In this document: positions 1-64,000 of the stretch, piece after piece | How positions within the stretch are numbered: position 1 is the first letter of the stretch | Layout of the letters: every line of letters begins with the position of its first letter | From: Opitutia bacterium | Lineage (GTDB): Bacteria; Verrucomicrobiota; Verrucomicrobiia; Opitutales; Opitutaceae | Assembly (NCBI GenBank): GCA_947474365.1 | Contig: CANJIU010000001.1 | Coordinates: forward strand, 1 to 64,000 | Length of the DNA: 64,000 nt | Reading direction: 5' to 3' | Notes under the pieces: generated by a model | The model's database searches: none | What the model was told of the DNA's origin: nothing | Seen by the model: only the letters and a program-made list of their open reading frames with translations | Made by a program: the position numbers and the translations under genes

Positions 1-70
1 GTTGCGGGCGCGGCGAAATTTGACCTTGCGCAAGACTCCTTGCGGCCTACCTTCCCGAATTCTGCGGTGA

Positions 71-147
71 GTCCCCATCGTCTAGCCTGGTTAGGACGCC
101 ACCCTTTCACGGTGAGAACCGGGGTTCGAATCCCCGTGGGGACGCCA
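71..147 (+). tRNA. tRNA-Glu (anticodon UUC)
   Basis: The acceptor arms GTCCCCA and TGGGGAC pair, followed by discriminator G and an encoded CCA at 145-147. The anticodon loop CTTTCAC (104-110) carries TTC at 106-108, which reads Glu codons. The T arm contains GGTTCGAATCC. The outermost anticodon-stem pair looks like a C-A mismatch, the other four pair normally. An integrase gene begins 71 bases downstream in the same orientation, so the 3' half of this tRNA is the likely attachment site of an integrated element. Confidence 0.96.
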
Positions 148-154
148 ATTAAAC

Positions 155-181
155 GCCTGATAGCAAAGGCTTTAATTTTTT
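155..181 (+). terminator. Possible intrinsic terminator of the tRNA
   Basis: A short GCCT/AGGC stem with an 8-base loop is followed by a T-rich run (TTTAATTTTTT). The stem is only 4 bp, so the T-tract is the main evidence. The stretch could equally be part of the attachment-site arm of the integrated element. Confidence 0.35.
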
Positions 182-190
182 GGGCTGCTA

Positions 191-213
191 GGTTGCCAGT
201 TGTCGTGGCAACC
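191..213 (+). promoter_or_regulatory. Inverted repeat just upstream of the integrase start
   Basis: GGTTGCCA and TGGCAACC form a perfect 8-bp inverted repeat around a 7-base spacer and end 5 bases before the integrase ATG at 219. Its position over the expected ribosome-binding region suggests either translational control or a binding site for an element-encoded regulator or the integrase. No function is proven by the sequence. Confidence 0.4.
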
Positions 214-218
214 TAAGC

Positions 219-1442
219 ATGAAACAGGCAACGAAACTCGCCGTCGCTCCGTTCGAAAATCGCAACGGCTCCACTTCATTTCGCGTCATCGGATGGCTGC
301 ACGGCGAGCGGGTGCGAATGAATTTCAAGACCCGTGAGGAAGCGTCGGCGGAGAAGGCCGCATTGGAAATTCAGTCGCTCCAGGCGACACATGGGATGCG
401 GTCAGTCCCGACCACGCTGTCGATTGAGCAGGTGCGTGATGCCGAAGTGGCCTACCGTCGGCTCGCAGAGAATTCCCGTCCGCTCTCGTTTTACCTCGAT
501 TTTGCGCTGGCTAATTACCGCGAGCCAGAAAAACAAAAGCCGCTTGGCGACGCCATCGCCGACTATGTTGCGGCGAAAGAGCGGGAGTTTGAGCAGGACC
601 AGATTTCTGAACCGCAATTCGACCGCATCGGGTGGGAACTGAAACGGCTGGCGGTTTACTTCAAGCGTAAGACGGTGGCCGAAATCACCGCATCGGCGTT
701 GGTCACGTTCCTGGAGGTCGGCCAGCCCGGCATGAAAACCTACAACAACCGGCGCGGCATTCTCTCCACCTTTTTCAAATTCTCGTTTCAGCGGGGCTGG
801 ATCGCCGAGAATCCGATTCCGAAGGTGCCGCATTTCCGCATTCGCCGCCGGAGGGGTGTGGCGCAGACGCTCTCAGTCGCGCAGGCCCGCGCACTCATGG
901 AACATTTCGAGAAATTCGAAGAAGGTCGTTGGGTGCCATATTTCGCTCTCTGCCTCTTTGCCGGAATTCGTCCCTGCGTGCCCTACGGCGAGATTTCAAA
1001 GCTCAAACCCGATGCGGTGAATCTCGAAACCGGCATCATTCACATTTCGGCGGAGGTGTCGAAAGTCAGGGAGCCACGCAAAGTGACGATCCAACCAAAC
1101 CTTGCCGCGTGGCTACGGGCCTATCCGCTCACAAAATTCCCCATCGTAGTCCGCGATTTCAAAAAGCGTCGCGAGAAGTTTCGTGACCAGTTCCATCTCA
1201 CACACGATGTGCTGCGCCACACGTTCATTTCGATGTTCGTGGCAAAATTTCGCTCGATCGGTGAAGCAGCTATCCAGGCGGGCAATTCCGAGTCGATCAT
1301 CCGGAGGCACTATCTCGATTTGAAGTCGATTGCTGACGCTGATGAATTCTTTGGCATTATGCCGCAGCGGGAACACTTCGCTGTTGCGAAAGGCGACATC
1401 GTCGAGCTGCCGCGCGATGTCGAAATTAGGGTGGCGGTGTAA
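219..1442 (+). CDS. Tyrosine recombinase / phage-type integrase
   Basis: 407-residue site-specific recombinase, normal length for tRNA-targeting integrases. A core-binding helical region lies at about 105-200 and the catalytic domain at 215-385. Visible active-site candidates are R251 (in LFAGIRP), K282, R333 in the DVLRHTF box, N356 in AGNSES replacing the usual His, and the nucleophile Y365 in RRHYLDL. Box II has Asp rather than His three residues before the Arg, a variant seen in many integrases. It sits directly downstream of tRNA-Glu in the same orientation, the classic arrangement of an integrative element, and a small excisionase-like gene follows it. All catalytic positions look intact, so it may still be active. 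Confidence 0.92.
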   Translation: MKQATKLAVAPFENRNGSTSFRVIGWLHGERVRMNFKTREEASAEKAALEIQSLQATHGMRSVPTTLSIEQVRDAEVAYRRLAENSRPLSFYLDFALANYREPEKQKPLGDAIADYVAAKEREFEQDQISEPQFDRIGWELKRLAVYFKRKTVAEITASALVTFLEVGQPGMKTYNNRRGILSTFFKFSFQRGWIAENPIPKVPHFRIRRRRGVAQTLSVAQARALMEHFEKFEEGRWVPYFALCLFAGIRPCVPYGEISKLKPDAVNLETGIIHISAEVSKVREPRKVTIQPNLAAWLRAYPLTKFPIVVRDFKKRREKFRDQFHLTHDVLRHTFISMFVAKFRSIGEAAIQAGNSESIIRRHYLDLKSIADADEFFGIMPQREHFAVAKGDIVELPRDVEIRVAV

Positions 1443-1480
1443 TCGTGGCGAGGGCGGCTTGACGTGCATTCCCTAAGTGA

Positions 1481-1711
1481 ATGAACGAAACAGATACGGC
1501 TTCAAAATTGCCCGGCCACCTGACCGACATCGTGGGTTTGCGCGAGAGCGGCGTCTTTCCGTCTGGAAACGAACCGTCTATTCGGACCCTTCGGCAGTGG
1601 ACGAAACTCCGACGGATACCATCTCACAAGGTGGGACATTTCGTCTACTACGATCCGTCCGAAGTGGCGCTGCACATCCGCACAAAGCTGAAGGTTCCAG
1701 CTCGGGGGTGA
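1481..1711 (+). CDS. Small excisionase-like / MerR-type winged-helix protein
   Basis: 76-residue protein lying 38 bases downstream of the integrase on the same strand. The segment around residues 32-66 (PSIRTLRQWTKLRRIPSHKV then a short hairpin and YYDPSEV) has the layout of small helix-turn-helix excisionase proteins: a helix, an IP turn, a GxFVYYDP strand and a final helix. Such proteins direct integrase towards excision or control element genes. It ends 10 bases from the convergent stop of the next gene. The assignment rests on motif resemblance and context. Confidence 0.7.
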   Translation: MNETDTASKLPGHLTDIVGLRESGVFPSGNEPSIRTLRQWTKLRRIPSHKVGHFVYYDPSEVALHIRTKLKVPARG

Positions 1712-1721
1712 TACCACGAAC

Positions 1722-2435
1722 TCAATTCACGCTGGGGTCGCATGGCCCAAATGATCGGTTGCCGGTTGGGGCGTGATAATCGGCGCTCCGTTTTCGAATG
1801 GCATCGATGAATCCTGTAAGACCTTGAATTTCGGTCAAAGCCAGTTCCGCCGTCGACGCCGGCCACCGTCGCCACACTCCACGGAGCTGTTCGGCCGTCC
1901 GCGCGGCGGTGCGCAGATCCCGCATCAACCGAAAAGGAACGGTGCTGACACCGCTGTGTGCGTCTGAACGCGACTCAGCCAAGTGATGGCGAATGCGCTG
2001 CCGGAGTTCGGCAGTGGGGAGACCTTCCTTCTCCGCGAGGCCGAGCCATTTTTCGATTTCCTCGGGAACGGAAAAAGCCAGGGCAATTTCGCAGTGGTGA
2101 CTCCAAGTAAGCGCGTCATGGCGTCGAGACATTGGAATTCGCCGGCAAACCAGTTTGGCATTCCGCAGCGTGCCGGGATCGAGTCCGGCGACCGAGGCGC
2201 ACTGCGCGATCTGCCCGCGGCGGGGGGCGCGCTCATGCGCGAGAACGTCGCCGAGCCAGGCGGTGAGAGTCTGGCGCGATCCCTGGGTGGTTTGCGCAAG
2301 TTGAGCGAGACGCCCGATAAGTTCATGCCAGCCGGGTTCGTCGAGATCAGATGCCACGGCTAGTCCCAGGTGGCTCGCTCCGGTGAATGCTTTCGCTGGC
2401 AGCGCTGAGATGAGATGCAGCAACTCAGTTGGCAT
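1722..2435 (-). CDS. Unknown protein with ParB/KorB-like helix-turn-helix features
   Basis: 237 residues, no signal peptide or membrane segment. The middle contains a predicted helix-turn-helix (about 75-97, IAQCASVAGLDPGTL) followed by LTWSHHCEIAL (109-119) and a helical EEIEKWLGLAEKEG segment. This order is known from DNA-binding proteins of actinobacterial and phage-like elements that resemble the ParB core. It is the last gene of a four-gene minus-strand cassette and overlaps the stop of the gene before it. A DNA-binding role in element maintenance is an inference and the exact family is not recognised. Confidence 0.6.
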   Translation of the reverse strand: MPTELLHLISALPAKAFTGASHLGLAVASDLDEPGWHELIGRLAQLAQTTQGSRQTLTAWLGDVLAHERAPRRGQIAQCASVAGLDPGTLRNAKLVCRRIPMSRRHDALTWSHHCEIALAFSVPEEIEKWLGLAEKEGLPTAELRQRIRHHLAESRSDAHSGVSTVPFRLMRDLRTAARTAEQLRGVWRRWPASTAELALTEIQGLTGFIDAIRKRSADYHAPTGNRSFGPCDPSVN

Positions 2436-2817
2436 CGGATTTTTGGGCCGGCCGTGGTGGCAGGTGAAGCCGGCTTTGCATAGCGTTCACCTGAAGGCGA
2501 AAGCCCTCGGCCGTGATCCCGTGTTTCTTCGCGTAACTGCGCAGGCTGGTGCGGCCAAACTCGGCAATACCCGTTGCATGGATCAGGGCGTCTACCGCGA
2601 GATCGCGGTTCCGGGTGCAGGCCAATTCATAGATCAAATCGCGGACAGCCCGTAGAGTCGTAGCAGCTTCGCTCTCTGGGGGGAGAGCAAGCGCAGTGCG
2701 CAGCTCATCCACGAGTCCCAACTCGTCGCAGTCTTTGAGGAGGTCTTCCACACTCGGGCGCATAGCAGTTCGCGAAATTCCGACAGGATTCAACCGATCA
2801 CAGGCAATCCGATTCAT
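2425..2817 (-). CDS. Unknown small helical protein of the integrated element
   Basis: 130 residues, acidic N-terminal half with EDLLKDCDELGLVDELRTAL and a C-terminal segment (about 92-118) that could be a helix-turn-helix (SLRSYAKKHGITAEGFRLQV). The start overlaps the stop of the preceding gene in an ATGA arrangement, and its 3' end overlaps the next gene, implying translational coupling. The family is not recognised. The tight overlaps are the best evidence that it is a real gene. Confidence 0.55.
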   Translation of the reverse strand: MNRIACDRLNPVGISRTAMRPSVEDLLKDCDELGLVDELRTALALPPESEAATTLRAVRDLIYELACTRNRDLAVDALIHATGIAEFGRTSLRSYAKKHGITAEGFRLQVNAMQSRLHLPPRPAQKSDAN

Positions 2818-3143
2818 CGCGGGATGGTCGGGGCGATCCGGTCAGCACCCCGATGCTGTTTCCATCGGTGGCGGATCAATGTCAGGGCCGTTTCGCATTC
2901 GGCGAGCTGAGAATCCAAAAAGACGTCGAATTCGTCTGGCATGCGTCGTTTGACCCAAGTAGGCGTCTGCTCAAGACACGTTATTCGATCCGCAATGCAG
3001 GCGAGTTCGTCGTCCAAGTCGGCGACACCGTTCATGTCTTCCGTGGCGAGTAGGGCGAATTCATACATGGGATCGGCAGGCGGGACCCCGTGTTCTGCGA
3101 TGTCCCGGCGTATCTTGCCGCTAATTTCTTTGCGTGTCGGCAT
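2814..3143 (-). CDS. Unknown small protein of the integrated element
   Basis: 109 residues, rich in Glu, Asp and Ala, predicted largely helical, with no transmembrane segment. It begins MPTRKEISGKIRRDIAEHG and contains a Leu/Ile-rich helix (VADLDDELACIADRI). Its stop overlaps the next start by 4 bases. No family recognised. It belongs to the same co-oriented cassette and is probably translated from one transcript with its neighbours. Confidence 0.55.
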   Translation of the reverse strand: MPTRKEISGKIRRDIAEHGVPPADPMYEFALLATEDMNGVADLDDELACIADRITCLEQTPTWVKRRMPDEFDVFLDSQLAECETALTLIRHRWKQHRGADRIAPTIPR

Positions 3144-3188
3144 GGATCATTCGATTTGATGCAGCAACGGTCGCACACGAAGTGCACG

Positions 3189-3488
3189 TCAATTTCGACC
3201 TGGAGTAGAAATCGCACTTAGTATGTTCGGCCTGCCATCGGCTTTCGTCACGCGCGCGGGCCGGTGAATTGCCTTAGGTCGAATTCGGCGCCGGCCTGCG
3301 AAATCACCAATGCAATCCAAGTAATCTTTGGCGACACCGACGGCTGTGCGGTTGGCCAATTGATATTCAATCAAGGCAGCGGCGGTCGGGGCCTCCGCAC
3401 CTCGTTCTTTACTGATCAGGCGAACGGCGGCGGCGAAAACGCGATAATGCTCGCGACTCACCCGGACAGAGATCGTAGATGATTTCAT
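3189..3488 (-). CDS. Unknown small protein, possible ribbon-helix-helix type
   Basis: 99 residues, first gene of the four-gene cassette. The N-terminus MKSSTISVRVSREHYRVFAA has an alternating strand followed by a helix, as in ribbon-helix-helix regulators, but the second half is basic and disordered-looking. It may autoregulate the cassette. No homologous family could be named, so this is a structural guess. Confidence 0.5.
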   Translation of the reverse strand: MKSSTISVRVSREHYRVFAAAVRLISKERGAEAPTAAALIEYQLANRTAVGVAKDYLDCIGDFAGRRRIRPKAIHRPARVTKADGRPNILSAISTPGRN

Positions 3489-3690
3489 GTTGGCTGGAGG
3501 AGACGGTTTTCATGGTATCGTGAAGGATAACTCCTTGTCGTAGCCGAGAGCTGCGACCGGTATATGATTTATAGGTAAGCGACCAATCGCAGAGGAAACA
3601 TGCGTTGGGTCGGATTTGAAAGGAACGCGTGATAGTAGCACACCGCGCGGGCTCTTGTCTCGGCAACCGGTGCGAAAAAATCGGCGACGC

Positions 3691-4602
3691 CTACCATCGC
3701 GACGCCTCACGGACCCGGCTGGGCGGGCACCCGCGCAGTTTTCCGAACCAGCGCGCCATTTGGGTCTCGTCGCAAAACCCGCAGGCCAAGGCCACATCCA
3801 GCCCCTTCAGGTTGGTGGTCTGCAACAGGGTGATCGCGTTTTCCACCTGGCGGCCGCGAAGGTATTCCCGGGGTGTCTGGTTGAAAGAGTTTTTGAACAG
3901 GCGTTGGAAGTGATTTCGGCTGTAACCTGAGGCTCGCGCAAGCGCATCCACGTCGAATTCTTCGGCGTAGTGAACGTCAACATACGCCACGACGCGTTTC
4001 TCGGCGTCGATCGGGAGGCAACCTCTTCGTTCTGTAGATACCTGAGAACCGAAACAATAGTTAAGCACGTGTGCAGCCATCACGACCCCGAGCGCCTCAA
4101 CATACTGAGAGTTTTGCCGTTGCTCGCCGCGGGAAAGCTGACGGAAAACATTGGAGACTGGAGCTACCAACTCGTCCTCGCGAGTCAGTTCCGCAAGGTC
4201 GGCCACAGTTACGCCCTTAAAACTCGATGAGCCAGTTTCACGAAGAAACCGTTGTTCGATGATCAGCGTGACGGTCTGTTCGTTGGTTGATGCGGCAGTC
4301 ATTTCGGGCTCCCCGGCCGCGAGGACAATTACTACGGGAGGTTGAACCCGCACCGTGCCTACGTAGCGCAAAGGGAGCGGGGCAATTGCTCCGCAAACCC
4401 CAGCGATTTCGAGGAGCAGAACAATGCGCGCACGCGTTTCCGAAATTGTGTGTCTGGCTGGCTGAGACTGCCCGAATCGCACGCTCACATTCCGACCGGG
4501 ATAATATCGAGTGGCCGGTCTTTCTAGGCCGACTAGCCCTTCTGCTTTGGGCTGATCTGCCGTGCCGGACTGAGGGTAGTGAATCGGGGGTTGAGCTGGC
4601 AT
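3691..4602 (-). CDS. AraC-family transcriptional regulator
   Basis: About 303 residues from the ATG at 4602. A GTG at 4707 in frame would add 35 residues, but the shorter form fits the usual length and leaves a 9-bp inverted repeat (4610-4636) in the leader. The last about 108 residues form two helix-turn-helix units: DALARASGYSRNHFQRLFK and then DVALACGFCDETQMARWF, with the linker TPREYLRGRQVENAI typical of AraC/XylS C-terminal domains. The N-terminal half would hold the effector-binding domain but gives no substrate clue. It lies between the element genes and the hydrolase array, so it could belong to either. Confidence 0.82.
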   Translation of the reverse strand: MPAQPPIHYPQSGTADQPKAEGLVGLERPATRYYPGRNVSVRFGQSQPARHTISETRARIVLLLEIAGVCGAIAPLPLRYVGTVRVQPPVVIVLAAGEPEMTAASTNEQTVTLIIEQRFLRETGSSSFKGVTVADLAELTREDELVAPVSNVFRQLSRGEQRQNSQYVEALGVVMAAHVLNYCFGSQVSTERRGCLPIDAEKRVVAYVDVHYAEEFDVDALARASGYSRNHFQRLFKNSFNQTPREYLRGRQVENAITLLQTTNLKGLDVALACGFCDETQMARWFGKLRGCPPSRVREASRW

Positions 4603-4609
4603 GCCAAAA

Positions 4610-4636
4610 ATGGCTGCGCAGCGGTCACGCAGCCAT
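4610..4636. promoter_or_regulatory. 9-bp inverted repeat upstream of the AraC gene
   Basis: ATGGCTGCG and CGCAGCCAT pair perfectly around a 9-base loop, ending 7 bases upstream of the ATG at 4602. It could be an autoregulatory operator or a leader hairpin. If the longer GTG start were used the repeat would be coding. Confidence 0.35.
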
Positions 4637-4758
4637 CTTAACACTCTAAAGAATCCCTGCCGGCCTGTCTCGGCGAGCAGTGCGATTGTTTCGGCTCGGG
4701 ACACCACAGGGAAGTCGGCTGCCGTCTGCTGCTATTAGCACATCATGGGGGAGCAGCG

Positions 4759-6510
4759 TCAGCGAAACGTGCCGGCTTCATGAACGATCTCGCCTCCCAC
4801 GATGGTCACGGCGGCGCGCAGCTCGCGCAATTTGTCCTCCGGCTGCCGCAGAAAGTCGCCCGTGAGGATCGCGAGGTCGGCGAGTTTGCCGACTTCGATG
4901 GAGCCGCGGCGCTTCTCGTCGAAGCTCATCCACGCGGCGTCGATCGTGAACATGCGCAGCGCCTCCTCGCGTGAGATGCGCTGGTGCGCGCCGATGACTT
5001 TTCCGCCCTCGGTGCGGCGCGTGATCGCGGCCTGCATCGCGAGGAACGGGTTGTAGGGGTTCAGCGACGTGTCGGGGTCGAAGCCCATCATGTGGTCGGC
5101 GTTGAGCGCGACTTTGGCGCCGGCTTTCCGCCAAGTCTGGAGGCCGATGAAACTCTCCATGCGCTTCTGTCCGAGCGCGTCGAGCAACGCGTCGCCGTCC
5201 TTGAAAAACCATGCGGGCTGCGTGTCCACGACGACGCCGAGGCGCGCCACCCGTGCGGCGGTCGCGGAATCTGGAAAATAGGCGTGGATGAGATTGTAGC
5301 GCCGCGGCGCAACGGGGCTGTCGGCGTTGGAGGCCTCAATCGCATCCAGCACGACATCGACGCCCGCGTCGCCCGTGACGTGCGACGACATCTGCCAGCC
5401 GAGGCGGTGTGCGGTGCGGACGATATTCTTCATGTTTTCCGGCGCGATCCGCAGATCACCGCGGTAGGCGGGATCTTTGAAACCGTAGAGCGAGAACGCC
5501 GCGGGGCCGTAGGGCTCGCGCATGTAGGCGGTGCCGTAGAGCGCGCCGCCATCGACACCGACCTTGAGCGGGCCGACTTTCACCCAGTCGTCGCCGTCGC
5601 CGGTCTTGAACGGAATCGCGCGAATCGCCTTCTCGGTGGCCTCGACGGTGCCGTCGGTCGTGAGGCCGATGGTGACGGTCACGCGCACGGGCAGGCGGCC
5701 GGCGGCCCGGAGTTTTTCGTAGGTGCGGTAGGCGCCGACGTTGGCGTTGCGCTCCGTGATACTCGTGATGCCGATTTCGTTGTAACGGCGCAGGAGCGTG
5801 ACGAGGGAGTCGTGGTATTTTTCCTCGGACACGTTGCGCGCGGGGAGGAATTTCACGAGGAGCGCGCCGGCGTTTTCGATCACGCCGGTGGGCGCGCCGT
5901 TGGGGCCGAGGCGAACCGCGCCGCCGGGGGGCGCGACGGTGGCCGCCGTGATGCCGGCCGCGGCGATGGCGCGCGAGTTGAGGGCCTGCACGGTCTTGTT
6001 GGCGTATTGCCACGTGAACACGGCCGGATGATCCGGCGCGGCGGCGTCGAGATCGGCGCGATTCGGAATCCGCCGCTCGCGGATGCGTGTGACATCGACG
6101 CGCGGGAGCTGAATCCAGTTTCCGGCCGGCAGGGCCTTCGCCTGCTCGCGGACCCAGTCTTGAATCTCGACGATGGAGTGGAGTTGGCGGAAGGGCTGGC
6201 TCGCCTCGCCGCGGGCTGCGCCGGTCGCGTGGACGTGCGACTCGATCAGGCCGGGGATCACGGAGCGGCCGCGGGCGTCGAGGGTGCGCGTCTGCGGGCC
6301 GACGCGAGATTGGATCTCGGCGTCGGAGCCGACGGCGACAAACACGCCGTCCTTGATCGCCACGGCGGACGCGGTGCCGGACGCGGCATCGAGGGTGAGC
6401 ACGCGGCCGTTGAGCACGACAAGATCGGCGGGCGGCTCGGTGGCGTGGGACTGGACCACCGAGGCACGGTGCACGCAGAGGATGATGAGGAAGGTGAGGA
6501 TGGGTTTCAT
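4759..6510 (-). CDS. Exported YtcJ-like amidohydrolase
   Basis: 583 residues with an N-terminal signal peptide (about 1-24). The amidohydrolase fold begins with LVVLNGRVLTLD (30-41) and the metal-binding HVH at 92-94 inside PGLIESHVHATG. Later segments SSHVTGDAG and NADHMMGFDP match the metal and substrate loops of amidohydrolase family 3 (YtcJ group), and a C-terminal GSIEVGKLADLAIL closes the beta-sandwich. Members hydrolyse C-N bonds in cyclic or amide substrates and the substrate here is unknown. Export is somewhat unusual for this group. It is the last gene of the long minus-strand array. Confidence 0.88.
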   Translation of the reverse strand: MKPILTFLIILCVHRASVVQSHATEPPADLVVLNGRVLTLDAASGTASAVAIKDGVFVAVGSDAEIQSRVGPQTRTLDARGRSVIPGLIESHVHATGAARGEASQPFRQLHSIVEIQDWVREQAKALPAGNWIQLPRVDVTRIRERRIPNRADLDAAAPDHPAVFTWQYANKTVQALNSRAIAAAGITAATVAPPGGAVRLGPNGAPTGVIENAGALLVKFLPARNVSEEKYHDSLVTLLRRYNEIGITSITERNANVGAYRTYEKLRAAGRLPVRVTVTIGLTTDGTVEATEKAIRAIPFKTGDGDDWVKVGPLKVGVDGGALYGTAYMREPYGPAAFSLYGFKDPAYRGDLRIAPENMKNIVRTAHRLGWQMSSHVTGDAGVDVVLDAIEASNADSPVAPRRYNLIHAYFPDSATAARVARLGVVVDTQPAWFFKDGDALLDALGQKRMESFIGLQTWRKAGAKVALNADHMMGFDPDTSLNPYNPFLAMQAAITRRTEGGKVIGAHQRISREEALRMFTIDAAWMSFDEKRRGSIEVGKLADLAILTGDFLRQPEDKLRELRAAVTIVGGEIVHEAGTFR

Positions 6511-6560
6511 GGGCTGGCGTCGTCTTCGAGTTCAAATCTCCCTATCGAGCGCAGGGTGGT

Positions 6561-7568
6561 TCATTGGGTTGGAGAGGTGAGCAGGTTTTCCCTGAGGAAC
6601 CGCTCGATTTTTTCGAATGCCGCTGACACGCCGGGATCGTCCAGACCTTTGCCGCCGAAACCGTGCCCGCCGCCTTTGAGCGTGATGAACTCATGAGCGA
6701 CGCCGACCCGCCGCAATTCGGCCGACATGGCGACTGATTGCTCATACGGCACGTCGATGTCGTTGTCGCCATGCACGAGCAGTGTCGGAGGATAGTCCTT
6801 GCTCACGTTTCGAACCGGGCAAAAGCGGTCGAACCTTCGCGGCTGCGTCACTGGGTCGAAACCGACCACTTCCTGTGGCCACAAGCCGTTCTGCCGGCAC
6901 CAAGTGTAGAAGTTGCTCCGGCCCTTGGCGCCGCCATTGGTGGTCTCCTTCGTGCCGATGGCCTGATGCGCTTCCTCCTTGGTGAACAAGGTCCGCGTCT
7001 TGCGGTAAATCTCATGCGGCTTCGCATACCATTCCCCATCCACATCGCCGTAGCCGCTGATTGCGACGAGTGCTTGTGGCCGGGGCTCGACGGTGAACCC
7101 GGCAATGAGCGAGAGATAGCCACCGGCGGAGACGCCGACAACGGCAACCCGCTTCGGGTCAATTTGGTAAAGTTCCGGCCCCTTGCTGCGAACCCACGCG
7201 ATGGCGTCTCGAACGTCCTCGATGATGGCCGCGAGCTTCGTCTCCGGCGCGAGTCGGTAGTCGATCGAGACAATCACATGGCCAGCGTTGAGGAAGCGCT
7301 GACGTTGCTCGACATCCGGGCCGCCGCGCCCACCCGTGATCAAGCCGCCGCCATGAAGCCACACGATGACGGGCCTCACGTCGTCACCGGGCATGCGATA
7401 CACGTCCGCCTTGATGGCCAAGTCGCCGACGGTTTTGTAGGTGTAGGTTTTGCGGTCGGCAGACGGGGCAGCGGCGCTGACATCGCGAATTGCGACGAGG
7501 CCAAGCACGAGCGCGACCACGGCGAAATATTTTTTCGATTTTCGGGACATGCACATGACGAAATTCAC
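6561..7568 (-). CDS. Exported alpha/beta hydrolase (HGGG carboxylesterase type)
   Basis: 335 residues with an N-terminal hydrophobic signal (about 12-33). In-frame Mets at residues 5 and 7 are alternative starts giving a more compact signal peptide. HGGG at 72-75 forms the oxyanion hole, the nucleophile is Ser147 in GVSAGG, LLVHGDNDIDVPYEQ supplies the acid and GGGHGFG the His. This is the BD-FAE/acetyl-esterase-like group, acting on acetyl or feruloyl esters of plant glycans or on small esters. It follows the upstream oxidoreductase by 9 bases. Confidence 0.87.
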   Translation of the reverse strand: MNFVMCMSRKSKKYFAVVALVLGLVAIRDVSAAAPSADRKTYTYKTVGDLAIKADVYRMPGDDVRPVIVWLHGGGLITGGRGGPDVEQRQRFLNAGHVIVSIDYRLAPETKLAAIIEDVRDAIAWVRSKGPELYQIDPKRVAVVGVSAGGYLSLIAGFTVEPRPQALVAISGYGDVDGEWYAKPHEIYRKTRTLFTKEEAHQAIGTKETTNGGAKGRSNFYTWCRQNGLWPQEVVGFDPVTQPRRFDRFCPVRNVSKDYPPTLLVHGDNDIDVPYEQSVAMSAELRRVGVAHEFITLKGGGHGFGGKGLDDPGVSAAFEKIERFLRENLLTSPTQ

Positions 7569-7577
7569 GGAGCAGTT

Positions 7578-8981
7578 TTACACCCGATCCGGGATAACGA
7601 ATGGCGCACGCTGCCGCCCCCGGAGGATGAGGTTGGCTTTCGCCACGGTGTCGCCGCGGCCGATGAACTGCTCCCGCCCGGTGTCCACCTCCAGCCACGG
7701 CCCGACGACGACCTCGGCCTTGGCGAAGTCCACGCTATTTGCCTCCAAGTGGCTGCGGAACCGGTCGAACGCCTCCATTGCGTCCGGGCCGCGGTCTTTG
7801 ACGGCGTCGCGCGCCGCCGCGATGGGGTGCCCGGTGCCGACTCGGTAGGAGGCGTTCGCCAGGTGAACGAGGGCTGTGGACAGGTGTCCCTCCAGCACAT
7901 CCGCCCGCAAATCCGCGACCTTGCGGCTGCGGACGGCGGAGAGGAAATTGAACATGTGCCCCTTGTGGGCCGGGAATCCGCCGGTGTCGCCGGGCTTGCC
8001 GGGCGGGGTCGGCGGCTTGGTTTCACCTTGCTCGCACAGGAGTTTTGACTTGATCGGCTTGGGCCCTTGGGCGGATGGCAGGTTCCACACCTCGAGCACG
8101 ACCAACGGGCCGGGCTCATATTGGAAGAGGCAGACTTGGGTGTTCGGGGTTTCTCCATCGTCGTCAAACAGGTAGCGTCCGCCGAAGCTCATCACGCGCT
8201 TCGGAAGTGTATTCTGGCCGAGGGCAACCCGGAGTTCGTCGAGCTGGTAGATGCCGTTATTCCCCAACTCCCCGGTCCCGGTGGCCCAGGCCCAGTGCCA
8301 CTCGTAGTGCAGATCCTTGCGGCGGAGAGGATCCTTTGGGGCGGGGCCGCACCACAGGTCGTAGTCAACCGATGCCGGGATTGGCTGCGGGCCGGCGGTC
8401 TTGCCGATGCTCTTGCGGCCCCGGCTCAGGTGGGTGAGGGCGGCTCGGATTTTCCCCAAGCCTTCCATCTCGAGCCGCATCGCGCCGGTCTTGGTGCCGT
8501 GGTTGTGGTTGCCGTATTGCACGATCCGGTCGTATTTGCGGGCGGCCTCGACCATCTTCCGCCCTTCCCACAAGTTGTGCGAGATCGGCTTTTCGACATA
8601 CACGTCCTTGCCGGCCTGACACGCCCACACGGTGACCAGTGCGTGCCAGTGGTCGGGGGTGGCCGTGACGATGGCGTCAACGTCCTTGTTTTCCAGCAGC
8701 CGGCGGATGTCGGTGTATGCGGCCACGGGCTGATTGCGGTCGGTGAATGTCTTCACCCCGCGGTCGAGCACGTTCTGATCGGCGTCGCACAGGGCCACGA
8801 CGCGCACACCGGACAGTTCGCGCAAACTGCGGAGATGCACGTTGCCCTGGGCGTGGAAGCCGACGACGGCCACTCGCAGATCGCCGTTCGCCCCTTGCGG
8901 ACGGGCGTGGGGGGCGAAGGCGAGCGTCGCTCCGGCAGCGGCGGAGGTTTTGAGAAAGCTGCGGCGTGTGATTTGATTCAT
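7578..8981 (-). CDS. Tat-exported Gfo/Idh/MocA-family oxidoreductase
   Basis: 467 residues. A twin-arginine signal (TRRSFLKTSAAAG, RR at 6-7) precedes the Rossmann fold starting at LRVAVVGFHAQGN (35-47). The catalytic EKP motif is at 130-132 (VYVEKPISHN) and the C-terminal alpha/beta domain follows. Tat export implies folding with NAD(P) in the cytoplasm before secretion, as for glucose-fructose oxidoreductase and GH109. The likely role is oxidation or isomerisation of a glycoside hydroxyl outside the cytoplasm. The substrate is unknown. It is co-oriented with esterases on both sides. Confidence 0.9.
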   Translation of the reverse strand: MNQITRRSFLKTSAAAGATLAFAPHARPQGANGDLRVAVVGFHAQGNVHLRSLRELSGVRVVALCDADQNVLDRGVKTFTDRNQPVAAYTDIRRLLENKDVDAIVTATPDHWHALVTVWACQAGKDVYVEKPISHNLWEGRKMVEAARKYDRIVQYGNHNHGTKTGAMRLEMEGLGKIRAALTHLSRGRKSIGKTAGPQPIPASVDYDLWCGPAPKDPLRRKDLHYEWHWAWATGTGELGNNGIYQLDELRVALGQNTLPKRVMSFGGRYLFDDDGETPNTQVCLFQYEPGPLVVLEVWNLPSAQGPKPIKSKLLCEQGETKPPTPPGKPGDTGGFPAHKGHMFNFLSAVRSRKVADLRADVLEGHLSTALVHLANASYRVGTGHPIAAARDAVKDRGPDAMEAFDRFRSHLEANSVDFAKAEVVVGPWLEVDTGREQFIGRGDTVAKANLILRGRQRAPFVIPDRV

Positions 8982-9021
8982 GGGAGGTCTTTCGTTTGTG
9001 GTTGCGTTCGGGTTGCAGAGA

Positions 9022-10059
9022 TCAGCGTTTGCGTTTCGCCTGCGCGATCAGGTCGGAGATGGAGACGGCCGCTCCGTCCTTGGCTTTGGACGCGTCGGCC
9101 GCACTCATGAAGGCGTAAATTTCGATCGTCTCCTCGGCCGAAACTGGCGGCGTGCCGGTCTTGAAGAATCTTACGACTCCCTCAATCAGCCCGGTGGAGC
9201 CGGACGACTGGCCGGTCGACGATCCTTTGGTGCCGAAGATGACCACGGGCGCTGCGGGCTTGCCGGTGCGAAGATCGCGAAAGGTGCCGATCCGTCCGTC
9301 CTTCCACACCCCGATAACGAGGTCCGTGCCGCCCGCCTTGATCCGTCGGACTTGCTCGCAGCCCGGCCCCATGACGGTGAACAGACCTTCGACCGGATGG
9401 ATGCCGTAGAGGTAGAGGTCGGGGTGGTGCTCGGCCCACGAGCTGGACCCGAACACGTCACAACCGACGACTTTGCCGAGGGCCTCGTCAGTCTGCGCCC
9501 CGGCGACCCCTTTGCCGTAACGCAACGCCGAGCTGGACCAGATGGGGACGTTCTTTTCCTTCGCCAGCCGGAAAATCTCGACGACGTCCTCCAAGCTGGC
9601 CGCCACCGGCTTGTCCACAAAGAGGGGCTTGCCGGCGGCGATCACCGGCCTCGCCTGCGCGAGATGCGGCCGCCCGTCCACGCTCTCGAGCAGCACTCCG
9701 TCCACCTTCTGGCACAGCTCCTCGATGCTCGCGACCATCTCGACCCCGTGCTTGTCGCGCAGATCGGCGGTGAACTTGCCTATGCGGTCGGCTGACGCCT
9801 TGAAGTCCGGTGAACCGCCGGGGAATGCGGCCACCACCTTGCAGCCAGTGTTGTTCTTGAGGTTGTTGATATGGCTGGTGAAGGCGATGACGTGAGTCGT
9901 GTCCAAGCCGATTATGCCAAGCCGAAAAATCTTTTCCTGCGCTTGGGCGAAGGCCGGGAGGTTGAGGCCGATGCCGAGCAGCAGGGCGCACGAGAGTTGA
10001 ATGGCGGCGCGGGCCCGGCCGGCAGGTTTACAGTGTGAATCGTTCTTCGGGTTTTTCAT
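9022..10059 (-). CDS. Exported Gfo/Idh/MocA-family oxidoreductase (LGIIGLDTTH type)
   Basis: 345 residues with a Sec-type signal (hydrophobic about 20-38, cut after FAQAQ). The Rossmann motif is FRLGIIGLDTTHV (45-57), and the usual EKP is DKP at 149-151 in LFVDKPVAAS. The protein is clearly paralogous to the gene at 18514-19521: both share DTxH after the glycine loop, LLESVDGR and FxDKP/IDKP. The C-terminus AFMSAADASKAKDGAAVS resembles that of sugar oxidoreductases from the same group. Substrate unknown. Confidence 0.87.
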   Translation of the reverse strand: MKNPKNDSHCKPAGRARAAIQLSCALLLGIGLNLPAFAQAQEKIFRLGIIGLDTTHVIAFTSHINNLKNNTGCKVVAAFPGGSPDFKASADRIGKFTADLRDKHGVEMVASIEELCQKVDGVLLESVDGRPHLAQARPVIAAGKPLFVDKPVAASLEDVVEIFRLAKEKNVPIWSSSALRYGKGVAGAQTDEALGKVVGCDVFGSSSWAEHHPDLYLYGIHPVEGLFTVMGPGCEQVRRIKAGGTDLVIGVWKDGRIGTFRDLRTGKPAAPVVIFGTKGSSTGQSSGSTGLIEGVVRFFKTGTPPVSAEETIEIYAFMSAADASKAKDGAAVSISDLIAQAKRKR

Positions 10060-10118
10060 GGGTGTGTGGCTCCGATGGTTAGTTGTGATGTGATGGGGTG
10101 CGGGATGCGTTGGGTGAG

Positions 10119-12560
10119 TTAGTTCCTGGTCGTTTCGGACAGGATGCGTTCGTAAATCGATTTGGCTTCATCATACGCCTGTTTCGCGGTGGCACGTTCG
10201 GCACTGCGAATGCCCCTGCCCTTCTGGCTCCAGCATTGGTCGACCGCCTTGATGCACCATTCGGCGCTCCGCTTGCTGGCGCGCACCGGCTTGTCGCCCA
10301 CGGTCACCCACACGGGATTGGTGTGGACGCTCGGCAGGATGCGCACCGCGACCCAGGAGGACTCCTTGGTTTCCAGCGGGACGTTGAGCGTGCTGAATGA
10401 ACCGTCGGCTTCGATTTCCTTCCGCCAAGCGACTTCGCCATTGACGATCACTTCCACTGGCACCCGGCGGGTCTCGCCGATGCGGCAGCGCTCGATGTGC
10501 CAATAGGGCTTCTGATCCAGCCGCGAATTGCGGATGCGCCGAGTTTCATCGGTCTGTTCCTTTTGGAGCCTCGCAGCGACATCGAACGTGGCGTTGACCT
10601 TGCCGGGTTGCTTCAGCGCCAGCGTGCTGATCTTGCTCTCGCTCCCCGGTTCGCCCACGGCCACCTCGTTCACCTTGAAGTCCAAGACATGGCTCAATCC
10701 ATCGCCGCAGTAGCTGCGGCCGAGCTTGAGGCCCTCGGCCCAGCCGTCGAAGTCCAGCGGCTTGTCGGTCGGCATCTTGACGTAGATGCGCCCCAGACCG
10801 ACTTTGTCGCCGTAGATGCAGGGGAAATCCGTTTCGCCGGAGATGCGGGACGTCATCCCGCAGTTGAGCGTGTGATACCAGATGTTCAGCTCCCAGATCG
10901 CAGGCGTATCGACGGCGGATATGAAGTCGCACACGCCATGCGCCGCGGCGACGATGTATTCGTTGGCCCCGATGCCATCGAACGGGGGCATCTCGTAGTC
11001 GGGGAGTTTGTCGGCCGCTTTGCCGGGGCCGGTGCCACGATCGGCGTTGCCGACAGGCGCCAGCCGTTCGCCGCGAGGTCCATAGTCGGGAAGTCTCAAA
11101 CCCCAGCCGGAGTGACTGTATCCCACGACGCCGCCTTGCTCCTGCCCCCACTTGAGCACCGGCAGCGTCCAGCTCGGCCATTCCTCGATCCGCGTCGTGC
11201 CGGGGTAATCATCCTCCTTGAGCCGCAGCAGGCACAGATGCCCACCATGCGAGGACGGGAATCCGCTGACCTCGACATCATACCGCATCAGGTAGTCCTT
11301 TTTCGACAAGGCCGAGGTCTTGCCTTCAAAATTCTGCTTTTGAAAATACCAAGAAGGCCCCCAACTCAGCACACAGCCGACGTTCAAATCCTCGCCGATA
11401 AAATGACGCAGCATGTCGGCGGGGCTGACTCCTTCCGTCGGGCTGTCGTAGTGCGCGCAGCCGGCGGCGTGAACATGATGATCGCCCGAAAACCATCCGC
11501 GCGTCTTCGGCTCGATCCAGCGGGTCAATTGAAACGTCTGCTGATGGCGGGCCTGGTTGTCGGGGACGCTGAAGCGATGCGTCTCGACAACGTATTCCGG
11601 GCCGCGCGAAACAACCGCGGTAAAATCGCCGGGCGGGAGCTGAAGGGATTCGCCGTCGGCACGGTAAACCTGGTTGTGGAAAAAGAAGTCGGGCGCCAGA
11701 CGGCGCGCCGGATTGGGATACACGCGCCCCCAGCGATCGCGCACCACGAGCGCAGCCGTGGTGGGCTTCCCGTCGTGATCGCGAATGCCAAGCATGACGT
11801 CCACCGCCGGCGCCGATTCAAAGAGTATCGGCAGCTCGCTGCGGAACCCCAAATCCTGCGTCCCCTGCCCGACATGGAACTCAAGTGTCGCCTCGCGCCG
11901 GCCCTTGTCGCGGCTGAAGAGTTGCACGATGCGATACTCCACTTCCAGGCCGGACAGATTCTGATTCAACGGCTGCCGGCCATAAACCTCGATGCTCAGA
12001 AAGCTCTGCGCGGATTCGTCCGGAGTGACGAGATTTCCGAGCAACTGTGGCCTAGGAGCTGCCGTGCCTTTCTTATAGGTTCGACCAGCTTGGGGACTGT
12101 CGACCACGAGTGGAGGCGTGATGCGGGCGGCATTGTTCACTTTCAGCAGGACCGTCGTCCAACCCTGCTGGATCAATTTTTTGGGCGCGCGCCCTTCGAT
12201 TACGGACACGCGGCTCTCCGCGTTGATGGTGACCTGCGCGAGGCAGAGCGGATCAAGCACGCCCTGAATGGCCTCCACCGATTCGCGATCTTCCTTCAGC
12301 TCCATCGCCGCCTTGAGTTTGGCGACGTCAGTCTCCGCCAACGGAGCGCCCACGTATTGCAGCGCCTCGATCAGTCGTTTCGTCGCCGCCACCAGCGGCT
12401 GTTTCTCGACGCCATGAATGGTCTCTAACCCGGCCGTCGTCACCGGGACTTTGCTCGCGTGCGCCCCCGTGTGAGAATCCACTTTCTTTTGGGCGAAGTC
12501 CTGGGCTTCGGAAAACGAGCAGAGGCCGAAACAGGTAAGAGCGAGAAGCAGTTTTTTCAT
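10119..12560 (-). CDS. Exported CehA/McbA-type PHP metallohydrolase
   Basis: 813 residues from the ATG at 12560, which gives a clean signal peptide (MKKLLLALTCFGLCSFSEAQ). Upstream in-frame codons are antisense-like and are not part of the gene. An N-terminal beta-rich region (about 100-345) precedes a PHP-type metallohydrolase domain starting at WFSGDHHVHAAGCAH (356-370), with a second ligand region GYSHSGWGL. This family includes carbaryl hydrolase CehA, but most members act on unknown phosphoester or ester substrates. The signal peptide and leader are a near-copy of those of the oxidoreductase at 18514-19521, so the gene seems to have acquired its 5' end by recombination. Confidence 0.82.
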   Translation of the reverse strand: MKKLLLALTCFGLCSFSEAQDFAQKKVDSHTGAHASKVPVTTAGLETIHGVEKQPLVAATKRLIEALQYVGAPLAETDVAKLKAAMELKEDRESVEAIQGVLDPLCLAQVTINAESRVSVIEGRAPKKLIQQGWTTVLLKVNNAARITPPLVVDSPQAGRTYKKGTAAPRPQLLGNLVTPDESAQSFLSIEVYGRQPLNQNLSGLEVEYRIVQLFSRDKGRREATLEFHVGQGTQDLGFRSELPILFESAPAVDVMLGIRDHDGKPTTAALVVRDRWGRVYPNPARRLAPDFFFHNQVYRADGESLQLPPGDFTAVVSRGPEYVVETHRFSVPDNQARHQQTFQLTRWIEPKTRGWFSGDHHVHAAGCAHYDSPTEGVSPADMLRHFIGEDLNVGCVLSWGPSWYFQKQNFEGKTSALSKKDYLMRYDVEVSGFPSSHGGHLCLLRLKEDDYPGTTRIEEWPSWTLPVLKWGQEQGGVVGYSHSGWGLRLPDYGPRGERLAPVGNADRGTGPGKAADKLPDYEMPPFDGIGANEYIVAAAHGVCDFISAVDTPAIWELNIWYHTLNCGMTSRISGETDFPCIYGDKVGLGRIYVKMPTDKPLDFDGWAEGLKLGRSYCGDGLSHVLDFKVNEVAVGEPGSESKISTLALKQPGKVNATFDVAARLQKEQTDETRRIRNSRLDQKPYWHIERCRIGETRRVPVEVIVNGEVAWRKEIEADGSFSTLNVPLETKESSWVAVRILPSVHTNPVWVTVGDKPVRASKRSAEWCIKAVDQCWSQKGRGIRSAERATAKQAYDEAKSIYERILSETTRN

Positions 12561-12905
12561 GGGTTGGGTTGAGGTTGGGTTTGGGCGAAGGCACTTACTT
12601 GCGGCCGAAGTGGCGGTCGGCGAAATCGAGATAGCATTTCCAGTCGAAGGGTGTGACGTCGTGGACGCCGCTGCGGATGTGGTAGCCGATTGCTCCCATC
12701 TGGGGTTGATTGACGGGAGGCATAACTTCCACGCCCAGACCTTCCGCGCCGAACAGGCGATACACCGGCTCGGCATGCAGTTCGGACAGAAACTCACCGC
12801 GCGGATCGGCCTGCAGGTCTCGCTCGGCGCTGGCCACGTAGACCGGACGCGGGGCCATCAGGGCAATCGACATGTGCTGATCAAAGGGCAGGTTGCTGGT
12901 GTGCT
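12505..12905. repeat. Copy A of a junction duplication (partner 19462-19868)
   Basis: This block contains, in minus-strand order, the end of a CE15-type esterase coding sequence, the intergenic spacer, and a signal-peptide start. It matches 19462-19868 closely: in the 60 bases beginning at 12601, 53 match the partner when aligned by eye. Similarity drops away near 12905 inside the esterase fragment and near 12505 just after the signal peptide. Boundaries are approximate. Confidence 0.8.
12595..12905 (-). pseudogene. C-terminal fragment of a CE15-type glucuronoyl esterase
   Basis: The last about 98 residues read [20 protein letters not shown] onward to the end and match the C-terminus of the intact esterase at 19556-20908 at 88 of 98 positions, counted by eye, including the catalytic His region [15 protein letters not shown]. 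The N-terminal three quarters, with the nucleophile, are missing: upstream of about 12905 the sequence becomes unrelated. It therefore cannot be an active enzyme. It is part of copy A of the junction duplication. Confidence 0.85.
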
Positions 12906-12938
12906 CGGTTTTTATCATCACAGGTTGCCTAACGCGGT

Positions 12939-15020
12939 TCAAAGTTCCTCGACGTCGAAATAGCGCAGCACACCCGGCAGGATGACCGACTGCACGTCGA
13001 GCGAGTCGTAGATTCGCGGCCGCACGAAGTCCGCGAATTTGAACCCGTGAGCCCACTCGCATCCGGCGACCCGGCGATCCAGACTGGCGGCGAGCTTGGC
13101 GTGGACGCCCATCCGGCCATGGCCGTAGAAACGCACATCGTCGGTCGCGAGTTCCGGCCATTCCGCCAGGACATCGAAGGCACGCAATGTCTCGTAGGTG
13201 CGCAGCGCAACCAAGCTGTCACCGATCCAGGTGAGGTCGTCGGCCAGCTTGTGGAACGTGCCGAATGGCCCATGCAGCGGGGGCGAGTTGATGGGATCGG
13301 GCACCAGGGGCCCAACCCCCGAGAGGTTCACCACGAACACCGCGCGGCCCTTGCCGCACTCCGCGCGCAGCCAGTCGGCATGCTGGGCGAGCGCCCGGGT
13401 GCCGTGGTCCCAAATGGCGATCGTGACCGGCTGGCTTGCCGGCCGCAGGCGCGGTCGGATCAACATACCGAGGTTCGCGAGATTTCGCTGCGGCCACCAG
13501 AAAGCGACATCGACTTCAAAATCATCAACCGCGATGGCCCGCTCGATCAGGCGGGGATTCGCATCGTTGGCCTCGCGGTCGTTGAACACCTGGGTGCGCA
13601 GCCATTGCAACGCCTGCGGCCTGCGGTCGGCCGCTGCCAGCCGTCCGCGATGGGCCTCGGCTTCCTTGAACCGTGCGGCTGTCGCCTCGAAAACGAACTC
13701 CGCTCCGGCCAACTCGCCGCGCACCTGTCCCGACTCGGTGCATCGCAGTTTTTCCTCCGGGAACGGCTCCGGATTGAACCCCGCGAGGTCGACGTCGCGC
13801 CCGAGCAGATGCTTCGCGAAGAATCGCGCGGCCGCCTTCTGCAACGCCGGCGTATAGGCGTGCGTCGAGCGGTCCTCAACCAGCTCGAGCGCATTCGCCC
13901 GGTCGAACAGGCTCCAGATCCGGCGCGAGCGCGACACCGTGCGGCGCGTGCCTTCGATCGGAAAGAAATCCGAGGTGACCGCGAGCACGCACACGGGTTT
14001 CGGCGCGATCGCGAGCAGGATGTCCTCGTGGTCGTAGCCTGCGCGGGTGAAGCCCGGCCAGATTTGTTCGGCATCCTGGGGCTGGCCCGTGCGCTGGTAG
14101 GACTCGCGGTTCGTGATGAACGTCGCGGGCGCCGCCGCCGCAATCCGCGTGTCGACGAGCATCATTAGGCTCGTCTGCGTGCCGCCGCCGGAGCTGCCAG
14201 TGACGCCGATCTTCGCCGGATCAACCTCGGGACGGGTGAGCAAGTAGTCCACTCCGCGCATCGCGTCGTGCAGAAAATAGCGGCCGAGGCTGTCGCCGAT
14301 GAATCGTGCCTGTGCACCGGCATAGTCATGATCTCTGGTGCTGGCCGGAACCGAGGCTTTCTTCGCCTCCGCTTCGTAGTAGCTGAGGCGTTCGCCCTGT
14401 CCGATCGGGTCGATGGCAAACACGATCAACCCCGCCTGCACGAGGGTCTGGCACACGTTCTGTGTCCGATGAAACAGTTTGGCGGTTTCGTTGTGCCCGC
14501 ACAGGAGCAAAACGGCCGCCGTGCGGCCGGTGCGCTGGTGCGGCAGGTAGAGGTTCGCCGTCACGTAGTGCCTCGGCCGAGACTCGAAGATCACTTTCTC
14601 GATCGTGAAGCCGCGGCCTGGCACAATGCCGGTGGCGCGGGCGTTCAATGGCGTGTCGCTGGACGGGAGCCCGCCGAGACTGGCGGCGAAGTTGCGACGG
14701 ATTTCCTCCTGCCGGCGGCGAACCGCGTCAGGCGATTGCAACGCATCGCGCGCCGCTTCGCCGGCGGCGAAGAGCCGTCGCGAGCGTTCGTAGATGTGGT
14801 CCTTGAGCTGGCTGCCGGGGTGAGCGTAGTCGAGCGTGTAGCTCTCCAACCGTTTGAAAACCGACGGTGTTGCACCCGTCGGAGTCCGGTTCGCTTCACT
14901 CGGTGAAGCGTGGCCAAACGTAAGGCTAATTTGCAGCGCGGAAAAGGCGGTGTAGCGGACGAGTAGCCAAACCGTCGCCGGCCGGTTCCGATGTGATCTT
15001 GGAGAGTTTTTGCGGTGCAT
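12939..15020 (-). CDS. Exported two-domain acetylxylan esterase-like alpha/beta hydrolase
   Basis: 693 residues. The first domain holds an intact alpha/beta-hydrolase core: [11 protein letters not shown] (172-182), DPIGQGERL (204-212) and nucleophile Ser277 in GSSGGG (275-280). The second domain (about 480-693) repeats the fold, but its elbow reads GHGRMG, so the serine is replaced by Gly and the domain is probably non-catalytic. The closest relative in the window is the Tat esterase at 25582-27711. The N-terminus is long and only weakly hydrophobic (about 15-38), so export is likely but the start is less certain. It probably acts on acetylated or methylated glycan esters. Confidence 0.8.
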
Positions 15021-15064
15021 GAGATTTCGGCTATTTCTTGCGGTGACTGGATATCAAAGCTCCG

Positions 15065-15088
15065 CACCACCGTTCGACTACGGTGCTG
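15065..15088 (-). terminator. Weak hairpin overlapping the M14 gene stop
   Basis: CACCACCGT and ACGGTGCTG pair with one mismatch around a 6-base loop. The hairpin spans the stop codon at 15078-15080. No T-tract follows on the minus strand, so it may only attenuate. Confidence 0.3.
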
Positions 15089-16241
15089 TCGCCCGTTTGC
15101 CGGGCGACCAGTTGACGGGGTTCTCGACGGCGTAGCGGAGCAGCTCGTCATACAGCAGCATCTGGAGATCGAGCAGTTGTTCGTGATTTACCTGCGGATA
15201 GGGAGGCGTGCGCAGCCCACAGGGAGTTTCGTGCACAAACGTCACGGCTCCGCAGGTGTGATGCAGGGCGCTGACCAAATTGAAATGCGGGGGCGGAAAC
15301 GTCTGGCCGTCCACCTTGGGCTCCGTTCCGGATGCGCGGTGCGGCAGACTGGCGGCGGCATAACGCTTTTGCAGCCGATCCCCGAGTTTTTTCAGGGTTT
15401 CCTTGACGGTCCAGGGAACGTAGCTCGTCTGCATGAGCTCAGGCGTTGCGGCGTGGGAGTGAAGGGAGACGATATAGTCGGGAGCCTCGTCTCGCGCCAA
15501 TCGAAGGAAAGCCCGCGTCTCCGGTGCCATGGGGTCGAACCATTCGTCGTGCATCAGGTTAATCTGGCGGTCGTTCCAATAGGCTCCCAGCGTGCCGACC
15601 TGAGGCCCTCGCATGGGATGGATCTGTTTGACGAAAGGCCAGGTTTGATTCGAGCCATCGGGACGCGTGCCCATGCCGATGCGTTCATTCACCGCATAGT
15701 CGATCCCCACCCAGGAGTCATAGGGGCTTCGCGCCCGTGCATCCGGGCTGCCGCAGGGAATAATCAACACCCGACACTTGGCCAGATTAGCTGCCAGTTC
15801 GCCCCACTCGCGACCTCGCAGATCGCGTCCCGTCTCGGCGACCTGGATCAGATTAAGCAAGCCGGCGATCCCCTCCACCTCATGCCCGTGGACCGGACCG
15901 AGCAGGAAAACGACGGGTTTTTGCGTCCCGTCCTTGCGGGCATACGAGAACGGATCGCGGCCGCCTACGGCGGAATTGTAGTTCGCGGTTCCTTTGCGGT
16001 CTTCCGCTGCACCGTAGCTGACAAGAAAGACGCTTCTCCTCCCGGGAGTTTCCACGATGACGCTGGCCGTTCCTTTCTTTAGGGCGCGGACAGCTTCGTC
16101 GACATGCTCAAGACGGGTTTTCCAAAACTGGGGCAACTCCTTCGCGGAGGCCGGCGCAGAACCGTCCTGGGCCAATCCGGAAATGGCGAGCGAGATTGAA
16201 AGCAAGGTGGCGAGCGAACCGAGCGAGGGCAGGTTTTTCAT
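15078..16241 (-). CDS. Exported M14-type zinc carboxypeptidase-like protein
   Basis: 387 residues from the ATG at 16241, which opens a typical signal peptide (about 1-24). Zinc-binding H120xxE123 lies in GPVHGHEVEG, and the third ligand is the His of SLHSHAA. CGSPDARARSPYDSWVGI and NLMHDEWFDP match substrate-binding loops of M14 peptidases. These enzymes remove C-terminal residues from peptides or act on murein peptides. In a glycan-degrading locus it may trim glycoprotein or act on amino-acyl substituents, but this is a guess. It ends 57 bases before the next gene. Confidence 0.83.
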   Translation of the reverse strand: MKNLPSLGSLATLLSISLAISGLAQDGSAPASAKELPQFWKTRLEHVDEAVRALKKGTASVIVETPGRRSVFLVSYGAAEDRKGTANYNSAVGGRDPFSYARKDGTQKPVVFLLGPVHGHEVEGIAGLLNLIQVAETGRDLRGREWGELAANLAKCRVLIIPCGSPDARARSPYDSWVGIDYAVNERIGMGTRPDGSNQTWPFVKQIHPMRGPQVGTLGAYWNDRQINLMHDEWFDPMAPETRAFLRLARDEAPDYIVSLHSHAATPELMQTSYVPWTVKETLKKLGDRLQKRYAAASLPHRASGTEPKVDGQTFPPPHFNLVSALHHTCGAVTFVHETPCGLRTPPYPQVNHEQLLDLQMLLYDELLRYAVENPVNWSPGKRATAP

Positions 16242-16289
16242 GTTGGGCGTCGAACTTCTGCGTTGGCTTGTTCTTGTGGTTTCGATGTT

Positions 16290-16330
16290 CTCAGGCCGCC
16301 GTCGATGCCGTTGATGTTGTTGTCGGGAGC
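16290..16330 (-). pseudogene. Tiny fragment resembling a collagen-binding-domain glycosidase
   Basis: Reads PDNNINGIDGG on the minus strand, like the NNISGIDGD segment of the glycosidase at 20923-22389. About 24 of 30 bases match the corresponding region at 21811-21840. It is a fragment only, with stops in the frame after it. Confidence 0.35.
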
Positions 16331-16334
16331 CGTC

Positions 16335-16425
16335 CTGCATGGGCCGCGTTCAAGTCGATCAGGTGGCCGGTCAGTTCGGCACCGAGTCTGATCTGGTTTT
16401 TCACGGCAAAGGAATGGAGACGCAT
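16335..16425 (-). pseudogene. N-terminal fragment of a fumarylacetoacetate hydrolase-family gene
   Basis: From the ATG at 16425 the frame reads MRLHSFAVKNQIRLGAELTG then HLIDLNAAHAG, the usual opening of fumarylacetoacetate hydrolase family proteins (strand, GAxL turn, DLN helix). Homology stops after about 30 residues, where a different fragment begins. The intact family has 200-300 residues with a metal-binding core that is absent here. Confidence 0.5.
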
Positions 16426-16539
16426 CTTGGGGGGCAGGGGATCGTGGCAGTTTTTCGGTCCCGCTGCTTTAGCCGTGGCGCACTAAATTGTCGCCAATTT
16501 GGCCCAAAGCCGCCCGTGGGCGAGATTACGCCCCGGTCC

Positions 16540-16749
16540 ACTCCCATCGATCTGATGCCGATTTGCTCAGCAGCACCCGATCGTGGGCGTCCTCGCCAGG
16601 ACGAGCAGTCCATTCTCCGGCGACCGCCGCGCCGACCTTGCAGCAAAGCCGCCGGTGCGCAGATTGAAACACCGCGTCCGATACGAACCGGTGTCGAGCC
16701 TTGCGGTGACGCTGCCTGCGCGCCGTAGATACACGATATGGCGCGCGCC
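16540..16749 (-). pseudogene. C-terminal domain remnant of a DUF4038/collagen-binding-type glycosidase
   Basis: The frame reads RHIVYLRRAGSVTARLDTG then SYRTRCFNLRTGGF, which follows the pattern of the collagen-binding-like C-terminal domain in the window's glycosidases (YLPDGGEVTVDVS ... VEWFNPRTAE). A stop occurs at 16567-16569, and the expected last strand (DRVLLSKS) is in another frame, so a frameshift lies near 16585. The upstream part has no recognisable catalytic domain. The region is non-functional. Confidence 0.5.
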
Positions 16750-17038
16750 GGGCTTCGGTGAGTCTGCTCGATGTGTGGATCGCAATCGCAACCAAAGCGG
16801 TGTTTTCCTGATGGAGGTCGATAAATTCGCCCTGGCTTGTTGCGGCGGGCACGGTGGACCTGCGATGATCACTCTTCGCGATGATCGAGCACGGCATCTC
16901 GTTTGAACCGCGCGCGGAACCGACGTCCCGCACTGCCACCCAATCAGTCGCCAGCCCGCCTCACGATCACTCTCGGGTTGAATCATGCGATCATCAGGGG
17001 AGTTCTGGCCGCTGAGAGACCCATCAGCACTGCGCCGC
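16750..17038. other. Decayed region without a recognisable gene
   Basis: Together with the fragments on either side, 16242-17090 is the longest stretch in the window without an intact gene. Short frames on both strands show no conserved motif that I recognise. The segment reads as eroded coding DNA, bounded on the right by a truncated PHP-type gene. Confidence 0.6.
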
Positions 17039-17275
17039 TCAGCCAGTGGATTGCTCCGAGCCGCAACGACGGCAAGAACCAAGGCAGTGATAGCCCGCGC
17101 GCTTATACCAGTCCGCGATCATCTCAGGGTAGTCGTCGCCGTCGCTCCATAGCGATTGCGTGTGCAGGTTGCCCTTGAACCAGCGTGGCGCGGACATGGC
17201 CGGCTCGGCGGCCACGGCGGAAAAAGCAAACAGCGCGCCCGCGAACGAAATCAGTAGACGCGGAATGGGGTGCAT
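17039..17275 (-). pseudogene. Truncated exported PHP-type metallohydrolase, N-terminus only
   Basis: 78 residues beginning with a signal peptide (MHPIPRLLISFAGALFAFSA, then VAAE). The family opening follows: WFKGNLHTQSLWSDGDDYPE then MIADWYKRAGYH. In intact members this runs into FLALSDHN with metal ligands, but here the frame switches to CLGSCRRCG and stops. The usual HTHS metal motif also reads HTQS, losing a ligand. Homology ends near 17090. It is a dead gene fragment in the mosaic region. Confidence 0.75.
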
Positions 17276-17314
17276 AAGGGAGGAGCAGGTGGATTACGGG
17301 AGGTTGCGCGGATG

Positions 17315-18493
17315 TCAGTCTTTCAGCTTGGCGGCGGCGGTTGCGGCGGTGACAGGACCGAGAACGAATTCGAGAAACTGGAACGCCTGCTCGTTCGACT
17401 CCGGATTCGGCGGATGCTCAGGACGATTCGTCATCGCCACCCGGTTCTTGTAACCGAGGAAGTGATTCACCGCGACCGCGTGGTTGAGCGCGACCCAGCG
17501 GGCCGGGAAGTCCTCCGCGCCGCCGGAGACGAGGAACGGCCGCGGTGCCATGAGCGCATGCAGCTCGGGCAAGTCGTGCCCGCTCTCGAAGATCGCTTTG
17601 TAGGAGCCGGTGCGCGGGTTGTCGGGCTTGACGAGGCCGGGTTTCCGTTTGGTCGTCGGGTCGAACCCCAGATACCACGGTTCCCAATAATTCACGTTGC
17701 CACGGGACTCGTCGAAGACGATGCCGCCATCCGACCACACGCCGCAGGCAAACTTCTCGTAGAGGCTCGACGCGAACATCGCCCACTTGCCGCCATACGA
17801 ATGCCCCATGACGCCAATGCGCGCCGGATCGACTTCAGGACGCTGCGCCAGCGCCGTGTGACAATTGGCCGCGATGTAGGCGAGGTAGCTCAACGGCTGG
17901 CACCGCGCCCCGTTGACGAGCGGCTGGCGTGAGTCGCCCGGAGAGCCGATCGCGAGCGTGACGAAGCCGCGCCGCGCGAGTTGCAGCGCGAAATCGCGAT
18001 CCTGGCCGCGACTGCCCTCCGTCATCATCTTCTTCGCCTGTCCTTCGAGCGGGCCCTGGTAGGCGACGCTCACTTCCGGCACATAGTAGGGCACGAGCAC
18101 GGACGGCCGGGGAGTGTTACCCGGCGGCACGAGCAAGAAACCGTGCTGCATCACCCCGGGTGCGACTTCGATCCGAACGCGATACTGGCTGATGCCGTCG
18201 CGGAGTTCCGTTTCCAAAAGCTCCAGCTTCGGACGGGCGAGCAACTCGGGCCACGGACCCATCCGGTCGTGCCAATACTTCAGAATTTCCGCGCGTCGTG
18301 CCGGCCACTCCGCCGGGGACGCCACCGGACGGCCATCGTAAGACTTCAGCGGCGACACATAGCTTCCGAGCTGCCCGGCGAACTTCGCTGGCGGTGCGAA
18401 AAACGGCCGGAGCTTTTCGGGAAGGGCTTGGGGTGTTTCGGCCGCCCCGCATCGCATGGCGCAAACCAGCGGTAGAACGAGCGAATATCTCAT
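17315..18493 (-). CDS. Exported alpha/beta-hydrolase esterase
   Basis: 392 residues with a short signal peptide (about 1-18, cleavage near CGAAE). The alpha/beta hydrolase core has nucleophile Ser232 in GHSYGG (230-235), preceded by DPARIGVM and followed by KWAMFASSLY. A loop LMAPRPFLVSGG leads to the acid, and the Pro/His-rich RPEHPPNPES near the end may supply the catalytic His. The RPxLVSGG pattern is common in large exported acetylxylan-esterase-like enzymes of PVC bacteria. It lies 20 bases downstream of an exported oxidoreductase. Confidence 0.83.
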   Translation of the reverse strand: MRYSLVLPLVCAMRCGAAETPQALPEKLRPFFAPPAKFAGQLGSYVSPLKSYDGRPVASPAEWPARRAEILKYWHDRMGPWPELLARPKLELLETELRDGISQYRVRIEVAPGVMQHGFLLVPPGNTPRPSVLVPYYVPEVSVAYQGPLEGQAKKMMTEGSRGQDRDFALQLARRGFVTLAIGSPGDSRQPLVNGARCQPLSYLAYIAANCHTALAQRPEVDPARIGVMGHSYGGKWAMFASSLYEKFACGVWSDGGIVFDESRGNVNYWEPWYLGFDPTTKRKPGLVKPDNPRTGSYKAIFESGHDLPELHALMAPRPFLVSGGAEDFPARWVALNHAVAVNHFLGYKNRVAMTNRPEHPPNPESNEQAFQFLEFVLGPVTAATAAAKLKD

Positions 18494-18513
18494 GGGCTTT
18501 TCATGTAGGAGAA

Positions 18514-19521
18514 TCAGTTCTTCAGCTTGGCGACGGCTTCGGTTTTCGCTTTCGCGAGCACCTCTGCCAGCGCGACCGGTGCTCCGCCCTGGCGCTTGCT
18601 TTCATCGGCGGCTTCCATGAACGCGAAAATCTCAATCGTCTCCTCCGGATTGACCGGGGATTTGCGGGTCTTGAAAAAACGGGCGATTTCGAGGCAGAGG
18701 TCTTCGTAGCCGCCGCCTTTTTCAATCTGCGCGATGGACTTCGTGCCGAAGACCGTCGCGCCGAACCCGGCCTTGCCTTTGTGAATGCCGCGATAGGTGC
18801 CTACGCGCCCGTCCTTCCATACGCCGGTGACGAAATCCGTTTCCCTGGTCATGCTGCGGCTGACGGTTTGGCAGCCGGTGCCCAAAAACACAAACAGCGG
18901 CTCGATGCCGTGAATGCCGTAGAAGAACAGGTCCGGCGTGCCGGTCGAGTGCGAGCACGGGCCCCAGGTCGCGGCGCCGAGGATGGGGCCAATCGTGTCA
19001 TTCGCCACCGCCGCCCGGATATCCGCGGCGAAACGGAGCGTCGAACTGGAGAAGACGGGCACGTTGTGTTTCTTCGCCAGCTCGAAAATCGCGACCGCGT
19101 CCGCGAGCGAGCCGGCGATGGGTTTGTCAATCCACAGCGGCTTGCCGGCCTTGATGACCGGGATGGCTTCCTGCCAATGAATCCGGCCGTCCACGCTCTC
19201 AAGCAGCACCACGTCCACCTTCTCCAGCAGCGCGGGGATGGAATCCACGATCTCGACTCCTTTGGCCCGGATTTGCTCGGTGAATTTTGCCACGCGGTCG
19301 CGGCTGGCGGGCAAGTCGGTGCCGCCGGGATAACCGGCGACGACCTTGAAGCCGGCCAGATCGCCGGCGGCCTTGGCACTGTTGAAAATGCCGACAAAGG
19401 CCGGCACATGCGATGTGTCCAAGCCGATCATGCCGATGCGGATCGGTTGGGCGGCTGGAACTTGGGCGTCGGAAATTCGGCAGAGGCCGAAGCAAGCGAG
19501 AGTGAGAAGCAGTTTTTTCAT
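18514..19521 (-). CDS. Exported Gfo/Idh/MocA-family oxidoreductase
   Basis: 335 residues. Signal peptide MKKLLLTLACFGLCRISDAQ, then the Rossmann motif IRIGMIGLDTSHV (27-39). The EKP-equivalent is DKP at 132-134. It shares most of its core with the oxidoreductase at 9022-10059. Its signal peptide and leader have been copied to the PHP gene at 10119-12560. It probably oxidises a sugar or glycoside outside the cytoplasm. It starts 34 bases after the CE15-type esterase stop. Confidence 0.88.
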   Translation of the reverse strand: MKKLLLTLACFGLCRISDAQVPAAQPIRIGMIGLDTSHVPAFVGIFNSAKAAGDLAGFKVVAGYPGGTDLPASRDRVAKFTEQIRAKGVEIVDSIPALLEKVDVVLLESVDGRIHWQEAIPVIKAGKPLWIDKPIAGSLADAVAIFELAKKHNVPVFSSSTLRFAADIRAAVANDTIGPILGAATWGPCSHSTGTPDLFFYGIHGIEPLFVFLGTGCQTVSRSMTRETDFVTGVWKDGRVGTYRGIHKGKAGFGATVFGTKSIAQIEKGGGYEDLCLEIARFFKTRKSPVNPEETIEIFAFMEAADESKRQGGAPVALAEVLAKAKTEAVAKLKN

Positions 19522-19868
19522 AGGTTGGGTCGAGGTTGGGTTTGGAGGAAGCCAGTTACTTCAGGCCGAAGTGGCGGTCGGCGAAATCAAGATAGCACTT
19601 CCAATCGAAAGGCGTGACGTCGTGGACGCCGCTGCGGATATGGTAGCTGATCGCTCCCATCTGCGGTTGATTGATGGGCGGCAGGTCTTTCACTCCCAGG
19701 CCCGCCGCGCCGAACAGGCGATACACCGGCTCTGCATGCAGCGCGGACAGAAACTCACCACGCGGGTCGGCCTGCTGGTCTCGCTCGGCGCTGGCCACGT
19801 AGACCGGACGTGGTGCCATCAGGGCTATCAGCATGTGCTGGTCAAACGGCAGATCGCTGACGCGCTCG
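19462..19868. repeat. Copy B of a junction duplication (partner 12505-12905)
   Basis: This is the intact-context copy: the 3' end of the full-length CE15-type esterase, the spacer, and the signal peptide of the oxidoreductase. Because both flanking genes are complete here, this copy is the more likely source. Boundaries are approximate, set where alignment to copy A breaks down. Confidence 0.8.
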
Positions 19869-20908
19869 TTGTATTTCTTGAAGTTGTCGCAGAACCAGTG
19901 TGGATAACTGTAGTTGATCTGATGCACCGATTCGCCAAACACGCGGCGGCTGAGCTTGGCGCCGCCGCAGCCGGAGTCGTTTGAGATTACGATCGCGAAG
20001 CGTTCATCCTCGGCGCCGGCCCACAGCGCGGTCTTGCCCAACCGTGAGTGTCCCATCACGGCCACGCGTTTGGCGTCGATGGCGGGGTCGCGTTCGAGAT
20101 AGTCGAGCGCGCGGCTGAGCCCCCACGCCCAAGCGGCAATCGATCCCCACTCGTCTGACGCCGGCTTTGTCTGCCCGACCCGATAAAACAGGGGGTGGAC
20201 GCCATTTTTGAACCCGTCATCAAAATCGGGATCGATGTCCCCATAGTAGGCGGTCGCCAGAGCGTAACCGCGATCCAAAATGGCATCCACATCCCACCGC
20301 TTGCTTTCGGTTCCGCGCGTCGCCTCCGTGGCGCGATTCTTGACATAGCCTTGTTCGGCGCGTCCGCGTTGCCAGCTTTCGGACACCTTGATGCCGGGGT
20401 CAGCGTGAATCGCCTGGTTCCCGCCGAAGTTCAGGCCGAGGAATGTCGGAACCGGCCCCGGAGCGCTCGCCGGGATATACAGTAGCAGATCCATGCGCGG
20501 CCCCTTCTCATCGGCCGAGAAATAGACTGCGACCTGCTTTCTCGTCGCCTTGCCGCCGAGCGCACCGCGAGTTTCGTCAAAGACTTTGAATTTCAGATCA
20601 ATCGGCGCCGGTGGCCGCCGGCCGAACATCTCGGTCCGAAACAGCTCCAGGATTTCCACGCGTCGTTTCCGCGTCCAGGTCTCCGCATCCGTCACGCGCT
20701 GCCCGTTTTTCAACACGAGTGCATCGGGCAGCTCGTAGGGTGGCACCTTGCTTTCGTCGCGGTTCTCGGGCGGAGGCCTTTTTCGCGGCGTGGTAGGCGT
20801 GTCGGCCGCCACGATTCGGGCCGGCCACGTGACAGCGGACAAAGCCGCTAAGCCGACCCCCACCACAACGACAGATTTCGTGAGTTTAGATTGCATCGGA
20901 ATTTTCAC
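19556..20908 (-). CDS. CE15-type glucuronoyl esterase-like protein
   Basis: 450 residues, exported (hydrophobic about 11-35). The nucleophile is Ser288 in GHSRLGK (286-292), the CE15 signature related to GCSRx[16 protein letters not shown] (309-323) and the C-terminal [15 protein letters not shown] with the catalytic His complete the family pattern. CE15 enzymes cleave the ester between lignin alcohols and 4-O-methylglucuronic acid of xylan, though Opitutaceae carry many copies with varied substrates. It follows the downstream glycosidase gene of the array by only 14 bases. An in-frame Met at residue 5 is an alternative start. Its last 100 residues are duplicated at 12595-12905. Confidence 0.9.
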
Positions 20909-20922
20909 TTTAGGTTAGAGAA

Positions 20923-22389
20923 TCACTCGGCGCGAAGATAGAGCACGGCATCGCCCTTGAACGGCGCTTGGAACTGACGCTTCGCGCCACCGGCCACTTT
21001 CTCACCGGCTCGCTTCTCGGCTGTTCTCGGATTGAACCACTCAACGGCCATTGCGCCTTTCGCGGCGGAAACATCCACTGTCACTTCGCCACCATCGGGA
21101 AGATAGACGAGGTATTCTTTCCCCGGACTGGCCAAACAATATTCCGTCGAAGATAATTCGTTGCGTGGCGTCATGGCCGCGAGGTTCATCCGCTCCGCGT
21201 AGGCGCGCGTGTGGCCCATCGCTGGCCGCGCCAGCACGATGGCGTAGGCGTTGTCTTTCGCATACGTCATCACGCCGTCCGGCTGCGAGAGGTCGAGCGG
21301 GTCCATGTAGATGGGGTTGTAGCCGCGAAGAAAACTCTTCCATACCCATGCGTGGTCGGCGCGCTGCTGGCTGGTCCGAGTCATGCACGCGTTGTTCCAG
21401 GTGTGATCGGTGTCGAGGATTTCGACCTTCTTTCCGGTCGCGGCGGGTGGGCTGACCGAATAAGGATCGCTCGGGCCCCACGCGGTCGCTCCGGGCGAGA
21501 CCCATTTGGCTGCGCTGGCGAACAACGCATCGTTGGCGGCGATCTTGTCCTTTTGGCTCCCGGCCACGAGGGTCGTCATTCCCACGGGGTGCTGCTTCGG
21601 TTTGCGCGCCTGATACTCGTTCACATAGCGGACCATTTCCCTCTGCCAGTGCAGGATGTCGGGATGATAAAGGCTCTCGTTCGAGATTTCGTAGAGCACG
21701 TTGTCCAAGCCATTCACGGCATCGACGACCTTGCGGATGTAGGCGCGCTGCAGCTCGGTAATCGCGGGGACCTTGAGCATCTGCACTTCGAGTCCCTGGC
21801 CATCGGCGTTGGGATCGCCGTCGATGCCGCTGATATTGTTGGCGGCGTTCATCGGATGCCCGGCCCAGGTGTCCGGCTTGATGCGCAGGCACCAGCCCTC
21901 GAAGAGCATTACGGAGACATAAATCCCGCGACGTTGCGCGGCCTGCACGCGCGACCTCAGCCGCTCGAAGTGGACGTCGTCCCACTGTGCGAAATCGAAC
22001 TTCGGCAGTCCGTCGAGCGCCGCGCCCGGTCCGGTGCGTTTCCAGGGATGCTGAGCGGTGAAGCGCAAGGGCGCCTGCTTTTCATTCCAGCCTGTCCATT
22101 CGCTCAACTCGTAGCGCCACAGGCGAACGAAGTTGTGGCCGTGCTTCGCGAGGAAATCGAGAAAGGCATCGAAGTCGAACGCCGGCGGCGGCTGCGTCAC
22201 GCCTATGTCCTGAATCGTGTTCCAGGGATGCGACCCCGTGAGGTAGATGGCCTTCCCTGAACCGTCGGTGAAATAACGCGGATTGGCGGGATGCACGCGG
22301 AGCGGTCCGGCCGCCTCGGCCGCGACCAAGCAATGAATCAAGGTGCAGGCGGACAACGCGGCGGCGATTTTCGACCCAATTGTTTTCAT
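20923..22389 (-). CDS. Exported clan GH-A-like glycosidase with C-terminal collagen-binding-like domain
   Basis: 488 residues from the ATG at 22389, giving a signal peptide (about 1-27). The barrel starts HPANPRYFTDGSGKAIYLTG (33-52) with GHNFVRLWRYE and the YEISNESLYHPD strand, where the Glu after Asn is the likely acid/base. The C-terminus YLVYLPDGGEVTVDVS and VEWFNPRTAE matches the putative collagen-binding domain attached to GH140 apiosidases and relatives. Substrate is unknown, but a pectin side chain or arabinoxylan-type glycan fits the context. It is followed at once by the CE15-type esterase. Confidence 0.83.
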   Translation of the reverse strand: MKTIGSKIAAALSACTLIHCLVAAEAAGPLRVHPANPRYFTDGSGKAIYLTGSHPWNTIQDIGVTQPPPAFDFDAFLDFLAKHGHNFVRLWRYELSEWTGWNEKQAPLRFTAQHPWKRTGPGAALDGLPKFDFAQWDDVHFERLRSRVQAAQRRGIYVSVMLFEGWCLRIKPDTWAGHPMNAANNISGIDGDPNADGQGLEVQMLKVPAITELQRAYIRKVVDAVNGLDNVLYEISNESLYHPDILHWQREMVRYVNEYQARKPKQHPVGMTTLVAGSQKDKIAANDALFASAAKWVSPGATAWGPSDPYSVSPPAATGKKVEILDTDHTWNNACMTRTSQQRADHAWVWKSFLRGYNPIYMDPLDLSQPDGVMTYAKDNAYAIVLARPAMGHTRAYAERMNLAAMTPRNELSSTEYCLASPGKEYLVYLPDGGEVTVDVSAAKGAMAVEWFNPRTAEKRAGEKVAGGAKRQFQAPFKGDAVLYLRAE

Positions 22390-22427
22390 GGTTGTTGGTT
22401 GCTTGAGGTGGAGGAGAAATCGGGTGG

Positions 22428-24155
22428 TCAGGGACTCGAGCTGGACGGGGACGGCCCGCCCAACGTGAGGACCCATTCGCCCTTGGATGGCGGAACGAGA
22501 CGATGCACGCCCGGCGTCTCGACGCTGCAACGCGCCGGCGCGTAGCGACCACGAACGGGATCAAACCAACGAACTGCGAGTGGAACTGAAAACGTCGACA
22601 CATCCACCTCGATGGCTTCGTTGTCCGGGAGGTAGGCGACCGCGCGGTCTCGCCCCGCGATCTTTGCCAAGACCGCGCGTCGCGCCCATGCCTCGGGCTG
22701 ATTGCGGATGAGTTCAGGCGCCGGCTCCAATCGCCACCACTCGAGGGCGGCCAGAAAGTCGTGCAAGTATTGCATCTGTGAGGCGCTCTCCCATTGGAGC
22801 GCCTTCTCCCAATAATCGTATTTCTCCGGGTCGGTGATCCACTTCCAGATTCCGCCATTGCCGAGCGTAACTTTGGGCGACACGTCGCCCGCACCGTAGG
22901 TGTAGCCTTTTGCACCCGACAGCCAGCTCAGCCACGCGTGCGACCGGGCGTCTACTGCCTGCCAAGCCTTCTCGCCCTGGCCGTCATACATCGCTTCGAG
23001 GTTGATCACGGGCTTGTGCGGCTCGTGGCGGTAGGCGTGCAGCATCCACTCGGATGCGTGATGCGCGCATCGTTCGCGGTTGCCTTGGTTGTGCCCGGAT
23101 TGAACGCCTGCGAAATCGAGATACGGCTGATCGTAATACTTCATCGTGTAGGTGGGAATCGGCTCCCGCGAAGGCGTGCCGGGATGCTGCGTGATCAGGT
23201 GGACGGTGGTGGCGTCCCGGGTGGCCCGGCCCACTTCATCGGCCAACGGCATGAAGTTGCTGTCGAAGCTCGGCGAGAAGATGACGAAGTTACCGAAGAG
23301 TCGCGCCACGATTTGCCTGGAGAAAAGGCACGCGGCGGCGGATTCCGGATACCTGTTCACCGGCTCCATCAGCCCGATGAGCATGACCACGAATCCGGCC
23401 TCGTTGGCCTGTTGAATCTTGCGCTCGAACGCCTGCCAGAAAGCGGGATTGCCCTGAAAACACGCCTCGTCGTGAAACGGCACCACGCCATCCCGGTTGG
23501 TCTCGCCGGCCCACTTGGGCGCCGGGGCCACCTGAATCAGGGGGAAGCGCTTCGCCCTGCGGTCGGCGAGGTAGCGGTTCCACTCGTCCTCGTTGGACCG
23601 CATCGGCGCCGCCCACGCCGTGTCACCCATCCAGAGAAACGGCGTGCCGTCACCAAAGGTTAGGTAACGGCGATCGTCGCTCACCTTCAGAAAGCCGCGG
23701 CGATAAAGCGTGTTTTCGCCACGATACGGAGTCACTTCGACGGTGCCACGCCTGCCGTGCAGGCCGGAGTTGCCGGCATCGGAGCACTCCGTCTCCCATC
23801 GCCACGTGCCTGCGATCGGAAATGCGCACCGGATGCGAAACACGTCGCCGCCGTCCCAGAAACCGTAGGTGGCGAGGACGCGGCCTTCCGGCCCGGAATA
23901 GCGGACTCGCAGGGTCACATCGGCGTAGGGATTGTCGTAGTTGCGCGTGCTCGTCAGCGTCTGCTCCCAGCGTTCCCACGCGTGCGGCCAGTGAGCCGCC
24001 GCGCCCTGCGACGACGCGACCACGGCGAAAAAAACCGCCGCACCAAGCGCCAGCGATGAAGGCCGGAGCGAAAGCGCAAGTGCATGTCCGAAAAATGCCC
24101 ACCGGCGCGAGGCGGCCTTCACGTGCTGCGCTGGAATCGAGATCGGGGTTTTCAT
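22428..24155 (-). CDS. DUF5060-DUF4038 glycosidase, GH140/apiosidase-like
   Basis: About 575 residues from the ATG at 24155. An in-frame ATG at 24179 would add 8 residues. A signal segment (about 30-53) precedes a DUF5060 beta-sandwich (WERWEQTLTSTRNYDNPY onward) and the DUF4038 barrel. The barrel is marked by LTFGDGTPFLWMGDTAWA, PVINLEAMYDG and the GAKGYTYGAGD loop, all characteristic of the GH140 family that contains the RG-II apiosidase. The C-terminal domain AYLPDNEAIEVDVS ... VRWFDP is collagen-binding-like. It would release apiose or a related branched sugar outside the cell. The substrate is an inference from the family and from the apiose genes at 58-64 kb. Confidence 0.85.
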   Translation of the reverse strand: MKTPISIPAQHVKAASRRWAFFGHALALSLRPSSLALGAAVFFAVVASSQGAAAHWPHAWERWEQTLTSTRNYDNPYADVTLRVRYSGPEGRVLATYGFWDGGDVFRIRCAFPIAGTWRWETECSDAGNSGLHGRRGTVEVTPYRGENTLYRRGFLKVSDDRRYLTFGDGTPFLWMGDTAWAAPMRSNEDEWNRYLADRRAKRFPLIQVAPAPKWAGETNRDGVVPFHDEACFQGNPAFWQAFERKIQQANEAGFVVMLIGLMEPVNRYPESAAACLFSRQIVARLFGNFVIFSPSFDSNFMPLADEVGRATRDATTVHLITQHPGTPSREPIPTYTMKYYDQPYLDFAGVQSGHNQGNRERCAHHASEWMLHAYRHEPHKPVINLEAMYDGQGEKAWQAVDARSHAWLSWLSGAKGYTYGAGDVSPKVTLGNGGIWKWITDPEKYDYWEKALQWESASQMQYLHDFLAALEWWRLEPAPELIRNQPEAWARRAVLAKIAGRDRAVAYLPDNEAIEVDVSTFSVPLAVRWFDPVRGRYAPARCSVETPGVHRLVPPSKGEWVLTLGGPSPSSSSP

Positions 24156-24197
24156 GGTGAACGACGGAGGGGAATTCATGGAGCTGAAATGATGAGC

Positions 24198-25544
24198 CTA
24201 ACGCCCGGGGCGGGCGTCGGCTGGTGGCTGGTCGAGATATTTTCCGTCCTGAAAATCGATGATCGTGCCGCGCGCCTGGTAGGCCATCGGGTTGGGGTCG
24301 AGCCAGTCCACAAGCGCGCGCTTGAGCGCGAAGGCGAAGAACTGGTTGCCGGCCGGCGTATAGTGCCCATTGTAGAGGCGCTTGAGGTAGGCGGCGGCCG
24401 GGATGCGGAACTGCGCGAAGTCTGCGACGTGCGCATCCAGCGCGTCGAAGGTCGGAATGCCGCGCTCCTTCAACCACCCGAGCAGCGCGAGATTGGCCTC
24501 GAGTTTCGGCGCGCCCTCGCACGCGCGCAGCGCTGCGCGCGTGCCGTAGCTCAAGACGACCATCACGCGGCGCCCATGCTGCGACGCAAACGCGTGCAAC
24601 TGCTCCATCACGTGCAGGGTGCTGGCGCGCGCAACGTAGTCTCCGAGCTTGGCCGCGGACTGGCGCCGGCTCGCTGCGTCGGTAAAGTCGAATTTCACCT
24701 CCTCCCACTCCGCCAGCCGGCGAACGCGATCCTGAGGCACGTCGGGCACGCCTTCCTGCATCGCAGTCAGGTGGACAAACTCGTGGTCGGCCATGATCGC
24801 GCGCGTGCGCTCGAGCGACACTAGCTCGCGCAGCGCCGCCGGTGTGGGACACGCGCTCGGAATCTCCTCCCAGTGGCCGGAGTCGAGGTTCGGGCGCAGG
24901 TGCGTCCACGGGTTGCCGTGAAACATTTCGCTGGAGCGCTCGGAATTGATGATGAAGCTGCGCCACCGCATCAACGTCCGCCGGTGATCGTCGTCGTAGA
25001 GGTTGAAAATCAGATACGGCGCCTGCACCGCCGCCTGCTCCATCCGCCGCAAGCGGGCGAAGGCCTGGAACACGCCGTAGCCACCCACGCCGAAATTCCG
25101 GATCGGCTCGCCGAGATGAGCCGCGAGGTATTCCTGCCACGTCTCGCCGTCGCTGACTTGGTGGCACTGGGTGAAACTGTTGCCATAGGTGTTCACGCGA
25201 CACGGGCGGTCGGCGTAGTTGATGACCTTGCGCTCGCCAGCCGCCCCGTAGCGGTAAACGGTGCGGGAGCCGTCCACGCCGTCACGTTGGACGCTGTCGC
25301 TCGGCACGTAGCCCAGTTCGGGATCGAACTTCGCCCATTGGTTGTTGGGCGGCGGTTGGAGGAAAGCCTCGATGTGCGCGGCGGACACCACGCGTCGATG
25401 GCGCGCACCGAGCCACGCGTCGTAACGGAGCGCCGGACCGGCGGACGACTTCGATGGCGCGGGAGCATCGGCGGACGACGCACGGCCGGTGAGCAGCGCG
25501 GTCGCGCCGAGCGCGGCGGATTCGAGGAATTTTCGGCGTTGCAT
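24198..25544 (-). CDS. Exported SGNH/GDSL-type hydrolase
   Basis: 448 residues with a Tat-like signal (MQRRKFLESAALGAT). SGNH block I is TYGNSFTQ (119-126), carrying the nucleophile Ser123. Block II is FGVGGYG (151-157) with the oxyanion Gly, and the final block is NGHYTPAGNQFFA with the catalytic His. This Gly-Asn-Ser variant of GDSL is common in exported alginate O-acetylase-like and esterase families of PVC bacteria. It would remove acetyl or other acyl groups from glycans. It sits between the GH140-like glycosidase and a two-domain esterase. Confidence 0.8.
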   Translation of the reverse strand: MQRRKFLESAALGATALLTGRASSADAPAPSKSSAGPALRYDAWLGARHRRVVSAAHIEAFLQPPPNNQWAKFDPELGYVPSDSVQRDGVDGSRTVYRYGAAGERKVINYADRPCRVNTYGNSFTQCHQVSDGETWQEYLAAHLGEPIRNFGVGGYGVFQAFARLRRMEQAAVQAPYLIFNLYDDDHRRTLMRWRSFIINSERSSEMFHGNPWTHLRPNLDSGHWEEIPSACPTPAALRELVSLERTRAIMADHEFVHLTAMQEGVPDVPQDRVRRLAEWEEVKFDFTDAASRRQSAAKLGDYVARASTLHVMEQLHAFASQHGRRVMVVLSYGTRAALRACEGAPKLEANLALLGWLKERGIPTFDALDAHVADFAQFRIPAAAYLKRLYNGHYTPAGNQFFAFALKRALVDWLDPNPMAYQARGTIIDFQDGKYLDQPPADARPGR

Positions 25545-25581
25545 GGTGATCGTGTCCGGGGCGATGCCCGCTTTCCGAATT

Positions 25582-27711
25582 CTATTCCGCCATCGCGCCC
25601 CACGGTGCGATTTGGCGGAGTTGTTTCGCGGCGAGCGCGCGGTAGCAGTCGGGGAGGTCGAAGGTCTTCAGCACTGCGGGCACGAGGCAAGAGAGCGGCC
25701 AGCGGTAGGCTTCGTTTTGCGCGATGTGGTCGTAGCTGGTGAGCGCGTGTTTCAACGTGAGCTGCGTGACCCCGTTCGAAATCACGGCGGCGAAGGTCGC
25801 CGGCAGCGCACCCCAGCCGCGCGCCACGAGGTGAATCTCGGCGTGGCCGTTGGCGCGGAGCCAGTCGACGACGCGGAGCACGTCGTGCGTCTTTTGGCCG
25901 ACGTAGGGCGCGCCGAGCATCAGGCCGTGCGCCGCGTAGAAGAAGTCGTTGCCGTAGGGCGCGAGGAAGCCCGAGCCCGTGGTGGTCGGCTGCGATTCGC
26001 CAATCCCGCGCACGTCGCACGCAAAGACCGACGACGCCGGCTCGGCCGCCATCACCTCCGCGATCAGCGGCTCGCTGCGCAGTTCGGCGTCGGCCGAGTG
26101 GTGCGCGACGTAGAGGACCGCGCGCTTCACGTCGCGCGCGGGGCGCGACACGAGGTCTACGTCACTCAGGCGATAGACGATCGTGTGGACGCCGGGCTCG
26201 GTCTCGACGGCGTAGGTGCCGGCGAAGCGCTTCGGGTAGCGGCGCCCGGAGCTCGGGCGCAAGATGCGGTAGTCGGGCGGCGTCGCCGCGTCGCGGGCCG
26301 GGAGCTTCAGCGCCTCGGCCACCGCGCGCTGGAGCGCCGCGCCCTCGGGCCGCGCGCGTTTCGCCGCGAGCGAGCGCGCGAGATCGCGCGTGACGGTGAA
26401 CACCGTGGCGGGCGAGGCCTCGCCGACCTGGCCACGCGCGGTGCATTGCAATACCTCGTCCTTCTCGATCATGAGCGCGGGCTCGGCGGAGGTCGTGGAG
26501 ATCTTCGTCTGGCGGTTGAACCACGCATACATCGCCTCGCGGTTTGACTGCCAGTAGCCGTGTGGGTTGGGGCCGATGAAGAGCTGGATATTTTCCTCCG
26601 CACCGAGGAGTCGGTAGAGATTTTTCAGCCGGCCAAAGGCCTCCTCGAGCCCGCGCGCGTCGAAGTAGTCGCGCTCGCCGCCCAGCAAAATCACCGGGCG
26701 CGGCGCCATCGCGGCGATGAAGTCCGCGTGGTCGAGCCCGAGCGCGAGCGCGCAAAGCGGGCACTGCTCGGCGTCAGCGGCCAACTCGTTCTCGAGGTTA
26801 CGCCGGAACGTCGTCACGAAGCAGCTCGGCGCTGCCATCGTCCAACGCGGATCGGCGGCGCAGAGCCAAGTCGTCTGCGTGCCGCCGCCGGAGTTGCCCG
26901 TCACGCCCACGTGCGCGGGGTCCACCTCGGGGCGCGAGAGCAGGTAGTCGAGCGCGCGGATGCCGTCCCACGCCATCCATGCACCGACAAATTCGCCAAC
27001 GAGATATTGCTGGTTGCCCACGTGCAGGTGCTCGGCGACGCTGGTGCCGTGCCGCGGCTTGAGGTCGGGCCCGACGCACTGCAGCCGCTCGCCTTGCCCA
27101 AACGGATCGTAGATGAGGCACACGTAGCCCAGCCGCGCGAGCCCTTGGGCAAACGACTGGTAATTCCGCTCGGCCTTGCCGTTGACCGAGTGCCCGCAGG
27201 TGCCGACGACGCCGGGGAGTTTTCCGCTGCGGCCCTTGGGCACATAGAGATTGGCCGTCACGGGAAACCCGGGACGACTTTCGAAGATTACCTTTTCAAT
27301 CCGGTAGGTGTCGCGCTCGACGATGCCGGTCACGCGGGCGTTGAGCGGCGTCTTGGCCGGCCACGGGCCGAAGCACTGCTGCGCCTTCTGCCGCACGTCG
27401 CGCACGTAGGCCTCGGCGTCGGCCCGCGTGCGCAGCGCGGCACGGCGGGCGTTGGCCTCGCGCTCCACCTCGCGCACGCGCGCGACGTAGTATTCCTGCA
27501 TCATGCGGCCGAAGCGATTGAGCGGTGCGAGTTCCGCGGGCGGCGCGGAGGACGCGGGGGCTTTGGTCGCGGGCGATTTTGTTTTCACCGCCGCGTCCGC
27601 GCCGCGCAGCGCCGGCGGGAAAACGGCAAGGCCGAGCGCGCCGAGGCCGGTCTGCTGCAACAAGGTGCGGCGCGTCACGGCCGGGGGGGACGATATAGGG
27701 TGTGGAGTCAT
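25582..27711 (-). CDS. Tat-exported two-domain acetylxylan esterase-like protein
   Basis: 709 residues. Tat signal VTRRTLLQQTGLGALGLAV (12-30), followed by an alpha/beta-hydrolase domain with TCGHSVNGK (171-179), DPFGQGERL and nucleophile Ser274 in GNSGGG (272-277). LLGGERDYFDARG supplies the acid and IGPNPHGY the His. The second domain (about 490-709) keeps the fold (DVRGIGES) but its elbow is ARGWGALP with no serine, so it is probably inactive. It is a relative of the 12939-15020 enzyme. A perfect 16-bp palindrome lies 42 bases upstream. Confidence 0.85.
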   Translation of the reverse strand: MTPHPISSPPAVTRRTLLQQTGLGALGLAVFPPALRGADAAVKTKSPATKAPASSAPPAELAPLNRFGRMMQEYYVARVREVEREANARRAALRTRADAEAYVRDVRQKAQQCFGPWPAKTPLNARVTGIVERDTYRIEKVIFESRPGFPVTANLYVPKGRSGKLPGVVGTCGHSVNGKAERNYQSFAQGLARLGYVCLIYDPFGQGERLQCVGPDLKPRHGTSVAEHLHVGNQQYLVGEFVGAWMAWDGIRALDYLLSRPEVDPAHVGVTGNSGGGTQTTWLCAADPRWTMAAPSCFVTTFRRNLENELAADAEQCPLCALALGLDHADFIAAMAPRPVILLGGERDYFDARGLEEAFGRLKNLYRLLGAEENIQLFIGPNPHGYWQSNREAMYAWFNRQTKISTTSAEPALMIEKDEVLQCTARGQVGEASPATVFTVTRDLARSLAAKRARPEGAALQRAVAEALKLPARDAATPPDYRILRPSSGRRYPKRFAGTYAVETEPGVHTIVYRLSDVDLVSRPARDVKRAVLYVAHHSADAELRSEPLIAEVMAAEPASSVFACDVRGIGESQPTTTGSGFLAPYGNDFFYAAHGLMLGAPYVGQKTHDVLRVVDWLRANGHAEIHLVARGWGALPATFAAVISNGVTQLTLKHALTSYDHIAQNEAYRWPLSCLVPAVLKTFDLPDCYRALAAKQLRQIAPWGAMAE

Positions 27712-27752
27712 GTCGGGTTGGATTCAGCGATTCGGCCACCGTCCGCGAAGCA

Positions 27753-27768
27753 GTCTCAAGCTTGAGAC
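27753..27768. promoter_or_regulatory. Perfect 16-bp palindrome upstream of the Tat esterase
   Basis: GTCTCAAGCTTGAGAC is fully self-complementary and lies in the 116-base gap between the DUF1080 gene and the Tat esterase. The lack of a spacer fits a binding site for a dimeric LacI/GntR-type regulator better than a terminator. No candidate regulator gene of that type is in the window. Confidence 0.45.
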
Positions 27769-27827
27769 CACGTCGGGCTGGGGCGCATCCAGGCGGAAGG
27801 GCACTGGAACGAAGGTGGCGGGGAGGA

Positions 27828-28676
27828 TCATTTGGTGAGCGGGTGGAGTTCGATTCGGCGGAAGTAGATCTCGGCGCCCTCCGACTGGAAGAGGATCTTG
27901 CCCTCGGTGAGCGAGCCGTCCTTGCCCTCGTTCACTTTCACGCCGTTCAGCCAATAAACCAAATTGCCGCCGTCCGCGATGATTTCGAAACGGTTCCACG
28001 CACCGACCGGTTTCTCGACGTCCTTCGCGCCACGGAAACCCAGCACGTCCTTCCATTGCGGATCGCGGTGCTGCCAGTCGATGCGCCCGCGCGAATACTC
28101 CTTAAGTTCACCGCCCGGACTCCACGACTTGCCTTTCACCGTGGCTTTCAGGCTTGGTCGCAGCGGTTGCTCCTGCCCGCGCTCAAATCCCCCGAGCACG
28201 AGAATGTCGCCCGTGCCACCCTCGATGATCTGCGCCTCGATCGAACGCATCCAAGGGCTCGTGAACGTCGCGTTCATGTTGCCCTCCTCGCCTTGGCAGT
28301 GGAGGAGGACGCCGCTGTCGCGGGCGGCGTCCTTGCGCGATCCCCACGTGACGCTGCCCCAGCGAAACTCCAAAATCAGGCGGTAGTTGGTATAGCGTTC
28401 CTTGGTTAGGATGCCGCCGTGATGCTGGCCGCTCATGCGGATCGCTGGCGCCCCATCGATTTGGTCAACGACGCTAAAGACCCGGTCGGGATCCTCTCGT
28501 CGATGCACAGTTTCCCATGTCGTGAAATTGGAAAGATCCTTGCCGTTAAACAGCGCGATGGGTTCGCGCGGTGTGATCGGCGTCGCCGAGAATGCGGCGC
28601 AGCTCACACCGAAAAACGCCAGCGCGTGCCAGCCGAGCCGCACGACGTCGGTGAGGGAGAATATCGGTCGTTTCAT
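27828..28676 (-). CDS. DUF1080 (3-keto-disaccharide hydrolase family) protein
   Basis: 282 residues from the ATG at 28676, which overlaps the preceding stop in ATGA. An N-terminal hydrophobic segment (about 14-31) acts as signal. The jelly-roll domain runs from PIALFNGKDLSNFTTW through NYRLILEFRWGS and SGVLLHCQGEEGN to GAEIYFRRIELHPL. PF06439 proteins include enzymes that hydrolyse glycosidic bonds after a Gfo/Idh/MocA partner has made the 3-keto sugar. Several such oxidoreductases are exported in this locus. The fold is clear, but the activity is inferred. Confidence 0.88.
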   Translation of the reverse strand: MKRPIFSLTDVVRLGWHALAFFGVSCAAFSATPITPREPIALFNGKDLSNFTTWETVHRREDPDRVFSVVDQIDGAPAIRMSGQHHGGILTKERYTNYRLILEFRWGSVTWGSRKDAARDSGVLLHCQGEEGNMNATFTSPWMRSIEAQIIEGGTGDILVLGGFERGQEQPLRPSLKATVKGKSWSPGGELKEYSRGRIDWQHRDPQWKDVLGFRGAKDVEKPVGAWNRFEIIADGGNLVYWLNGVKVNEGKDGSLTEGKILFQSEGAEIYFRRIELHPLTK

Positions 28677-30409
28677 TTGCGTTTCGCCTCCATGATCATC
28701 GCCGCCAGTTTCGCCCGTGCGTCGGCGTAGGCCGCGGCATCCTTCTCCCATTTGAACCACGACTCCGTCAGCGACCGCACGATTTTCTCCGCTTCGGCCC
28801 GAAGGCCGGCGCGTTCGAGCAGGGCGAGGTATTCGTAGTCCTCGATGCCGTCGCGCAACGCCTTCAACCGGATCGTCGGCACGATGCCGTCGTAGCCCAC
28901 GGCGCGCGCGGGATAGACCAGCGAGCCTTCGCCGTGGAAGACAAGGCCCGGTTGACCCTGCTGAAAGACGCCCTTGCCGACGAAATAGGGGGCCTGCTGC
29001 CACGGGTCTTCGACCTTGGACCAGTAGACCATGCCGCCCCAGTAGAGCAGGCCTTTCATCTGGTCACGCCAAGCCATCCAGGCCGGCACGCGATAGTTCA
29101 GCAGCGGATAGTCAATTTGCCACCACGGCGTCGGCGGGCCTTGGCACAGTGCGGTGTAAGCCCAGATGGTCTCGCCCAACGCCTGGCGTTTGGCCGCATC
29201 GTCCTGGCGGTGCAGCGAGAACAGCGGGCACCAGATGTCCACCGCGCCGAAGAGGTCGCCCCAGGCGCGGTCCGAACCGCGCTTGCCCGGCTCCGTCCAG
29301 GGCTGCTCGACCACCATGACCTTCACCACCGACTTGGCCTCGCGGACGGCGCGCCCCCATTTCTGCACGTAGCGATAATCTTCTTCCGTGTTGGGCTCGT
29401 CCTTGAGGTAAGTGAAAAAGGTCACGCCAGGCCGTTTCAGTTCCTCCGCCATCCGGTCAAAACTTTTTAACCAAGCGTGGAGTCTCCCTCGCTCCGTATC
29501 GGGATCTTTGATGACGCTGCTCGGATGCGGCGTTGGCAGGGCGTTGACGTGGTAGGTGTCGACGAACTTCCGCAGCGCGTCGATCTGCTGGGCGGTGAAC
29601 CGATACGAGCCATCACTTTCCGGCTGCGGTTTCAGCAACCTGGCGGCCGGCGTCGCATTGACGAGATGGCGGCTCACTTCTTCGGTGATCTGCGCCGTGA
29701 CCCCGTCCCAGTCTTTGGGTGCCGGTCCCTGGCCGGCCTTGGCTCTGCCCGCGTAATAGCCGCGCATCTGGTCTGCGGGCGAACCGAGCGCGGTCTGGAG
29801 CGTGGGGACGTGCGGCAGTTCGAAATCCCACACGGTGATTTCCACCGCGATCTCCGCCGTGGGGTGACCTTCGACGGTGACGCGGTAGGTGCCGCCATAT
29901 TTCCCCGGCTTCGCGCCGGCGGGCACGTAGAGATCAACCCAGAACCCGTGCGTCTCGTTCGCGGGCAAATCGAAGGGCACGGCCTTGAACCGCGCGTCGC
30001 CCAGCGGCTGCTTCGTGAGCGGATGGCGGAACGGGATCAGCGCATCAGGATACCAGCCGGGTTTGAAGTCGGCGTTGCGATTGGTCGGTCGCGTCAACTC
30101 GAGTTGATGTTGCCGATAGAGCACCGCGTCGGCGGCGCGGATAACCGAGCCGCCCGGACCGCGCAGGTCGCCCGGTTCGACGCTCACGCCTTTCACCGGC
30201 GATTCCGAGCGCACGAGGATCTGGAAGCTCTCCCATTCGTTCCGTGCCGCGGCGAGCGCGACGTTTTTTGTGCTACCGGCCGGCTCGTCGCGCAGCACGC
30301 GAACGGTGTCGCGCATGATCCAAAACCCAGGTGTGACCGGCGGGGCGCCACCGAACGCCGCTGTCGCGGACAAGATCGAGATGATGAGGGAAGGAATGAG
30401 TGGTCTCAT
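28673..30409 (-). CDS. Exported DUF4091-family protein
   Basis: 578 residues with a signal peptide (about 1-20). An N-terminal beta-sandwich (NVALAAARNEWESFQILV) is followed by a barrel-like domain with ITVWDFELPHVPTL, FFTYLKDEPN and YWGGMVYWSKVEDPW, all typical of DUF4091 glycoside-hydrolase-like proteins. The Asp-Glu of KDEPN is a candidate catalytic pair. The C-terminal helical region carries RDGIEDYEYL. Substrate unknown. A short remnant of a similar protein may exist at 46495-46590. Translation is coupled to the DUF1080 gene by a 4-base overlap. Confidence 0.82.
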   Translation of the reverse strand: MRPLIPSLIISILSATAAFGGAPPVTPGFWIMRDTVRVLRDEPAGSTKNVALAAARNEWESFQILVRSESPVKGVSVEPGDLRGPGGSVIRAADAVLYRQHQLELTRPTNRNADFKPGWYPDALIPFRHPLTKQPLGDARFKAVPFDLPANETHGFWVDLYVPAGAKPGKYGGTYRVTVEGHPTAEIAVEITVWDFELPHVPTLQTALGSPADQMRGYYAGRAKAGQGPAPKDWDGVTAQITEEVSRHLVNATPAARLLKPQPESDGSYRFTAQQIDALRKFVDTYHVNALPTPHPSSVIKDPDTERGRLHAWLKSFDRMAEELKRPGVTFFTYLKDEPNTEEDYRYVQKWGRAVREAKSVVKVMVVEQPWTEPGKRGSDRAWGDLFGAVDIWCPLFSLHRQDDAAKRQALGETIWAYTALCQGPPTPWWQIDYPLLNYRVPAWMAWRDQMKGLLYWGGMVYWSKVEDPWQQAPYFVGKGVFQQGQPGLVFHGEGSLVYPARAVGYDGIVPTIRLKALRDGIEDYEYLALLERAGLRAEAEKIVRSLTESWFKWEKDAAAYADARAKLAAMIMEAKRK

Positions 30410-30435
30410 GCAGGAAGTCTCCGGTGGGATGGGCT

Positions 30436-31908
30436 TCAGACCTTCTCAGGAATCACAAACGGCGGCCGCTGCGCCTCGTGCACCAGATAGCGCGCGCGCT
30501 TCAGCGCCGCTTCGTCACGCGAGCTCACCTGCGCGACGTCGTCCGTCGCGGGATCGAGTTCGAGCCAGGGGCCGAGCGTGCCCCGCTGCTTCGCGAGATC
30601 GATGCCATGGACGTTCAGGTGTTCCTGCATCGACCGGCAGATTTGCGCGGCGGCGGGAACGGACTCCACCGCCCGCGTGATCGCCGCGGGATCGGCCGCC
30701 TCGCCGACGCGCAGCGAGATGTTGCCGTAGTGGCACAGTGCCGCCGACACGTGCCCGATGGTCGCCGGCGCCGCCAGCTCAGCCGCGCGACGATTACGGA
30801 CCGTGTTGAGGAAATTGTCCATGTGCCCCCGGCCGCCGTCGCCGCCGAACTGTTTGATGAGCTTGCCCGCCGGATCATAGGCCGCACAGCCGATCAGCCC
30901 CGAGATGTAGCCGCCTTCGCAGTGCGCCACCACGCCCGTGCGAATGCCGTTCACCTGATCCATCATCATCATCCCGGGCTTCGCCGGGAGCGCGCGGCCT
31001 TCGTAGATCACCGGCACGTTTTCGTAGTCGTAGATCGCGATCTGGGTGTTGGGAGTGTCCGCCGCATCATTGCGACCGAAGCGTCCGCCGAACCCGAGCA
31101 CGCGGCGCGGCACCGCCTTCGCCCCGATGAAGCGCAGCGCCGCGTCGAGCAGATGCACGCCGTTGTTGCCGAGCTCGCCGTTGCCGGTGGCCCACGACCA
31201 GTGCCAGTCGTAGTGCAGTTTTTCGCGCTCCAGCGGCGCCATCGGCGTTGGCCCGCAAAACAGATTGTAATCGAGAAAATCGGGATACCAGGGCTCGCGC
31301 CGCGCGATCGCGCCGCGACCGCCGTAGTAAACCGCATGGACGTGCTTCAGTTTGCCCAGCTCGCCTGAACGGATGTAGCGAATCCCCTCCGCGAGCCCCT
31401 GTTCGGAGGCATACTGCGTGCCGACTTGCACGATGCGGCTGTATTTTGCCGCGGCCTCGATTAGCTTGCGCCCTTCCCACACGGTGTGGGTCATCGGCTT
31501 CTCGACATAGACATCCTTGCCCGCCTGACAGGCCCACACCGCGAGCAACGCGTGCCAATGATTGCCCGATGCGATGACCACCACATCGACGTCCGCCCGG
31601 GACATGAGGTCGCGCGCATCGGTGCACGTGAACGGCACGGCGAGCTTCGCATCTTCCTCCTTTAGCACGCGGGCAATCGCGCTTTGATCGAGATCGCAGA
31701 GTGCTACCACGCGAACGTCCTTTCGGCCGGAGAGCTGCTTGAGGTGACCGCGCCCCTTGGTCCCCAAGCCGATGATCGCGACGCGGATCGCGCCATTCGC
31801 GCCGGCGGGCGCCGCGCGCGTGGAGGTGGGCAAGGCCGCGGCCGCCAGGGAGGCGCCGGCTGCAGCCGCGGAAGTTTTCAAGAATGAGCGTCGAGTGAGT
31901 GTATTCAT
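30436..31908 (-). CDS. Tat-exported Gfo/Idh/MocA-family oxidoreductase, copy 1
   Basis: 490 residues. Tat signal LTRRSFLKTSAAAAGASLA, Rossmann motif VAIIGLGTKGRG, catalytic VEKPMTHTVWEG and FCGPTPMAPLE. It is a close paralog of the gene at 34003-35475: aligned by eye they match through most of their length, including FPGG-free loops DYNLFCGP, GGDGGRGHMDNFLN and the C-terminus RPPFVIPEKV. The two copies flank the PA14-containing protein at 31934-33985. Likely role: exported sugar oxidation or isomerisation, substrate unknown. Confidence 0.9.
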   Translation of the reverse strand: MNTLTRRSFLKTSAAAAGASLAAAALPTSTRAAPAGANGAIRVAIIGLGTKGRGHLKQLSGRKDVRVVALCDLDQSAIARVLKEEDAKLAVPFTCTDARDLMSRADVDVVVIASGNHWHALLAVWACQAGKDVYVEKPMTHTVWEGRKLIEAAAKYSRIVQVGTQYASEQGLAEGIRYIRSGELGKLKHVHAVYYGGRGAIARREPWYPDFLDYNLFCGPTPMAPLEREKLHYDWHWSWATGNGELGNNGVHLLDAALRFIGAKAVPRRVLGFGGRFGRNDAADTPNTQIAIYDYENVPVIYEGRALPAKPGMMMMDQVNGIRTGVVAHCEGGYISGLIGCAAYDPAGKLIKQFGGDGGRGHMDNFLNTVRNRRAAELAAPATIGHVSAALCHYGNISLRVGEAADPAAITRAVESVPAAAQICRSMQEHLNVHGIDLAKQRGTLGPWLELDPATDDVAQVSSRDEAALKRARYLVHEAQRPPFVIPEKV

Positions 31909-31933
31909 GTTGGTTTAGGTTTCAGGCAGGAAG

Positions 31934-33985
31934 TCAGGGGATTTGAGGCAGCGCCCGCGCCGGCGCGATCGGAGTCGCAGCGACGGTGCTCACGGGCTTC
32001 TCGGGCAGGCGAACGATGCGGGCCACGATGTCCTCGGTGAACGGGGGCGCCGCGATCTGCAGCGTCCCTTCGGCGGGTGAGACCTCGCTGTAAGTGACGA
32101 TGTCGCCGGTGGCAGGAGCCACCCATTCCAGCCGGTAGCGACCGATCGGCAGGGCGAGGGTCGCTTGCAACTTCGGGGCCGGTGGACCCGGACAGAACAC
32201 CGACTTCGTGACCTGCCAGTCGACCGCCTCCTTGGCCGTTCCGCGCGAATCGCGAAAATCGTTGCCGGCAAAATACTCGGCGCGCAGCCCTCCGGGCTCA
32301 CCCTCGGGCGTCAGCAATTGGGCGCCCGGGACGACCTCACCTGGCTGACGGGCGCTCTGCCAGCGCAGTCTCACCTGCCCTTGGCCCGAGGCGGCGATGT
32401 GCTCGATCTTCAGCGAGATGGGGACTCCCGCTTCGAGTTGAACCGTGGCAGCCTTCGCGGCGGCGCCGTGGTTGTCCCACGCGTCCACGGCCAGCCGACC
32501 GTCGATCCACAGGCGCAGCCCACTCCTGAACTGCAGCGTCACGGTGTGCGCTTCAGAGAACCGCGGCACGAGGCGCCCGGTCCAGCGCACGGTCGCGACA
32601 CGCGGCGGAGGCGGAGTCCGCGCGTAGAGCAAGTAAACGTCGTCCCGCTGGGCCAGCGTTCTTACGACCAGCCCCGGCATCGGCGGGCTGGTCAGCAGCG
32701 CGGGCGCGGGCGCGAGACGCCGCAGGTCGAGCGCGCCCATGAACTCGACCAGCGTCCGCAAATGGCGGCGCTCCGCCGTGCCGGGCGACACGCTGGCGCG
32801 CGGCCGCTTCACCCCGAGGGGATCCGACGGCCTGATGCTCTCGTCGGGCTGGACATAGAGGCCCCCGCCCGCGAAGACGAAATCCCACGCCTTCATGCGC
32901 ACGATGGCCTCCGTCAGGAACTCATCTCCGATCTCGGAATTACCGATGGGCCGGGGCTCGGCCAGCCGTTGGGTCACCACCCTCGGATCGGCCAGGGTGT
33001 GATTCAGCACCGCTACCCGCCGATCGACCTGCCGCGAACTCCCGTTTCCCAAATCCCAAGCCACGAGGCTCGTGTCACCGGTCCTCTTCTGCGCGTCGGT
33101 CAGCACCGTGGTCATGTGCTCTTCCCACCCGGCGCCGACCCGCCCGTTGGGACGATAGCAGATCTCGTAGATCACACCGTCGAAACCGCGCAACTCCTCG
33201 ACCATCCGACGAACCAGCGCCTCCTGAATCTCAAGCAACCCTCCGTGACGATCCAGCGTGTAAACGTCGAGGGAGTTCACGTCGATGCAGTCAATGTTGT
33301 TGCCGGGATGGAACGGGCTGAGCGTCCACTGGATCGCTTCGCCCCGCGCGGGCGGGGCGAAGAGGGTGATCTTGACGACGATCCCGCGTCGGTTGGCCTT
33401 CTCCACGAAGCTCCGCAGCCGCGTGAAGAACTTCGGGTCGAACGTCTGTAGATCGAATTTCTCGCCGCCGCCCGCATAGCCGGGCTGCGTGCTGCGCGCC
33501 CATGGCAACAGCAGGCGACCAGGCCGGGGACTCAAGGACCGGTCGGCCGCGGCCTCGACCATCGTGCCGGTCATGATCATCACGATGTTCCCACGCGCAG
33601 CGGCGATGGTGTCCAGATACGGGTCGTGGTCGAAGTCGAGGTTGAATACCGCCCCACACGACTCGGACGCACCGATGAGAGCGACCGGCTTTCCCCGCCA
33701 CGAGAAGTAGCGAGGATTCTCGGGGAGCATCCGCAGCGATGATGCGGATGAACGGGCATCGGCTGCGTCCGTGGTCGGGTGCGTCCCATCGTGATGCTTG
33801 CAACCGGGCGTCGATAGCGACGCCGTGATGAACCCAGCTACGAGCGTGCAAATTCCAAGCAGGCTTCTCGGCTTAGGGATGAAAACGTGCGGGGTAGAAA
33901 ACCGTCCACGGGGCGAGCGCCGCTTTGGCGACTCGACGGCGATCGCGGTGCGGGCGAGGAGTTGAAGGGAAATGTGATGTTTCAT
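31934..33985 (-). CDS. Exported glycosidase-like protein with PA14-type domain, possible lipoprotein
   Basis: About 683 residues from the ATG at 33985. The N-terminus has a long basic region, then a hydrophobic stretch ending ASLSTPGC at about residue 69, a possible lipobox. The catalytic region resembles clan-A hydrolases (PENPRYFSWRGKPVALIGAS, ARGNIVMIMTG, VIYEICYRPNGR). A PA14-like carbohydrate-binding segment follows (LWIDGRLAVDAWDNHG and LRAEYFAGNDF), and the C-terminus is beta-rich. It lies between two near-identical Tat oxidoreductases. Substrate unknown. Confidence 0.72.
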   Translation of the reverse strand: MKHHISLQLLARTAIAVESPKRRSPRGRFSTPHVFIPKPRSLLGICTLVAGFITASLSTPGCKHHDGTHPTTDAADARSSASSLRMLPENPRYFSWRGKPVALIGASESCGAVFNLDFDHDPYLDTIAAARGNIVMIMTGTMVEAAADRSLSPRPGRLLLPWARSTQPGYAGGGEKFDLQTFDPKFFTRLRSFVEKANRRGIVVKITLFAPPARGEAIQWTLSPFHPGNNIDCIDVNSLDVYTLDRHGGLLEIQEALVRRMVEELRGFDGVIYEICYRPNGRVGAGWEEHMTTVLTDAQKRTGDTSLVAWDLGNGSSRQVDRRVAVLNHTLADPRVVTQRLAEPRPIGNSEIGDEFLTEAIVRMKAWDFVFAGGGLYVQPDESIRPSDPLGVKRPRASVSPGTAERRHLRTLVEFMGALDLRRLAPAPALLTSPPMPGLVVRTLAQRDDVYLLYARTPPPPRVATVRWTGRLVPRFSEAHTVTLQFRSGLRLWIDGRLAVDAWDNHGAAAKAATVQLEAGVPISLKIEHIAASGQGQVRLRWQSARQPGEVVPGAQLLTPEGEPGGLRAEYFAGNDFRDSRGTAKEAVDWQVTKSVFCPGPPAPKLQATLALPIGRYRLEWVAPATGDIVTYSEVSPAEGTLQIAAPPFTEDIVARIVRLPEKPVSTVAATPIAPARALPQIP

Positions 33986-34002
33986 GTGCGGAGTAATCCT
34001 CC

Positions 34003-35475
34003 TCATACCTTCTCCGGAATGACGAACGGCGGGCGTTGCACCTCGTGCAACAGGTAGCGCGCGCGTGCCAGCGCCGCCTCGTCGCGCGAACTCACCTGCG
34101 TGATGCCCTCCGTCGCGGGATCGATTTCGAGCCAGGGGCCGAGCGCGAGCCGCTGTTTCGTGAGGTCGATGCCGTGCATGCCCAAGTGTTGTTGCATTGA
34201 TCGGCCAATCTCCGTGGCGGCGGGGATCGGCTCCAAGGCCCGCGTGATCGCCGCGGGTTCGGCCGCCTCGCCGACGCGCAGTGAGATGTTGCCGTAGTGA
34301 CACATCGCAGCCGTCACGTGCCCCGCAGTCGCCGGCGCCGCGAGGTCCGCCGCCCGCCGGCTCCGCACGGCGTTGAGGAAATTGTCCATGTGCCCCCGGC
34401 CGCCGTCGCCGCCGAACTGCTTGATGATCTTGCCTGCCGGATCATACGCCGCGCAGCCGACGAGGCCCGAGACGTAGCCGCCTTCGCAGTGTGCCACCAC
34501 GCCCACGCGGATCCCGTTCACTTGATCGAGCACAGTCGTGCCCGGCCTCGCCGGCAGCCCACGGCCCTCGTAGATCAACGGCACGTCCGCATAGTCGTAG
34601 ACTGCAATCTGCGTGTTGGGGGTGTCCGCGAAATCGTCGGGCCCGAATCGCCCGCCAAGCCCGAGGACGCGGCGCGGCAGGGTGTCCGCCCCGATGAAGC
34701 GCCGCGCAATGTCGAGCAGATGCGCTCCGTTGTTGCCGAGCTGGCCGTTGCCGGTGGCCCACGACAAATGCCATTCCCAATGCAGTTCCTCGCGCTCGAG
34801 CGGAATCATCGGCGTCGGCCCGCAAAACAGGTTGTAGTCGAGAAAGTCGGGATACCACGGCGCGCGGCGCACGCTCGGCTTGCGCCCGCTGAAACAGATC
34901 GCATGGACGTGCTTCAGTCTTCCCAGCTCGCCCGAGCGGACGTAGTCGATGCCCGCGGCGAGCCCGGTCTCGGAGCGATACTGCGTGCCCACCTGCACGA
35001 TGCGGCCGTATTTTTCCGCGGCCTCGATCAGCTTGCGCCCTTCCCACACGGTGTGGGTCATCGGCTTCTCGACATACACGTCCTTGCCCGCCTGGCAGAC
35101 CCACACCGCGTGCAACGCATGCCAGTGGTTGCCTGACGCGATGACGATTACATCGACGTCCGGCCGCGACATGATTTCGCGGGCATCGGTGCACGTGAAC
35201 GGCGCGGTGAGACTCGACTCCGTGTCCTTCAAGGCGCCGGCGATTGCTCGCTCGTCGAGGTCGCAGAGCGCGACCACACGGACGTCCTTTCGCGCGGACA
35301 GTCGCTTCAGATGGCCGCGGCCCATGATCCCCAGGCCGATGATCGCGATGCGAATCGCGCCATTCGCGCCGACCGGCGCCGCGCGCGTGGAGGCGGGCAA
35401 TGCCGGTGCCGCCAAGGAGGCGCCGGCTACAGCCGCGGAGGTTTTCAAGAACGAGCGTCGGGTGAGTGCATTCAT
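34003..35475 (-). CDS. Tat-exported Gfo/Idh/MocA-family oxidoreductase, copy 2
   Basis: 490 residues from the ATG at 35475. Tat signal ALTRRSFLKTSAAVAGASLA, Rossmann motif IAIIGLGIMGRG and VYVEKPMTHTVWEG. A gene-duplication partner of the copy at 30436-31908, with scattered substitutions, notably in the 200-230 region (FSGRKPSVRRAPWYPD versus YGGRGAIARREPWYPD). Differences in this substrate-side loop suggest divergence in specificity. It starts 27 bases after the ceramidase-like gene's stop. Confidence 0.9.
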   Translation of the reverse strand: MNALTRRSFLKTSAAVAGASLAAPALPASTRAAPVGANGAIRIAIIGLGIMGRGHLKRLSARKDVRVVALCDLDERAIAGALKDTESSLTAPFTCTDAREIMSRPDVDVIVIASGNHWHALHAVWVCQAGKDVYVEKPMTHTVWEGRKLIEAAEKYGRIVQVGTQYRSETGLAAGIDYVRSGELGRLKHVHAICFSGRKPSVRRAPWYPDFLDYNLFCGPTPMIPLEREELHWEWHLSWATGNGQLGNNGAHLLDIARRFIGADTLPRRVLGLGGRFGPDDFADTPNTQIAVYDYADVPLIYEGRGLPARPGTTVLDQVNGIRVGVVAHCEGGYVSGLVGCAAYDPAGKIIKQFGGDGGRGHMDNFLNAVRSRRAADLAAPATAGHVTAAMCHYGNISLRVGEAAEPAAITRALEPIPAATEIGRSMQQHLGMHGIDLTKQRLALGPWLEIDPATEGITQVSSRDEAALARARYLLHEVQRPPFVIPEKV

Positions 35476-35502
35476 GTCAGGTTGGATCGGGCACACGGTG
35501 GT

Positions 35503-36873
35503 TCAGGTGCGGAGCAGTTCGCGGATTCCGCGCGTGAGCATGTCATCCACGCTGGGCGCGCAGAACGCCACGCCGACCTCGAAGCCACCCTTCGGGTATT
35601 CCGCCCTCACCGGCACATACCACATGCCGCCGTCGCCATAGGCTGCGGTCGCGACGAACCGTGCGCCGCCGAGTTGCTGCGCGCGCAGTTGATACTCGAC
35701 GAAACACTCGGCCGGGAGGTGGAGCAGCGTGACGTCGCCCAGATGCAATGCGCTCAGCATGACGGGCACACGCCGCGCGAGCCGCTCGGCCAGGGCGACG
35801 CACATTGCGGGCCGGATGCGGTCCGCGAGGTGATTGGTCTTGTTGGCGAGCATCGCGCGCTGCCGCGCCTCGGGAAGCGACGGGTTGATCTCCGGCAGGA
35901 TGTCGTGGGTCTTCCACGCCACGCGCCCGACCGGGGCTCGGACGAGAGATTTCTCCGACGCGACGATGCCGTCGTAGATGCGCTGCGTGAGCTGCACGCG
36001 CGCTTCCGGCCCACCGGGATTGTATTTCCCGGCGGCGACGTTGCCGGCGCAGCCCGTGAAGTAGAGGTGCGCGCAGCCCGGCTCGTCCTGTTGCCGCCGC
36101 TTGCGCGCGAGCCCGGGGAAATCGCTGCTCACGTGCCCGGCACCGTAGTGGCTCATCGGGTGCGACGCGTAGTAATGGCAGGACACGATTTTCTCGGCGC
36201 CACTGTAGAAGGCGACCGTCTTCATCATGGGGTCGATCACGCCATCGGGCAGCGCGATCAACTCTGGCACCGTGCACGAACTTCCGCGCATCCGCTTGAC
36301 CTTGCCGTCCGGCCCAATCTCCACGCGACGGTTGCTGGCGACCTTTTCGACCTGGCCTTCGCCGTGGGCCAAATGCGTGACCGGACGCGCCTTCGGCAGC
36401 GCCGCCTTGATGGCCGCGCGACCGCGATCGAGGCATTGGTCGAAAAACCCGCGGTCGAACACGTGGATGTTCTCCCCTTGGGCGTCGCACAATTCCTGGG
36501 CGCGGAGGCACACCATCGGCGCGTCGTGCTGGTGCACACATTGCACGGCCACGCGTTCCGGCGCGGTGCCGGCGGCCTCGGCCAAGGCGGTGCGCCAGGC
36601 GAGGTGCGCCTCGTTGAGAATCCCGGCCCAGTCCACCGCGCACACCACGATCGGCTGCCCCGCACCGAGCAACACGTAGCCGATCGCCTCGAGGGGATCG
36701 ACGCAATCGACCGCCATCTTGCCCCAGCCGCCGCACATGGGATGGCCGGGAGGGGCCGTCACATCGAAGCGGAACGGCGCGATGCGGAGACCGGGGCCGG
36801 GATCGGTCGCGGCGCGAGCGGCGACGGAAGCGGCGAGCGTGGTCTGGAGAAAGCGGCGGCGGGTGATGTTCAC
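35503..36873 (-). CDS. Tat-exported neutral ceramidase-like hydrolase
   Basis: 456 residues from the GTG at 36873, chosen because it places the Tat signal NITRRRFLQTTLAASVAARA at the extreme N-terminus. The neutral ceramidase fold is shown by IAPFRFDVTAPPG, VAVQCVHQHDAP (metal His region), SCHYYASHPMSHYG, FTGCAGNVAAGKYN and AAYGDGGMWYVP. Family members bind zinc and hydrolyse N-acyl bonds of ceramides, but the exported PVC members are usually found in glycan loci with unknown substrates. A second relative is fused to a hydrolase at 40131-42677. Confidence 0.8.
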   Translation of the reverse strand: MNITRRRFLQTTLAASVAARAATDPGPGLRIAPFRFDVTAPPGHPMCGGWGKMAVDCVDPLEAIGYVLLGAGQPIVVCAVDWAGILNEAHLAWRTALAEAAGTAPERVAVQCVHQHDAPMVCLRAQELCDAQGENIHVFDRGFFDQCLDRGRAAIKAALPKARPVTHLAHGEGQVEKVASNRRVEIGPDGKVKRMRGSSCTVPELIALPDGVIDPMMKTVAFYSGAEKIVSCHYYASHPMSHYGAGHVSSDFPGLARKRRQQDEPGCAHLYFTGCAGNVAAGKYNPGGPEARVQLTQRIYDGIVASEKSLVRAPVGRVAWKTHDILPEINPSLPEARQRAMLANKTNHLADRIRPAMCVALAERLARRVPVMLSALHLGDVTLLHLPAECFVEYQLRAQQLGGARFVATAAYGDGGMWYVPVRAEYPKGGFEVGVAFCAPSVDDMLTRGIRELLRT

Positions 36874-36944
36874 GGCAGCGAGGAAGTCAGTTGAGAGTTT
36901 CGTTTGAACGGGGAGCAGCGACTGGGGATGGGGCTGTATCCGGA

Positions 36945-38861
36945 TTACCGTGGCAGACTCCAGTCGAACGGCGGCCCGGACGGCAGCGGGACTGCGGGGG
37001 CGCCTTCGCGGCTGCCGGGCGAAAAGACGACAGAGAGGTCGAGCGTGCCGGAGGCGGGTGTTCGCACGGTAAAGGCGGCCATCACGGTGCCGGGGTTGGG
37101 GGAATCCCATTTCTCGCGGGATTTGGCTGTGTCCACCAGAGCCCAGACGGCTCCGGTCGGTTGATGAATGCGCAGGCGTGCGCTCTCGTTTTCTTGGCGC
37201 AGCTCCAAAACGTCCGATCCGGTTTCGCCGGGCGTGGCCGTCGTGACCATGCCCCAGCGCACGGCGACGCCGGGTTTCAAGCCAGTCAAGTGATCGCGGA
37301 TGAGCACACGTCCGTCCGGCAGCAGCGCAATGCCCCGGTGGACGGTCGTAGCCTGCCCGGCATAGACCGGGCTCAGGTCCACCACGGAATGGGGAAACGC
37401 GGGGTCGACTGAGAAGCGGACGATCTGCGCCCGGCCAGTTGGAACTTGGAGCGCGCCGCCGATGACGAGCGTGTTGTGGCCGAAACTATTTTGCCGAAAA
37501 ACCGCCCAGCGGGTCGCTTTGTGATCCTCGACGAGTTGATAGTCTTCGGCGCCGAGGTCCACAGCCCAGCGCTGCTCATCCGCGTCGAGCACGAAGGAGC
37601 CGATGTCCATCTGGCCGTGCGGCCCCGTCGGCGAACCGGCCTTGAGGCCGACAAAAACGCCATTGGGATCGGTCCACGAGCTGCGGTGCAACGCGATCGG
37701 TGCCGCGCCATCGCCGGTCCAGTGCAGCGGCAGGCGACTGTAGTCGGCGCCGCTGTCTTCTTGTGCCCACAACAGCAGGAGTGGCAGGAAGCGATTGCCG
37801 CTCGTGCCATTGCCCGGGGCGTCCAGCTCTCGGCGAAGGGCGGGACCGTCGCCGGCCAGCCATTCCGGCCGTAGGTAGCGTGCGGCGAACCAGTGCACGG
37901 CCGGCTCGCAGTAACGGCGGGCGCTGCCGTCGGCGAAGTTGAACGTCAGGCCGGACGGCCCGGTCGCGAGCGCCAGAAACGCGCCCGTCTGATCGAAGCC
38001 CGGAGCCTGATCGAGGCCGAAGTTTCGGCCCAGCGCGTTTTCGAGCAGGGAGATGAGGATGACGTTGAACGTGGTGCCGTAGGACCAATAGCCCGGGCCT
38101 TCGGGAAAACTGCCCCGCGGTGCGAACGCCGCCATGGCGCGCGGCACATTCGCGAGCGCCCGGTGAATTGTCAGCGCCGCAGCCTCGCGATCATCTTCGA
38201 GCACGGCGAGGGCGCCCGCGACCATGCCCGCGTGACAGACCTGACCCCAGTTGTTGGCCATGGTGGTCCAACGGTTGTGCTGCGTGTCGAGGGGCACCCG
38301 CACGCCCTTCGTGAGAATGGCCGCACGCGCCGCTGCGCGCGTCGACTCGTCGAGCTGCTCGTGCAACCAGTCAAAGCCGATGGCCATCGCCAGGGTCATC
38401 TCGGCCACGTCGAGAAAGTGGTTGGGATTCCAGTCGGAGAATGCCGCAATGGCGTTCATTTCCTGCGTGGCGCGGTCGGCGTATTTCGACTCATGCGTCA
38501 GATGAAAGGTGAGGGACAGCGTGAGCATCCGCCGGAGCGCGCGGCGGGACTCGGCGAGCAGCCGGCGGCCGATGAGTTCACGCTTGATGGGGGCGACGCC
38601 GAGCATCGCGTCGGCGTCGCGACGCACGCGCCCGGCGATGGCGGCGAACCGCGGCTCCTGCCGCACGCGGCTGCGCAACCGCTCCCATTCGCCGGGCCGC
38701 ACGAGCAGGCGCGGGCGCGGGAGATGGAGCGATTGCACCAGCGTGCGAATCTCGCCTTCGGTGGTCGTTGGTGGATAAGCCGCAGGGTCGGCCGCTCGCG
38801 CCGGTGACAGCGTGAACCCGGCGAGCAACAATAGGACGGTTCGCGAGAGGATCGTAATCAC
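36945..38861 (-). CDS. Exported heparinase II/III-type polysaccharide lyase
   Basis: 638 residues from a GTG start. Signal peptide ILSRTVLLLLAGFTLSPARA. An N-terminal helical toroid (LLVRPGEWERLRSRVR to HNRWTTMANNWGQVCHAG) precedes a beta-sandwich with the typical HGQMDIGSFVLDADEQRWAV segment (compare HAHNDAGSF in heparinases). It probably cleaves an acidic glycan such as alginate or uronate polymers. The signal peptide and leader are a divergent copy of those of the SMP-30 gene at 39081-40118 (20 of the first 33 residues match). Confidence 0.83.
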   Translation of the reverse strand: MITILSRTVLLLLAGFTLSPARAADPAAYPPTTTEGEIRTLVQSLHLPRPRLLVRPGEWERLRSRVRQEPRFAAIAGRVRRDADAMLGVAPIKRELIGRRLLAESRRALRRMLTLSLTFHLTHESKYADRATQEMNAIAAFSDWNPNHFLDVAEMTLAMAIGFDWLHEQLDESTRAAARAAILTKGVRVPLDTQHNRWTTMANNWGQVCHAGMVAGALAVLEDDREAAALTIHRALANVPRAMAAFAPRGSFPEGPGYWSYGTTFNVILISLLENALGRNFGLDQAPGFDQTGAFLALATGPSGLTFNFADGSARRYCEPAVHWFAARYLRPEWLAGDGPALRRELDAPGNGTSGNRFLPLLLLWAQEDSGADYSRLPLHWTGDGAAPIALHRSSWTDPNGVFVGLKAGSPTGPHGQMDIGSFVLDADEQRWAVDLGAEDYQLVEDHKATRWAVFRQNSFGHNTLVIGGALQVPTGRAQIVRFSVDPAFPHSVVDLSPVYAGQATTVHRGIALLPDGRVLIRDHLTGLKPGVAVRWGMVTTATPGETGSDVLELRQENESARLRIHQPTGAVWALVDTAKSREKWDSPNPGTVMAAFTVRTPASGTLDLSVVFSPGSREGAPAVPLPSGPPFDWSLPR

Positions 38862-38945
38862 GGTAGATCAAAATCGACTCGCGGCCGACGGGCCGCGCAG
38901 GTGCCGTTCCAGAAAGCCGCCGGCGGCCTGGCGCTTGGCGTAAGC
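38760..38945. repeat. Copy of a junction duplication (partner 40020-40205)
   Basis: The block contains the signal-peptide region of the heparinase-type gene, a short spacer and a hydrolase C-terminal fragment. It aligns with the junction between the SMP-30 gene and the ceramidase-hydrolase fusion. It has diverged more than the 12.5/19.5 kb pair. Boundaries are approximate. Confidence 0.65.
38868..38939 (-). pseudogene. C-terminal scrap of an alpha/beta hydrolase
   Basis: Reads AKRQAAGGFLERHLRG and ends after about 7 further residues at the stop 38868-38870. This matches AQRQAAYDFLDRHLRG, the end of the fusion protein at 40131-42677, at 12 of 16 positions. Nothing else of the gene remains upstream, where 38946-39080 shows no coding signal. 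Confidence 0.6.
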
Positions 38946-39080
38946 CGGCCGAACCACGCTCCCACGCTATCATGGGAACCGGGAGTGATTGGGATGACAC
39001 CGGGCGGCGGACAACGGAGATGGAGTGAATACGGGGACATGTGCGGAGATCGATAGAGGGCGAATTGACGCCAAGGCTTG

Positions 39081-40118
39081 CTACAAATTCGATCCGCGGT
39101 TCTCGAGGCGTATGCGATATACGCCCGTGCTGGCAGTGATGTAGAGCGTCCGGGCATCCGCGTTGCCAAATGCGACATTTGTGGTTGGCTCGGGCAGTGG
39201 AATGACCCCGAGGTGACGGCCGTTCTTATCGAACACCCACACACCTGTTTCGACCACCGCAACGTAAACGTTGCCCTTGGCGTCGGTCTTCAGCCCATCC
39301 GGACGGCTTCGCTGACCGGGCGCCCACACGGTAGTCGTATTGGCGAAAAGTCGCTTGCGGTTCACGCTGCCATCGACCGCCGCGTCGAACGCCCAGACCT
39401 GTTGTTTGTTCGTATCGGCGACGTAGAGCGTCTTGCGATCCGGTGAAAAAGCGACGCCGTTGGGGGTCTCCATTTCCTGGTCCAGCAACTCCAACTCCCC
39501 GTTCGGTCGCAGTCGATAGACCCCGCTGAATTCGATCTCCCGTTCTTCGCCCTTGGGAAGATTGCGGCGGATATCGGTGAAATAGATCGAGCCATCGGGC
39601 GTGATGACCAGATCGTTGGGAGCGTTGAGCCTCCTGCCCTGGTAGCGATCGACAACGGTGACGAATTGCCCGTCCTTCTCCAGGCGTGAGAGTTTGCGGC
39701 CGCCGTGTTCACAAAAGACGAGGCGGCCTTGCGGGTCGAAGGCCAGGCCATTGGCTCGGTTGCCGGGTCCGGGATGACGGGCCGCACCCTCCTCTGGGTT
39801 CCACGTGTAAGTCTTGCTTCCATTGAGGTCGCTAAAGTAAAGCCGGCCCGAGGGGTGCCAGACCGGACCCTCGGTGAAGGCGAAGCCGCCGGCGACTTTT
39901 TCGACCACAGCTCCCGGTGCGATCAGGTTCCGCAGATCCGGACTCATGGGTGGGAGCGGAAGGCGAGACGGGATTGCAGGTGCCGGAGATGGCACCGGCG
40001 CTGCGGCGCCGGCCCCCGCAGTAGTCGGCGGGTAGGTGCTGGAGTCGGCCGCACGAGCCAGAACCAGCATGGATCCCGCCAGCAGGAATAGAACGGACTG
40101 AGGTAGGACTGTGTTCAT
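39081..40118 (-). CDS. Exported SMP-30/gluconolactonase-like protein
   Basis: 345 residues with a signal peptide and a Pro/Ala-rich linker (to about 58). The six-bladed propeller starts with FTEGPVWHPSGRLYFSD (81-97), where Glu83 is the usual metal ligand. NDLVITPDGSIYFTD and NGVAFSPDRKTLYVADT carry the Asn and Asp ligands, and RPDGLKTDAKGNVYVA the last blade. Family enzymes hydrolyse sugar lactones such as gluconolactone. This fits a locus rich in oxidoreductases that would produce lactones, including apionolactone, though export suggests an extracytoplasmic substrate. Confidence 0.87.
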   Translation of the reverse strand: MNTVLPQSVLFLLAGSMLVLARAADSSTYPPTTAGAGAAAPVPSPAPAIPSRLPLPPMSPDLRNLIAPGAVVEKVAGGFAFTEGPVWHPSGRLYFSDLNGSKTYTWNPEEGAARHPGPGNRANGLAFDPQGRLVFCEHGGRKLSRLEKDGQFVTVVDRYQGRRLNAPNDLVITPDGSIYFTDIRRNLPKGEEREIEFSGVYRLRPNGELELLDQEMETPNGVAFSPDRKTLYVADTNKQQVWAFDAAVDGSVNRKRLFANTTTVWAPGQRSRPDGLKTDAKGNVYVAVVETGVWVFDKNGRHLGVIPLPEPTTNVAFGNADARTLYITASTGVYRIRLENRGSNL

Positions 40119-40205
40119 CGCCGATCGGGATTAGCGCGACTTGCCGCGCAGGTGCCGGTCGAGAAAGTCGTAGGCGGCCTGACGCTGGGCGTCGGGGAAG
40201 TCGTG
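40020..40205. repeat. Source copy of a junction duplication (partner 38760-38945)
   Basis: Junction between the complete fusion gene at 40131-42677 and the complete SMP-30 gene. Here both flanking genes are intact, so this is the likely source. Shared features are the AQRQAA ... RHLRG end, the spacer and the ARAAD-YPPTT signal-peptide region. Confidence 0.65.
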
Positions 40206-42677
40206 CCGGCCTTCGGGTGACTGGATCTCGAGATTGCCCGCGGCACCGAACAAAGCGTAAACGGGCCGCGCCGCGTCCTGGCATTTCAACACGCCGGGGT
40301 GATCGAAATAATCGTCGCTCAACGGGGCGCAGGTGAACACGGGCCGCGGTGCCAGCGCCGCCAGCAAGGCCGGAAAATCGAACGGCACCTGCTTCGGGTC
40401 GTTGCCGTAGACCGTGCGGATGCGTCGCAATTCCTTGTCGATGCCCCAATTTTTCAAATCGCCGCCGCCATATTTGGACGCCGCGTAGTCGGGGAACGCG
40501 TTGTAGCCGGCGCTGGTGACCATGACCTTCACGCGCGGGTCGAAAAGGCCGAGAAAGAGCGTGTTGTAGCCGCCGAGCGAATGCCCGATGGAACCGATTC
40601 GCGCGGTGTCCACCTCCGGCAAGGTCTCCAGCACGTCGATGGCCCGGATATGGTTCCAAACCCCTTTCATCTTCGCGGTGGCGTAGCCGCGCTGGTGCGG
40701 ATCGTATTTCAGGTTGGGATCGGTGGTGTTGTGTTTGTCGCGATAGAGCCCGTAATACCAATAGTCCGGCGCGATGACGATGTAGCCGCGCTCGGCGAGT
40801 TCCTGCCCGTAGTATTGGCGCCGTGTGCCGGCTGCGTCCGATGTCGGCAGTTGCTCAATCAACCCCACGACAAGTTCCTTGCCGTAGCGATTGGTGCCGT
40901 GGAGCGCGAGGATCGCGGGAGTTTTTCCGGAGAGTTTTTTCGGCACGAGGAGAAAGGACTCCACGCGATCATGCGGATCGACGTTGTAGGCGATCTTCCG
41001 GCGGATGTAGGAACCGCAGTCGACCTCTTCCAGCACTTTCAGGTCGAGCGGAACCCGGAACGCGGGACCGGGCAACGGCCCGGTCGCCAGCTCGACGTGT
41101 GCGATGATTTGCCGGCGACGGGACTCCCATTCTGCGGGCGTCGTGATGCGATGCTCGGCCCCCTGCCCGTCCACCGCCACGAGCAGCCGGCCGCGATCGA
41201 ACGGCATCGGATCGAGCGGAGCCGGCTGCCCGGCAACGTTGGCCACGGCGCGGCGGATGAGCATGGTGAGCTCCACTTCCATCTTGGGATCGAAGCGGCC
41301 CGGGAGCAGGTAGATCTTGTGCGAGAGGTCGGACTCGTAACCGCCTTCCTGGATGAGGCGCGCCGTGGGGATGTAGGACGATACCTCGTTGGCGTAGCCG
41401 ATCATCATGGAGTGCTTCGTTGCCGGCAGGCTGCGGGCCATTGCGCCCCAGTCGGCACAGACCTCGCCCTCCATCGCGACGATCGTGAGTTCGCCGAGTT
41501 GCCACGACTGGACCGCGTAGTCGAAGTCGCGACGCGCGTCGGGAAACGCGAGCATCTTGCGCGCCCACCACGTCGTGGAGGTGGTGATCCTTCCGTCGAG
41601 CGCCATCTTCCTGATTTCCTCCTGACTCGGCCCCTCCTGTAGCGTCAGCTTGCCACGGACGAGGGCCGCGCTCAGGCGAGCGTCGAGCGGCTCCAGCGGC
41701 TGGCCCGTGCGGATACGTTCGAGCACCGCTTGCGCGAGCGCGAGCCCCGCGGCGTGGCTGTTGTCGGGGCTCGCCGAAAATTCGTGCCGGCCGGTCGCGG
41801 GATCGCGGTGGACGACTTTGGCGTCGGCGCCGGCGCCGTTGACGAACATCGCGCGGCAATCTTCCAAGTCGGTTTCGAGCTTGCGCCGCATCGCGCCGGG
41901 ATAGTCGGCCGACCACTGGTTGAGATTGCCCATGCTCGTGGGATGGCACGCATGACCGACCACGAGCACTTGGCGGGGCGACGCTTCCCGGCTCACCCGC
42001 AGGATCGGCGTGTGTTTGTCGTAGCTGCCGAGCGGAAAGGGCGCCCACTGGATGCCCTGCTGCCCCGGCAAACGGCGGCTCATGCCGATCTGGGCCTCGC
42101 GCCAACCGTAGGCGAGCTCGGCCGGCGCGAGATTCTTCAGGGCCCGGTCCGCCAGCTCGAGCAGCGTCGTCTCAAGAAAGGCGAGATACCAGACGTTCAC
42201 GTCGCCCATGGCCGAGCCAGTGCGAAAATTGACCGTGGGAGCCCAGTGCGTGTGCGAGGCGGTGAAGCAGACGCTCTCCTCGGGTATGCCATGCGCCTTG
42301 TGGATCTTGTGTCGCACGGCGTCGACGGTGATCCTACCGAAGCCGAGCAGGTCCGCCGTGAACAAGATCGCGCGCTTGCCGTCGGCATCCTCGAGCACGA
42401 GCGCCTGGGCGAGCAGAGGCGACTCCGAACCATCCATGATGCGCGAGTTGGCAAATCCCGCCGGCATGACGGGCATACCGGGCTTGGGCGTGATGTCGGC
42501 CTCCGCAAATCCGGCCTTCCAGGGGCGGGGCGAGCCGCCGGGGCCCGATGGAGTCGCCGCCACGGCGGCAGGTGCGGCGCCGGCGATCAGGCAAAAACAA
42601 ACCGCCTGGAGGAAGAGGACCGGAACAGTGGCCTGCCACGCGGAGATCAATCGTGCTCGGTGAATACCGGATTTCAT
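40131..42677 (-). CDS. Fusion of neutral ceramidase-like domain and alpha/beta hydrolase
   Basis: 848 residues from the ATG at 42677. An upstream in-frame Met at 42749 is less likely because the 42677 start gives a shorter n-region before the hydrophobic signal. The ceramidase-like half (about 45-440) has FTADLLGFGR, TASHTHWAPTVN, VGHACHPTSMGN, MEGEVCADWG and GYANEVSSYIP. The hydrolase half (about 470-848) has LALHGTNRYGK, Ser700 in IGSIGHSLGGYN and GRHDFP for the His. The hydrolase half closely resembles the separate enzyme at 45398-46420. I know of no standard family with this order, so this is an unusual two-catalytic-domain protein, apparently both halves intact. Confidence 0.82.
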   Translation of the reverse strand: MKSGIHRARLISAWQATVPVLFLQAVCFCLIAGAAPAAVAATPSGPGGSPRPWKAGFAEADITPKPGMPVMPAGFANSRIMDGSESPLLAQALVLEDADGKRAILFTADLLGFGRITVDAVRHKIHKAHGIPEESVCFTASHTHWAPTVNFRTGSAMGDVNVWYLAFLETTLLELADRALKNLAPAELAYGWREAQIGMSRRLPGQQGIQWAPFPLGSYDKHTPILRVSREASPRQVLVVGHACHPTSMGNLNQWSADYPGAMRRKLETDLEDCRAMFVNGAGADAKVVHRDPATGRHEFSASPDNSHAAGLALAQAVLERIRTGQPLEPLDARLSAALVRGKLTLQEGPSQEEIRKMALDGRITTSTTWWARKMLAFPDARRDFDYAVQSWQLGELTIVAMEGEVCADWGAMARSLPATKHSMMIGYANEVSSYIPTARLIQEGGYESDLSHKIYLLPGRFDPKMEVELTMLIRRAVANVAGQPAPLDPMPFDRGRLLVAVDGQGAEHRITTPAEWESRRRQIIAHVELATGPLPGPAFRVPLDLKVLEEVDCGSYIRRKIAYNVDPHDRVESFLLVPKKLSGKTPAILALHGTNRYGKELVVGLIEQLPTSDAAGTRRQYYGQELAERGYIVIAPDYWYYGLYRDKHNTTDPNLKYDPHQRGYATAKMKGVWNHIRAIDVLETLPEVDTARIGSIGHSLGGYNTLFLGLFDPRVKVMVTSAGYNAFPDYAASKYGGGDLKNWGIDKELRRIRTVYGNDPKQVPFDFPALLAALAPRPVFTCAPLSDDYFDHPGVLKCQDAARPVYALFGAAGNLEIQSPEGRHDFPDAQRQAAYDFLDRHLRGKSR

Positions 42678-42758
42678 CAGATGTGGGATTTGAGAGGGAC
42701 CTGCCGGACGGGTGTGGTGTAGTCGGAACGTGTGGTTCTTGGTGCGCATTCGCCCTTG

Positions 42759-45401
42759 TTACCGCAGCTCGACCCGCCGGACTTCCACGGAGTCGATGAA
42801 GGCCTGGCGGTTGTCCGCGGGCATCACGAAATAGAGATTCGCCGAGGTGGACTCCGGCCCCGTGGTGAAGCCGATCGTGCGCGGCACGAACGTCGGCGAG
42901 TTGATGCTGATGTGGTCGGTGCGGGAGCCATAGCCACTCGCGCCAAAACGGAACCACGCTCCACGCAGCCACGCGGTCGCGGCATAGGTGGTGTTCGGCT
43001 CCAGGCCCTTGAGGCCCAGAGAAAAATACCCCTTCTTCGTCAGCCGCAGGCAGGGTCCTCCTCCCGGGCCGCCGTCCGGGATTATCACGGGCTCGGTGGT
43101 GCCGGGCTTCCAACGCTCGAGTTGTCGCTGGTCGAACTGCACGATGCCGAGCAAATCGGGTCCGACGAGTTCACCGCGCCGAATGTCGATGTCGTCCATC
43201 AGGGCCTCGCCTTTGTCGTCCTCGGTGTAGAGCGAGAATTTGACATCGACCTGGCCACGCGACGACGCCGGGTCGAGTTCCGGCCGGAACAGGAGCGTGG
43301 TGAGTTCGTATTTCCCGGTCACGGCCGGGACACCGGCAAAGACGTATTTGCCGTTCGTTTGTTTGTGCGTCTCCGCGTAGGTCATCTCCGCCCTGCCTTG
43401 CAGCGACTGCAGCCAGCCGCGCACCACGTAGAGCGCACCCGGCTCCAGCCCCCGGAGGGTCTGCGCCGCCCGAGTGCCCGGCACCAGATGCAACGCGCCG
43501 CGACCGGAGCGGGCTCCGTTCTCAGTCAAGCCGGCTCCGGTGCCGGTCAACTGCCACGGCTCTGGTTTGCCGAGTTCGAAGCCGAGATTGCCGGCGAGGT
43601 TGCGCACCGGCGGATTTTCCCGCGCTCGGGAGGGCGATTGCTCCTGCACTCCAACGGTGCGCGTGGTGCGAGCGACGGCGGCGGCAGGGATGGCTCGCGG
43701 TGCATCCACGCGCACCAATCGCGCGACGGCGTCGTGTCCGATCCAAGGAGCCGTCAACTCGATTCGCCGACCGCCCTCGACGGATGCTCCGCGGGCGCTC
43801 ACGCCGTCATGGGGCCGCAGCCACTCGACTTCAAACCGACCGCGCACTGCGCTCAAATCGAGCCAGAGCCGGGCGGCGCGTGTCGGGTCCGTCCGCGCGG
43901 CCCGGCCGGCGGAAGTGCTGTTGGGATGATAGGCGAGAAACTCGTCACTCCCGCGGCGCATGAGCTCCGGTGCGTCGGCGGCGACACGGCCATCGGCATC
44001 GCGCACCAGAGCGGGCGCCGGCACAAAATCCGAAAGCTCGATCGGGGGCGTAGAAAAATAGTCGCGAATCACCCGCACGGAATCGAGCCCCGTGAGCGCC
44101 TTGCTGAAGGTGACTTCCTTTCGCCGATAAAACGCGGACGCCTTGCCCGCGGTCTCGCTGTAAGGATGAACGACCCACCAGCGGCCGCCGTAGTTGGCGG
44201 AGCCTCCGGAAAGCAACCACGACCAGAACAAGCGCCGTTGCCAGTAGCGCATGTCCAGTGGGTCACGCTCGGTGTGATCCTGTTCGTAGCGGTCTTCGCC
44301 CAGGAACACGGGCTTCGCGAGCGCCTCGTATTGCGCGTATTGCTCCGCGCCGAGATCGTGCGCGTGCTCGATATGGATGTAGGTGGCCCAGTCCTCGGCC
44401 CCGAAGACAAACGGCAGCCGCCGCGCGTGGCCGGTGGAGCGTGGGTGCTGCCAGGGATCATCTTGCTGCAGATAGGCCCCGACTTCGCGGACCATCGCGT
44501 TGTTGTTCGGGAATTTCTCCCCGTAGTGGGCGTCGTTGACCAGCAGCCAGAACAGCTGCGGATAGGCGGCGAACCGGGCGACGAGGTTGCGCAGCAGGCG
44601 TTCGCGCTGCACCGGCTGCAGCGCGGCCCAGAAGGGATCATCACGGGCGTAGCCCGCTTGGGGAAACAGGATAAGCTGCAGGGCAATTTCAGGATGCGTT
44701 TCGAGCAGCATCCTCAGGCGACGGTCCGCGACTTGGAGATTCTCCAGACGGAAACGGTCCAGGGTCGCATCGGCAAAAAACCAGGTCCTCCACTGCTCCT
44801 GTGACTCGCCGAAACCGGCGCTGCCGCTCGCGAGATAACAGCGCACCGAGTTGATGCCGCGCGCGACATCGTCGACGACGTAGCGTCGCGCATCGTCGTC
44901 GGAGACCGCGTTGCCGTTGCCATCATAAGCGCAGAGCAGGAAGTAGGCGGTGTCGCTGAGATTGAGAAACCACCGCCCGTTCTCCGTCATCCAATGCCGG
45001 GAGTTTTTCGGGTGCGGCAGCAGCCGCCCGGGCAGGGACGATCCCGTGGCCGTGAACGCCCCGCGCCGGCTCGCCAAGGCACGATCGGTCGCGCACTGCG
45101 ATGACCATTTCCACTCTCCCGGCTCGCTCACATACACGCGCGCCCGCCAGGTGTTGTCGCCGTCGAAAAACGCCGAGACGTTCCTCGCGTTTCCAGCGCC
45201 GGAGGGTGGCGTGAAGGTCACGCGCGCAACGGTGTCGAACGGATTCTCTACGTTACCATCTCCTTTGAGAATGATTTCGTGGACGCCGAACTTCGCCGCT
45301 GCGTCGCTGCCGCCGGTGAAATTCGCCGCGGCGGCTGCTGCGACCAGCGGCCAACCCAAGCAAAGAACAACAACACGACGAACGGATTTCATGGCGATCA
45401 T
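42759..45401 (-). CDS. Multidomain DUF5060/DUF4038-like glycosidase with C-terminal binding modules
   Basis: 880 residues from the ATG at 45401, whose ATGA overlaps the upstream stop. An in-frame ATG at 45392 is an alternative. DUF5060 sandwich at about 30-110 (WRARVYVSEPGEWKWSSQC), catalytic barrel with GRWFLNLSDTAYFLL, INSVRCYLASG, FWLLVNDAHYGEKFPNN and PVFLGEDRYEQD (candidate catalytic Glu). Then come a beta domain (RPHDGVSARGASVEGG) and two CenC-type carbohydrate-binding-like segments (NLGFELGKPEPWQL and LKGLEPNTTYAATAWL). This is a large exported enzyme for a complex plant polysaccharide. Substrate unknown. Confidence 0.78.
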   Translation of the reverse strand: MIAMKSVRRVVVLCLGWPLVAAAAAANFTGGSDAAAKFGVHEIILKGDGNVENPFDTVARVTFTPPSGAGNARNVSAFFDGDNTWRARVYVSEPGEWKWSSQCATDRALASRRGAFTATGSSLPGRLLPHPKNSRHWMTENGRWFLNLSDTAYFLLCAYDGNGNAVSDDDARRYVVDDVARGINSVRCYLASGSAGFGESQEQWRTWFFADATLDRFRLENLQVADRRLRMLLETHPEIALQLILFPQAGYARDDPFWAALQPVQRERLLRNLVARFAAYPQLFWLLVNDAHYGEKFPNNNAMVREVGAYLQQDDPWQHPRSTGHARRLPFVFGAEDWATYIHIEHAHDLGAEQYAQYEALAKPVFLGEDRYEQDHTERDPLDMRYWQRRLFWSWLLSGGSANYGGRWWVVHPYSETAGKASAFYRRKEVTFSKALTGLDSVRVIRDYFSTPPIELSDFVPAPALVRDADGRVAADAPELMRRGSDEFLAYHPNSTSAGRAARTDPTRAARLWLDLSAVRGRFEVEWLRPHDGVSARGASVEGGRRIELTAPWIGHDAVARLVRVDAPRAIPAAAVARTTRTVGVQEQSPSRARENPPVRNLAGNLGFELGKPEPWQLTGTGAGLTENGARSGRGALHLVPGTRAAQTLRGLEPGALYVVRGWLQSLQGRAEMTYAETHKQTNGKYVFAGVPAVTGKYELTTLLFRPELDPASSRGQVDVKFSLYTEDDKGEALMDDIDIRRGELVGPDLLGIVQFDQRQLERWKPGTTEPVIIPDGGPGGGPCLRLTKKGYFSLGLKGLEPNTTYAATAWLRGAWFRFGASGYGSRTDHISINSPTFVPRTIGFTTGPESTSANLYFVMPADNRQAFIDSVEVRRVELR

Positions 45402-46420
45402 AACAGCACCCTTTCGAGAAACGCGTAGGCGCGCTCGCGCACTTCCTTGGGGAAATCGTGCGGGCAGTCGGGATGCTCGACCGCGATCGCGCTCGGCGTG
45501 CCCAGCAGCGCATGCGCCTCGCGCGCGGTCGCAATCAAACGGTCGACGCTTTTCCATTGGAAATTCGCATCCTTCAGCGGCGCGTTAACGAAAATCGGGC
45601 GAGGCGACAGCGCGGCGAGCAGATCGTCGAAATCAAACGGGATCTCGTCGAGTCGTCCCCGATACTTCGCCAGGCGCGGCATGTAGCGATCATGGCACCA
45701 GCCCTTGCCGTGCTCCCAGTTCTTCGGATCGCCGTTGTAGTAGTCGCGAAACGAATCAAACCCGCAGCTTGTGACGATCGCCTTGATCCGCGGGTCGAAC
45801 AGCGCGGTGAAAATCGAATTGTGCCCGCCTAGCGAATGCCCGATGGCACCAAAGGCGCCGGGCCTGACCTCGCGCATTGAGTCGAGCAGATCGAGTGCGC
45901 GCAGGTTGTCCCAGATCGCCTTCATCGTCCCGCTCGCGTAGCCGAGCTTGAAGACGTCCGGCTGATACTTTGCCAGCAACGGATAGTTCGGCGCAATGGT
46001 CACGAAGCCGCGCTCCGCCAGCTCGCTCGCGTATTGCCGGTTCGGCGTCTGGTTCCCGAGGCCCTCGATCACCACGGCGTGTCCGATCGTGTTGTTTGTC
46101 CCGTGCAGGCACAGCGCGGCCGGTGCGGGCTTCCCGGCAAGCGCGGATTTCGGGATCAGCAGATATGCGGGTGTGCGCGAGCCCGGCTCGCTTGCATATG
46201 TGATGAGCCGCCGCACATGACTGCCGCAGTCCACTTCCTCGCTCACCTGCACATCGAGGGCGCAACGTTTCTCCGCGCCGGGCAGCGGCCCCATCACGTC
46301 TTGCACCGCAGCGAGAATCTGCGCGCGTCGCTTTGGCCCGTCGGCGGGCTGCCTCAGCGTCTGCGCTTGGGCGGCGACAGCGGTGGCGGCGATGAGTTGC
46401 AGGAAGGCGCGGCGTTTCAT
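45398..46420 (-). CDS. Tat-like exported alpha/beta hydrolase
   Basis: 340 residues with KRRAFLQLIAATAVAAQAQ at the N-terminus. ALCLHGTNNTIGH starts the core, the nucleophile is Ser in AIGHSLGGHNS and the His is in CPHDFPKEVRERAYAFLER. It is closely related to the C-terminal half of the ceramidase fusion at 40131-42677 (HGTN, EVDCGS, GHSLGG), so the fusion probably arose from a copy of this gene. It overlaps the next start by 4 bases. Likely an acetyl-esterase-type deacylase. Confidence 0.83.
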   Translation of the reverse strand: MKRRAFLQLIAATAVAAQAQTLRQPADGPKRRAQILAAVQDVMGPLPGAEKRCALDVQVSEEVDCGSHVRRLITYASEPGSRTPAYLLIPKSALAGKPAPAALCLHGTNNTIGHAVVIEGLGNQTPNRQYASELAERGFVTIAPNYPLLAKYQPDVFKLGYASGTMKAIWDNLRALDLLDSMREVRPGAFGAIGHSLGGHNSIFTALFDPRIKAIVTSCGFDSFRDYYNGDPKNWEHGKGWCHDRYMPRLAKYRGRLDEIPFDFDDLLAALSPRPIFVNAPLKDANFQWKSVDRLIATAREAHALLGTPSAIAVEHPDCPHDFPKEVRERAYAFLERVLL

Positions 46421-46494
46421 GGGGTGCTGGGGTGTGCTGGATTTGCTGAAAGTCGCGGTTCGAAGTTAGGATCGGGCCGATCACCGGCTCCGTG

Positions 46495-46590
46495 CTAGCG
46501 GTTGAGCAGCGCGTCTACGGCTCGGATGACTGGACCGCCCGGGCCGCGCAGGTCCGCGAGTAGCTTCGCAACGTGGGGTTGGAAGGCACC
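46495..46590 (-). pseudogene. Possible scrap of a DUF4091-type gene
   Basis: The minus-strand frame reads ADLRGPGGPVIRAVDALLNR and stops at 46495-46497. Fifteen of twenty residues match GDLRGPGGSVIRAADAVLYR of the DUF4091 protein (28673-30409). No other part of such a gene is visible in the 180-base gap, so chance similarity is not excluded. Confidence 0.4.
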
Positions 46591-46599
46591 AAGCATAAA

Positions 46600-47577
46600 T
46601 CATGGAGTGGCCGGTTTGATCCCGGCAGTTCGCTCACTGCCGGGCAGATCAAACAGCGGCGTGCTGAAGTAGCGTTCAGCTCGGTCGCACAGGAGCGTGA
46701 CTACGTTCGATTTGGGTCCAAGCTCTGCGGCGAGACGTAGCGCAGCGACAACATTCGCGCCGGAGGAAGTTCCGACGCACAGTCCGAACTCGCGATGCAG
46801 ACGGCGCGTCATCGCCATGGCGTCGGCGCTCGTGACGGCGATGGGCCCGTCCAGCGGGGCCTCGCGGAGGAGCGGCGGGATGAAGCCGTCGGCCACGCCC
46901 TCGATGAAGTGACAGCACGGGCACTCGCCCGCGAGCAACGCCTGTTCGGCCGGCTCCATCGCGTGGATGCGCGCCTGCGGCCAGCGCTGCTTGATCGCCT
47001 TGCCGCAGCCCGCGAGCGTGCCGCCGGTGCCGAAGCCGTGCACAAACGCGTCGATGGGGCCGTTCACCTGCGCGAGGATTTCCCGGCCGGTGGTGTGTTC
47101 GTGGTCGGCGGCGTTGTGCGGGTTCTCGAACTGGCGCGGAAGAAAATAGCGCGCCTCCTGCGCGGCCATCTCTCGGGAAATCTCGATGCCCGTTTGATAG
47201 CGGCCTGCGCTGTCGAAGAGAATCAACTCGGCGCCGAGTTGGCGGATCAACTTGCGCCGCTCGACGCTGGCGCCGGACGACATGACGATTGTCACGCGAT
47301 AGCCCATCGCCGCACCGACCATCGAGAGCGCGATGCCGGTGTTGCCGCTGCTGCATTCGAGGATGATCGAGTCGGGCCGCAAAAAGCCGCGCTGTTCCGC
47401 GTCGAGCAACACGCCCTTCGCGAAGCGGTCCTTTACGCTGCCGCTGGCGTTGAGGAATTCGCACTTGGCGAGAATCGTCGCGCCTTCGGCGTCGAAGCGC
47501 AACGAAACCATCGGCGTGTTCCCGATCAGCGAGAGCACGGCCTTGGCGCGGGCGCGGTTTGGAGCGGACGGGTTCAT
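46600..47577 (-). CDS. Cysteine synthase-family PLP enzyme
   Basis: 325 residues from the ATG at 47577 (ATGA overlap with the preceding stop). PLP-binding Lys49 lies in ASGSVKDRF, the phosphate loop is GFGTGGT, and SSGNTGIAL marks the substrate Asn loop. These are the features of O-acetylserine sulfhydrylase/cystathionine beta-synthase enzymes. The CPCC cluster after AGE and ECSSGN are less usual. It has no signal peptide, unlike its neighbours, and is translationally coupled to the PVC cytochrome gene. It makes cysteine or a related amino acid in the cytoplasm. Which donor it uses is unknown. Confidence 0.85.
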   Translation of the reverse strand: MNPSAPNRARAKAVLSLIGNTPMVSLRFDAEGATILAKCEFLNASGSVKDRFAKGVLLDAEQRGFLRPDSIILECSSGNTGIALSMVGAAMGYRVTIVMSSGASVERRKLIRQLGAELILFDSAGRYQTGIEISREMAAQEARYFLPRQFENPHNAADHEHTTGREILAQVNGPIDAFVHGFGTGGTLAGCGKAIKQRWPQARIHAMEPAEQALLAGECPCCHFIEGVADGFIPPLLREAPLDGPIAVTSADAMAMTRRLHREFGLCVGTSSGANVVAALRLAAELGPKSNVVTLLCDRAERYFSTPLFDLPGSERTAGIKPATP

Positions 47578-50500
47578 TGAAGGCTGCGGAGGAATGCCAC
47601 GAGATCGGCGAGGACTTTGGGCTCCACGGCGCGATCCAGGCCGGGCGGCATCAGCGACATCGCGATCGGTTCCTGTTTCGTGATCGTGGCGCGAGGCACG
47701 GGATTTTCGCGACCGTCGGCGGTCAAAAGGAAAACCGTGTCGGACGTCTCCCGCGGAATCGTGCCGAGCAGGGAATTGCCGTCCCGCGTGGTGACCTGAA
47801 AGGCCTCGTAGCCGCGCGCGATCGTGGCGCTCGGAAAACTGATCGCTTCGAGCAGATCGCGACTCGTTCGGATTCGGCCGATGTGCGAAAGGTCGGGCCC
47901 CAGCACGCCGCCGGTGTCGCCGACGCGATGGCAGGTCAGGCACGCGCCCGTGCCCGCAAAGAACGCGGCGCGGCCGCGCGCCGGATCGCCACCGCCGGCG
48001 AGAGTCTCGAGTTCCGTCACGCGTGCGTCCTTGGCGGCATTCTGATTCATGATTTCAGCGATAAGGGGACCGGCGTTTTCGTGAGCGGGCGGGGGGAAGC
48101 GCAGAAAAACAGCTTGCAATGTCTGAGGTCGCACGCCCCAGCGGCCCGGCGACTTCGTGAGTTGCCCCAGCAGCCGGGCGGCCGTTTCGGCATCGGCCGG
48201 CCCGCGCTGAAATGCGTCGAGTAGTTGCTGCAATTCCACCGGGCCAGCCCCCGGCATCACGTCGGTTAGCTTCAGCAATTGGGCGCGGTTGAGCTTCGCC
48301 TCAGCCAGCACCGTGGCGGCTTGGAGGCGGGCGTCGGGCGTCCCGCCAACAACGAAGGGCCCGAGCAGCAGGTCGAATGAGCCGGCGTCCATTTCGGTGC
48401 CGACACCGGTGGCGAGCCGCAACGCCGCCACGCGCATTGCGGCCGGCCGGCTCGTGTCACGACCGACATCCTGCAGCAACGCGGAGAAGCCGCGCTGGCG
48501 ATGCGTCGCGATGGCGCGCAGCGCCGCCTGCGCCCGATGTGTGTCGGGCGAACGCAGCGACGATGCGAGCAATTCGCGCCAGCTCTCGTCCCACGCGTTC
48601 GGCGCACCCGCAATCGCGTCGAGCAACAGCACCGGGTCCAGCGCCGGCGCGGGTGAAGCGCGCAGCCAGTCGCGCACTTCCTGCGCGGAAAGAAACGCCG
48701 CGACCAGACGGGCGACGACCTCCTTCGCCGCAGGCTCGAGCGTGCCGGCGACAGCGGTGGCGAGATAGTCCGCCGCCGCGCGACCCCATTCCGGGTGGCG
48801 GACGGCGATTTTCAGCGCCGCCGAGCGCAGCGCCGGCTCCTGGTCCCGCAGCGCCGCGAACACGGGAGCGGCGCCGAGTTTTTCGCCCGCGCTTGCATCG
48901 AGCGCGATCATCGCCGCCCGGCGCGCCAGGGGCTCGCGATGATTCAGCAGCGCCTGGGTTTCGGCCGGCGAGTCGATCTCGATGAGCGCGTAGATCAACG
49001 CGTGGGTAAGGATCGGGTCGTGCGGGATCGCGGCGGCGGCTCCCAACGCGGGGATCGCCTTCGGATTCCGCAACCGGCCGAGCGCGCGGGCCGCCTCGCG
49101 CTGCACGCTCGGTGAGTCATCGCCCAATCGCGCTATCAGGGCCTCGGCGGCATGGCTGTCGCTCGTGATAAACGCGCTCTGGCACGCGACCTCGCGGATG
49201 CGCGCATCATGATCGGGCAGTGCGCGGCGCGCCGCGGACTGTGCGGCCGGCGACCCGATGCGGGTGAGCGCCCAAACGGCGTTGCTGCGGACGAGGTAGT
49301 GGGTGTTTTCGAGCGCCGTCGTCAGTGCGGGCACGGCGGCAGCGCCGCGCTTCACCAGCTCGGCGACGGCGCGGTCGCGGACGACGTATCGCGGATCGCC
49401 GAGCAGGGCGGTGAGCGCCTCGGGCGAACTCGCTGTCCAAGCGATGGCGTTTCCCCGCGGGTCGGCCGGCCCGCGCGCACCGATGCGGCGGATGCGGTAG
49501 ATGCCGCCGGTGATATCCGGCCGCGACACCACCGAGGTCGGGCAACCGCGCCGGAACCACGCGCCGGTATCGATGACCAGAAGGCTGCCATCGGCGTCCT
49601 CGATCACATCAGTGAAGTGGACGCCGGAATCGGCGGCCGTGGCGAACACCTGCGCCGCGCCGCGATACGTGGCACCCGTGCGCTCGAGCGGCACGCGCAT
49701 GATGCGATGGGTGTTGAATTCGGCGTAGAGGAGATTGTTTCGATAGTCCGCGCCCCACGCCTCGCTGCGTGGGAGCGCGATGCCCGCCGGTGCGACGTGG
49801 CCGATGAACGCAACGGGTGGCAGCAGGTCACCCGTGCGTTTGAATTCGGCGATGACCGGCTCCTGATCGGTGCGCGGATAGACGCCACCGTGAACCCAGT
49901 GCAGGATCGCATCGCTGCGCGGCGAGCCTTGGAAGATGTTCACCGTGCCGAACATCTCGCCTTCCTGATTGAAGGCCAACTCCACGGGATTGTCCATGCC
50001 GCCGCCGGCATACACCTGGATGTCGCTGCCATCGGGGCGGCACGACCAGATCCGTGCGCCGAGTCCTTTCGACACGAGCGCACCGCCGCCATTCTGGTAG
50101 ACTTCGTGGCCCTTGCGACCGTGGCACCAGTAGAGCCGGCCGTTGGGATGGAGGAACGGGCCATGGACATCGGCGGCGTTGCCGTTGGACTTGAAGCCGG
50201 TCGCGACGAGCGCACGCGAATCGGCACGACCGTCGCCGTCCCGGTCCTCCAACCGCCAGAGCCCGGGCGCCGAGGTGACGAACAACGCTCCCTCGTGCCA
50301 GACCGCGCCCATGGGAAAGGCGAGCTGGTCGGCAAAGACCGTGGAACGGTCGAAGATTCCATCGCCGTCGGTGTCCTCCAGCATCGTGATGCAGCTGGGA
50401 CGCTTTGCATCGAGTTCCTTCTCGTCGAGATTTACGCCGGCGTTTTCCGCGACGAAGAGGCGGCCGCGCTCGTCGAAGTTGCCGAGCATGGGAAAGGTTA

Positions 50501-50663
50501 CCAGCGGCGGCAGCGCCACGGGGATGACCTCGAACCCGGCGGGGACTTGAATCGCCACCGGACGCGGGTTTGCGGCTGGAGGCTGGGCCGTCGCGACGGC
50601 GGATGCGATCACCGCGAGGGCGAAGGCTGGCGCACGATGAGGGAGCTGAGGCAGAGTTCGCAT
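47574..50663 (-). CDS. PVC-type propeller/HEAT-repeat protein with C-terminal cytochrome c
   Basis: 1029 residues from the ATG at 50663. Signal peptide about 1-26. An N-terminal propeller (GFEVIPVALPPLVTFPMLGN to VFATAADSGVHFTD) is followed by HEAT-like repeats from about 430 (RAVAELVKRGAAAVPALTTA) and a cytochrome c domain with heme motif CLTCH at 908-912 and a distal Met at about 1005 (SLMPPG). This is the membrane-bound dehydrogenase layout common in PVC bacteria, often fed by an exported sugar or alcohol oxidase partner. It may take electrons from exported oxidation of glycosides. Coupled to the cysteine synthase gene by overlap. Confidence 0.88.
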   Translation of the reverse strand: MRTLPQLPHRAPAFALAVIASAVATAQPPAANPRPVAIQVPAGFEVIPVALPPLVTFPMLGNFDERGRLFVAENAGVNLDEKELDAKRPSCITMLEDTDGDGIFDRSTVFADQLAFPMGAVWHEGALFVTSAPGLWRLEDRDGDGRADSRALVATGFKSNGNAADVHGPFLHPNGRLYWCHGRKGHEVYQNGGGALVSKGLGARIWSCRPDGSDIQVYAGGGMDNPVELAFNQEGEMFGTVNIFQGSPRSDAILHWVHGGVYPRTDQEPVIAEFKRTGDLLPPVAFIGHVAPAGIALPRSEAWGADYRNNLLYAEFNTHRIMRVPLERTGATYRGAAQVFATAADSGVHFTDVIEDADGSLLVIDTGAWFRRGCPTSVVSRPDITGGIYRIRRIGARGPADPRGNAIAWTASSPEALTALLGDPRYVVRDRAVAELVKRGAAAVPALTTALENTHYLVRSNAVWALTRIGSPAAQSAARRALPDHDARIREVACQSAFITSDSHAAEALIARLGDDSPSVQREAARALGRLRNPKAIPALGAAAAIPHDPILTHALIYALIEIDSPAETQALLNHREPLARRAAMIALDASAGEKLGAAPVFAALRDQEPALRSAALKIAVRHPEWGRAAADYLATAVAGTLEPAAKEVVARLVAAFLSAQEVRDWLRASPAPALDPVLLLDAIAGAPNAWDESWRELLASSLRSPDTHRAQAALRAIATHRQRGFSALLQDVGRDTSRPAAMRVAALRLATGVGTEMDAGSFDLLLGPFVVGGTPDARLQAATVLAEAKLNRAQLLKLTDVMPGAGPVELQQLLDAFQRGPADAETAARLLGQLTKSPGRWGVRPQTLQAVFLRFPPPAHENAGPLIAEIMNQNAAKDARVTELETLAGGGDPARGRAAFFAGTGACLTCHRVGDTGGVLGPDLSHIGRIRTSRDLLEAISFPSATIARGYEAFQVTTRDGNSLLGTIPRETSDTVFLLTADGRENPVPRATITKQEPIAMSLMPPGLDRAVEPKVLADLVAFLRSLQ

Positions 50664-50694
50664 GAGGAGCTGAATCGAAGTCGGCTTGCAGCCT

Positions 50695-52056
50695 TTAGGC
50701 TTTTCCCAATTTCTTGCGGTGCGCCCAGACCTTCTCAAAGGCCTTGGCGTATTGCTCCACCAGCTCAGGCTGCTCGGTGGTAAACATCGGCAGCGAGATG
50801 GAGGTGCGGTTGGCCTGCTCCGAGCCGGGCAACTCCGGGATCGTCGGCGCGTGGTGCCACCACTTTGCCTCGGCATACAGTGGCATCTTGTGCTGCAGCG
50901 GGTAGCCGGCGCCGCCAGCGCGGACGCCTTCCGCCAGCAAGGCCTTCACGCACGCATCCCGAGACATCCCCGCTTTCGCTTCGTCGAGAAAGAGCATGTT
51001 CCACGCATAGTAGATGCGTTTCATGTCGGGCCGTGCGGCTGGCTCGTGCAGACCGGGCAAGTGCAGGATGCGGTCGTTGAGCCGGCGAATTTGCGCGGCG
51101 ATCTTGGCGTTGCGGTCTTCCAGACCGCGCAACTGGCTGCGGGCGAGAATCGCGGCCATCGGATGCATACGAAGCTTCAAGCCCAGTCCCGTCCCTTGAT
51201 ATTTCCGATAGGGGCTGTTCTCGGGGAAACTTCGCGGCTTGTCGTAATGCCCCAAGGTCGAACCACGCTCGAAATCCGCGCGCTCCTGATACACGGCCAT
51301 GCCGCCCTCAAGGGCCGGCAACGGTTTGGTGGCCTGAAAGCTGAACGCGCCCATCCGGCCCCACGAACCCACGGGCTTGCCCTGTAGCGAGGCGCCGTGC
51401 GCCTGGCAGGCATCCTCGATCACGATCAGGCCCTTTTCCTTCGCGAATTCGCAGATGCGATCCATCTCGCAGGGGAGCCCGATCCAATGCACCGGCAGCA
51501 TCGCCTTGGTGTTTTTCGTAAGGCGGCGCTTCGCGTCCTCGAGATCGAAGTTCAGCGTGCGCGGGTTCACATCGACGAACACCGGCACGAGCCCGAACAT
51601 CCGCATCGGTGTGATCGTGGCGAAGAAGGTATAACTCGGCACCATGACCTCGCTGCCGGGCGGGAGGTCCATGGCGAAGAACATCGTTGTCAGTGCGCTC
51701 GTGCCGTTGCAATACGCGCGCACATGGGGGACTTGGAAGTGCTTCGTCCAGTCGGCCTCCAGCTGTTCGATCGGCCCGTAGCCGGGCTCGCGGAGCAGCT
51801 TCAGGATCTCGCGCTCCTCCTCCTCGCCGTAGAGCGGCCACTGCGTGGCGCGGCCGTGCGGGTGCGTGACGGCCTTGGGTCCGCCGTCTACCGCCAGCGT
51901 TTCCTTCGCGGCCGGAGATCCTTGCTCGGCACCCGCGACTGGCTGGTCAGCCAGCCAAAGGCCGGCGATGACCGTGCCCGTTGATTTGAGAAACGTGCGC
52001 CGCGTATCGCCACGGTGCTGCTGGTTCGAGGGTGGTGTCGTCGGGGGAGTTTTCAT
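50695..52056 (-). CDS. Tat-signal DegT/DnrJ/EryC1-type aminotransferase-like protein
   Basis: 453 residues. The Tat signal RRTFLKSTGTVIAGLWLAD (19-37) precedes a fold type I PLP enzyme: NGTSALTTMFFAM, MVPSYTFFAT, VIEDACQAHGA (Asp215) and Lys244 in FSFQATKPLPALEGG. All key residues of sugar aminotransferases are present, so it may be active. These enzymes normally act on nucleotide sugars in the cytoplasm, which makes export surprising. It could be a periplasmic sugar transaminase, or a co-opted member. Context gives no amino donor. Confidence 0.85.
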   Translation of the reverse strand: MKTPPTTPPSNQQHRGDTRRTFLKSTGTVIAGLWLADQPVAGAEQGSPAAKETLAVDGGPKAVTHPHGRATQWPLYGEEEEREILKLLREPGYGPIEQLEADWTKHFQVPHVRAYCNGTSALTTMFFAMDLPPGSEVMVPSYTFFATITPMRMFGLVPVFVDVNPRTLNFDLEDAKRRLTKNTKAMLPVHWIGLPCEMDRICEFAKEKGLIVIEDACQAHGASLQGKPVGSWGRMGAFSFQATKPLPALEGGMAVYQERADFERGSTLGHYDKPRSFPENSPYRKYQGTGLGLKLRMHPMAAILARSQLRGLEDRNAKIAAQIRRLNDRILHLPGLHEPAARPDMKRIYYAWNMLFLDEAKAGMSRDACVKALLAEGVRAGGAGYPLQHKMPLYAEAKWWHHAPTIPELPGSEQANRTSISLPMFTTEQPELVEQYAKAFEKVWAHRKKLGKA

Positions 52057-52080
52057 GGGTGTTCCAAAGTAGTCTTGAAA

Positions 52081-53655
52081 TCATGAGCCGATTGCGCGGC
52101 GCAGCATGTTCTGCATCATGCGCTGCACGCGCTCGTCGGGGCCGTGCGGACGATTCCAGTGCGACCACGGCAGCATATGTCCGGGTGGCGAGGACAGCGC
52201 CTGCGACCAAAAGATCGTGGCGGCGTTGAAAACGAAATTGCTCTTCGGGCCGGGATAGATGGTCGCGGTCCAGTGTTGCGCGACTTTGCCTCCCGACCAG
52301 GCAGTGCCTTCGGCCACGACTTCAAGGCCGGGGATCTTCGCCGGCTCGCCGTGATATTCCCAGCCGACCAAGCCCGGAATCCGGTCACCCTGCTTCATGC
52401 CGGTGCCCTCAAACATCCAGTGCTCCGGCTTCGCGACAATCCAGTCGCCGCCGCCATTGACCGGGATGACGTTGATCGACCCCATGAGCAGCCCCTCATC
52501 GGGCCCGGCACTCGTGTAGGAGCCGTTTCCTTTGCTGTGGAATTTCATCTGTTGCGCCAGCCCTCCGTAGGGCGCCGCGCGGTGAATGCGGCGGTTCGGC
52601 GTCCCAGCCGCGTTCGAACTGAACGGACTCACCCAACATACCGCATTCCCCGTGAGGAACATCAGATTGACCCCAGCGTCGCGCATCGCAGCGACGCTGT
52701 GGTAGGCCCGCTCGTCCCAATACTCATCATGTCCGACACTCAGAAACGCCTTGCTCTTCATCCCGCGCTGCGGGGTGAGCAGGTCGCTATTCGAGCAATA
52801 GCTCACGTCGTAGCCGTGTTGCTCCAGCCAGTAGGCGAGCGGGTATTCCCAGCACAGCCACTCCCCGCTGCCGGTGCTCTGCGGGTTGTCGTAGATCTGA
52901 CGGTATTTGCCGTAAGGCCGATCAAAGCTCACGTCCACATCCGGCGTCGAGGTCATCCCCGGCTGGCCGTTGTCGTAGAGTGAAGTGGTGGCCGGCCACC
53001 GGTTGTAAGCCTGCCAGGTGTTGTCGCTGCACTGAAACAGGATGTCCGCCGGCCGGTCGTCACGCACAATGAAAACGACGTAGCTCTGCCAATACGGCTG
53101 TTCGCTGTTGTCCGGCAGGGTCGTCAGCCGGCCGAGATAGACCCCGCTCACCCAGTTCGACGGGATTTTGAGCGACGCGCCTGGCTGCCAGCGGCACTCG
53201 ACCCGCCTGCGCTCTTCGACCGCCGGCTCGGGCTGCTGGCTGCCTTGAAGCGGCCCAAGTGTGGTCATGAGCCGCGCGCCGCGCCCGTCGTAATAGCCCG
53301 TGCGGAACACCTCGATGCTGTAGCGCGACGGCGGACTGGTGCTGATCAGGAACTCGATCGTCTCACCCGCTGCGACGCTCTGGCGCGAGCAGTAGCCCTC
53401 GATCGCTGGTGAACGATAGGCTTCGGTGGAGGTGCCGCCCTTGCCCGGCACGACGCGCACGCGAGTGAGTTGCCAGTCGAGCGCACCCGCGTGCGCGTTT
53501 TCACTCTGAATCAACGTTGGCTTACGTGTGCCGGGGACGGAGGCAGCCGGCGACTCCGGAGCGCCCATGGCGGCGGTCACCGCGGTGCCAGCGACATTGG
53601 CGATGAACCGCCGGCGCCCAATGCGATTGGGATTTGAGGAGGCGGACGGTGTCAT
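52081..53655 (-). CDS. Tat-exported N,N-dimethylformamidase large-subunit-like protein
   Basis: 524 residues. Tat signal IGRRRFIANVAGTAVTAA (12-29). Conserved features are AYNRWPATTSLYDNG, SVGHDEYWDERAYHSV, the NLMFLTGNAVCWVSPF strand and WTATIYPGPKSNFVFNAATI, typical of the DMFase beta-subunit domain family. The Asp/Glu/His cluster in GHDEYW probably binds iron. Known DMFase cleaves dimethylformamide, but most exported homologs have unknown substrates. The upstream terminator-like hairpin separates it from the TonB receptor. Confidence 0.8.
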   Translation of the reverse strand: MTPSASSNPNRIGRRRFIANVAGTAVTAAMGAPESPAASVPGTRKPTLIQSENAHAGALDWQLTRVRVVPGKGGTSTEAYRSPAIEGYCSRQSVAAGETIEFLISTSPPSRYSIEVFRTGYYDGRGARLMTTLGPLQGSQQPEPAVEERRRVECRWQPGASLKIPSNWVSGVYLGRLTTLPDNSEQPYWQSYVVFIVRDDRPADILFQCSDNTWQAYNRWPATTSLYDNGQPGMTSTPDVDVSFDRPYGKYRQIYDNPQSTGSGEWLCWEYPLAYWLEQHGYDVSYCSNSDLLTPQRGMKSKAFLSVGHDEYWDERAYHSVAAMRDAGVNLMFLTGNAVCWVSPFSSNAAGTPNRRIHRAAPYGGLAQQMKFHSKGNGSYTSAGPDEGLLMGSINVIPVNGGGDWIVAKPEHWMFEGTGMKQGDRIPGLVGWEYHGEPAKIPGLEVVAEGTAWSGGKVAQHWTATIYPGPKSNFVFNAATIFWSQALSSPPGHMLPWSHWNRPHGPDERVQRMMQNMLRRAIGS

Positions 53656-53701
53656 GATTGATGGGCGTCGATCGGGGGATGCAACCGCGGGTGGCAGCGA
53701 A

Positions 53702-53734
53702 GCAGTGGCCCGGCGGATTACCGCGGGCCACTGC
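53702..53734 (-). terminator. Strong hairpin downstream of the TonB-dependent receptor
   Basis: GCAGTGGCCCG and CGGGCCACTGC are perfect 11-bp reverse complements around an 11-base loop that holds a further CGG/CCG pair. The hairpin lies just after the receptor's stop at 53746. There is no T-tract, so termination or mRNA end protection are both possible. Confidence 0.55.
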
Positions 53735-53745
53735 CAGGCTGGCGT

Positions 53746-56700
53746 TCAAAACGAGAGACGGGTTGAAAGCGTCCACACGCGCGGGTCGCGCACGGCGATC
53801 CGCCTGATCTGGTTGGTATCGCCCGTGTTGGCGTAGCGGATTATCCTCGGATCCGTTTCGTCGAAAAGATTCGAGATGTTTAATTGCACATTGAGCCGCA
53901 CCCGGTCTTTCAAGCGTCGTTCATAGCCGAGAAGCAAGGAGGCCTGGCCAACCGGCGGGGCGAATTGCAGCCGTTTGGGGGCAGCAAGGGTCTGCCCTAC
54001 CAGCGTCTTGCCAGTATACGTGTAGCCCCCGCCGGCAAATGCGCCCCTCAGGAAACCCTGCTTGAAGGAATAGCGCGCAAAGAAGTTGGCCTTGTATTTG
54101 GCGTTGCCGACGAGCCCGATTCCCTCGCCGGAAAGGGTTTCAGCCAGAAAGTCATCCTCCGTCGCAATTTCGTCAGCAATCGTATTGGCGCCGACGCCGG
54201 TCTGGATGTTTTGTGGGAATCGCGAGTAAAACGCCTTTTGCCCTGCCCACCACTCGACGACTTCGGGAATGATCTTAGAATACGTCCCGTCGGTGTAAGA
54301 GCCGTTGACACTCAGCCGCCAGTTGCCGGGATTGGCGGTCAACGAAAGTTCGTAACCCTCCGAACTTTTGTCCCGGGATGTGGCGTTGGCGTTCGACGCA
54401 CGGTCGTCCGCCTCGGCAACCGTGATTCGGCCGGCGCTTAACAGCGCGGCGCGAATACGTTCATTCTGCGTATTATGAGTGCCGGCGCCACTGAAGAGTT
54501 CTCCGACGGACTCCGTGGTGTAGCGCACCAAGCTGGCATAAATCTTCCCGTTCAACAAAGTGAACGTCACCCCGTAATCTTTTCCGACGCCTGTTGACGC
54601 TGGACCGGAGAAGACGGGACCGGAGGGTTTCGAGGGAAAAACTCTCACCGATGAATTAACCGCGCTGCTGTTGGTAGCTTGGTTGTATTTGAACGAGACG
54701 TTCTTCAGCGCATGCCATACGACGCTAAACGTGCGGGTCTGGGGCTCTGAAACCGGGCGCGTGGGGGCGTTATCCCGGATAAAGTCACCAGTCACCGGGT
54801 CTCGCACTTGGCCATAATCGTCGACGGCAAGGCGGTCCATTCGGTAGCCGGCGCCGGCGATGAGCCGCCCGTTAAACCAATGGCCTTGTAGCGACGCGGT
54901 GCCACTCGCGGCTTCGGATGTGTCGTTGGATGAGGCATTATAAACAACCCACTTGGTGCTAAAACTCCGACCCGATACGGGATCCCTTACGTTGTTGAGC
55001 AGGCCGCTCTCCGAGGGGCCGCTGACATAATAGCTCCCCCAGGCGCCTTCGGTTACATAGGTGCGACGATACGCGAGGTTTTGGTCAGCAGCAGCGTTAA
55101 ACGGATTCCCGTCGAACACCTCGAATTTCGGGTGAGACTGTCCGTCCTCTTTTTCTATTTCTCCGAAAACCCCGCCGCGATACCGGCCCCACTTTCCGGC
55201 ATCGACCTCGTGTGAAAACGAGAGTCGAGCGGTGTCGGTTTTTAGCCCGGCATCCCACTTTCGCCAATAGGTCTCCATATACAGTTTACCCGCATAGGGG
55301 TTGACGCCCAAAGTTCCCGGCAGATTTGTGTTAGGGTCAGCATAGAGTATGTGCGAAACCACCGGATCCAGGCTGTCAAAGTGCCGGCTCTGACGATTGA
55401 CCCCCAACTCGACGAATGTCTTCCTACCCAGCTGGGCAGTGGCGATGGCGGAGAGGGAGTTGTAGGGGTTGGTGCGGACCTGTCCGGGACCACCGCTGTT
55501 GATCGTAAACGAGATGATCGACGGGTCCATGATCGGATAGCCGCCTGTGCCCGCGCCGCGAGAGCCGAGGGTGGCGATCTGTCCTCCCATGTGGATCAGT
55601 TGGTTCGAATTGGAAATAAAGCGCAGCGTCGACAGGCTGGTTGAGACGCGAGAGCCCAGTCCCGCAAAGGTGCTATTGGGGGCGGTTGCGGTGAAAAGCG
55701 GCCTTCCTGCATTTAGCCAGGGAACGACGCTGTCGAAGACGCCGGTCAAACGGCCCGAATTGGCCTCCACTTCGCCCTTCTCGTATTCGACCCGGGCCGT
55801 CAACCACGGCGTGATCTCGTATTTGGCCGCCAGATGCGCCCGGCGGCTTTCGGAATACCGATACGGCTCGAGGTAGCGGGTGCGATTGGCCACGGCATTG
55901 AACCGCACGGCGACCCTGTCCCCAAGCGGCTGGTTGACGTCGAGCGTCGCGCGCCACGAGCTGAAGCTGCCGCCGGACAGCGAAATCTCCCGCATCGGAC
56001 GCTTCAACACCGCCTGCTTCGTGGCGACGTTGATGATGCCGCCCGCGTTGCCGATGCCGAAGAGGACGGAATTCGGGCCACGGGCGTCCTCGACGCGTCC
56101 AATATTATAAGTGTCGGTCGAGTTTTGCCACTTGAAGTAGTTGCGGGCGATATCCACCGGGAGACCTCGCACCCGACTACTTCCGAGGGCCGAACCCATG
56201 ACGCTATTGCCCGACGAGTTGTCACCAAAACTACCGGCGTCGTCCAGATCGGGCTGAAAGTTGTTCGCGTAGGCCATCACTTCCTTCAGGTCGGTGGCGT
56301 TGATGTCCTTTATGAATTCCTCGGTGAACACCGATATCGATGCCGCGATGTCTTTCAACGGGGTGTTCATGCGACTGCCGGACAGAGTGTCAGTGGCTTG
56401 ATAGCCGACATCGGAGTTACTGGTGACTTCAAACGGACTGAGCTGCACGACGGATTCACCTTTGCTGGAAGACGAAGCGGCGCCGGTGGCGGGTGGGTTT
56501 GCAGTCTGGGCGAACGTGGAGGTGACCACGGCGAACGCTGCGGATAGCGTGGCGAGGAGTTTGTTTGTTTTCATCGGCTCTTGGTTGGGGGGAGACGGGG
56601 TTTCTGTTTTTTGCAGTGCGTTGTCGCCGGTCGCTGGCGGCGGAAGTTGATCGGATGGAGGCTTAACGACGCGATGGACGACAAAGGCTCGGCTTCTCTC

Positions 56701-57015
56701 GTCCGGGGTAGCCATCAGGCCCGTGCCGAGGAGCAGGTATTGCAGCGCCTCCAGCGGCGTGAAGGTTCCGGCCAGCCGGTTCGTGCGGGCGCCGTCGACC
56801 GTGTTGGCGTCCATGATCACGCCGTAGCCGGACTGCTCGGAAAACACCATCAACGCAGACTCCGCACGTTGCGCAGGAATATTGAAAGAGCGTCTCAAAC
56901 CGGTCTGTTGAGCGACCGCAGGCAGGCAAAGCAGCGCGGCGATTGCGCACAGAACTATCTGCTGGCAGGACCGGCGCCGCTCGCGCGGCAGTCCGAGGCT
57001 GGGGTGGGGTTGCAC
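53746..57015 (-). CDS. TonB-dependent receptor with N-terminal STN domain
   Basis: 1089 residues. Signal peptide (about 18-36), then an STN domain (41-115, RRSFNIPAQRAESALMVFSE to FVVHRV), a Pro-rich linker, and a plug (about 190-330) with VVQLSPFEVTSNSDVGYQA, DIAASISVFTEEFI and GPNSVLFGIGNAGGI. The barrel runs to the C-terminal Phe (WTLSTRLSF). An in-frame Met at residue 148 (base 56574) begins a second complete signal peptide, MKTNKLLATLSAAFAVVTST. It is a fusion or a gene with two usable starts. The receptor would import an oligosaccharide or sugar across the outer membrane, probably paired with the ABC importer downstream in the pathway. Confidence 0.92.
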   Translation of the reverse strand: MQPHPSLGLPRERRRSCQQIVLCAIAALLCLPAVAQQTGLRRSFNIPAQRAESALMVFSEQSGYGVIMDANTVDGARTNRLAGTFTPLEALQYLLLGTGLMATPDERSRAFVVHRVVKPPSDQLPPPATGDNALQKTETPSPPNQEPMKTNKLLATLSAAFAVVTSTFAQTANPPATGAASSSSKGESVVQLSPFEVTSNSDVGYQATDTLSGSRMNTPLKDIAASISVFTEEFIKDINATDLKEVMAYANNFQPDLDDAGSFGDNSSGNSVMGSALGSSRVRGLPVDIARNYFKWQNSTDTYNIGRVEDARGPNSVLFGIGNAGGIINVATKQAVLKRPMREISLSGGSFSSWRATLDVNQPLGDRVAVRFNAVANRTRYLEPYRYSESRRAHLAAKYEITPWLTARVEYEKGEVEANSGRLTGVFDSVVPWLNAGRPLFTATAPNSTFAGLGSRVSTSLSTLRFISNSNQLIHMGGQIATLGSRGAGTGGYPIMDPSIISFTINSGGPGQVRTNPYNSLSAIATAQLGRKTFVELGVNRQSRHFDSLDPVVSHILYADPNTNLPGTLGVNPYAGKLYMETYWRKWDAGLKTDTARLSFSHEVDAGKWGRYRGGVFGEIEKEDGQSHPKFEVFDGNPFNAAADQNLAYRRTYVTEGAWGSYYVSGPSESGLLNNVRDPVSGRSFSTKWVVYNASSNDTSEAASGTASLQGHWFNGRLIAGAGYRMDRLAVDDYGQVRDPVTGDFIRDNAPTRPVSEPQTRTFSVVWHALKNVSFKYNQATNSSAVNSSVRVFPSKPSGPVFSGPASTGVGKDYGVTFTLLNGKIYASLVRYTTESVGELFSGAGTHNTQNERIRAALLSAGRITVAEADDRASNANATSRDKSSEGYELSLTANPGNWRLSVNGSYTDGTYSKIIPEVVEWWAGQKAFYSRFPQNIQTGVGANTIADEIATEDDFLAETLSGEGIGLVGNAKYKANFFARYSFKQGFLRGAFAGGGYTYTGKTLVGQTLAAPKRLQFAPPVGQASLLLGYERRLKDRVRLNVQLNISNLFDETDPRIIRYANTGDTNQIRRIAVRDPRVWTLSTRLSF

Positions 57016-57065
57016 GTGGGTGGGGTCGCACTCTTCAACTCAAACTACCGGGTCAGGCGGAATCC

Positions 57066-57995
57066 CTAAACGGATCCGTCGATTCCCGGATGTTCGCGCC
57101 AGTCCGTGGGCGATCGCCCGGTTACGCGGTGAAACATCCGGGAGAATTCATGCTGACGGACATATCCGAGTTCGTCGGCAATCTGCTTTATGCTGAGCGG
57201 TGTCTCGATCAGGAGGCTTTTCGCGGTCTGCATGCGGGTGCGAAGCGCCATCTGGCCCGGAGACACGCCGAACACCGCCGTAAACTCGCCTCGCAGCGAG
57301 TTGTAGTTCGGCATCTCCTTTATCCGCCTCGTAAACTCCGCGGGCCGGCCGGCTGTTTCCTGAATCATCTGCCAGAGCCGCAATATCTCGGGACGCCCTG
57401 TCGCTGGCGCGATCGACGTGGCGAACTCCCGCTGGGCCCACCGATGCACGTTTACGAGCAGCAAGTGCAGCCACGCGGCCTCCGCCAGGGCACAACTCGG
57501 AGCGCGTTGCGAATGCTCCACCGACAGACGCATGAACAACCACTTGAAGGTTTCCACTTGCGGGACGGTGAGCTGGCAGGGGCGCAACATGGAATCGGCC
57601 CGGCCGAAGGCGGGCAGTCCCGCCAGCAGCTTCGGATCCAGCGTGAAGTGAACGACCCAGATGCGGGGCTGCTGGCGATTATCGTTCCAAAAGCCATGCT
57701 CCTCGCCCGGGCGGTAATGGAACAACGTGTTCGCCGAAATGGGCAGCAACTGCCCAGCAAAACCATTTAGCGTTGTGCCCTCCGTGGTCAGGGCGATCTC
57801 GTGAAAGGGATGAGAGTGCCACTGACAGTAGTTCTGAGGCGCGGTGTGAACGCAACGCAGCGAGATTGCCCGCAACCTCGACCAATCGTCCGTGAACTCG
57901 GGCGCGACCAGCGGGCCGGGTGGGCTCTCCACCCCGGCTTTTGCCCGGGGCAACTTCGGATGAGGGGGTTTCGACACTTGAAGATCAGTTGCCAA
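57066..57995 (-). CDS. AraC-family transcriptional regulator
   Basis: 309 residues. A cupin-like sensor half contains HSHPFHEIALTTEG and FHYRPGEEHGF, the classic arabinose-type arm. The C-terminal DNA-binding domain has LRGEFTAVFGVSPGQMALRT and IKQIADELGYVRQHEFSRMF, then HRVTGRSPTDWRE. It lies between the receptor gene and the sugar-binding protein gene, so it most likely controls the uptake and catabolic genes around it in response to the imported sugar. Confidence 0.88.
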   Translation of the reverse strand: MATDLQVSKPPHPKLPRAKAGVESPPGPLVAPEFTDDWSRLRAISLRCVHTAPQNYCQWHSHPFHEIALTTEGTTLNGFAGQLLPISANTLFHYRPGEEHGFWNDNRQQPRIWVVHFTLDPKLLAGLPAFGRADSMLRPCQLTVPQVETFKWLFMRLSVEHSQRAPSCALAEAAWLHLLLVNVHRWAQREFATSIAPATGRPEILRLWQMIQETAGRPAEFTRRIKEMPNYNSLRGEFTAVFGVSPGQMALRTRMQTAKSLLIETPLSIKQIADELGYVRQHEFSRMFHRVTGRSPTDWREHPGIDGSV

Positions 57996-58079
57996 TCCGT
58001 GCTTGGCTTGCGAGCGGGAAGGCGGTCTCGCGGCGTTTCGGCGAAATGATCCTGCGCTGCGGCGAAAGAGGTGGACCCG

Positions 58080-59117
58080 TTAGCCGCCCAAGAAGAGATC
58101 CACCGTCTCGCGCGTGACCGTGTAGGTGCCGGTGTTGTAGTTCGATCCGATGGGGAGAATCCCGGCCGCCTTGTCGTTTTTTGTGAACTTGATCGGCGAG
58201 TGGTTCAGGTCGAAGAGCGCCTTCACGCCGAGGTAGGTGAAGAGTTCACGCTTCTGCCCCACGCAGGCCGTGAGCACGCCCTCCTTGAGGAACCGCAGGT
58301 GGGCTTCCTCCGCGTCGACACAGGTGGCGAGGATTTTTCCCGCCTTGCCGGCTTCCTTGATTGCCTGGGCGATCCCCGGTCCGCTCTCGCTGTCAAAGCC
58401 GGCCATGCCCGCGAGATCGGGCGTGCCTTGAATGAGACCGGCAGCCACGCGGGTGGCTTCAGCCGTGTTGCCCTTGTCCTGTTGCGGCTCCATGCAGGAC
58501 AGGCCGTGCTTTTCGGCGACGCCGCGAAACCCGGCGAAGGCCTTTTGAGACGTTTCCTGCTCGATGAGACCGAGCAGCGCTACGCGGCCCTTGCGGCCGG
58601 CGAGAGCCTTGACCATCGCCTCGGCCTGGCGGACGCCGATCTCGAACCAATCGGTGCCGATGAACGAGAGACGCCGGCTGGCGGGCACATCGCTATCCAC
58701 ACACACCACGGGAATACCGGCGGCGATCGCGGCATCGATGGGAGGGACGAGCGCGCTCGGATCCCACCCCACCACCATCATGCCAGCCGGCTTGCTGGCG
58801 GTGGTCTGTTCGATGGCGGCGACGAGGCCCGGAATGTCCACGGAACTCGGGCCGGCGATGCTGACTGTGACCCCGAGTTCCTGTCCGGCGAGCCGGAGCG
58901 CCGGGTGATCGTGCTGGGTGAAGAGCGGCAGGTTGGCGTTGGCCGAGAGCCACACGTATACTTCATTGGGATGCGCGCCGCGGGTGCGGCCGGCGGACGG
59001 TGCGACGGTTTCGCGCTTTTCGCAGCCGCCGAGGCCGGCCACAGCGGCCGCGCCGGCACCAAGGGAAGCGACTTTTAGCAGATGACGACGAGTGAGGACG
59101 GGGTTGGTGGAGTGCAT
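58080..59117 (-). CDS. Tat lipoprotein, ribose-type sugar-binding protein of ABC importer
   Basis: 345 residues. The N-terminus combines a Tat motif (LTRRHLLKVAS, RR at 10-11) with a lipobox ending at Cys32 (AGLGGC). The mature domain is a type I periplasmic-binding fold (VWLSANANLPLFTQHDHPAL, VVCVDSDVPAS, AGFDSESGPGI). It starts 22 bases after the permease stop. With the permease and ATPase it forms an RbsABC-type importer. Candidate ligand is D-apiose or apionate, because an apionate lactonase gene follows directly upstream in the operon. Confidence 0.87.
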   Translation of the reverse strand: MHSTNPVLTRRHLLKVASLGAGAAAVAGLGGCEKRETVAPSAGRTRGAHPNEVYVWLSANANLPLFTQHDHPALRLAGQELGVTVSIAGPSSVDIPGLVAAIEQTTASKPAGMMVVGWDPSALVPPIDAAIAAGIPVVCVDSDVPASRRLSFIGTDWFEIGVRQAEAMVKALAGRKGRVALLGLIEQETSQKAFAGFRGVAEKHGLSCMEPQQDKGNTAEATRVAAGLIQGTPDLAGMAGFDSESGPGIAQAIKEAGKAGKILATCVDAEEAHLRFLKEGVLTACVGQKRELFTYLGVKALFDLNHSPIKFTKNDKAAGILPIGSNYNTGTYTVTRETVDLFLGG

Positions 59118-59139
59118 GGGGAATAAAATGGGCGCAATT

Positions 59140-60111
59140 TCAACGCTGTTGCTTCCGGTTCAGCACCGAATCGATGGCGACGGCGAAGACGAGGACCAGC
59201 CCGAGAATGATGCCCTGCCACTCCGGACGCACTTGTTTGATGAGAAGCATGTTTTGAATCACGGCCACGAAGAGCACGCCGAGCAGCGCGCCCCAGGCCG
59301 TGCCACGGCCGCCTTGCAGGCTGGCGCCACCGAGAATGCAAGCGGTGATCGCGCCCAGTTCCTTGCCCATTCCCACCGTGCTGCTCGCGGTTGCGACGCG
59401 CGAGGCGTAGACGATGCCAGCCAGACCGGCGAAGAGTCCGACCAACGTGAACGCAATAATCTGCAGGCGTTCGACGTTGATGCCGCTGAGGTGCGCCGCC
59501 TTCGCATTCGAACCGATGTAGTAGAATTGCCGAAAGAAGCGCGTATGGTCGAAGCCATAATGCCCCACCGCGCCGAGAAAGATGACCAGCCAGACCGGAG
59601 CTTGGAGGCCGAGGAACTGCGTCTGGCCGAGCTGGGTGAACGAGGGCGGCAGAAAGGTGATGCCAGGGCCGCCGACGAGGAGCGCGATGCCGGAGAATAT
59701 TCCCATCGTGCCCAAGGTCGTGATCAGGGCGTTCACACGCACCTTGGCGACGACGACTCCGTTGGCGAATCCACTGAGGGCGGCGAGCGCGAGACCGCCG
59801 GCAATTGCGGCCGGCACGGGCCAGCCCGCGTGTTTCATGAGCCAGCCCGTGACGACCCCGACCATCGAGGCGGTCGCGCCCACGCTCAGGTCGAAGGTGC
59901 CACCGATCAACATCAGCATCATGCCAAGCGCGAGGATGCACTCGAAAGCCATGTTGCGAACGACCGACGCAAAATTATCGAAGGTGGCGAAGCGCTCCCA
60001 GGAGACGGGAAACAACACCCGAAACACGACGAGGATGAGAACCAGCAACAGGAAGACGCCGATTTCACGGGTCGGCACGAAGCGGCGGCGGAGTTGGGGT
60101 TCCATGGGCAT
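59140..60111 (-). CDS. Ribose-type ABC transporter permease
   Basis: 323 residues, with about eight to ten hydrophobic helices. The characteristic central segment LALGMMLMLIGGTFDLSVGA and the EAA-like region IGSNAKAAHLSGINVERLQI identify the RbsC/MglC family. The starting Met follows the ATPase stop by only 3 bases. It would form the homodimeric membrane channel of the importer. Confidence 0.92.
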   Translation of the reverse strand: MPMEPQLRRRFVPTREIGVFLLLVLILVVFRVLFPVSWERFATFDNFASVVRNMAFECILALGMMLMLIGGTFDLSVGATASMVGVVTGWLMKHAGWPVPAAIAGGLALAALSGFANGVVVAKVRVNALITTLGTMGIFSGIALLVGGPGITFLPPSFTQLGQTQFLGLQAPVWLVIFLGAVGHYGFDHTRFFRQFYYIGSNAKAAHLSGINVERLQIIAFTLVGLFAGLAGIVYASRVATASSTVGMGKELGAITACILGGASLQGGRGTAWGALLGVLFVAVIQNMLLIKQVRPEWQGIILGLVLVFAVAIDSVLNRKQQR

Positions 60112-60114
60112 GGG

Positions 60115-61662
60115 TCAATTCTTTCCGTCCCGAGCGGCGAGCCGCATCACCGTCTCCTCGTTCGCTCCGTCGCCGCTCACTTCGCCGGCGATGCGACCGG
60201 CGCGCATGACATAAATGCGGTCGCTGATGCGGAGCACCTCGGGGAGGTCGCTGGAAATCACCACGACGGCGTGCCCCTGTCGCGCATAGGCGCGCAGGAG
60301 CTGATGCACTTCGGCCTTGGCGCCGACATCCACCCCGCGCGTCGGCTCGTCCACGATCAGGACGCGCGGGTTGGCGAGGAGCCAGCGCGCCAGCAGCACT
60401 TTTTGCTGGTTGCCGCCGCTGAGATGCGCCGTGTCTTGCTCGACCCCGCGGCACGCGATCCGGAGCTTGGCCACAAAATCGCGCGCCGCGCCCGACTCTT
60501 CGGTGTCGCGAAAAAACCAGCCGCCGAATTTCGCGAGCCGCGCGGCGCTGATGTTGCGCCGCACGCTCATGTCGAGAAAAAGCCCGGACTCCTTGCGATC
60601 CTCGCTCACATAGCCGAGCCCGGCGTCGATCGCGTCCGCCGGTGAACGGATCGATACGCGGTTTCCGCCGAGCCGAATCTCCCCGGCCCCCTGCGGCCTC
60701 GCACCGAAGAGCGTGAGCGCCGTTTCCGTGCGCCCGGCGCCGGCCAGCCCGGCGAGACCCACGATTTCGCCCGCTCGCGCGTGAAACGAAATGTCCTGCA
60801 GCATGGGTTTTCCACCTCCAGTGTCCGTCGGGTCGCTCAAGCCGCGGACGTCGAGCAGCACCGGTTGGACGGCCTCGCTGGCGCCGTAGTGGAATTTTTC
60901 GACGTCACGGCCCACCATCAAGCGGATCAAATCGTCGGCGGTGGTTTCCGCGACGGGCATGGTGCCCTGCCATGCGCCGTCTTTCAGGACGGTGACGCGG
61001 TCGGCGATGCCGAAAACCTCCTCCAGTCGATGAGAGATATAAACGACGCCGGTGCCCTGACTCTGCAACTGGCGGATAACCGCGAAGAGTCTGCGGGTCT
61101 CGGCGTCGGTTAGCGCTGCCGTGGGCTCGTCGAAGATCATCACCTTTGCGTCGAGCGACAACGCCTTGGCAATCTCCACCATTTGCTGCTGTGCCGGCGA
61201 GAGGTCAGCCACCGTCGCCTCGGTGGAGATATCGGGTGCGACGCGGGCCAGCACGGCGGCCGCAGAGGCATGCAGCTGGCGACGGACGACCATGCCCCAG
61301 CGCGTGACCGGTTGTCTTCCGGCGAAAATATTCTCCGCGACAGTCAGCGGCCCAAACAAGCTGCGTTCCTGAAACACGATGCCCACCCCCGCGTGCTGGG
61401 CCGCGTGCGCGCTAGCGAACCCCGCATGCGTCCGGCCGCCCAGAACGATTTCGCCGGCATCCGGCCGATGCACGCCGGCCAGGATATTCATGAGCGTGCT
61501 CTTGCCCGCGCCATTTTCGCCGCACAGCGCATGCACTTCGCCTGCGCGAACCGTGAAGTCCACGCCCTTCAACACCTCGATCCCGGCAAACGTCTTCCGG
61601 ATCTCGCGCATGGCGAGAAGCGGATCGGGTTCCGCTCGTTGAGTTGTTGGTCCGACCGTCAT
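60115..61662 (-). CDS. Ribose-type ABC transporter ATPase with two nucleotide-binding domains
   Basis: 515 residues with duplicated ABC domains. First Walker A GENGAGKST at 48-56, signature region LSPAQQQMVEIAKAL and Walker B MIFDEPTAAL. The second has GLAGAGRTE in place of Walker A and signature LSGGNQQKVLLARWLL, the usual degenerate arrangement in RbsA/MglA. It ends 3 bases before the permease start and overlaps the lactonase gene stop by 4 bases. Confidence 0.94.
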   Translation of the reverse strand: MTVGPTTQRAEPDPLLAMREIRKTFAGIEVLKGVDFTVRAGEVHALCGENGAGKSTLMNILAGVHRPDAGEIVLGGRTHAGFASAHAAQHAGVGIVFQERSLFGPLTVAENIFAGRQPVTRWGMVVRRQLHASAAAVLARVAPDISTEATVADLSPAQQQMVEIAKALSLDAKVMIFDEPTAALTDAETRRLFAVIRQLQSQGTGVVYISHRLEEVFGIADRVTVLKDGAWQGTMPVAETTADDLIRLMVGRDVEKFHYGASEAVQPVLLDVRGLSDPTDTGGGKPMLQDISFHARAGEIVGLAGLAGAGRTETALTLFGARPQGAGEIRLGGNRVSIRSPADAIDAGLGYVSEDRKESGLFLDMSVRRNISAARLAKFGGWFFRDTEESGAARDFVAKLRIACRGVEQDTAHLSGGNQQKVLLARWLLANPRVLIVDEPTRGVDVGAKAEVHQLLRAYARQGHAVVVISSDLPEVLRISDRIYVMRAGRIAGEVSGDGANEETVMRLAARDGKN

Positions 61663-63605
61663 GGCTGCAACTCCAGCCGCACGAGACCAAAGGGGGCCAG
61701 CTCGATCGGTATCTCGTGCTCTGCGGCAGGGACGAGTTCGCAGCCTATGCTGCGCAGGAACGAATCGGGCTCAAACTGCCACCGGCTTCCCGGCGAGAAA
61801 TCGAGATCGAGTCGATGAGTAACCCGGGTGAAGCCCGCCACGACGGCAGATTGGCGGATCGCGGTCAGGTTCGCGAGCCACAGGCAAGTGGAGTCGGCGT
61901 TGGCCAGCGCGATCGCCTCGACGCGAAGCGAGTCGGTGGAATGAGTGAGTAGGACCTCGCTGCCCGCGAACGCACCGAGCGCGCCGAGCGCATAAAACAC
62001 AGGAAACATCTGGCCGGGCAGCGACGGGAATCGGCTCGGCAATGGAGAACCGGACTCGCGTTCCATGACGCCCCGCCAGCCCGTCGTTTCAAAGAACGTC
62101 ACGCTCGCGGCGCCTTGCTCCGCGAGATGTTTGATCATCGCCAGCGTCCAAGCCGCCAGAAACGGCGACAACTGACGCGAATCCACCGGCGGCGGCAGTT
62201 CACCGGGTGCCGGAGGTTTTTCACTGGCGGTCGCGACGGGATTAAGGCGCGGCTTGAGTGTCACCGGCGACACCACGAGCGGTTTGTTCGGGAAAAATTC
62301 TCGTGCGCTTTCGAGCTGAGCTGCGACGGCGGCGGGCGTTTCAGCGATCGAAGCCAGGTCGAACGCATGCACCTGCGGGTTCATCGACCAATGCACAAAG
62401 TCGGCTTGTTCGTGCGGCGGCCTGAACTGGTTGAGCTGGTAGAAATCCGCATCGGTGCCGGCGCCGATGGGCACGCCGAGCGGTGTCAGCCGCGGGCGCG
62501 CGAGGGCGAGGCTGGCGGCCGAGGCGGTTTTTTCCCCGGTGCGAAACAACAGGACGCGAACGACGGCGGCGGACCTCGCCCGGAGTTGGCGAACGAGTTC
62601 GTCGAGTTCCCGCTCTCCGCCCTGCGCGGGCAGATGCACCGCGAGTTCGAGCGGGATGCGAAGCTGCGCCGACTGATGCTGCGACAGCGTCAACCTCTCC
62701 AACCAGTCCGACTGACCAAGCCGAACCTCGGCGCGAAGGTGGGCGAGCCGCAGTGTGCCCACCCGCGCCGCCTCCCGGGCCGTGAGCGGCTGTCCGTGCG
62801 AGGCGCTGCCGATACCGATCGCCGGGAGCGGCCGGCGAACGCTCGTCAGAGCAATGCGGAGTGGCGGCCGAACTTCGGCGGCGATGGCGGGAAGCGGCCG
62901 GCGGGCATTGAGCTTCAGGAGAATCTCCTGGCGGATGCGCGTGAGCGCCGGCACCTCGACCGGATAAGGGAGATGCAGCGGCGTGCAAAACGTCTTGAAG
63001 CTCGCGTCGATCCAGTTGCGCTGGTCCTCCATCTCGAACCGCTCGCCGGTGAAATGCAGCTCTGCCCACATGCCCGGGGTGACCTCATGGGCAAGCGCCG
63101 CCAAGTCGTGGATGCCCGGAACCGGTTGCGCGGCCTCGACCAGCCGGGGAAACATCACCTCGGCCCGCGGGCCGGCGCCCCGCTCGGCGAGGCAGCGCCT
63201 CCCGGCGCAATCGGCTGGATGCAGCACGCAGAAACCTATGCGATTGCGCAGAAAGGTCGTTCGCGCTTCTCCGTCGAATGTGAAGCGGATGGTCCCGTTG
63301 GCCTGGCCAGTGATCTCCGCCCGCCAGACGAAATGAATCTCGTCGCGCCGGTGCGTGCTCGCATAGGTCAGGCGAAAGCTGTCCGGTCCGGCATTCATCC
63401 GAAGATCCGAAATCTCTGCGGGCACGGTGCCCCAGTTCCGGTCGCGCACGGCGGCGTAGATGCGGCGGATGATTTCGTGCTCACCGAGCTTGATATAGCG
63501 CAGGTCGCCGTCTGCGAAGATCATCGTGAGAGGGCCGGCGCGCAGCGAAACGTGATCGGCAGGCGCAGACGTTGCGGCGGGCGAATGCGCCAGGGACTCA
63601 CTCAT
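61659..63605 (-). CDS. apnL: D-apionate lactonase
   Basis: 648 residues from the ATG at 63605, which overlaps the upstream gene's stop by 8 bases. The N-terminus LRAGPLTMIFADGDLRYIKL then GEHEIIRRIYAAVRDRNWGT, and NRIGFCVLHPADCAGRRCL, match the family of D-apionate lactonases as I remember it. A central barrel-like region (GVPIGAGTDADFYQLNQFRP and TTGWRGVMERESG) and a C-terminal beta domain follow. ApnL opens D-apionolactone to D-apionate in the bacterial apiose pathway. The identification is by memory of family sequences and context, not by a search. Confidence 0.78.
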   Translation of the reverse strand: MSESLAHSPAATSAPADHVSLRAGPLTMIFADGDLRYIKLGEHEIIRRIYAAVRDRNWGTVPAEISDLRMNAGPDSFRLTYASTHRRDEIHFVWRAEITGQANGTIRFTFDGEARTTFLRNRIGFCVLHPADCAGRRCLAERGAGPRAEVMFPRLVEAAQPVPGIHDLAALAHEVTPGMWAELHFTGERFEMEDQRNWIDASFKTFCTPLHLPYPVEVPALTRIRQEILLKLNARRPLPAIAAEVRPPLRIALTSVRRPLPAIGIGSASHGQPLTAREAARVGTLRLAHLRAEVRLGQSDWLERLTLSQHQSAQLRIPLELAVHLPAQGGERELDELVRQLRARSAAVVRVLLFRTGEKTASAASLALARPRLTPLGVPIGAGTDADFYQLNQFRPPHEQADFVHWSMNPQVHAFDLASIAETPAAVAAQLESAREFFPNKPLVVSPVTLKPRLNPVATASEKPPAPGELPPPVDSRQLSPFLAAWTLAMIKHLAEQGAASVTFFETTGWRGVMERESGSPLPSRFPSLPGQMFPVFYALGALGAFAGSEVLLTHSTDSLRVEAIALANADSTCLWLANLTAIRQSAVVAGFTRVTHRLDLDFSPGSRWQFEPDSFLRSIGCELVPAAEHEIPIELAPFGLVRLELQP

Positions 63606-64000
63606 GGCTGAAGTGGACGACGACATTGCGCGAAGCCGAGTCATAGGCGCCAAAGACGAGCTGCAACGTTTTGAGGTTGTCCACTCCCGTGGTTTCGGCG
63701 GCAACTTCGCCGCGCAGCGCGGCGAGCAGGTTCGCGTGGCAGGGCACGATGCTCGCGTGAGCGATATCGTAGGCCGGATCGGCCCACGCATAACGCATCG
63801 GCGGGTGCCGGGTGATTTGCGTGCCGCGCGCGGTGGTGACTCGGAGGCGATAGGCGGACCCCAGCTCGATCGAGCCGAGCGGGCCTTCGATGAAGGCGAG
63901 CGTTTCCGGGAAGCACTCGCGCTCAAGCGGCGTCTTCGCGAAGGCCATTTCGATCACGACGCTAGTCCGCGCTGCTCCCATCGTGAGCATGACCGTCGCC
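63598..64000 (-). CDS. C-terminal part of a Gfo/Idh/MocA dehydrogenase, probable D-apiose dehydrogenase, 5' end outside window
   Basis: The visible about 133 residues run to the stop at 63598. IEMAFAKTPLERECFPETLA, IEGPLGSIEL and TTGVDNLKTLQLVFGAYDSA are the C-terminal beta-sheet and last helix of a cytoplasmic Gfo/Idh/MocA oxidoreductase. No Tat signal can be judged. In known apiose loci the dehydrogenase that makes apionolactone (ApsD) belongs to this family and sits beside the lactonase gene. That position is the main reason for the proposed role. The gene continues to the right of the window. Confidence 0.72.
   Translation of the reverse strand, partial: ATVMLTMGAARTSVVIEMAFAKTPLERECFPETLAFIEGPLGSIELGSAYRLRVTTARGTQITRHPPMRYAWADPAYDIAHASIVPCHANLLAALRGEVAAETTGVDNLKTLQLVFGAYDSASRNVVVHFSHE

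Follow-up and report, generated by a model that had tools for sequence, protein, structure and literature searches.

Gene content of the locus

The window (the whole stretch of DNA analyzed, 64,000 nucleotides) opens a 186-kb contig in the 10.3-Mb genome of a groundwater Verrucomicrobium. Fifteen genes on one strand form a run (contig positions 53746 to 73486; run defined by intergenic gaps of ≤100 bp) whose left portion lies inside the window and which extends beyond the window end. On the minus strand of the window, the run encodes a TonB-dependent receptor (53746 to 57015; PF07715 plug domain, 39.6 bits), an AraC-type regulator with an AraC-like ligand-binding domain (57066 to 57995; PF12833, 66.5 bits; PF02311, 34.8 bits), a sugar-binding protein (58080 to 59117; PF13407, 152.5 bits), an RbsC/AraH-type permease (59140 to 60111; PF02653, 129.8 bits), which is the single permease of the importer, an RbsA-type sugar ABC ATPase (60115 to 61662; NCBIfam RbsA, 523.9 bits, under the cutoff of 745), an ApnL-like D-apionate lactonase (61659 to 63605; NF049900, 283.4 bits) and the C-terminal part of the Gfo/Idh/MocA dehydrogenase GfoB (63598 to 64000, the whole gene reaching contig position 64635; PF01408, 70.7 bits). 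The lactonase gene overlaps the RbsA gene by 4 bp and the dehydrogenase gene by 8 bp. The co-oriented, overlapping lactonase, dehydrogenase and RbsABC-type importer, with a TonB receptor and AraC gene next to them, agree with the initial annotation, and its attribution to a PVC bacterium is borne out by an identical lactonase (100%) in a public Verrucomicrobia bacterium MAG. For the lactonase, the ORF program gave a 755-aa frame opening with TTG; an ATG at 63605, just ahead of the conserved part, yields a protein of 648 aa.

The rest of the run encodes a second dehydrogenase (GfoA), a ketopantoate reductase (KPR)-like enzyme, FAH and MBL hydrolases, a Zn-alcohol dehydrogenase, a DUF1537 kinase, a PTE-VOC protein and an O-methyltransferase. 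Among 273 genomes of the order, the full-length PTE-VOC fusion was found in this genome only; in 7 others, PTE or VOC matched separately. The run is presumably one transcript. We draw no support from a sigma-70 scan with 0 promoter-like sites (1.5 expected), from a terminator scan with 12 terminator-like sites (12.0 expected) or from the DNA repeats at the locus, which are short and chance-like. Upstream, genes at 82 to 89 kb of the contig make up a putative set for 4,5-cleavage of protocatechuate/gallate. A Gfo-VOC-DUF1537 set lacking ApnL is present on another contig of the same genome (C36) and in the same-family genome G236.

Elsewhere in the window, apiosidase-domain (GH140-type) proteins are encoded on the minus strand at 22428 to 24179 (PF13204, 187.1 bits) and, with a weaker match, at 42759 to 45557 (43.3 bits), both above the cutoff of 26.5 bits. 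The former matches PDB entries 8t9w (“Apiosidase”; 72.6 bits) and 3kzs/5msy (69.1 bits). The DUF4038/GH140-type enzymes initially placed at 20.9 to 45.4 kb are thus represented by these two proteins, while that at 20923 to 22530 has DUF6298 and collagen-binding-like matches only. Distances from the TonB end of the run are ∼8 kb for the nearer of the two and 30 kb for the other, with unrelated genes between, and a different contig carries the genome's strongest apiosidase-domain protein. Proximity, their only tie to the operon, hints weakly at a link; from the proposed release, import and oxidation of apiose, we retain uptake and oxidation to the aldonate (of apiose or a close relative) and set less store by release through GH140.

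Lactonase, dehydrogenases and importer

ApnL was the sole NCBIfam match of the lactonase (E up to 0.001), in keeping with the match to ApnL noted initially, but its score is well short of the NF049900 equivalog cutoff (750 bits). This cutoff leaves out seven of the eight lactonase relatives scored: only that of Shinella passes (813 bits), and the others reach 615 (L084), 478 (L154), 334 (L018), 325 (L009), 323 (L006) and 254 bits (L065). The lactonases of L006, L009 and L018 adjoin ApnO, OiaK and OiaX. The sister pair of the window lactonase (L005 and L023; 57% identity) lies in a cluster with ApnO. Among the 80 best loci of a single scan, with genomes picked after the fact, ApnO lay in the fetched flank of 20 of the 79 homologue loci (the window's own excluded, L005 and L023 included), and OiaX homologues (44 to 51% identity) at 13 of the 79. 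Residues R54, E191, E193, D194, Q195, R196, N197, W198, H413, D416, D475 and R477 are identical in the window lactonase and all three rhizobial proteins compared; the lactonase shares this conserved core, of putative catalytic role, with the cutoff-passing Shinella ApnL. No solved structure matched ApnL by sequence below an E value of 0.6. A fold search with the AF2 model (pLDDT, 92.5) placed a GH97 enzyme first by E value (TM, 0.31), followed by GH30 and GH51 enzymes, whose TMt reached 0.66 across part of the chain and whose TMq did not exceed 0.43; these modeled matches do not decide between a lactonase and a glycosidase.

Both dehydrogenases of the run are ApsD-like (GfoB, 39%, and GfoA, 41% identity to Shinella ApsD) and fall inside the ApsD clade, where GfoA groups with the L005/L023 dehydrogenase (support 93/77, on an unstarred branch); GfoB, 57% identical to GfoA, is its ApsD-like paralogue. 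Since an ApnL-like lactonase with its sister pair in a cluster with ApnO stands together with two ApsD-like dehydrogenases, the upper half likely converts D-apiose to D-apionate.

The sugar-binding protein was rejected as an orthologue of those in canonical apiose operons: it scored 29 bits against that of Shinella, and a search of the ORFs at the remaining ApnL loci, L005 to L086, gave it no relative at an E value of 1e-5. Relatives of the binding protein, ATPase and permease sit together on a Mesorhizobium plasmid with ApsD, ApnL and alternative lower genes.

Canonical lower genes

The initial annotation suggested looking for an ApnO-type gene past position 64000. The sequence there holds other genes, and two ApnO queries, which as positive controls gave strong matches in 6 of 10 and 4 of 11 genomes, found none anywhere in the 10.3-Mb genome. 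The OiaX query used on the homologue loci likewise had no match in this genome. With the genome 97.6% complete, the case for ApnO and OiaX being missing is strong though not absolute. The best score on the OiaK model in this genome was 20.6 bits (cutoff, 700), compared with 438 bits for Shinella and 466 to 521 bits for L006, L009 and L018; the DUF1537 kinase of the run, at ∼20 bits, is thereby ruled out as OiaK. ApnO was not found in any of the four KPR-module genomes searched (G000, G604, G796 and G828). Five further ApnL genomes (G607, G761, G048, G605 and G606) have neither a strong ApnO match nor the module at the locus, so loss of ApnO alone is no pointer to the KPR module.

The KPR module in other genomes

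In Mesorhizobium INR15, a single run encodes relatives of the present run's KPR (50% identity), RbsA (50%), RbsC (43%), sugar-binding protein (40%), MBL (64%), alcohol dehydrogenase (54%) and FAH (43%), together with an ApnL (37% identical to that of Shinella, 30% to the window's) and an ApsD-like Gfo (40% to GfoA). It also holds a divergent 3-oxo-tetronate kinase (509 bits; cutoff, 350), without a match to the DUF1537 kinase of the present run at an E value of 1e-3, and two class II aldolase pieces. The plasmid operon (NZ_CP045498) is annotated gene by gene as deposited, with ApnL entered as a hypothetical protein. Part of the module recurs in three genomes of the class Thermoleophilia, that of G604 (L137, L138 and L140), in the order ApnL-SDR-KPR-MBL-FAH (to the present run: KPR, 41 to 44%; MBL, 45 to 46%; FAH, 45 to 46%), and a DUF1537 kinase (34 to 35% to that of the present run) and an aldolase are present in two of these three.

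The KPR of the run passes the PanE subfamily model TIGR00745 (255.5 bits; cutoff, 141.35) and is the sole clear KPR of the genome; it could therefore also serve pantothenate. KPRs were sought at ApnL loci, and all five module KPRs retain K176 and E256, which we take to be the catalytic residues of E. coli PanE, as well as N98, N180 and S244 (E. coli PanE numbering). In the same numbering all five have D at R31, presumably the NADPH phosphate contact, L at N184 and A, S or I at N194, two positions that presumably line the substrate pocket. In the light of structural work, D at R31 suggests that the module KPRs use NAD rather than NADP.

Proposed pathway

The run probably serves to import and break down D-apiose, or a very closely related branched sugar, by a variant pathway with a non-homologous lower half. 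We infer the identity of the substrate, and every lower step with its order, as follows. The sugar would enter by the TonB receptor and Rbs-type ABC importer, be oxidized to the aldonolactone by an ApsD-like Gfo/Idh/MocA dehydrogenase and be opened to D-apionate by the ApnL-like lactonase. The non-homologous module would then replace ApnO, OiaK and the RuBisCO-like OiaX. The KPR-like enzyme, probably NAD dependent, may oxidize D-apionate at C2, as D-apionate resembles D-pantoate (in both, the 2-hydroxy acid adjoins a fully substituted carbon with a CH2OH group). The Zn-alcohol dehydrogenase would oxidize a hydroxymethyl group, and from the 2,4-dioxo acid so formed the FAH enzyme would remove that branch carbon, released as formate or, after further oxidation, as CO2, to leave 2-oxo-tetronate. 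The VOC domain could isomerize this to 3-oxo-tetronate, for phosphorylation by the DUF1537 kinase and cleavage to triose phosphate. Reports disagree on decarboxylation by FAH relatives in vivo, PMC10825186 speaking against it and PMC12176266 for it. The O-methyltransferase, PTE domain, MBL hydrolase and second Gfo fit the scheme poorly, and a class II aldolase is missing from the run.

More tentatively, and with considerable doubt, these genes may represent an undescribed apiose pathway common to Verrucomicrobiota, Actinomycetota and Pseudomonadota, with oxidation by KPR and alcohol dehydrogenase, debranching by FAH and passage through 3-oxo-tetronate phosphate to triose phosphate, without a RuBisCO-like protein or oxidoisomerase; in the window organism its lower half would be grafted onto a lactonase and dehydrogenase of local type. 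In the open-access PMC literature we found no description of a KPR-FAH variant of apiose breakdown and no paper combining apiose, apionate and lactonase, and none of the matches listed there for ketopantoate reductase/FAH/DUF1537 combinations holds the word “apiose.” Apiose is a branched plant sugar, and a second oxidative route in three phyla, if true, would mean that screens for ApnO or RuBisCO-like proteins miss degraders. The locus would also illustrate clearly how pathways can exchange modules, the upper half kept and the lower half non-homologous, and would give testable functions to a KPR subgroup, an MBL hydrolase and an FAH enzyme whose automatic annotations come from other pathways.

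Alternative explanations

It is unlikely that the operon serves some other sugar, perhaps one that is likewise branched or a furanose, with the ApnL-like enzyme opening that lactone. The residue differences that would then mark another substrate are at R291, E422 (in two of the three rhizobial proteins) and E506. For each, 88 of the 89 rows from the window's family keep the residue, but both rhizobial ApnL that adjoin ApnO have it replaced. The Thermoleophilia-class loci without ApsD and the binding protein unlike those of other ApnL loci point the same way. However, the same lactonase family adjoins ApnO, OiaX and OiaK; E191, E193 to W198, H413, D475 and R477 are common to both lactonase kinds; and INR15 pairs the module with ApsD and an ApnL nearer that of Shinella than the window's.

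We hold it rather improbable that the operon is a composite, in which apiose is taken only to apionate (or feeds another route) and the KPR, FAH, MBL, PTE-VOC, kinase and O-methyltransferase act on other substrates, such as an aromatic aglycone, a tetronate or, for KPR, pantothenate. The putative 4,5-cleavage genes upstream, the Gfo-VOC-DUF1537 sets without ApnL and the lack of another clear KPR would suit such an arrangement, but in three genomes of another phylum the ApnL-SDR pair is followed directly by KPR, MBL and FAH, and in Mesorhizobium these three share a run with importer, ApsD and ApnL. An ordinary canonical operon seen only in part, as the ApsD-like and ApnL-like genes with an Rbs importer and the occurrence together of ApnL, a GfoA relative, ApnO and an Rbs importer in G236 might suggest, is very improbable and largely refuted by the genome-wide results for ApnO and OiaX; the other genes past 64000 and the low OiaK score of the DUF1537 kinase also speak against it.

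Comparison with known systems

The variant apiose route that we favor can be set beside four systems. Four-carbon acid-sugar pathways use a dehydrogenase, an isomerase, a DUF1537 kinase and a class II aldolase. The proposed scheme would follow the same logic of oxidation, isomerization, phosphorylation and cleavage, and the INR15 kinase passes the 3-oxo-tetronate kinase cutoff; unlike those pathways, entry would be by a branched C5 acid and the dehydrogenase is of the ketopantoate reductase family. The oxidative D-apiose pathway reportedly set out by Carter et al. in 2018 runs ApsD-ApnL-ApnO-OiaK-OiaX. The same five enzymes are given for it in PMC11747546. The present locus resembles it in an ApsD-like dehydrogenase adjoining an ApnL-like lactonase, with an Rbs-type importer in the same run, and differs in having KPR, FAH, MBL, Zn-alcohol dehydrogenase, PTE-VOC and another DUF1537 kinase where ApnO, OiaK and OiaX were not found. 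The Thermoleophilia-class loci share ApnL, KPR, MBL and FAH with the present one, whereas an SDR replaces Gfo/Idh/MocA, no Rbs importer match lies at the locus and, in two of the three, the kinase has a class II aldolase of F_bP type next to it. The INR15 operon combines KPR, RbsA, RbsC, sugar-binding protein, MBL, Zn-alcohol dehydrogenase, FAH, ApsD and ApnL in a single-strand run, as the present locus does; in contrast to that locus, its ApnL is nearer the Shinella kind, it carries the 3-oxo-tetronate kinase and class II aldolase pieces, and within 28 kb it has no PTE, O-methyltransferase or second Gfo match.

Organization of the operon

The apparent apiose uptake and oxidation operon that the initial annotation placed at 53746-64000 is real and was correctly spotted, and it proves more interesting past the window edge than within it. 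On comparative sequence evidence, we consider it somewhat probable that the operon encodes an altered form of the oxidative route for apiose (canonically ApsD-ApnL-ApnO-OiaK-OiaX) with a non-homologous lower half, recurring in three phyla. The source contig (186 kb, the window being bases 1-64000) belongs to a genome of 10.3 Mb (completeness 97.6%, contamination 7.4%); the public MAG Verrucomicrobia bacterium NC_groundwater_1845 holds the same lactonase at 100% identity. Sequence past 64000 was taken from locus L002 (contig coordinate = locus + 59999). Assigned by family match and all on the minus strand, the genes are an MBL hydrolase (72716-73486), Zn-ADH (71689-72699), the Gfo/Idh/MocA dehydrogenase GfoA (70563-71588), an O-methyltransferase (69553-70566), FAH hydrolase (68578-69513), PTE-VOC fusion (67052-68518), DUF1537 kinase (65572-67044), a ketopantoate-reductase-like protein (KPR; 64643-65575), a second Gfo/Idh/MocA dehydrogenase, GfoB (63598-64635), an ApnL-like lactonase (61659-63605), RbsA (60115-61662), RbsC (59140-60111), a sugar-binding protein (SBP; 58080-59117), AraC (57066-57995) and a TonB receptor (53746-57015). 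Intergenic gaps range from -8 to 100 bp and same-strand genes go on at both ends; we infer a single transcript.

In the PTE-VOC gene, one reading frame encodes both a domain of the phosphotriesterase family and a VOC/glyoxalase domain; of the 273 genomes searched from the order, no other showed the full-length fusion. A group of minus-strand FAD_binding_3, Amidohydro_2, RraA-like, PrpF, OxRdtase_C Gfo and LigB genes (2408-9298 of locus L003, contig 80000-99999) lies upstream of the operon and resembles a protocatechuate/gallate 4,5-cleavage set.

The lactonase and the upper half of the pathway

ApnL was the sole NCBIfam match of the window lactonase (E up to 0.001), at 283.4 bits against a cut-off of 750. 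Canonical genes were referenced to Shinella plasmid CP132317, where ApnL (813 bits) and the RuBisCO-like OiaX (786 bits) exceed their cut-offs, OiaK is the top match of the kinase (438 bits vs cut-off 700), and the ApsD and ApnO labels are our own assignment, based on operon position and the known pathway. One scan of GTDB genomes gave at least 577 lactonase relatives; the top 80 were retained (the window itself, L004, and 79 others). Among these 79 homologue loci, the fetched flank, truncated at many of them, contained an ApnO homologue in at least 20, OiaX in at least 13 and OiaK in at least 13. At three loci with all three genes (L006, L009 and L018), lactonase (323-334 bits), OiaX (518-527) and OiaK (466-521) are top matches yet all under cut-off, so a sub-threshold ApnL score is no argument against apiose.

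A lactonase tree of 83 rows, built by a quick method, places the window protein as sister to those of L005/L023 (57% identity, SH-aLRT 100). These loci carry ApnO (45-46%), a GfoA relative (58%) and an Rbs importer, encoded opposite to the lactonase strand; neither OiaX nor OiaK was found in their fetched flanks. The dehydrogenase of L005/L023 clusters with GfoA (93/77, branch not starred), and GfoB, 57% identical to GfoA, adjoins this group (86/86); both fall within the ApsD side of a tree that contains some very long branches.

Alignment of 89 lactonase rows (window included; at least two rows repeat one genome) with three rhizobial plasmid proteins showed R54, E191, E193-W198 (Q195 in 88/89), H413, D475 and R477 to be common to both kinds. 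Of the 89 window-type rows, 88 have R291, 88 have E422 and 88 have E506; all three rhizobial proteins carry other residues at 291 and 506, and two of them at 422. By sequence, the window lactonase matched no solved structure; in a fold search its AF2 model (66-row alignment, pLDDT 92.5) resembled TIM-barrel glycosidases, with GH97 top by E-value, then GH30 and GH51.

Canonical lower half not found

ApnO-type genes had been expected beyond 64000; other genes lie there, and ApnO was found nowhere in the genome with either the Shinella or the L006 query. As a positive control, the Shinella query matched strongly in 6 of 10 genomes with ApnL loci (and marginally in a seventh, E 7e-4), and the L006 query in 4 of 11; these four all belong to the order or family of the window, and one of them, G031, shares its locus with L009. 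The source genome yielded no OiaX match, and at most 20.6 bits on the OiaK model. The operon KPR is the only clear one in the genome (147 bits on PF02558; two other matches, at 33 and 25 bits, are barely above the cut-off of 22.2). With 255.5 bits it exceeds the cut-off (141.35) of the general PanE subfamily model, and so may have a role in pantothenate synthesis.

The replacement module in other genomes

Within a single run, Mesorhizobium sp. INR15 plasmid NZ_CP045498 carries KPR (50% identity to the window's), RbsA (50%), RbsC (43%), SBP (40%), MBL (64%), Zn-ADH (54%), FAH (43%), an ApsD-like Gfo (45% to Shinella ApsD, 40% to GfoA) and ApnL (630-aa frame, 478 bits; 37% to Shinella vs 30% to the window). 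The run also holds a divergent DUF1537 kinase (509 bits on the 3-oxo-tetronate kinase model, above its cut-off of 350) and two class II aldolase pieces; ApnO had no match within the 28 kb of plasmid read. Per the deposited annotation, a second INR15 plasmid (NZ_CP045500, locus L155) repeats the KPR-importer-MBL-ADH-FAH-Gfo run in partly disrupted form, including the same "hypothetical" entry (ApnL).

Among the 79 homologue loci (best 80 of at least 577 relatives), KPR occurred only at L065, from a Thermoleophilia bacterium (G604). In its class, 7 of 299 genomes had a lactonase match and the loci of five were fetched. Three of these (L137, L138 and L140) have consecutive ApnL-SDR-KPR-MBL-FAH genes (KPR 41-44%, MBL 45-46% and FAH 45-46% to the window), two of the three with a DUF1537 kinase and F_bP-type aldolase, and L140 also with a VOC gene; KPR was not seen at L136, L139 or L141 (a further lactonase locus in G604). 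The four KPR-module genomes searched (G000, G604, G796 and G828) gave no ApnO match, nor did ApnL genomes lacking a visible module (G607, G761, G048 and G605); in another of the latter, G606, the sole match was marginal. In ApnO-positive genomes, KPR was looked for at the ApnL locus only.

An Abditibacteriaceae MAG (L008, 8892-17182) has GfoA (62%), ApnL, SDR, an ADH 56% identical to the window's, a GHMP kinase and cyclase (both identified by eye) and a long protein whose L137 relative matches 2-hydroxyacid dehydrogenases; its genome gave no ApnO match. Two genomes of the family have another cluster (L118, 4445-10968, on the source genome's contig C36; L142, 7774-12504, on G236 contig C64), which combines an isocitrate/isopropylmalate-type dehydrogenase, a cyclase-like gene, an ApsD-like Gfo (35%), VOC and a DUF1537 kinase, with an MFS gene in L118; ApnL was not found in either stretch.

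Rarity, origin and the GH140 link

Of 273 genomes searched from the order, 5 carry the lactonase, the source genome among them; a phylum sample of 387 gave 6, counting the source genome and one repeat (G236). In the same family, G236 combines ApnL with ApnO, a GfoA relative and an Rbs importer; in G589, ApnO and ApnL lie ~13 kb apart on one contig. The operon thus looks like a local-type dehydrogenase and lactonase joined to an importer, KPR and MBL for which the closest relatives found come from an alphaproteobacterium. For ADH (56% to L008 and L027) and FAH (46% to L137), matches in other phyla are about as close.

The proposed GH140 link is weak. The window, 0.6% of the genome, contains two of the genome's six above-cut-off Apiosidase-domain proteins (seven matches in total), which is suggestive, but the nearer one is separated from the TonB gene by ~8 kb occupied by unrelated genes of the PALP, HEAT/cytochrome c, DegT and DMFA2_C families. 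On a shared strand, 12939-20908 and 25582-46420 encode several AXE1- and glucuronoyl-esterase-like proteins, GH123-like, heparinase II/III-like and SMP-30-type proteins, a larger plant-polymer or glycan region.

Proposed chemistry of the lower half

The gene set, its order, the homologies and the failure to detect certain genes are direct observations; all of the chemistry is inferred. D-Apionate and D-pantoate are both 2R-hydroxy acids adjoining a fully substituted carbon with CH2OH, and this shared feature makes the KPR fold a natural choice for C2 oxidation. Compared with E. coli PanE, five module KPRs all keep K176, E256, N98, N180 and S244, have D in place of R31 and lack N184 and N194; the D suggests use of NAD and hence the oxidative direction. 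KPR would oxidize D-apionate at C2, and Zn-ADH would then oxidize a hydroxymethyl group, giving a 2,4-dioxo acid, the kind of compound on which FAH hydrolases act. The top FAH matches were 2,4-didehydro-3-deoxy-L-rhamnonate hydrolase in NCBIfam (165 bits vs cut-off 500) and 8sky in the PDB (179 bits), which is probably B. subtilis YisK. The FAH step is the weakest of the scheme, because two papers on FAHD enzymes disagree on decarboxylation: that of oxaloacetate is minor beside tautomerization in one (PMC10825186), and decarboxylation is argued to be central in the other (PMC12176266). A simpler alternative would retain 3-oxo-isoapionate as intermediate, with KPR replacing ApnO and FAH acting as decarboxylase. 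Neither scheme gives a firm role to the MBL hydrolase, PTE domain, GfoB or O-methyltransferase. Under the KPR-ADH-FAH sequence, FAH would yield 2-oxo-tetronate, a product that suits INR15, with its 3-oxo-tetronate kinase and class II aldolase.
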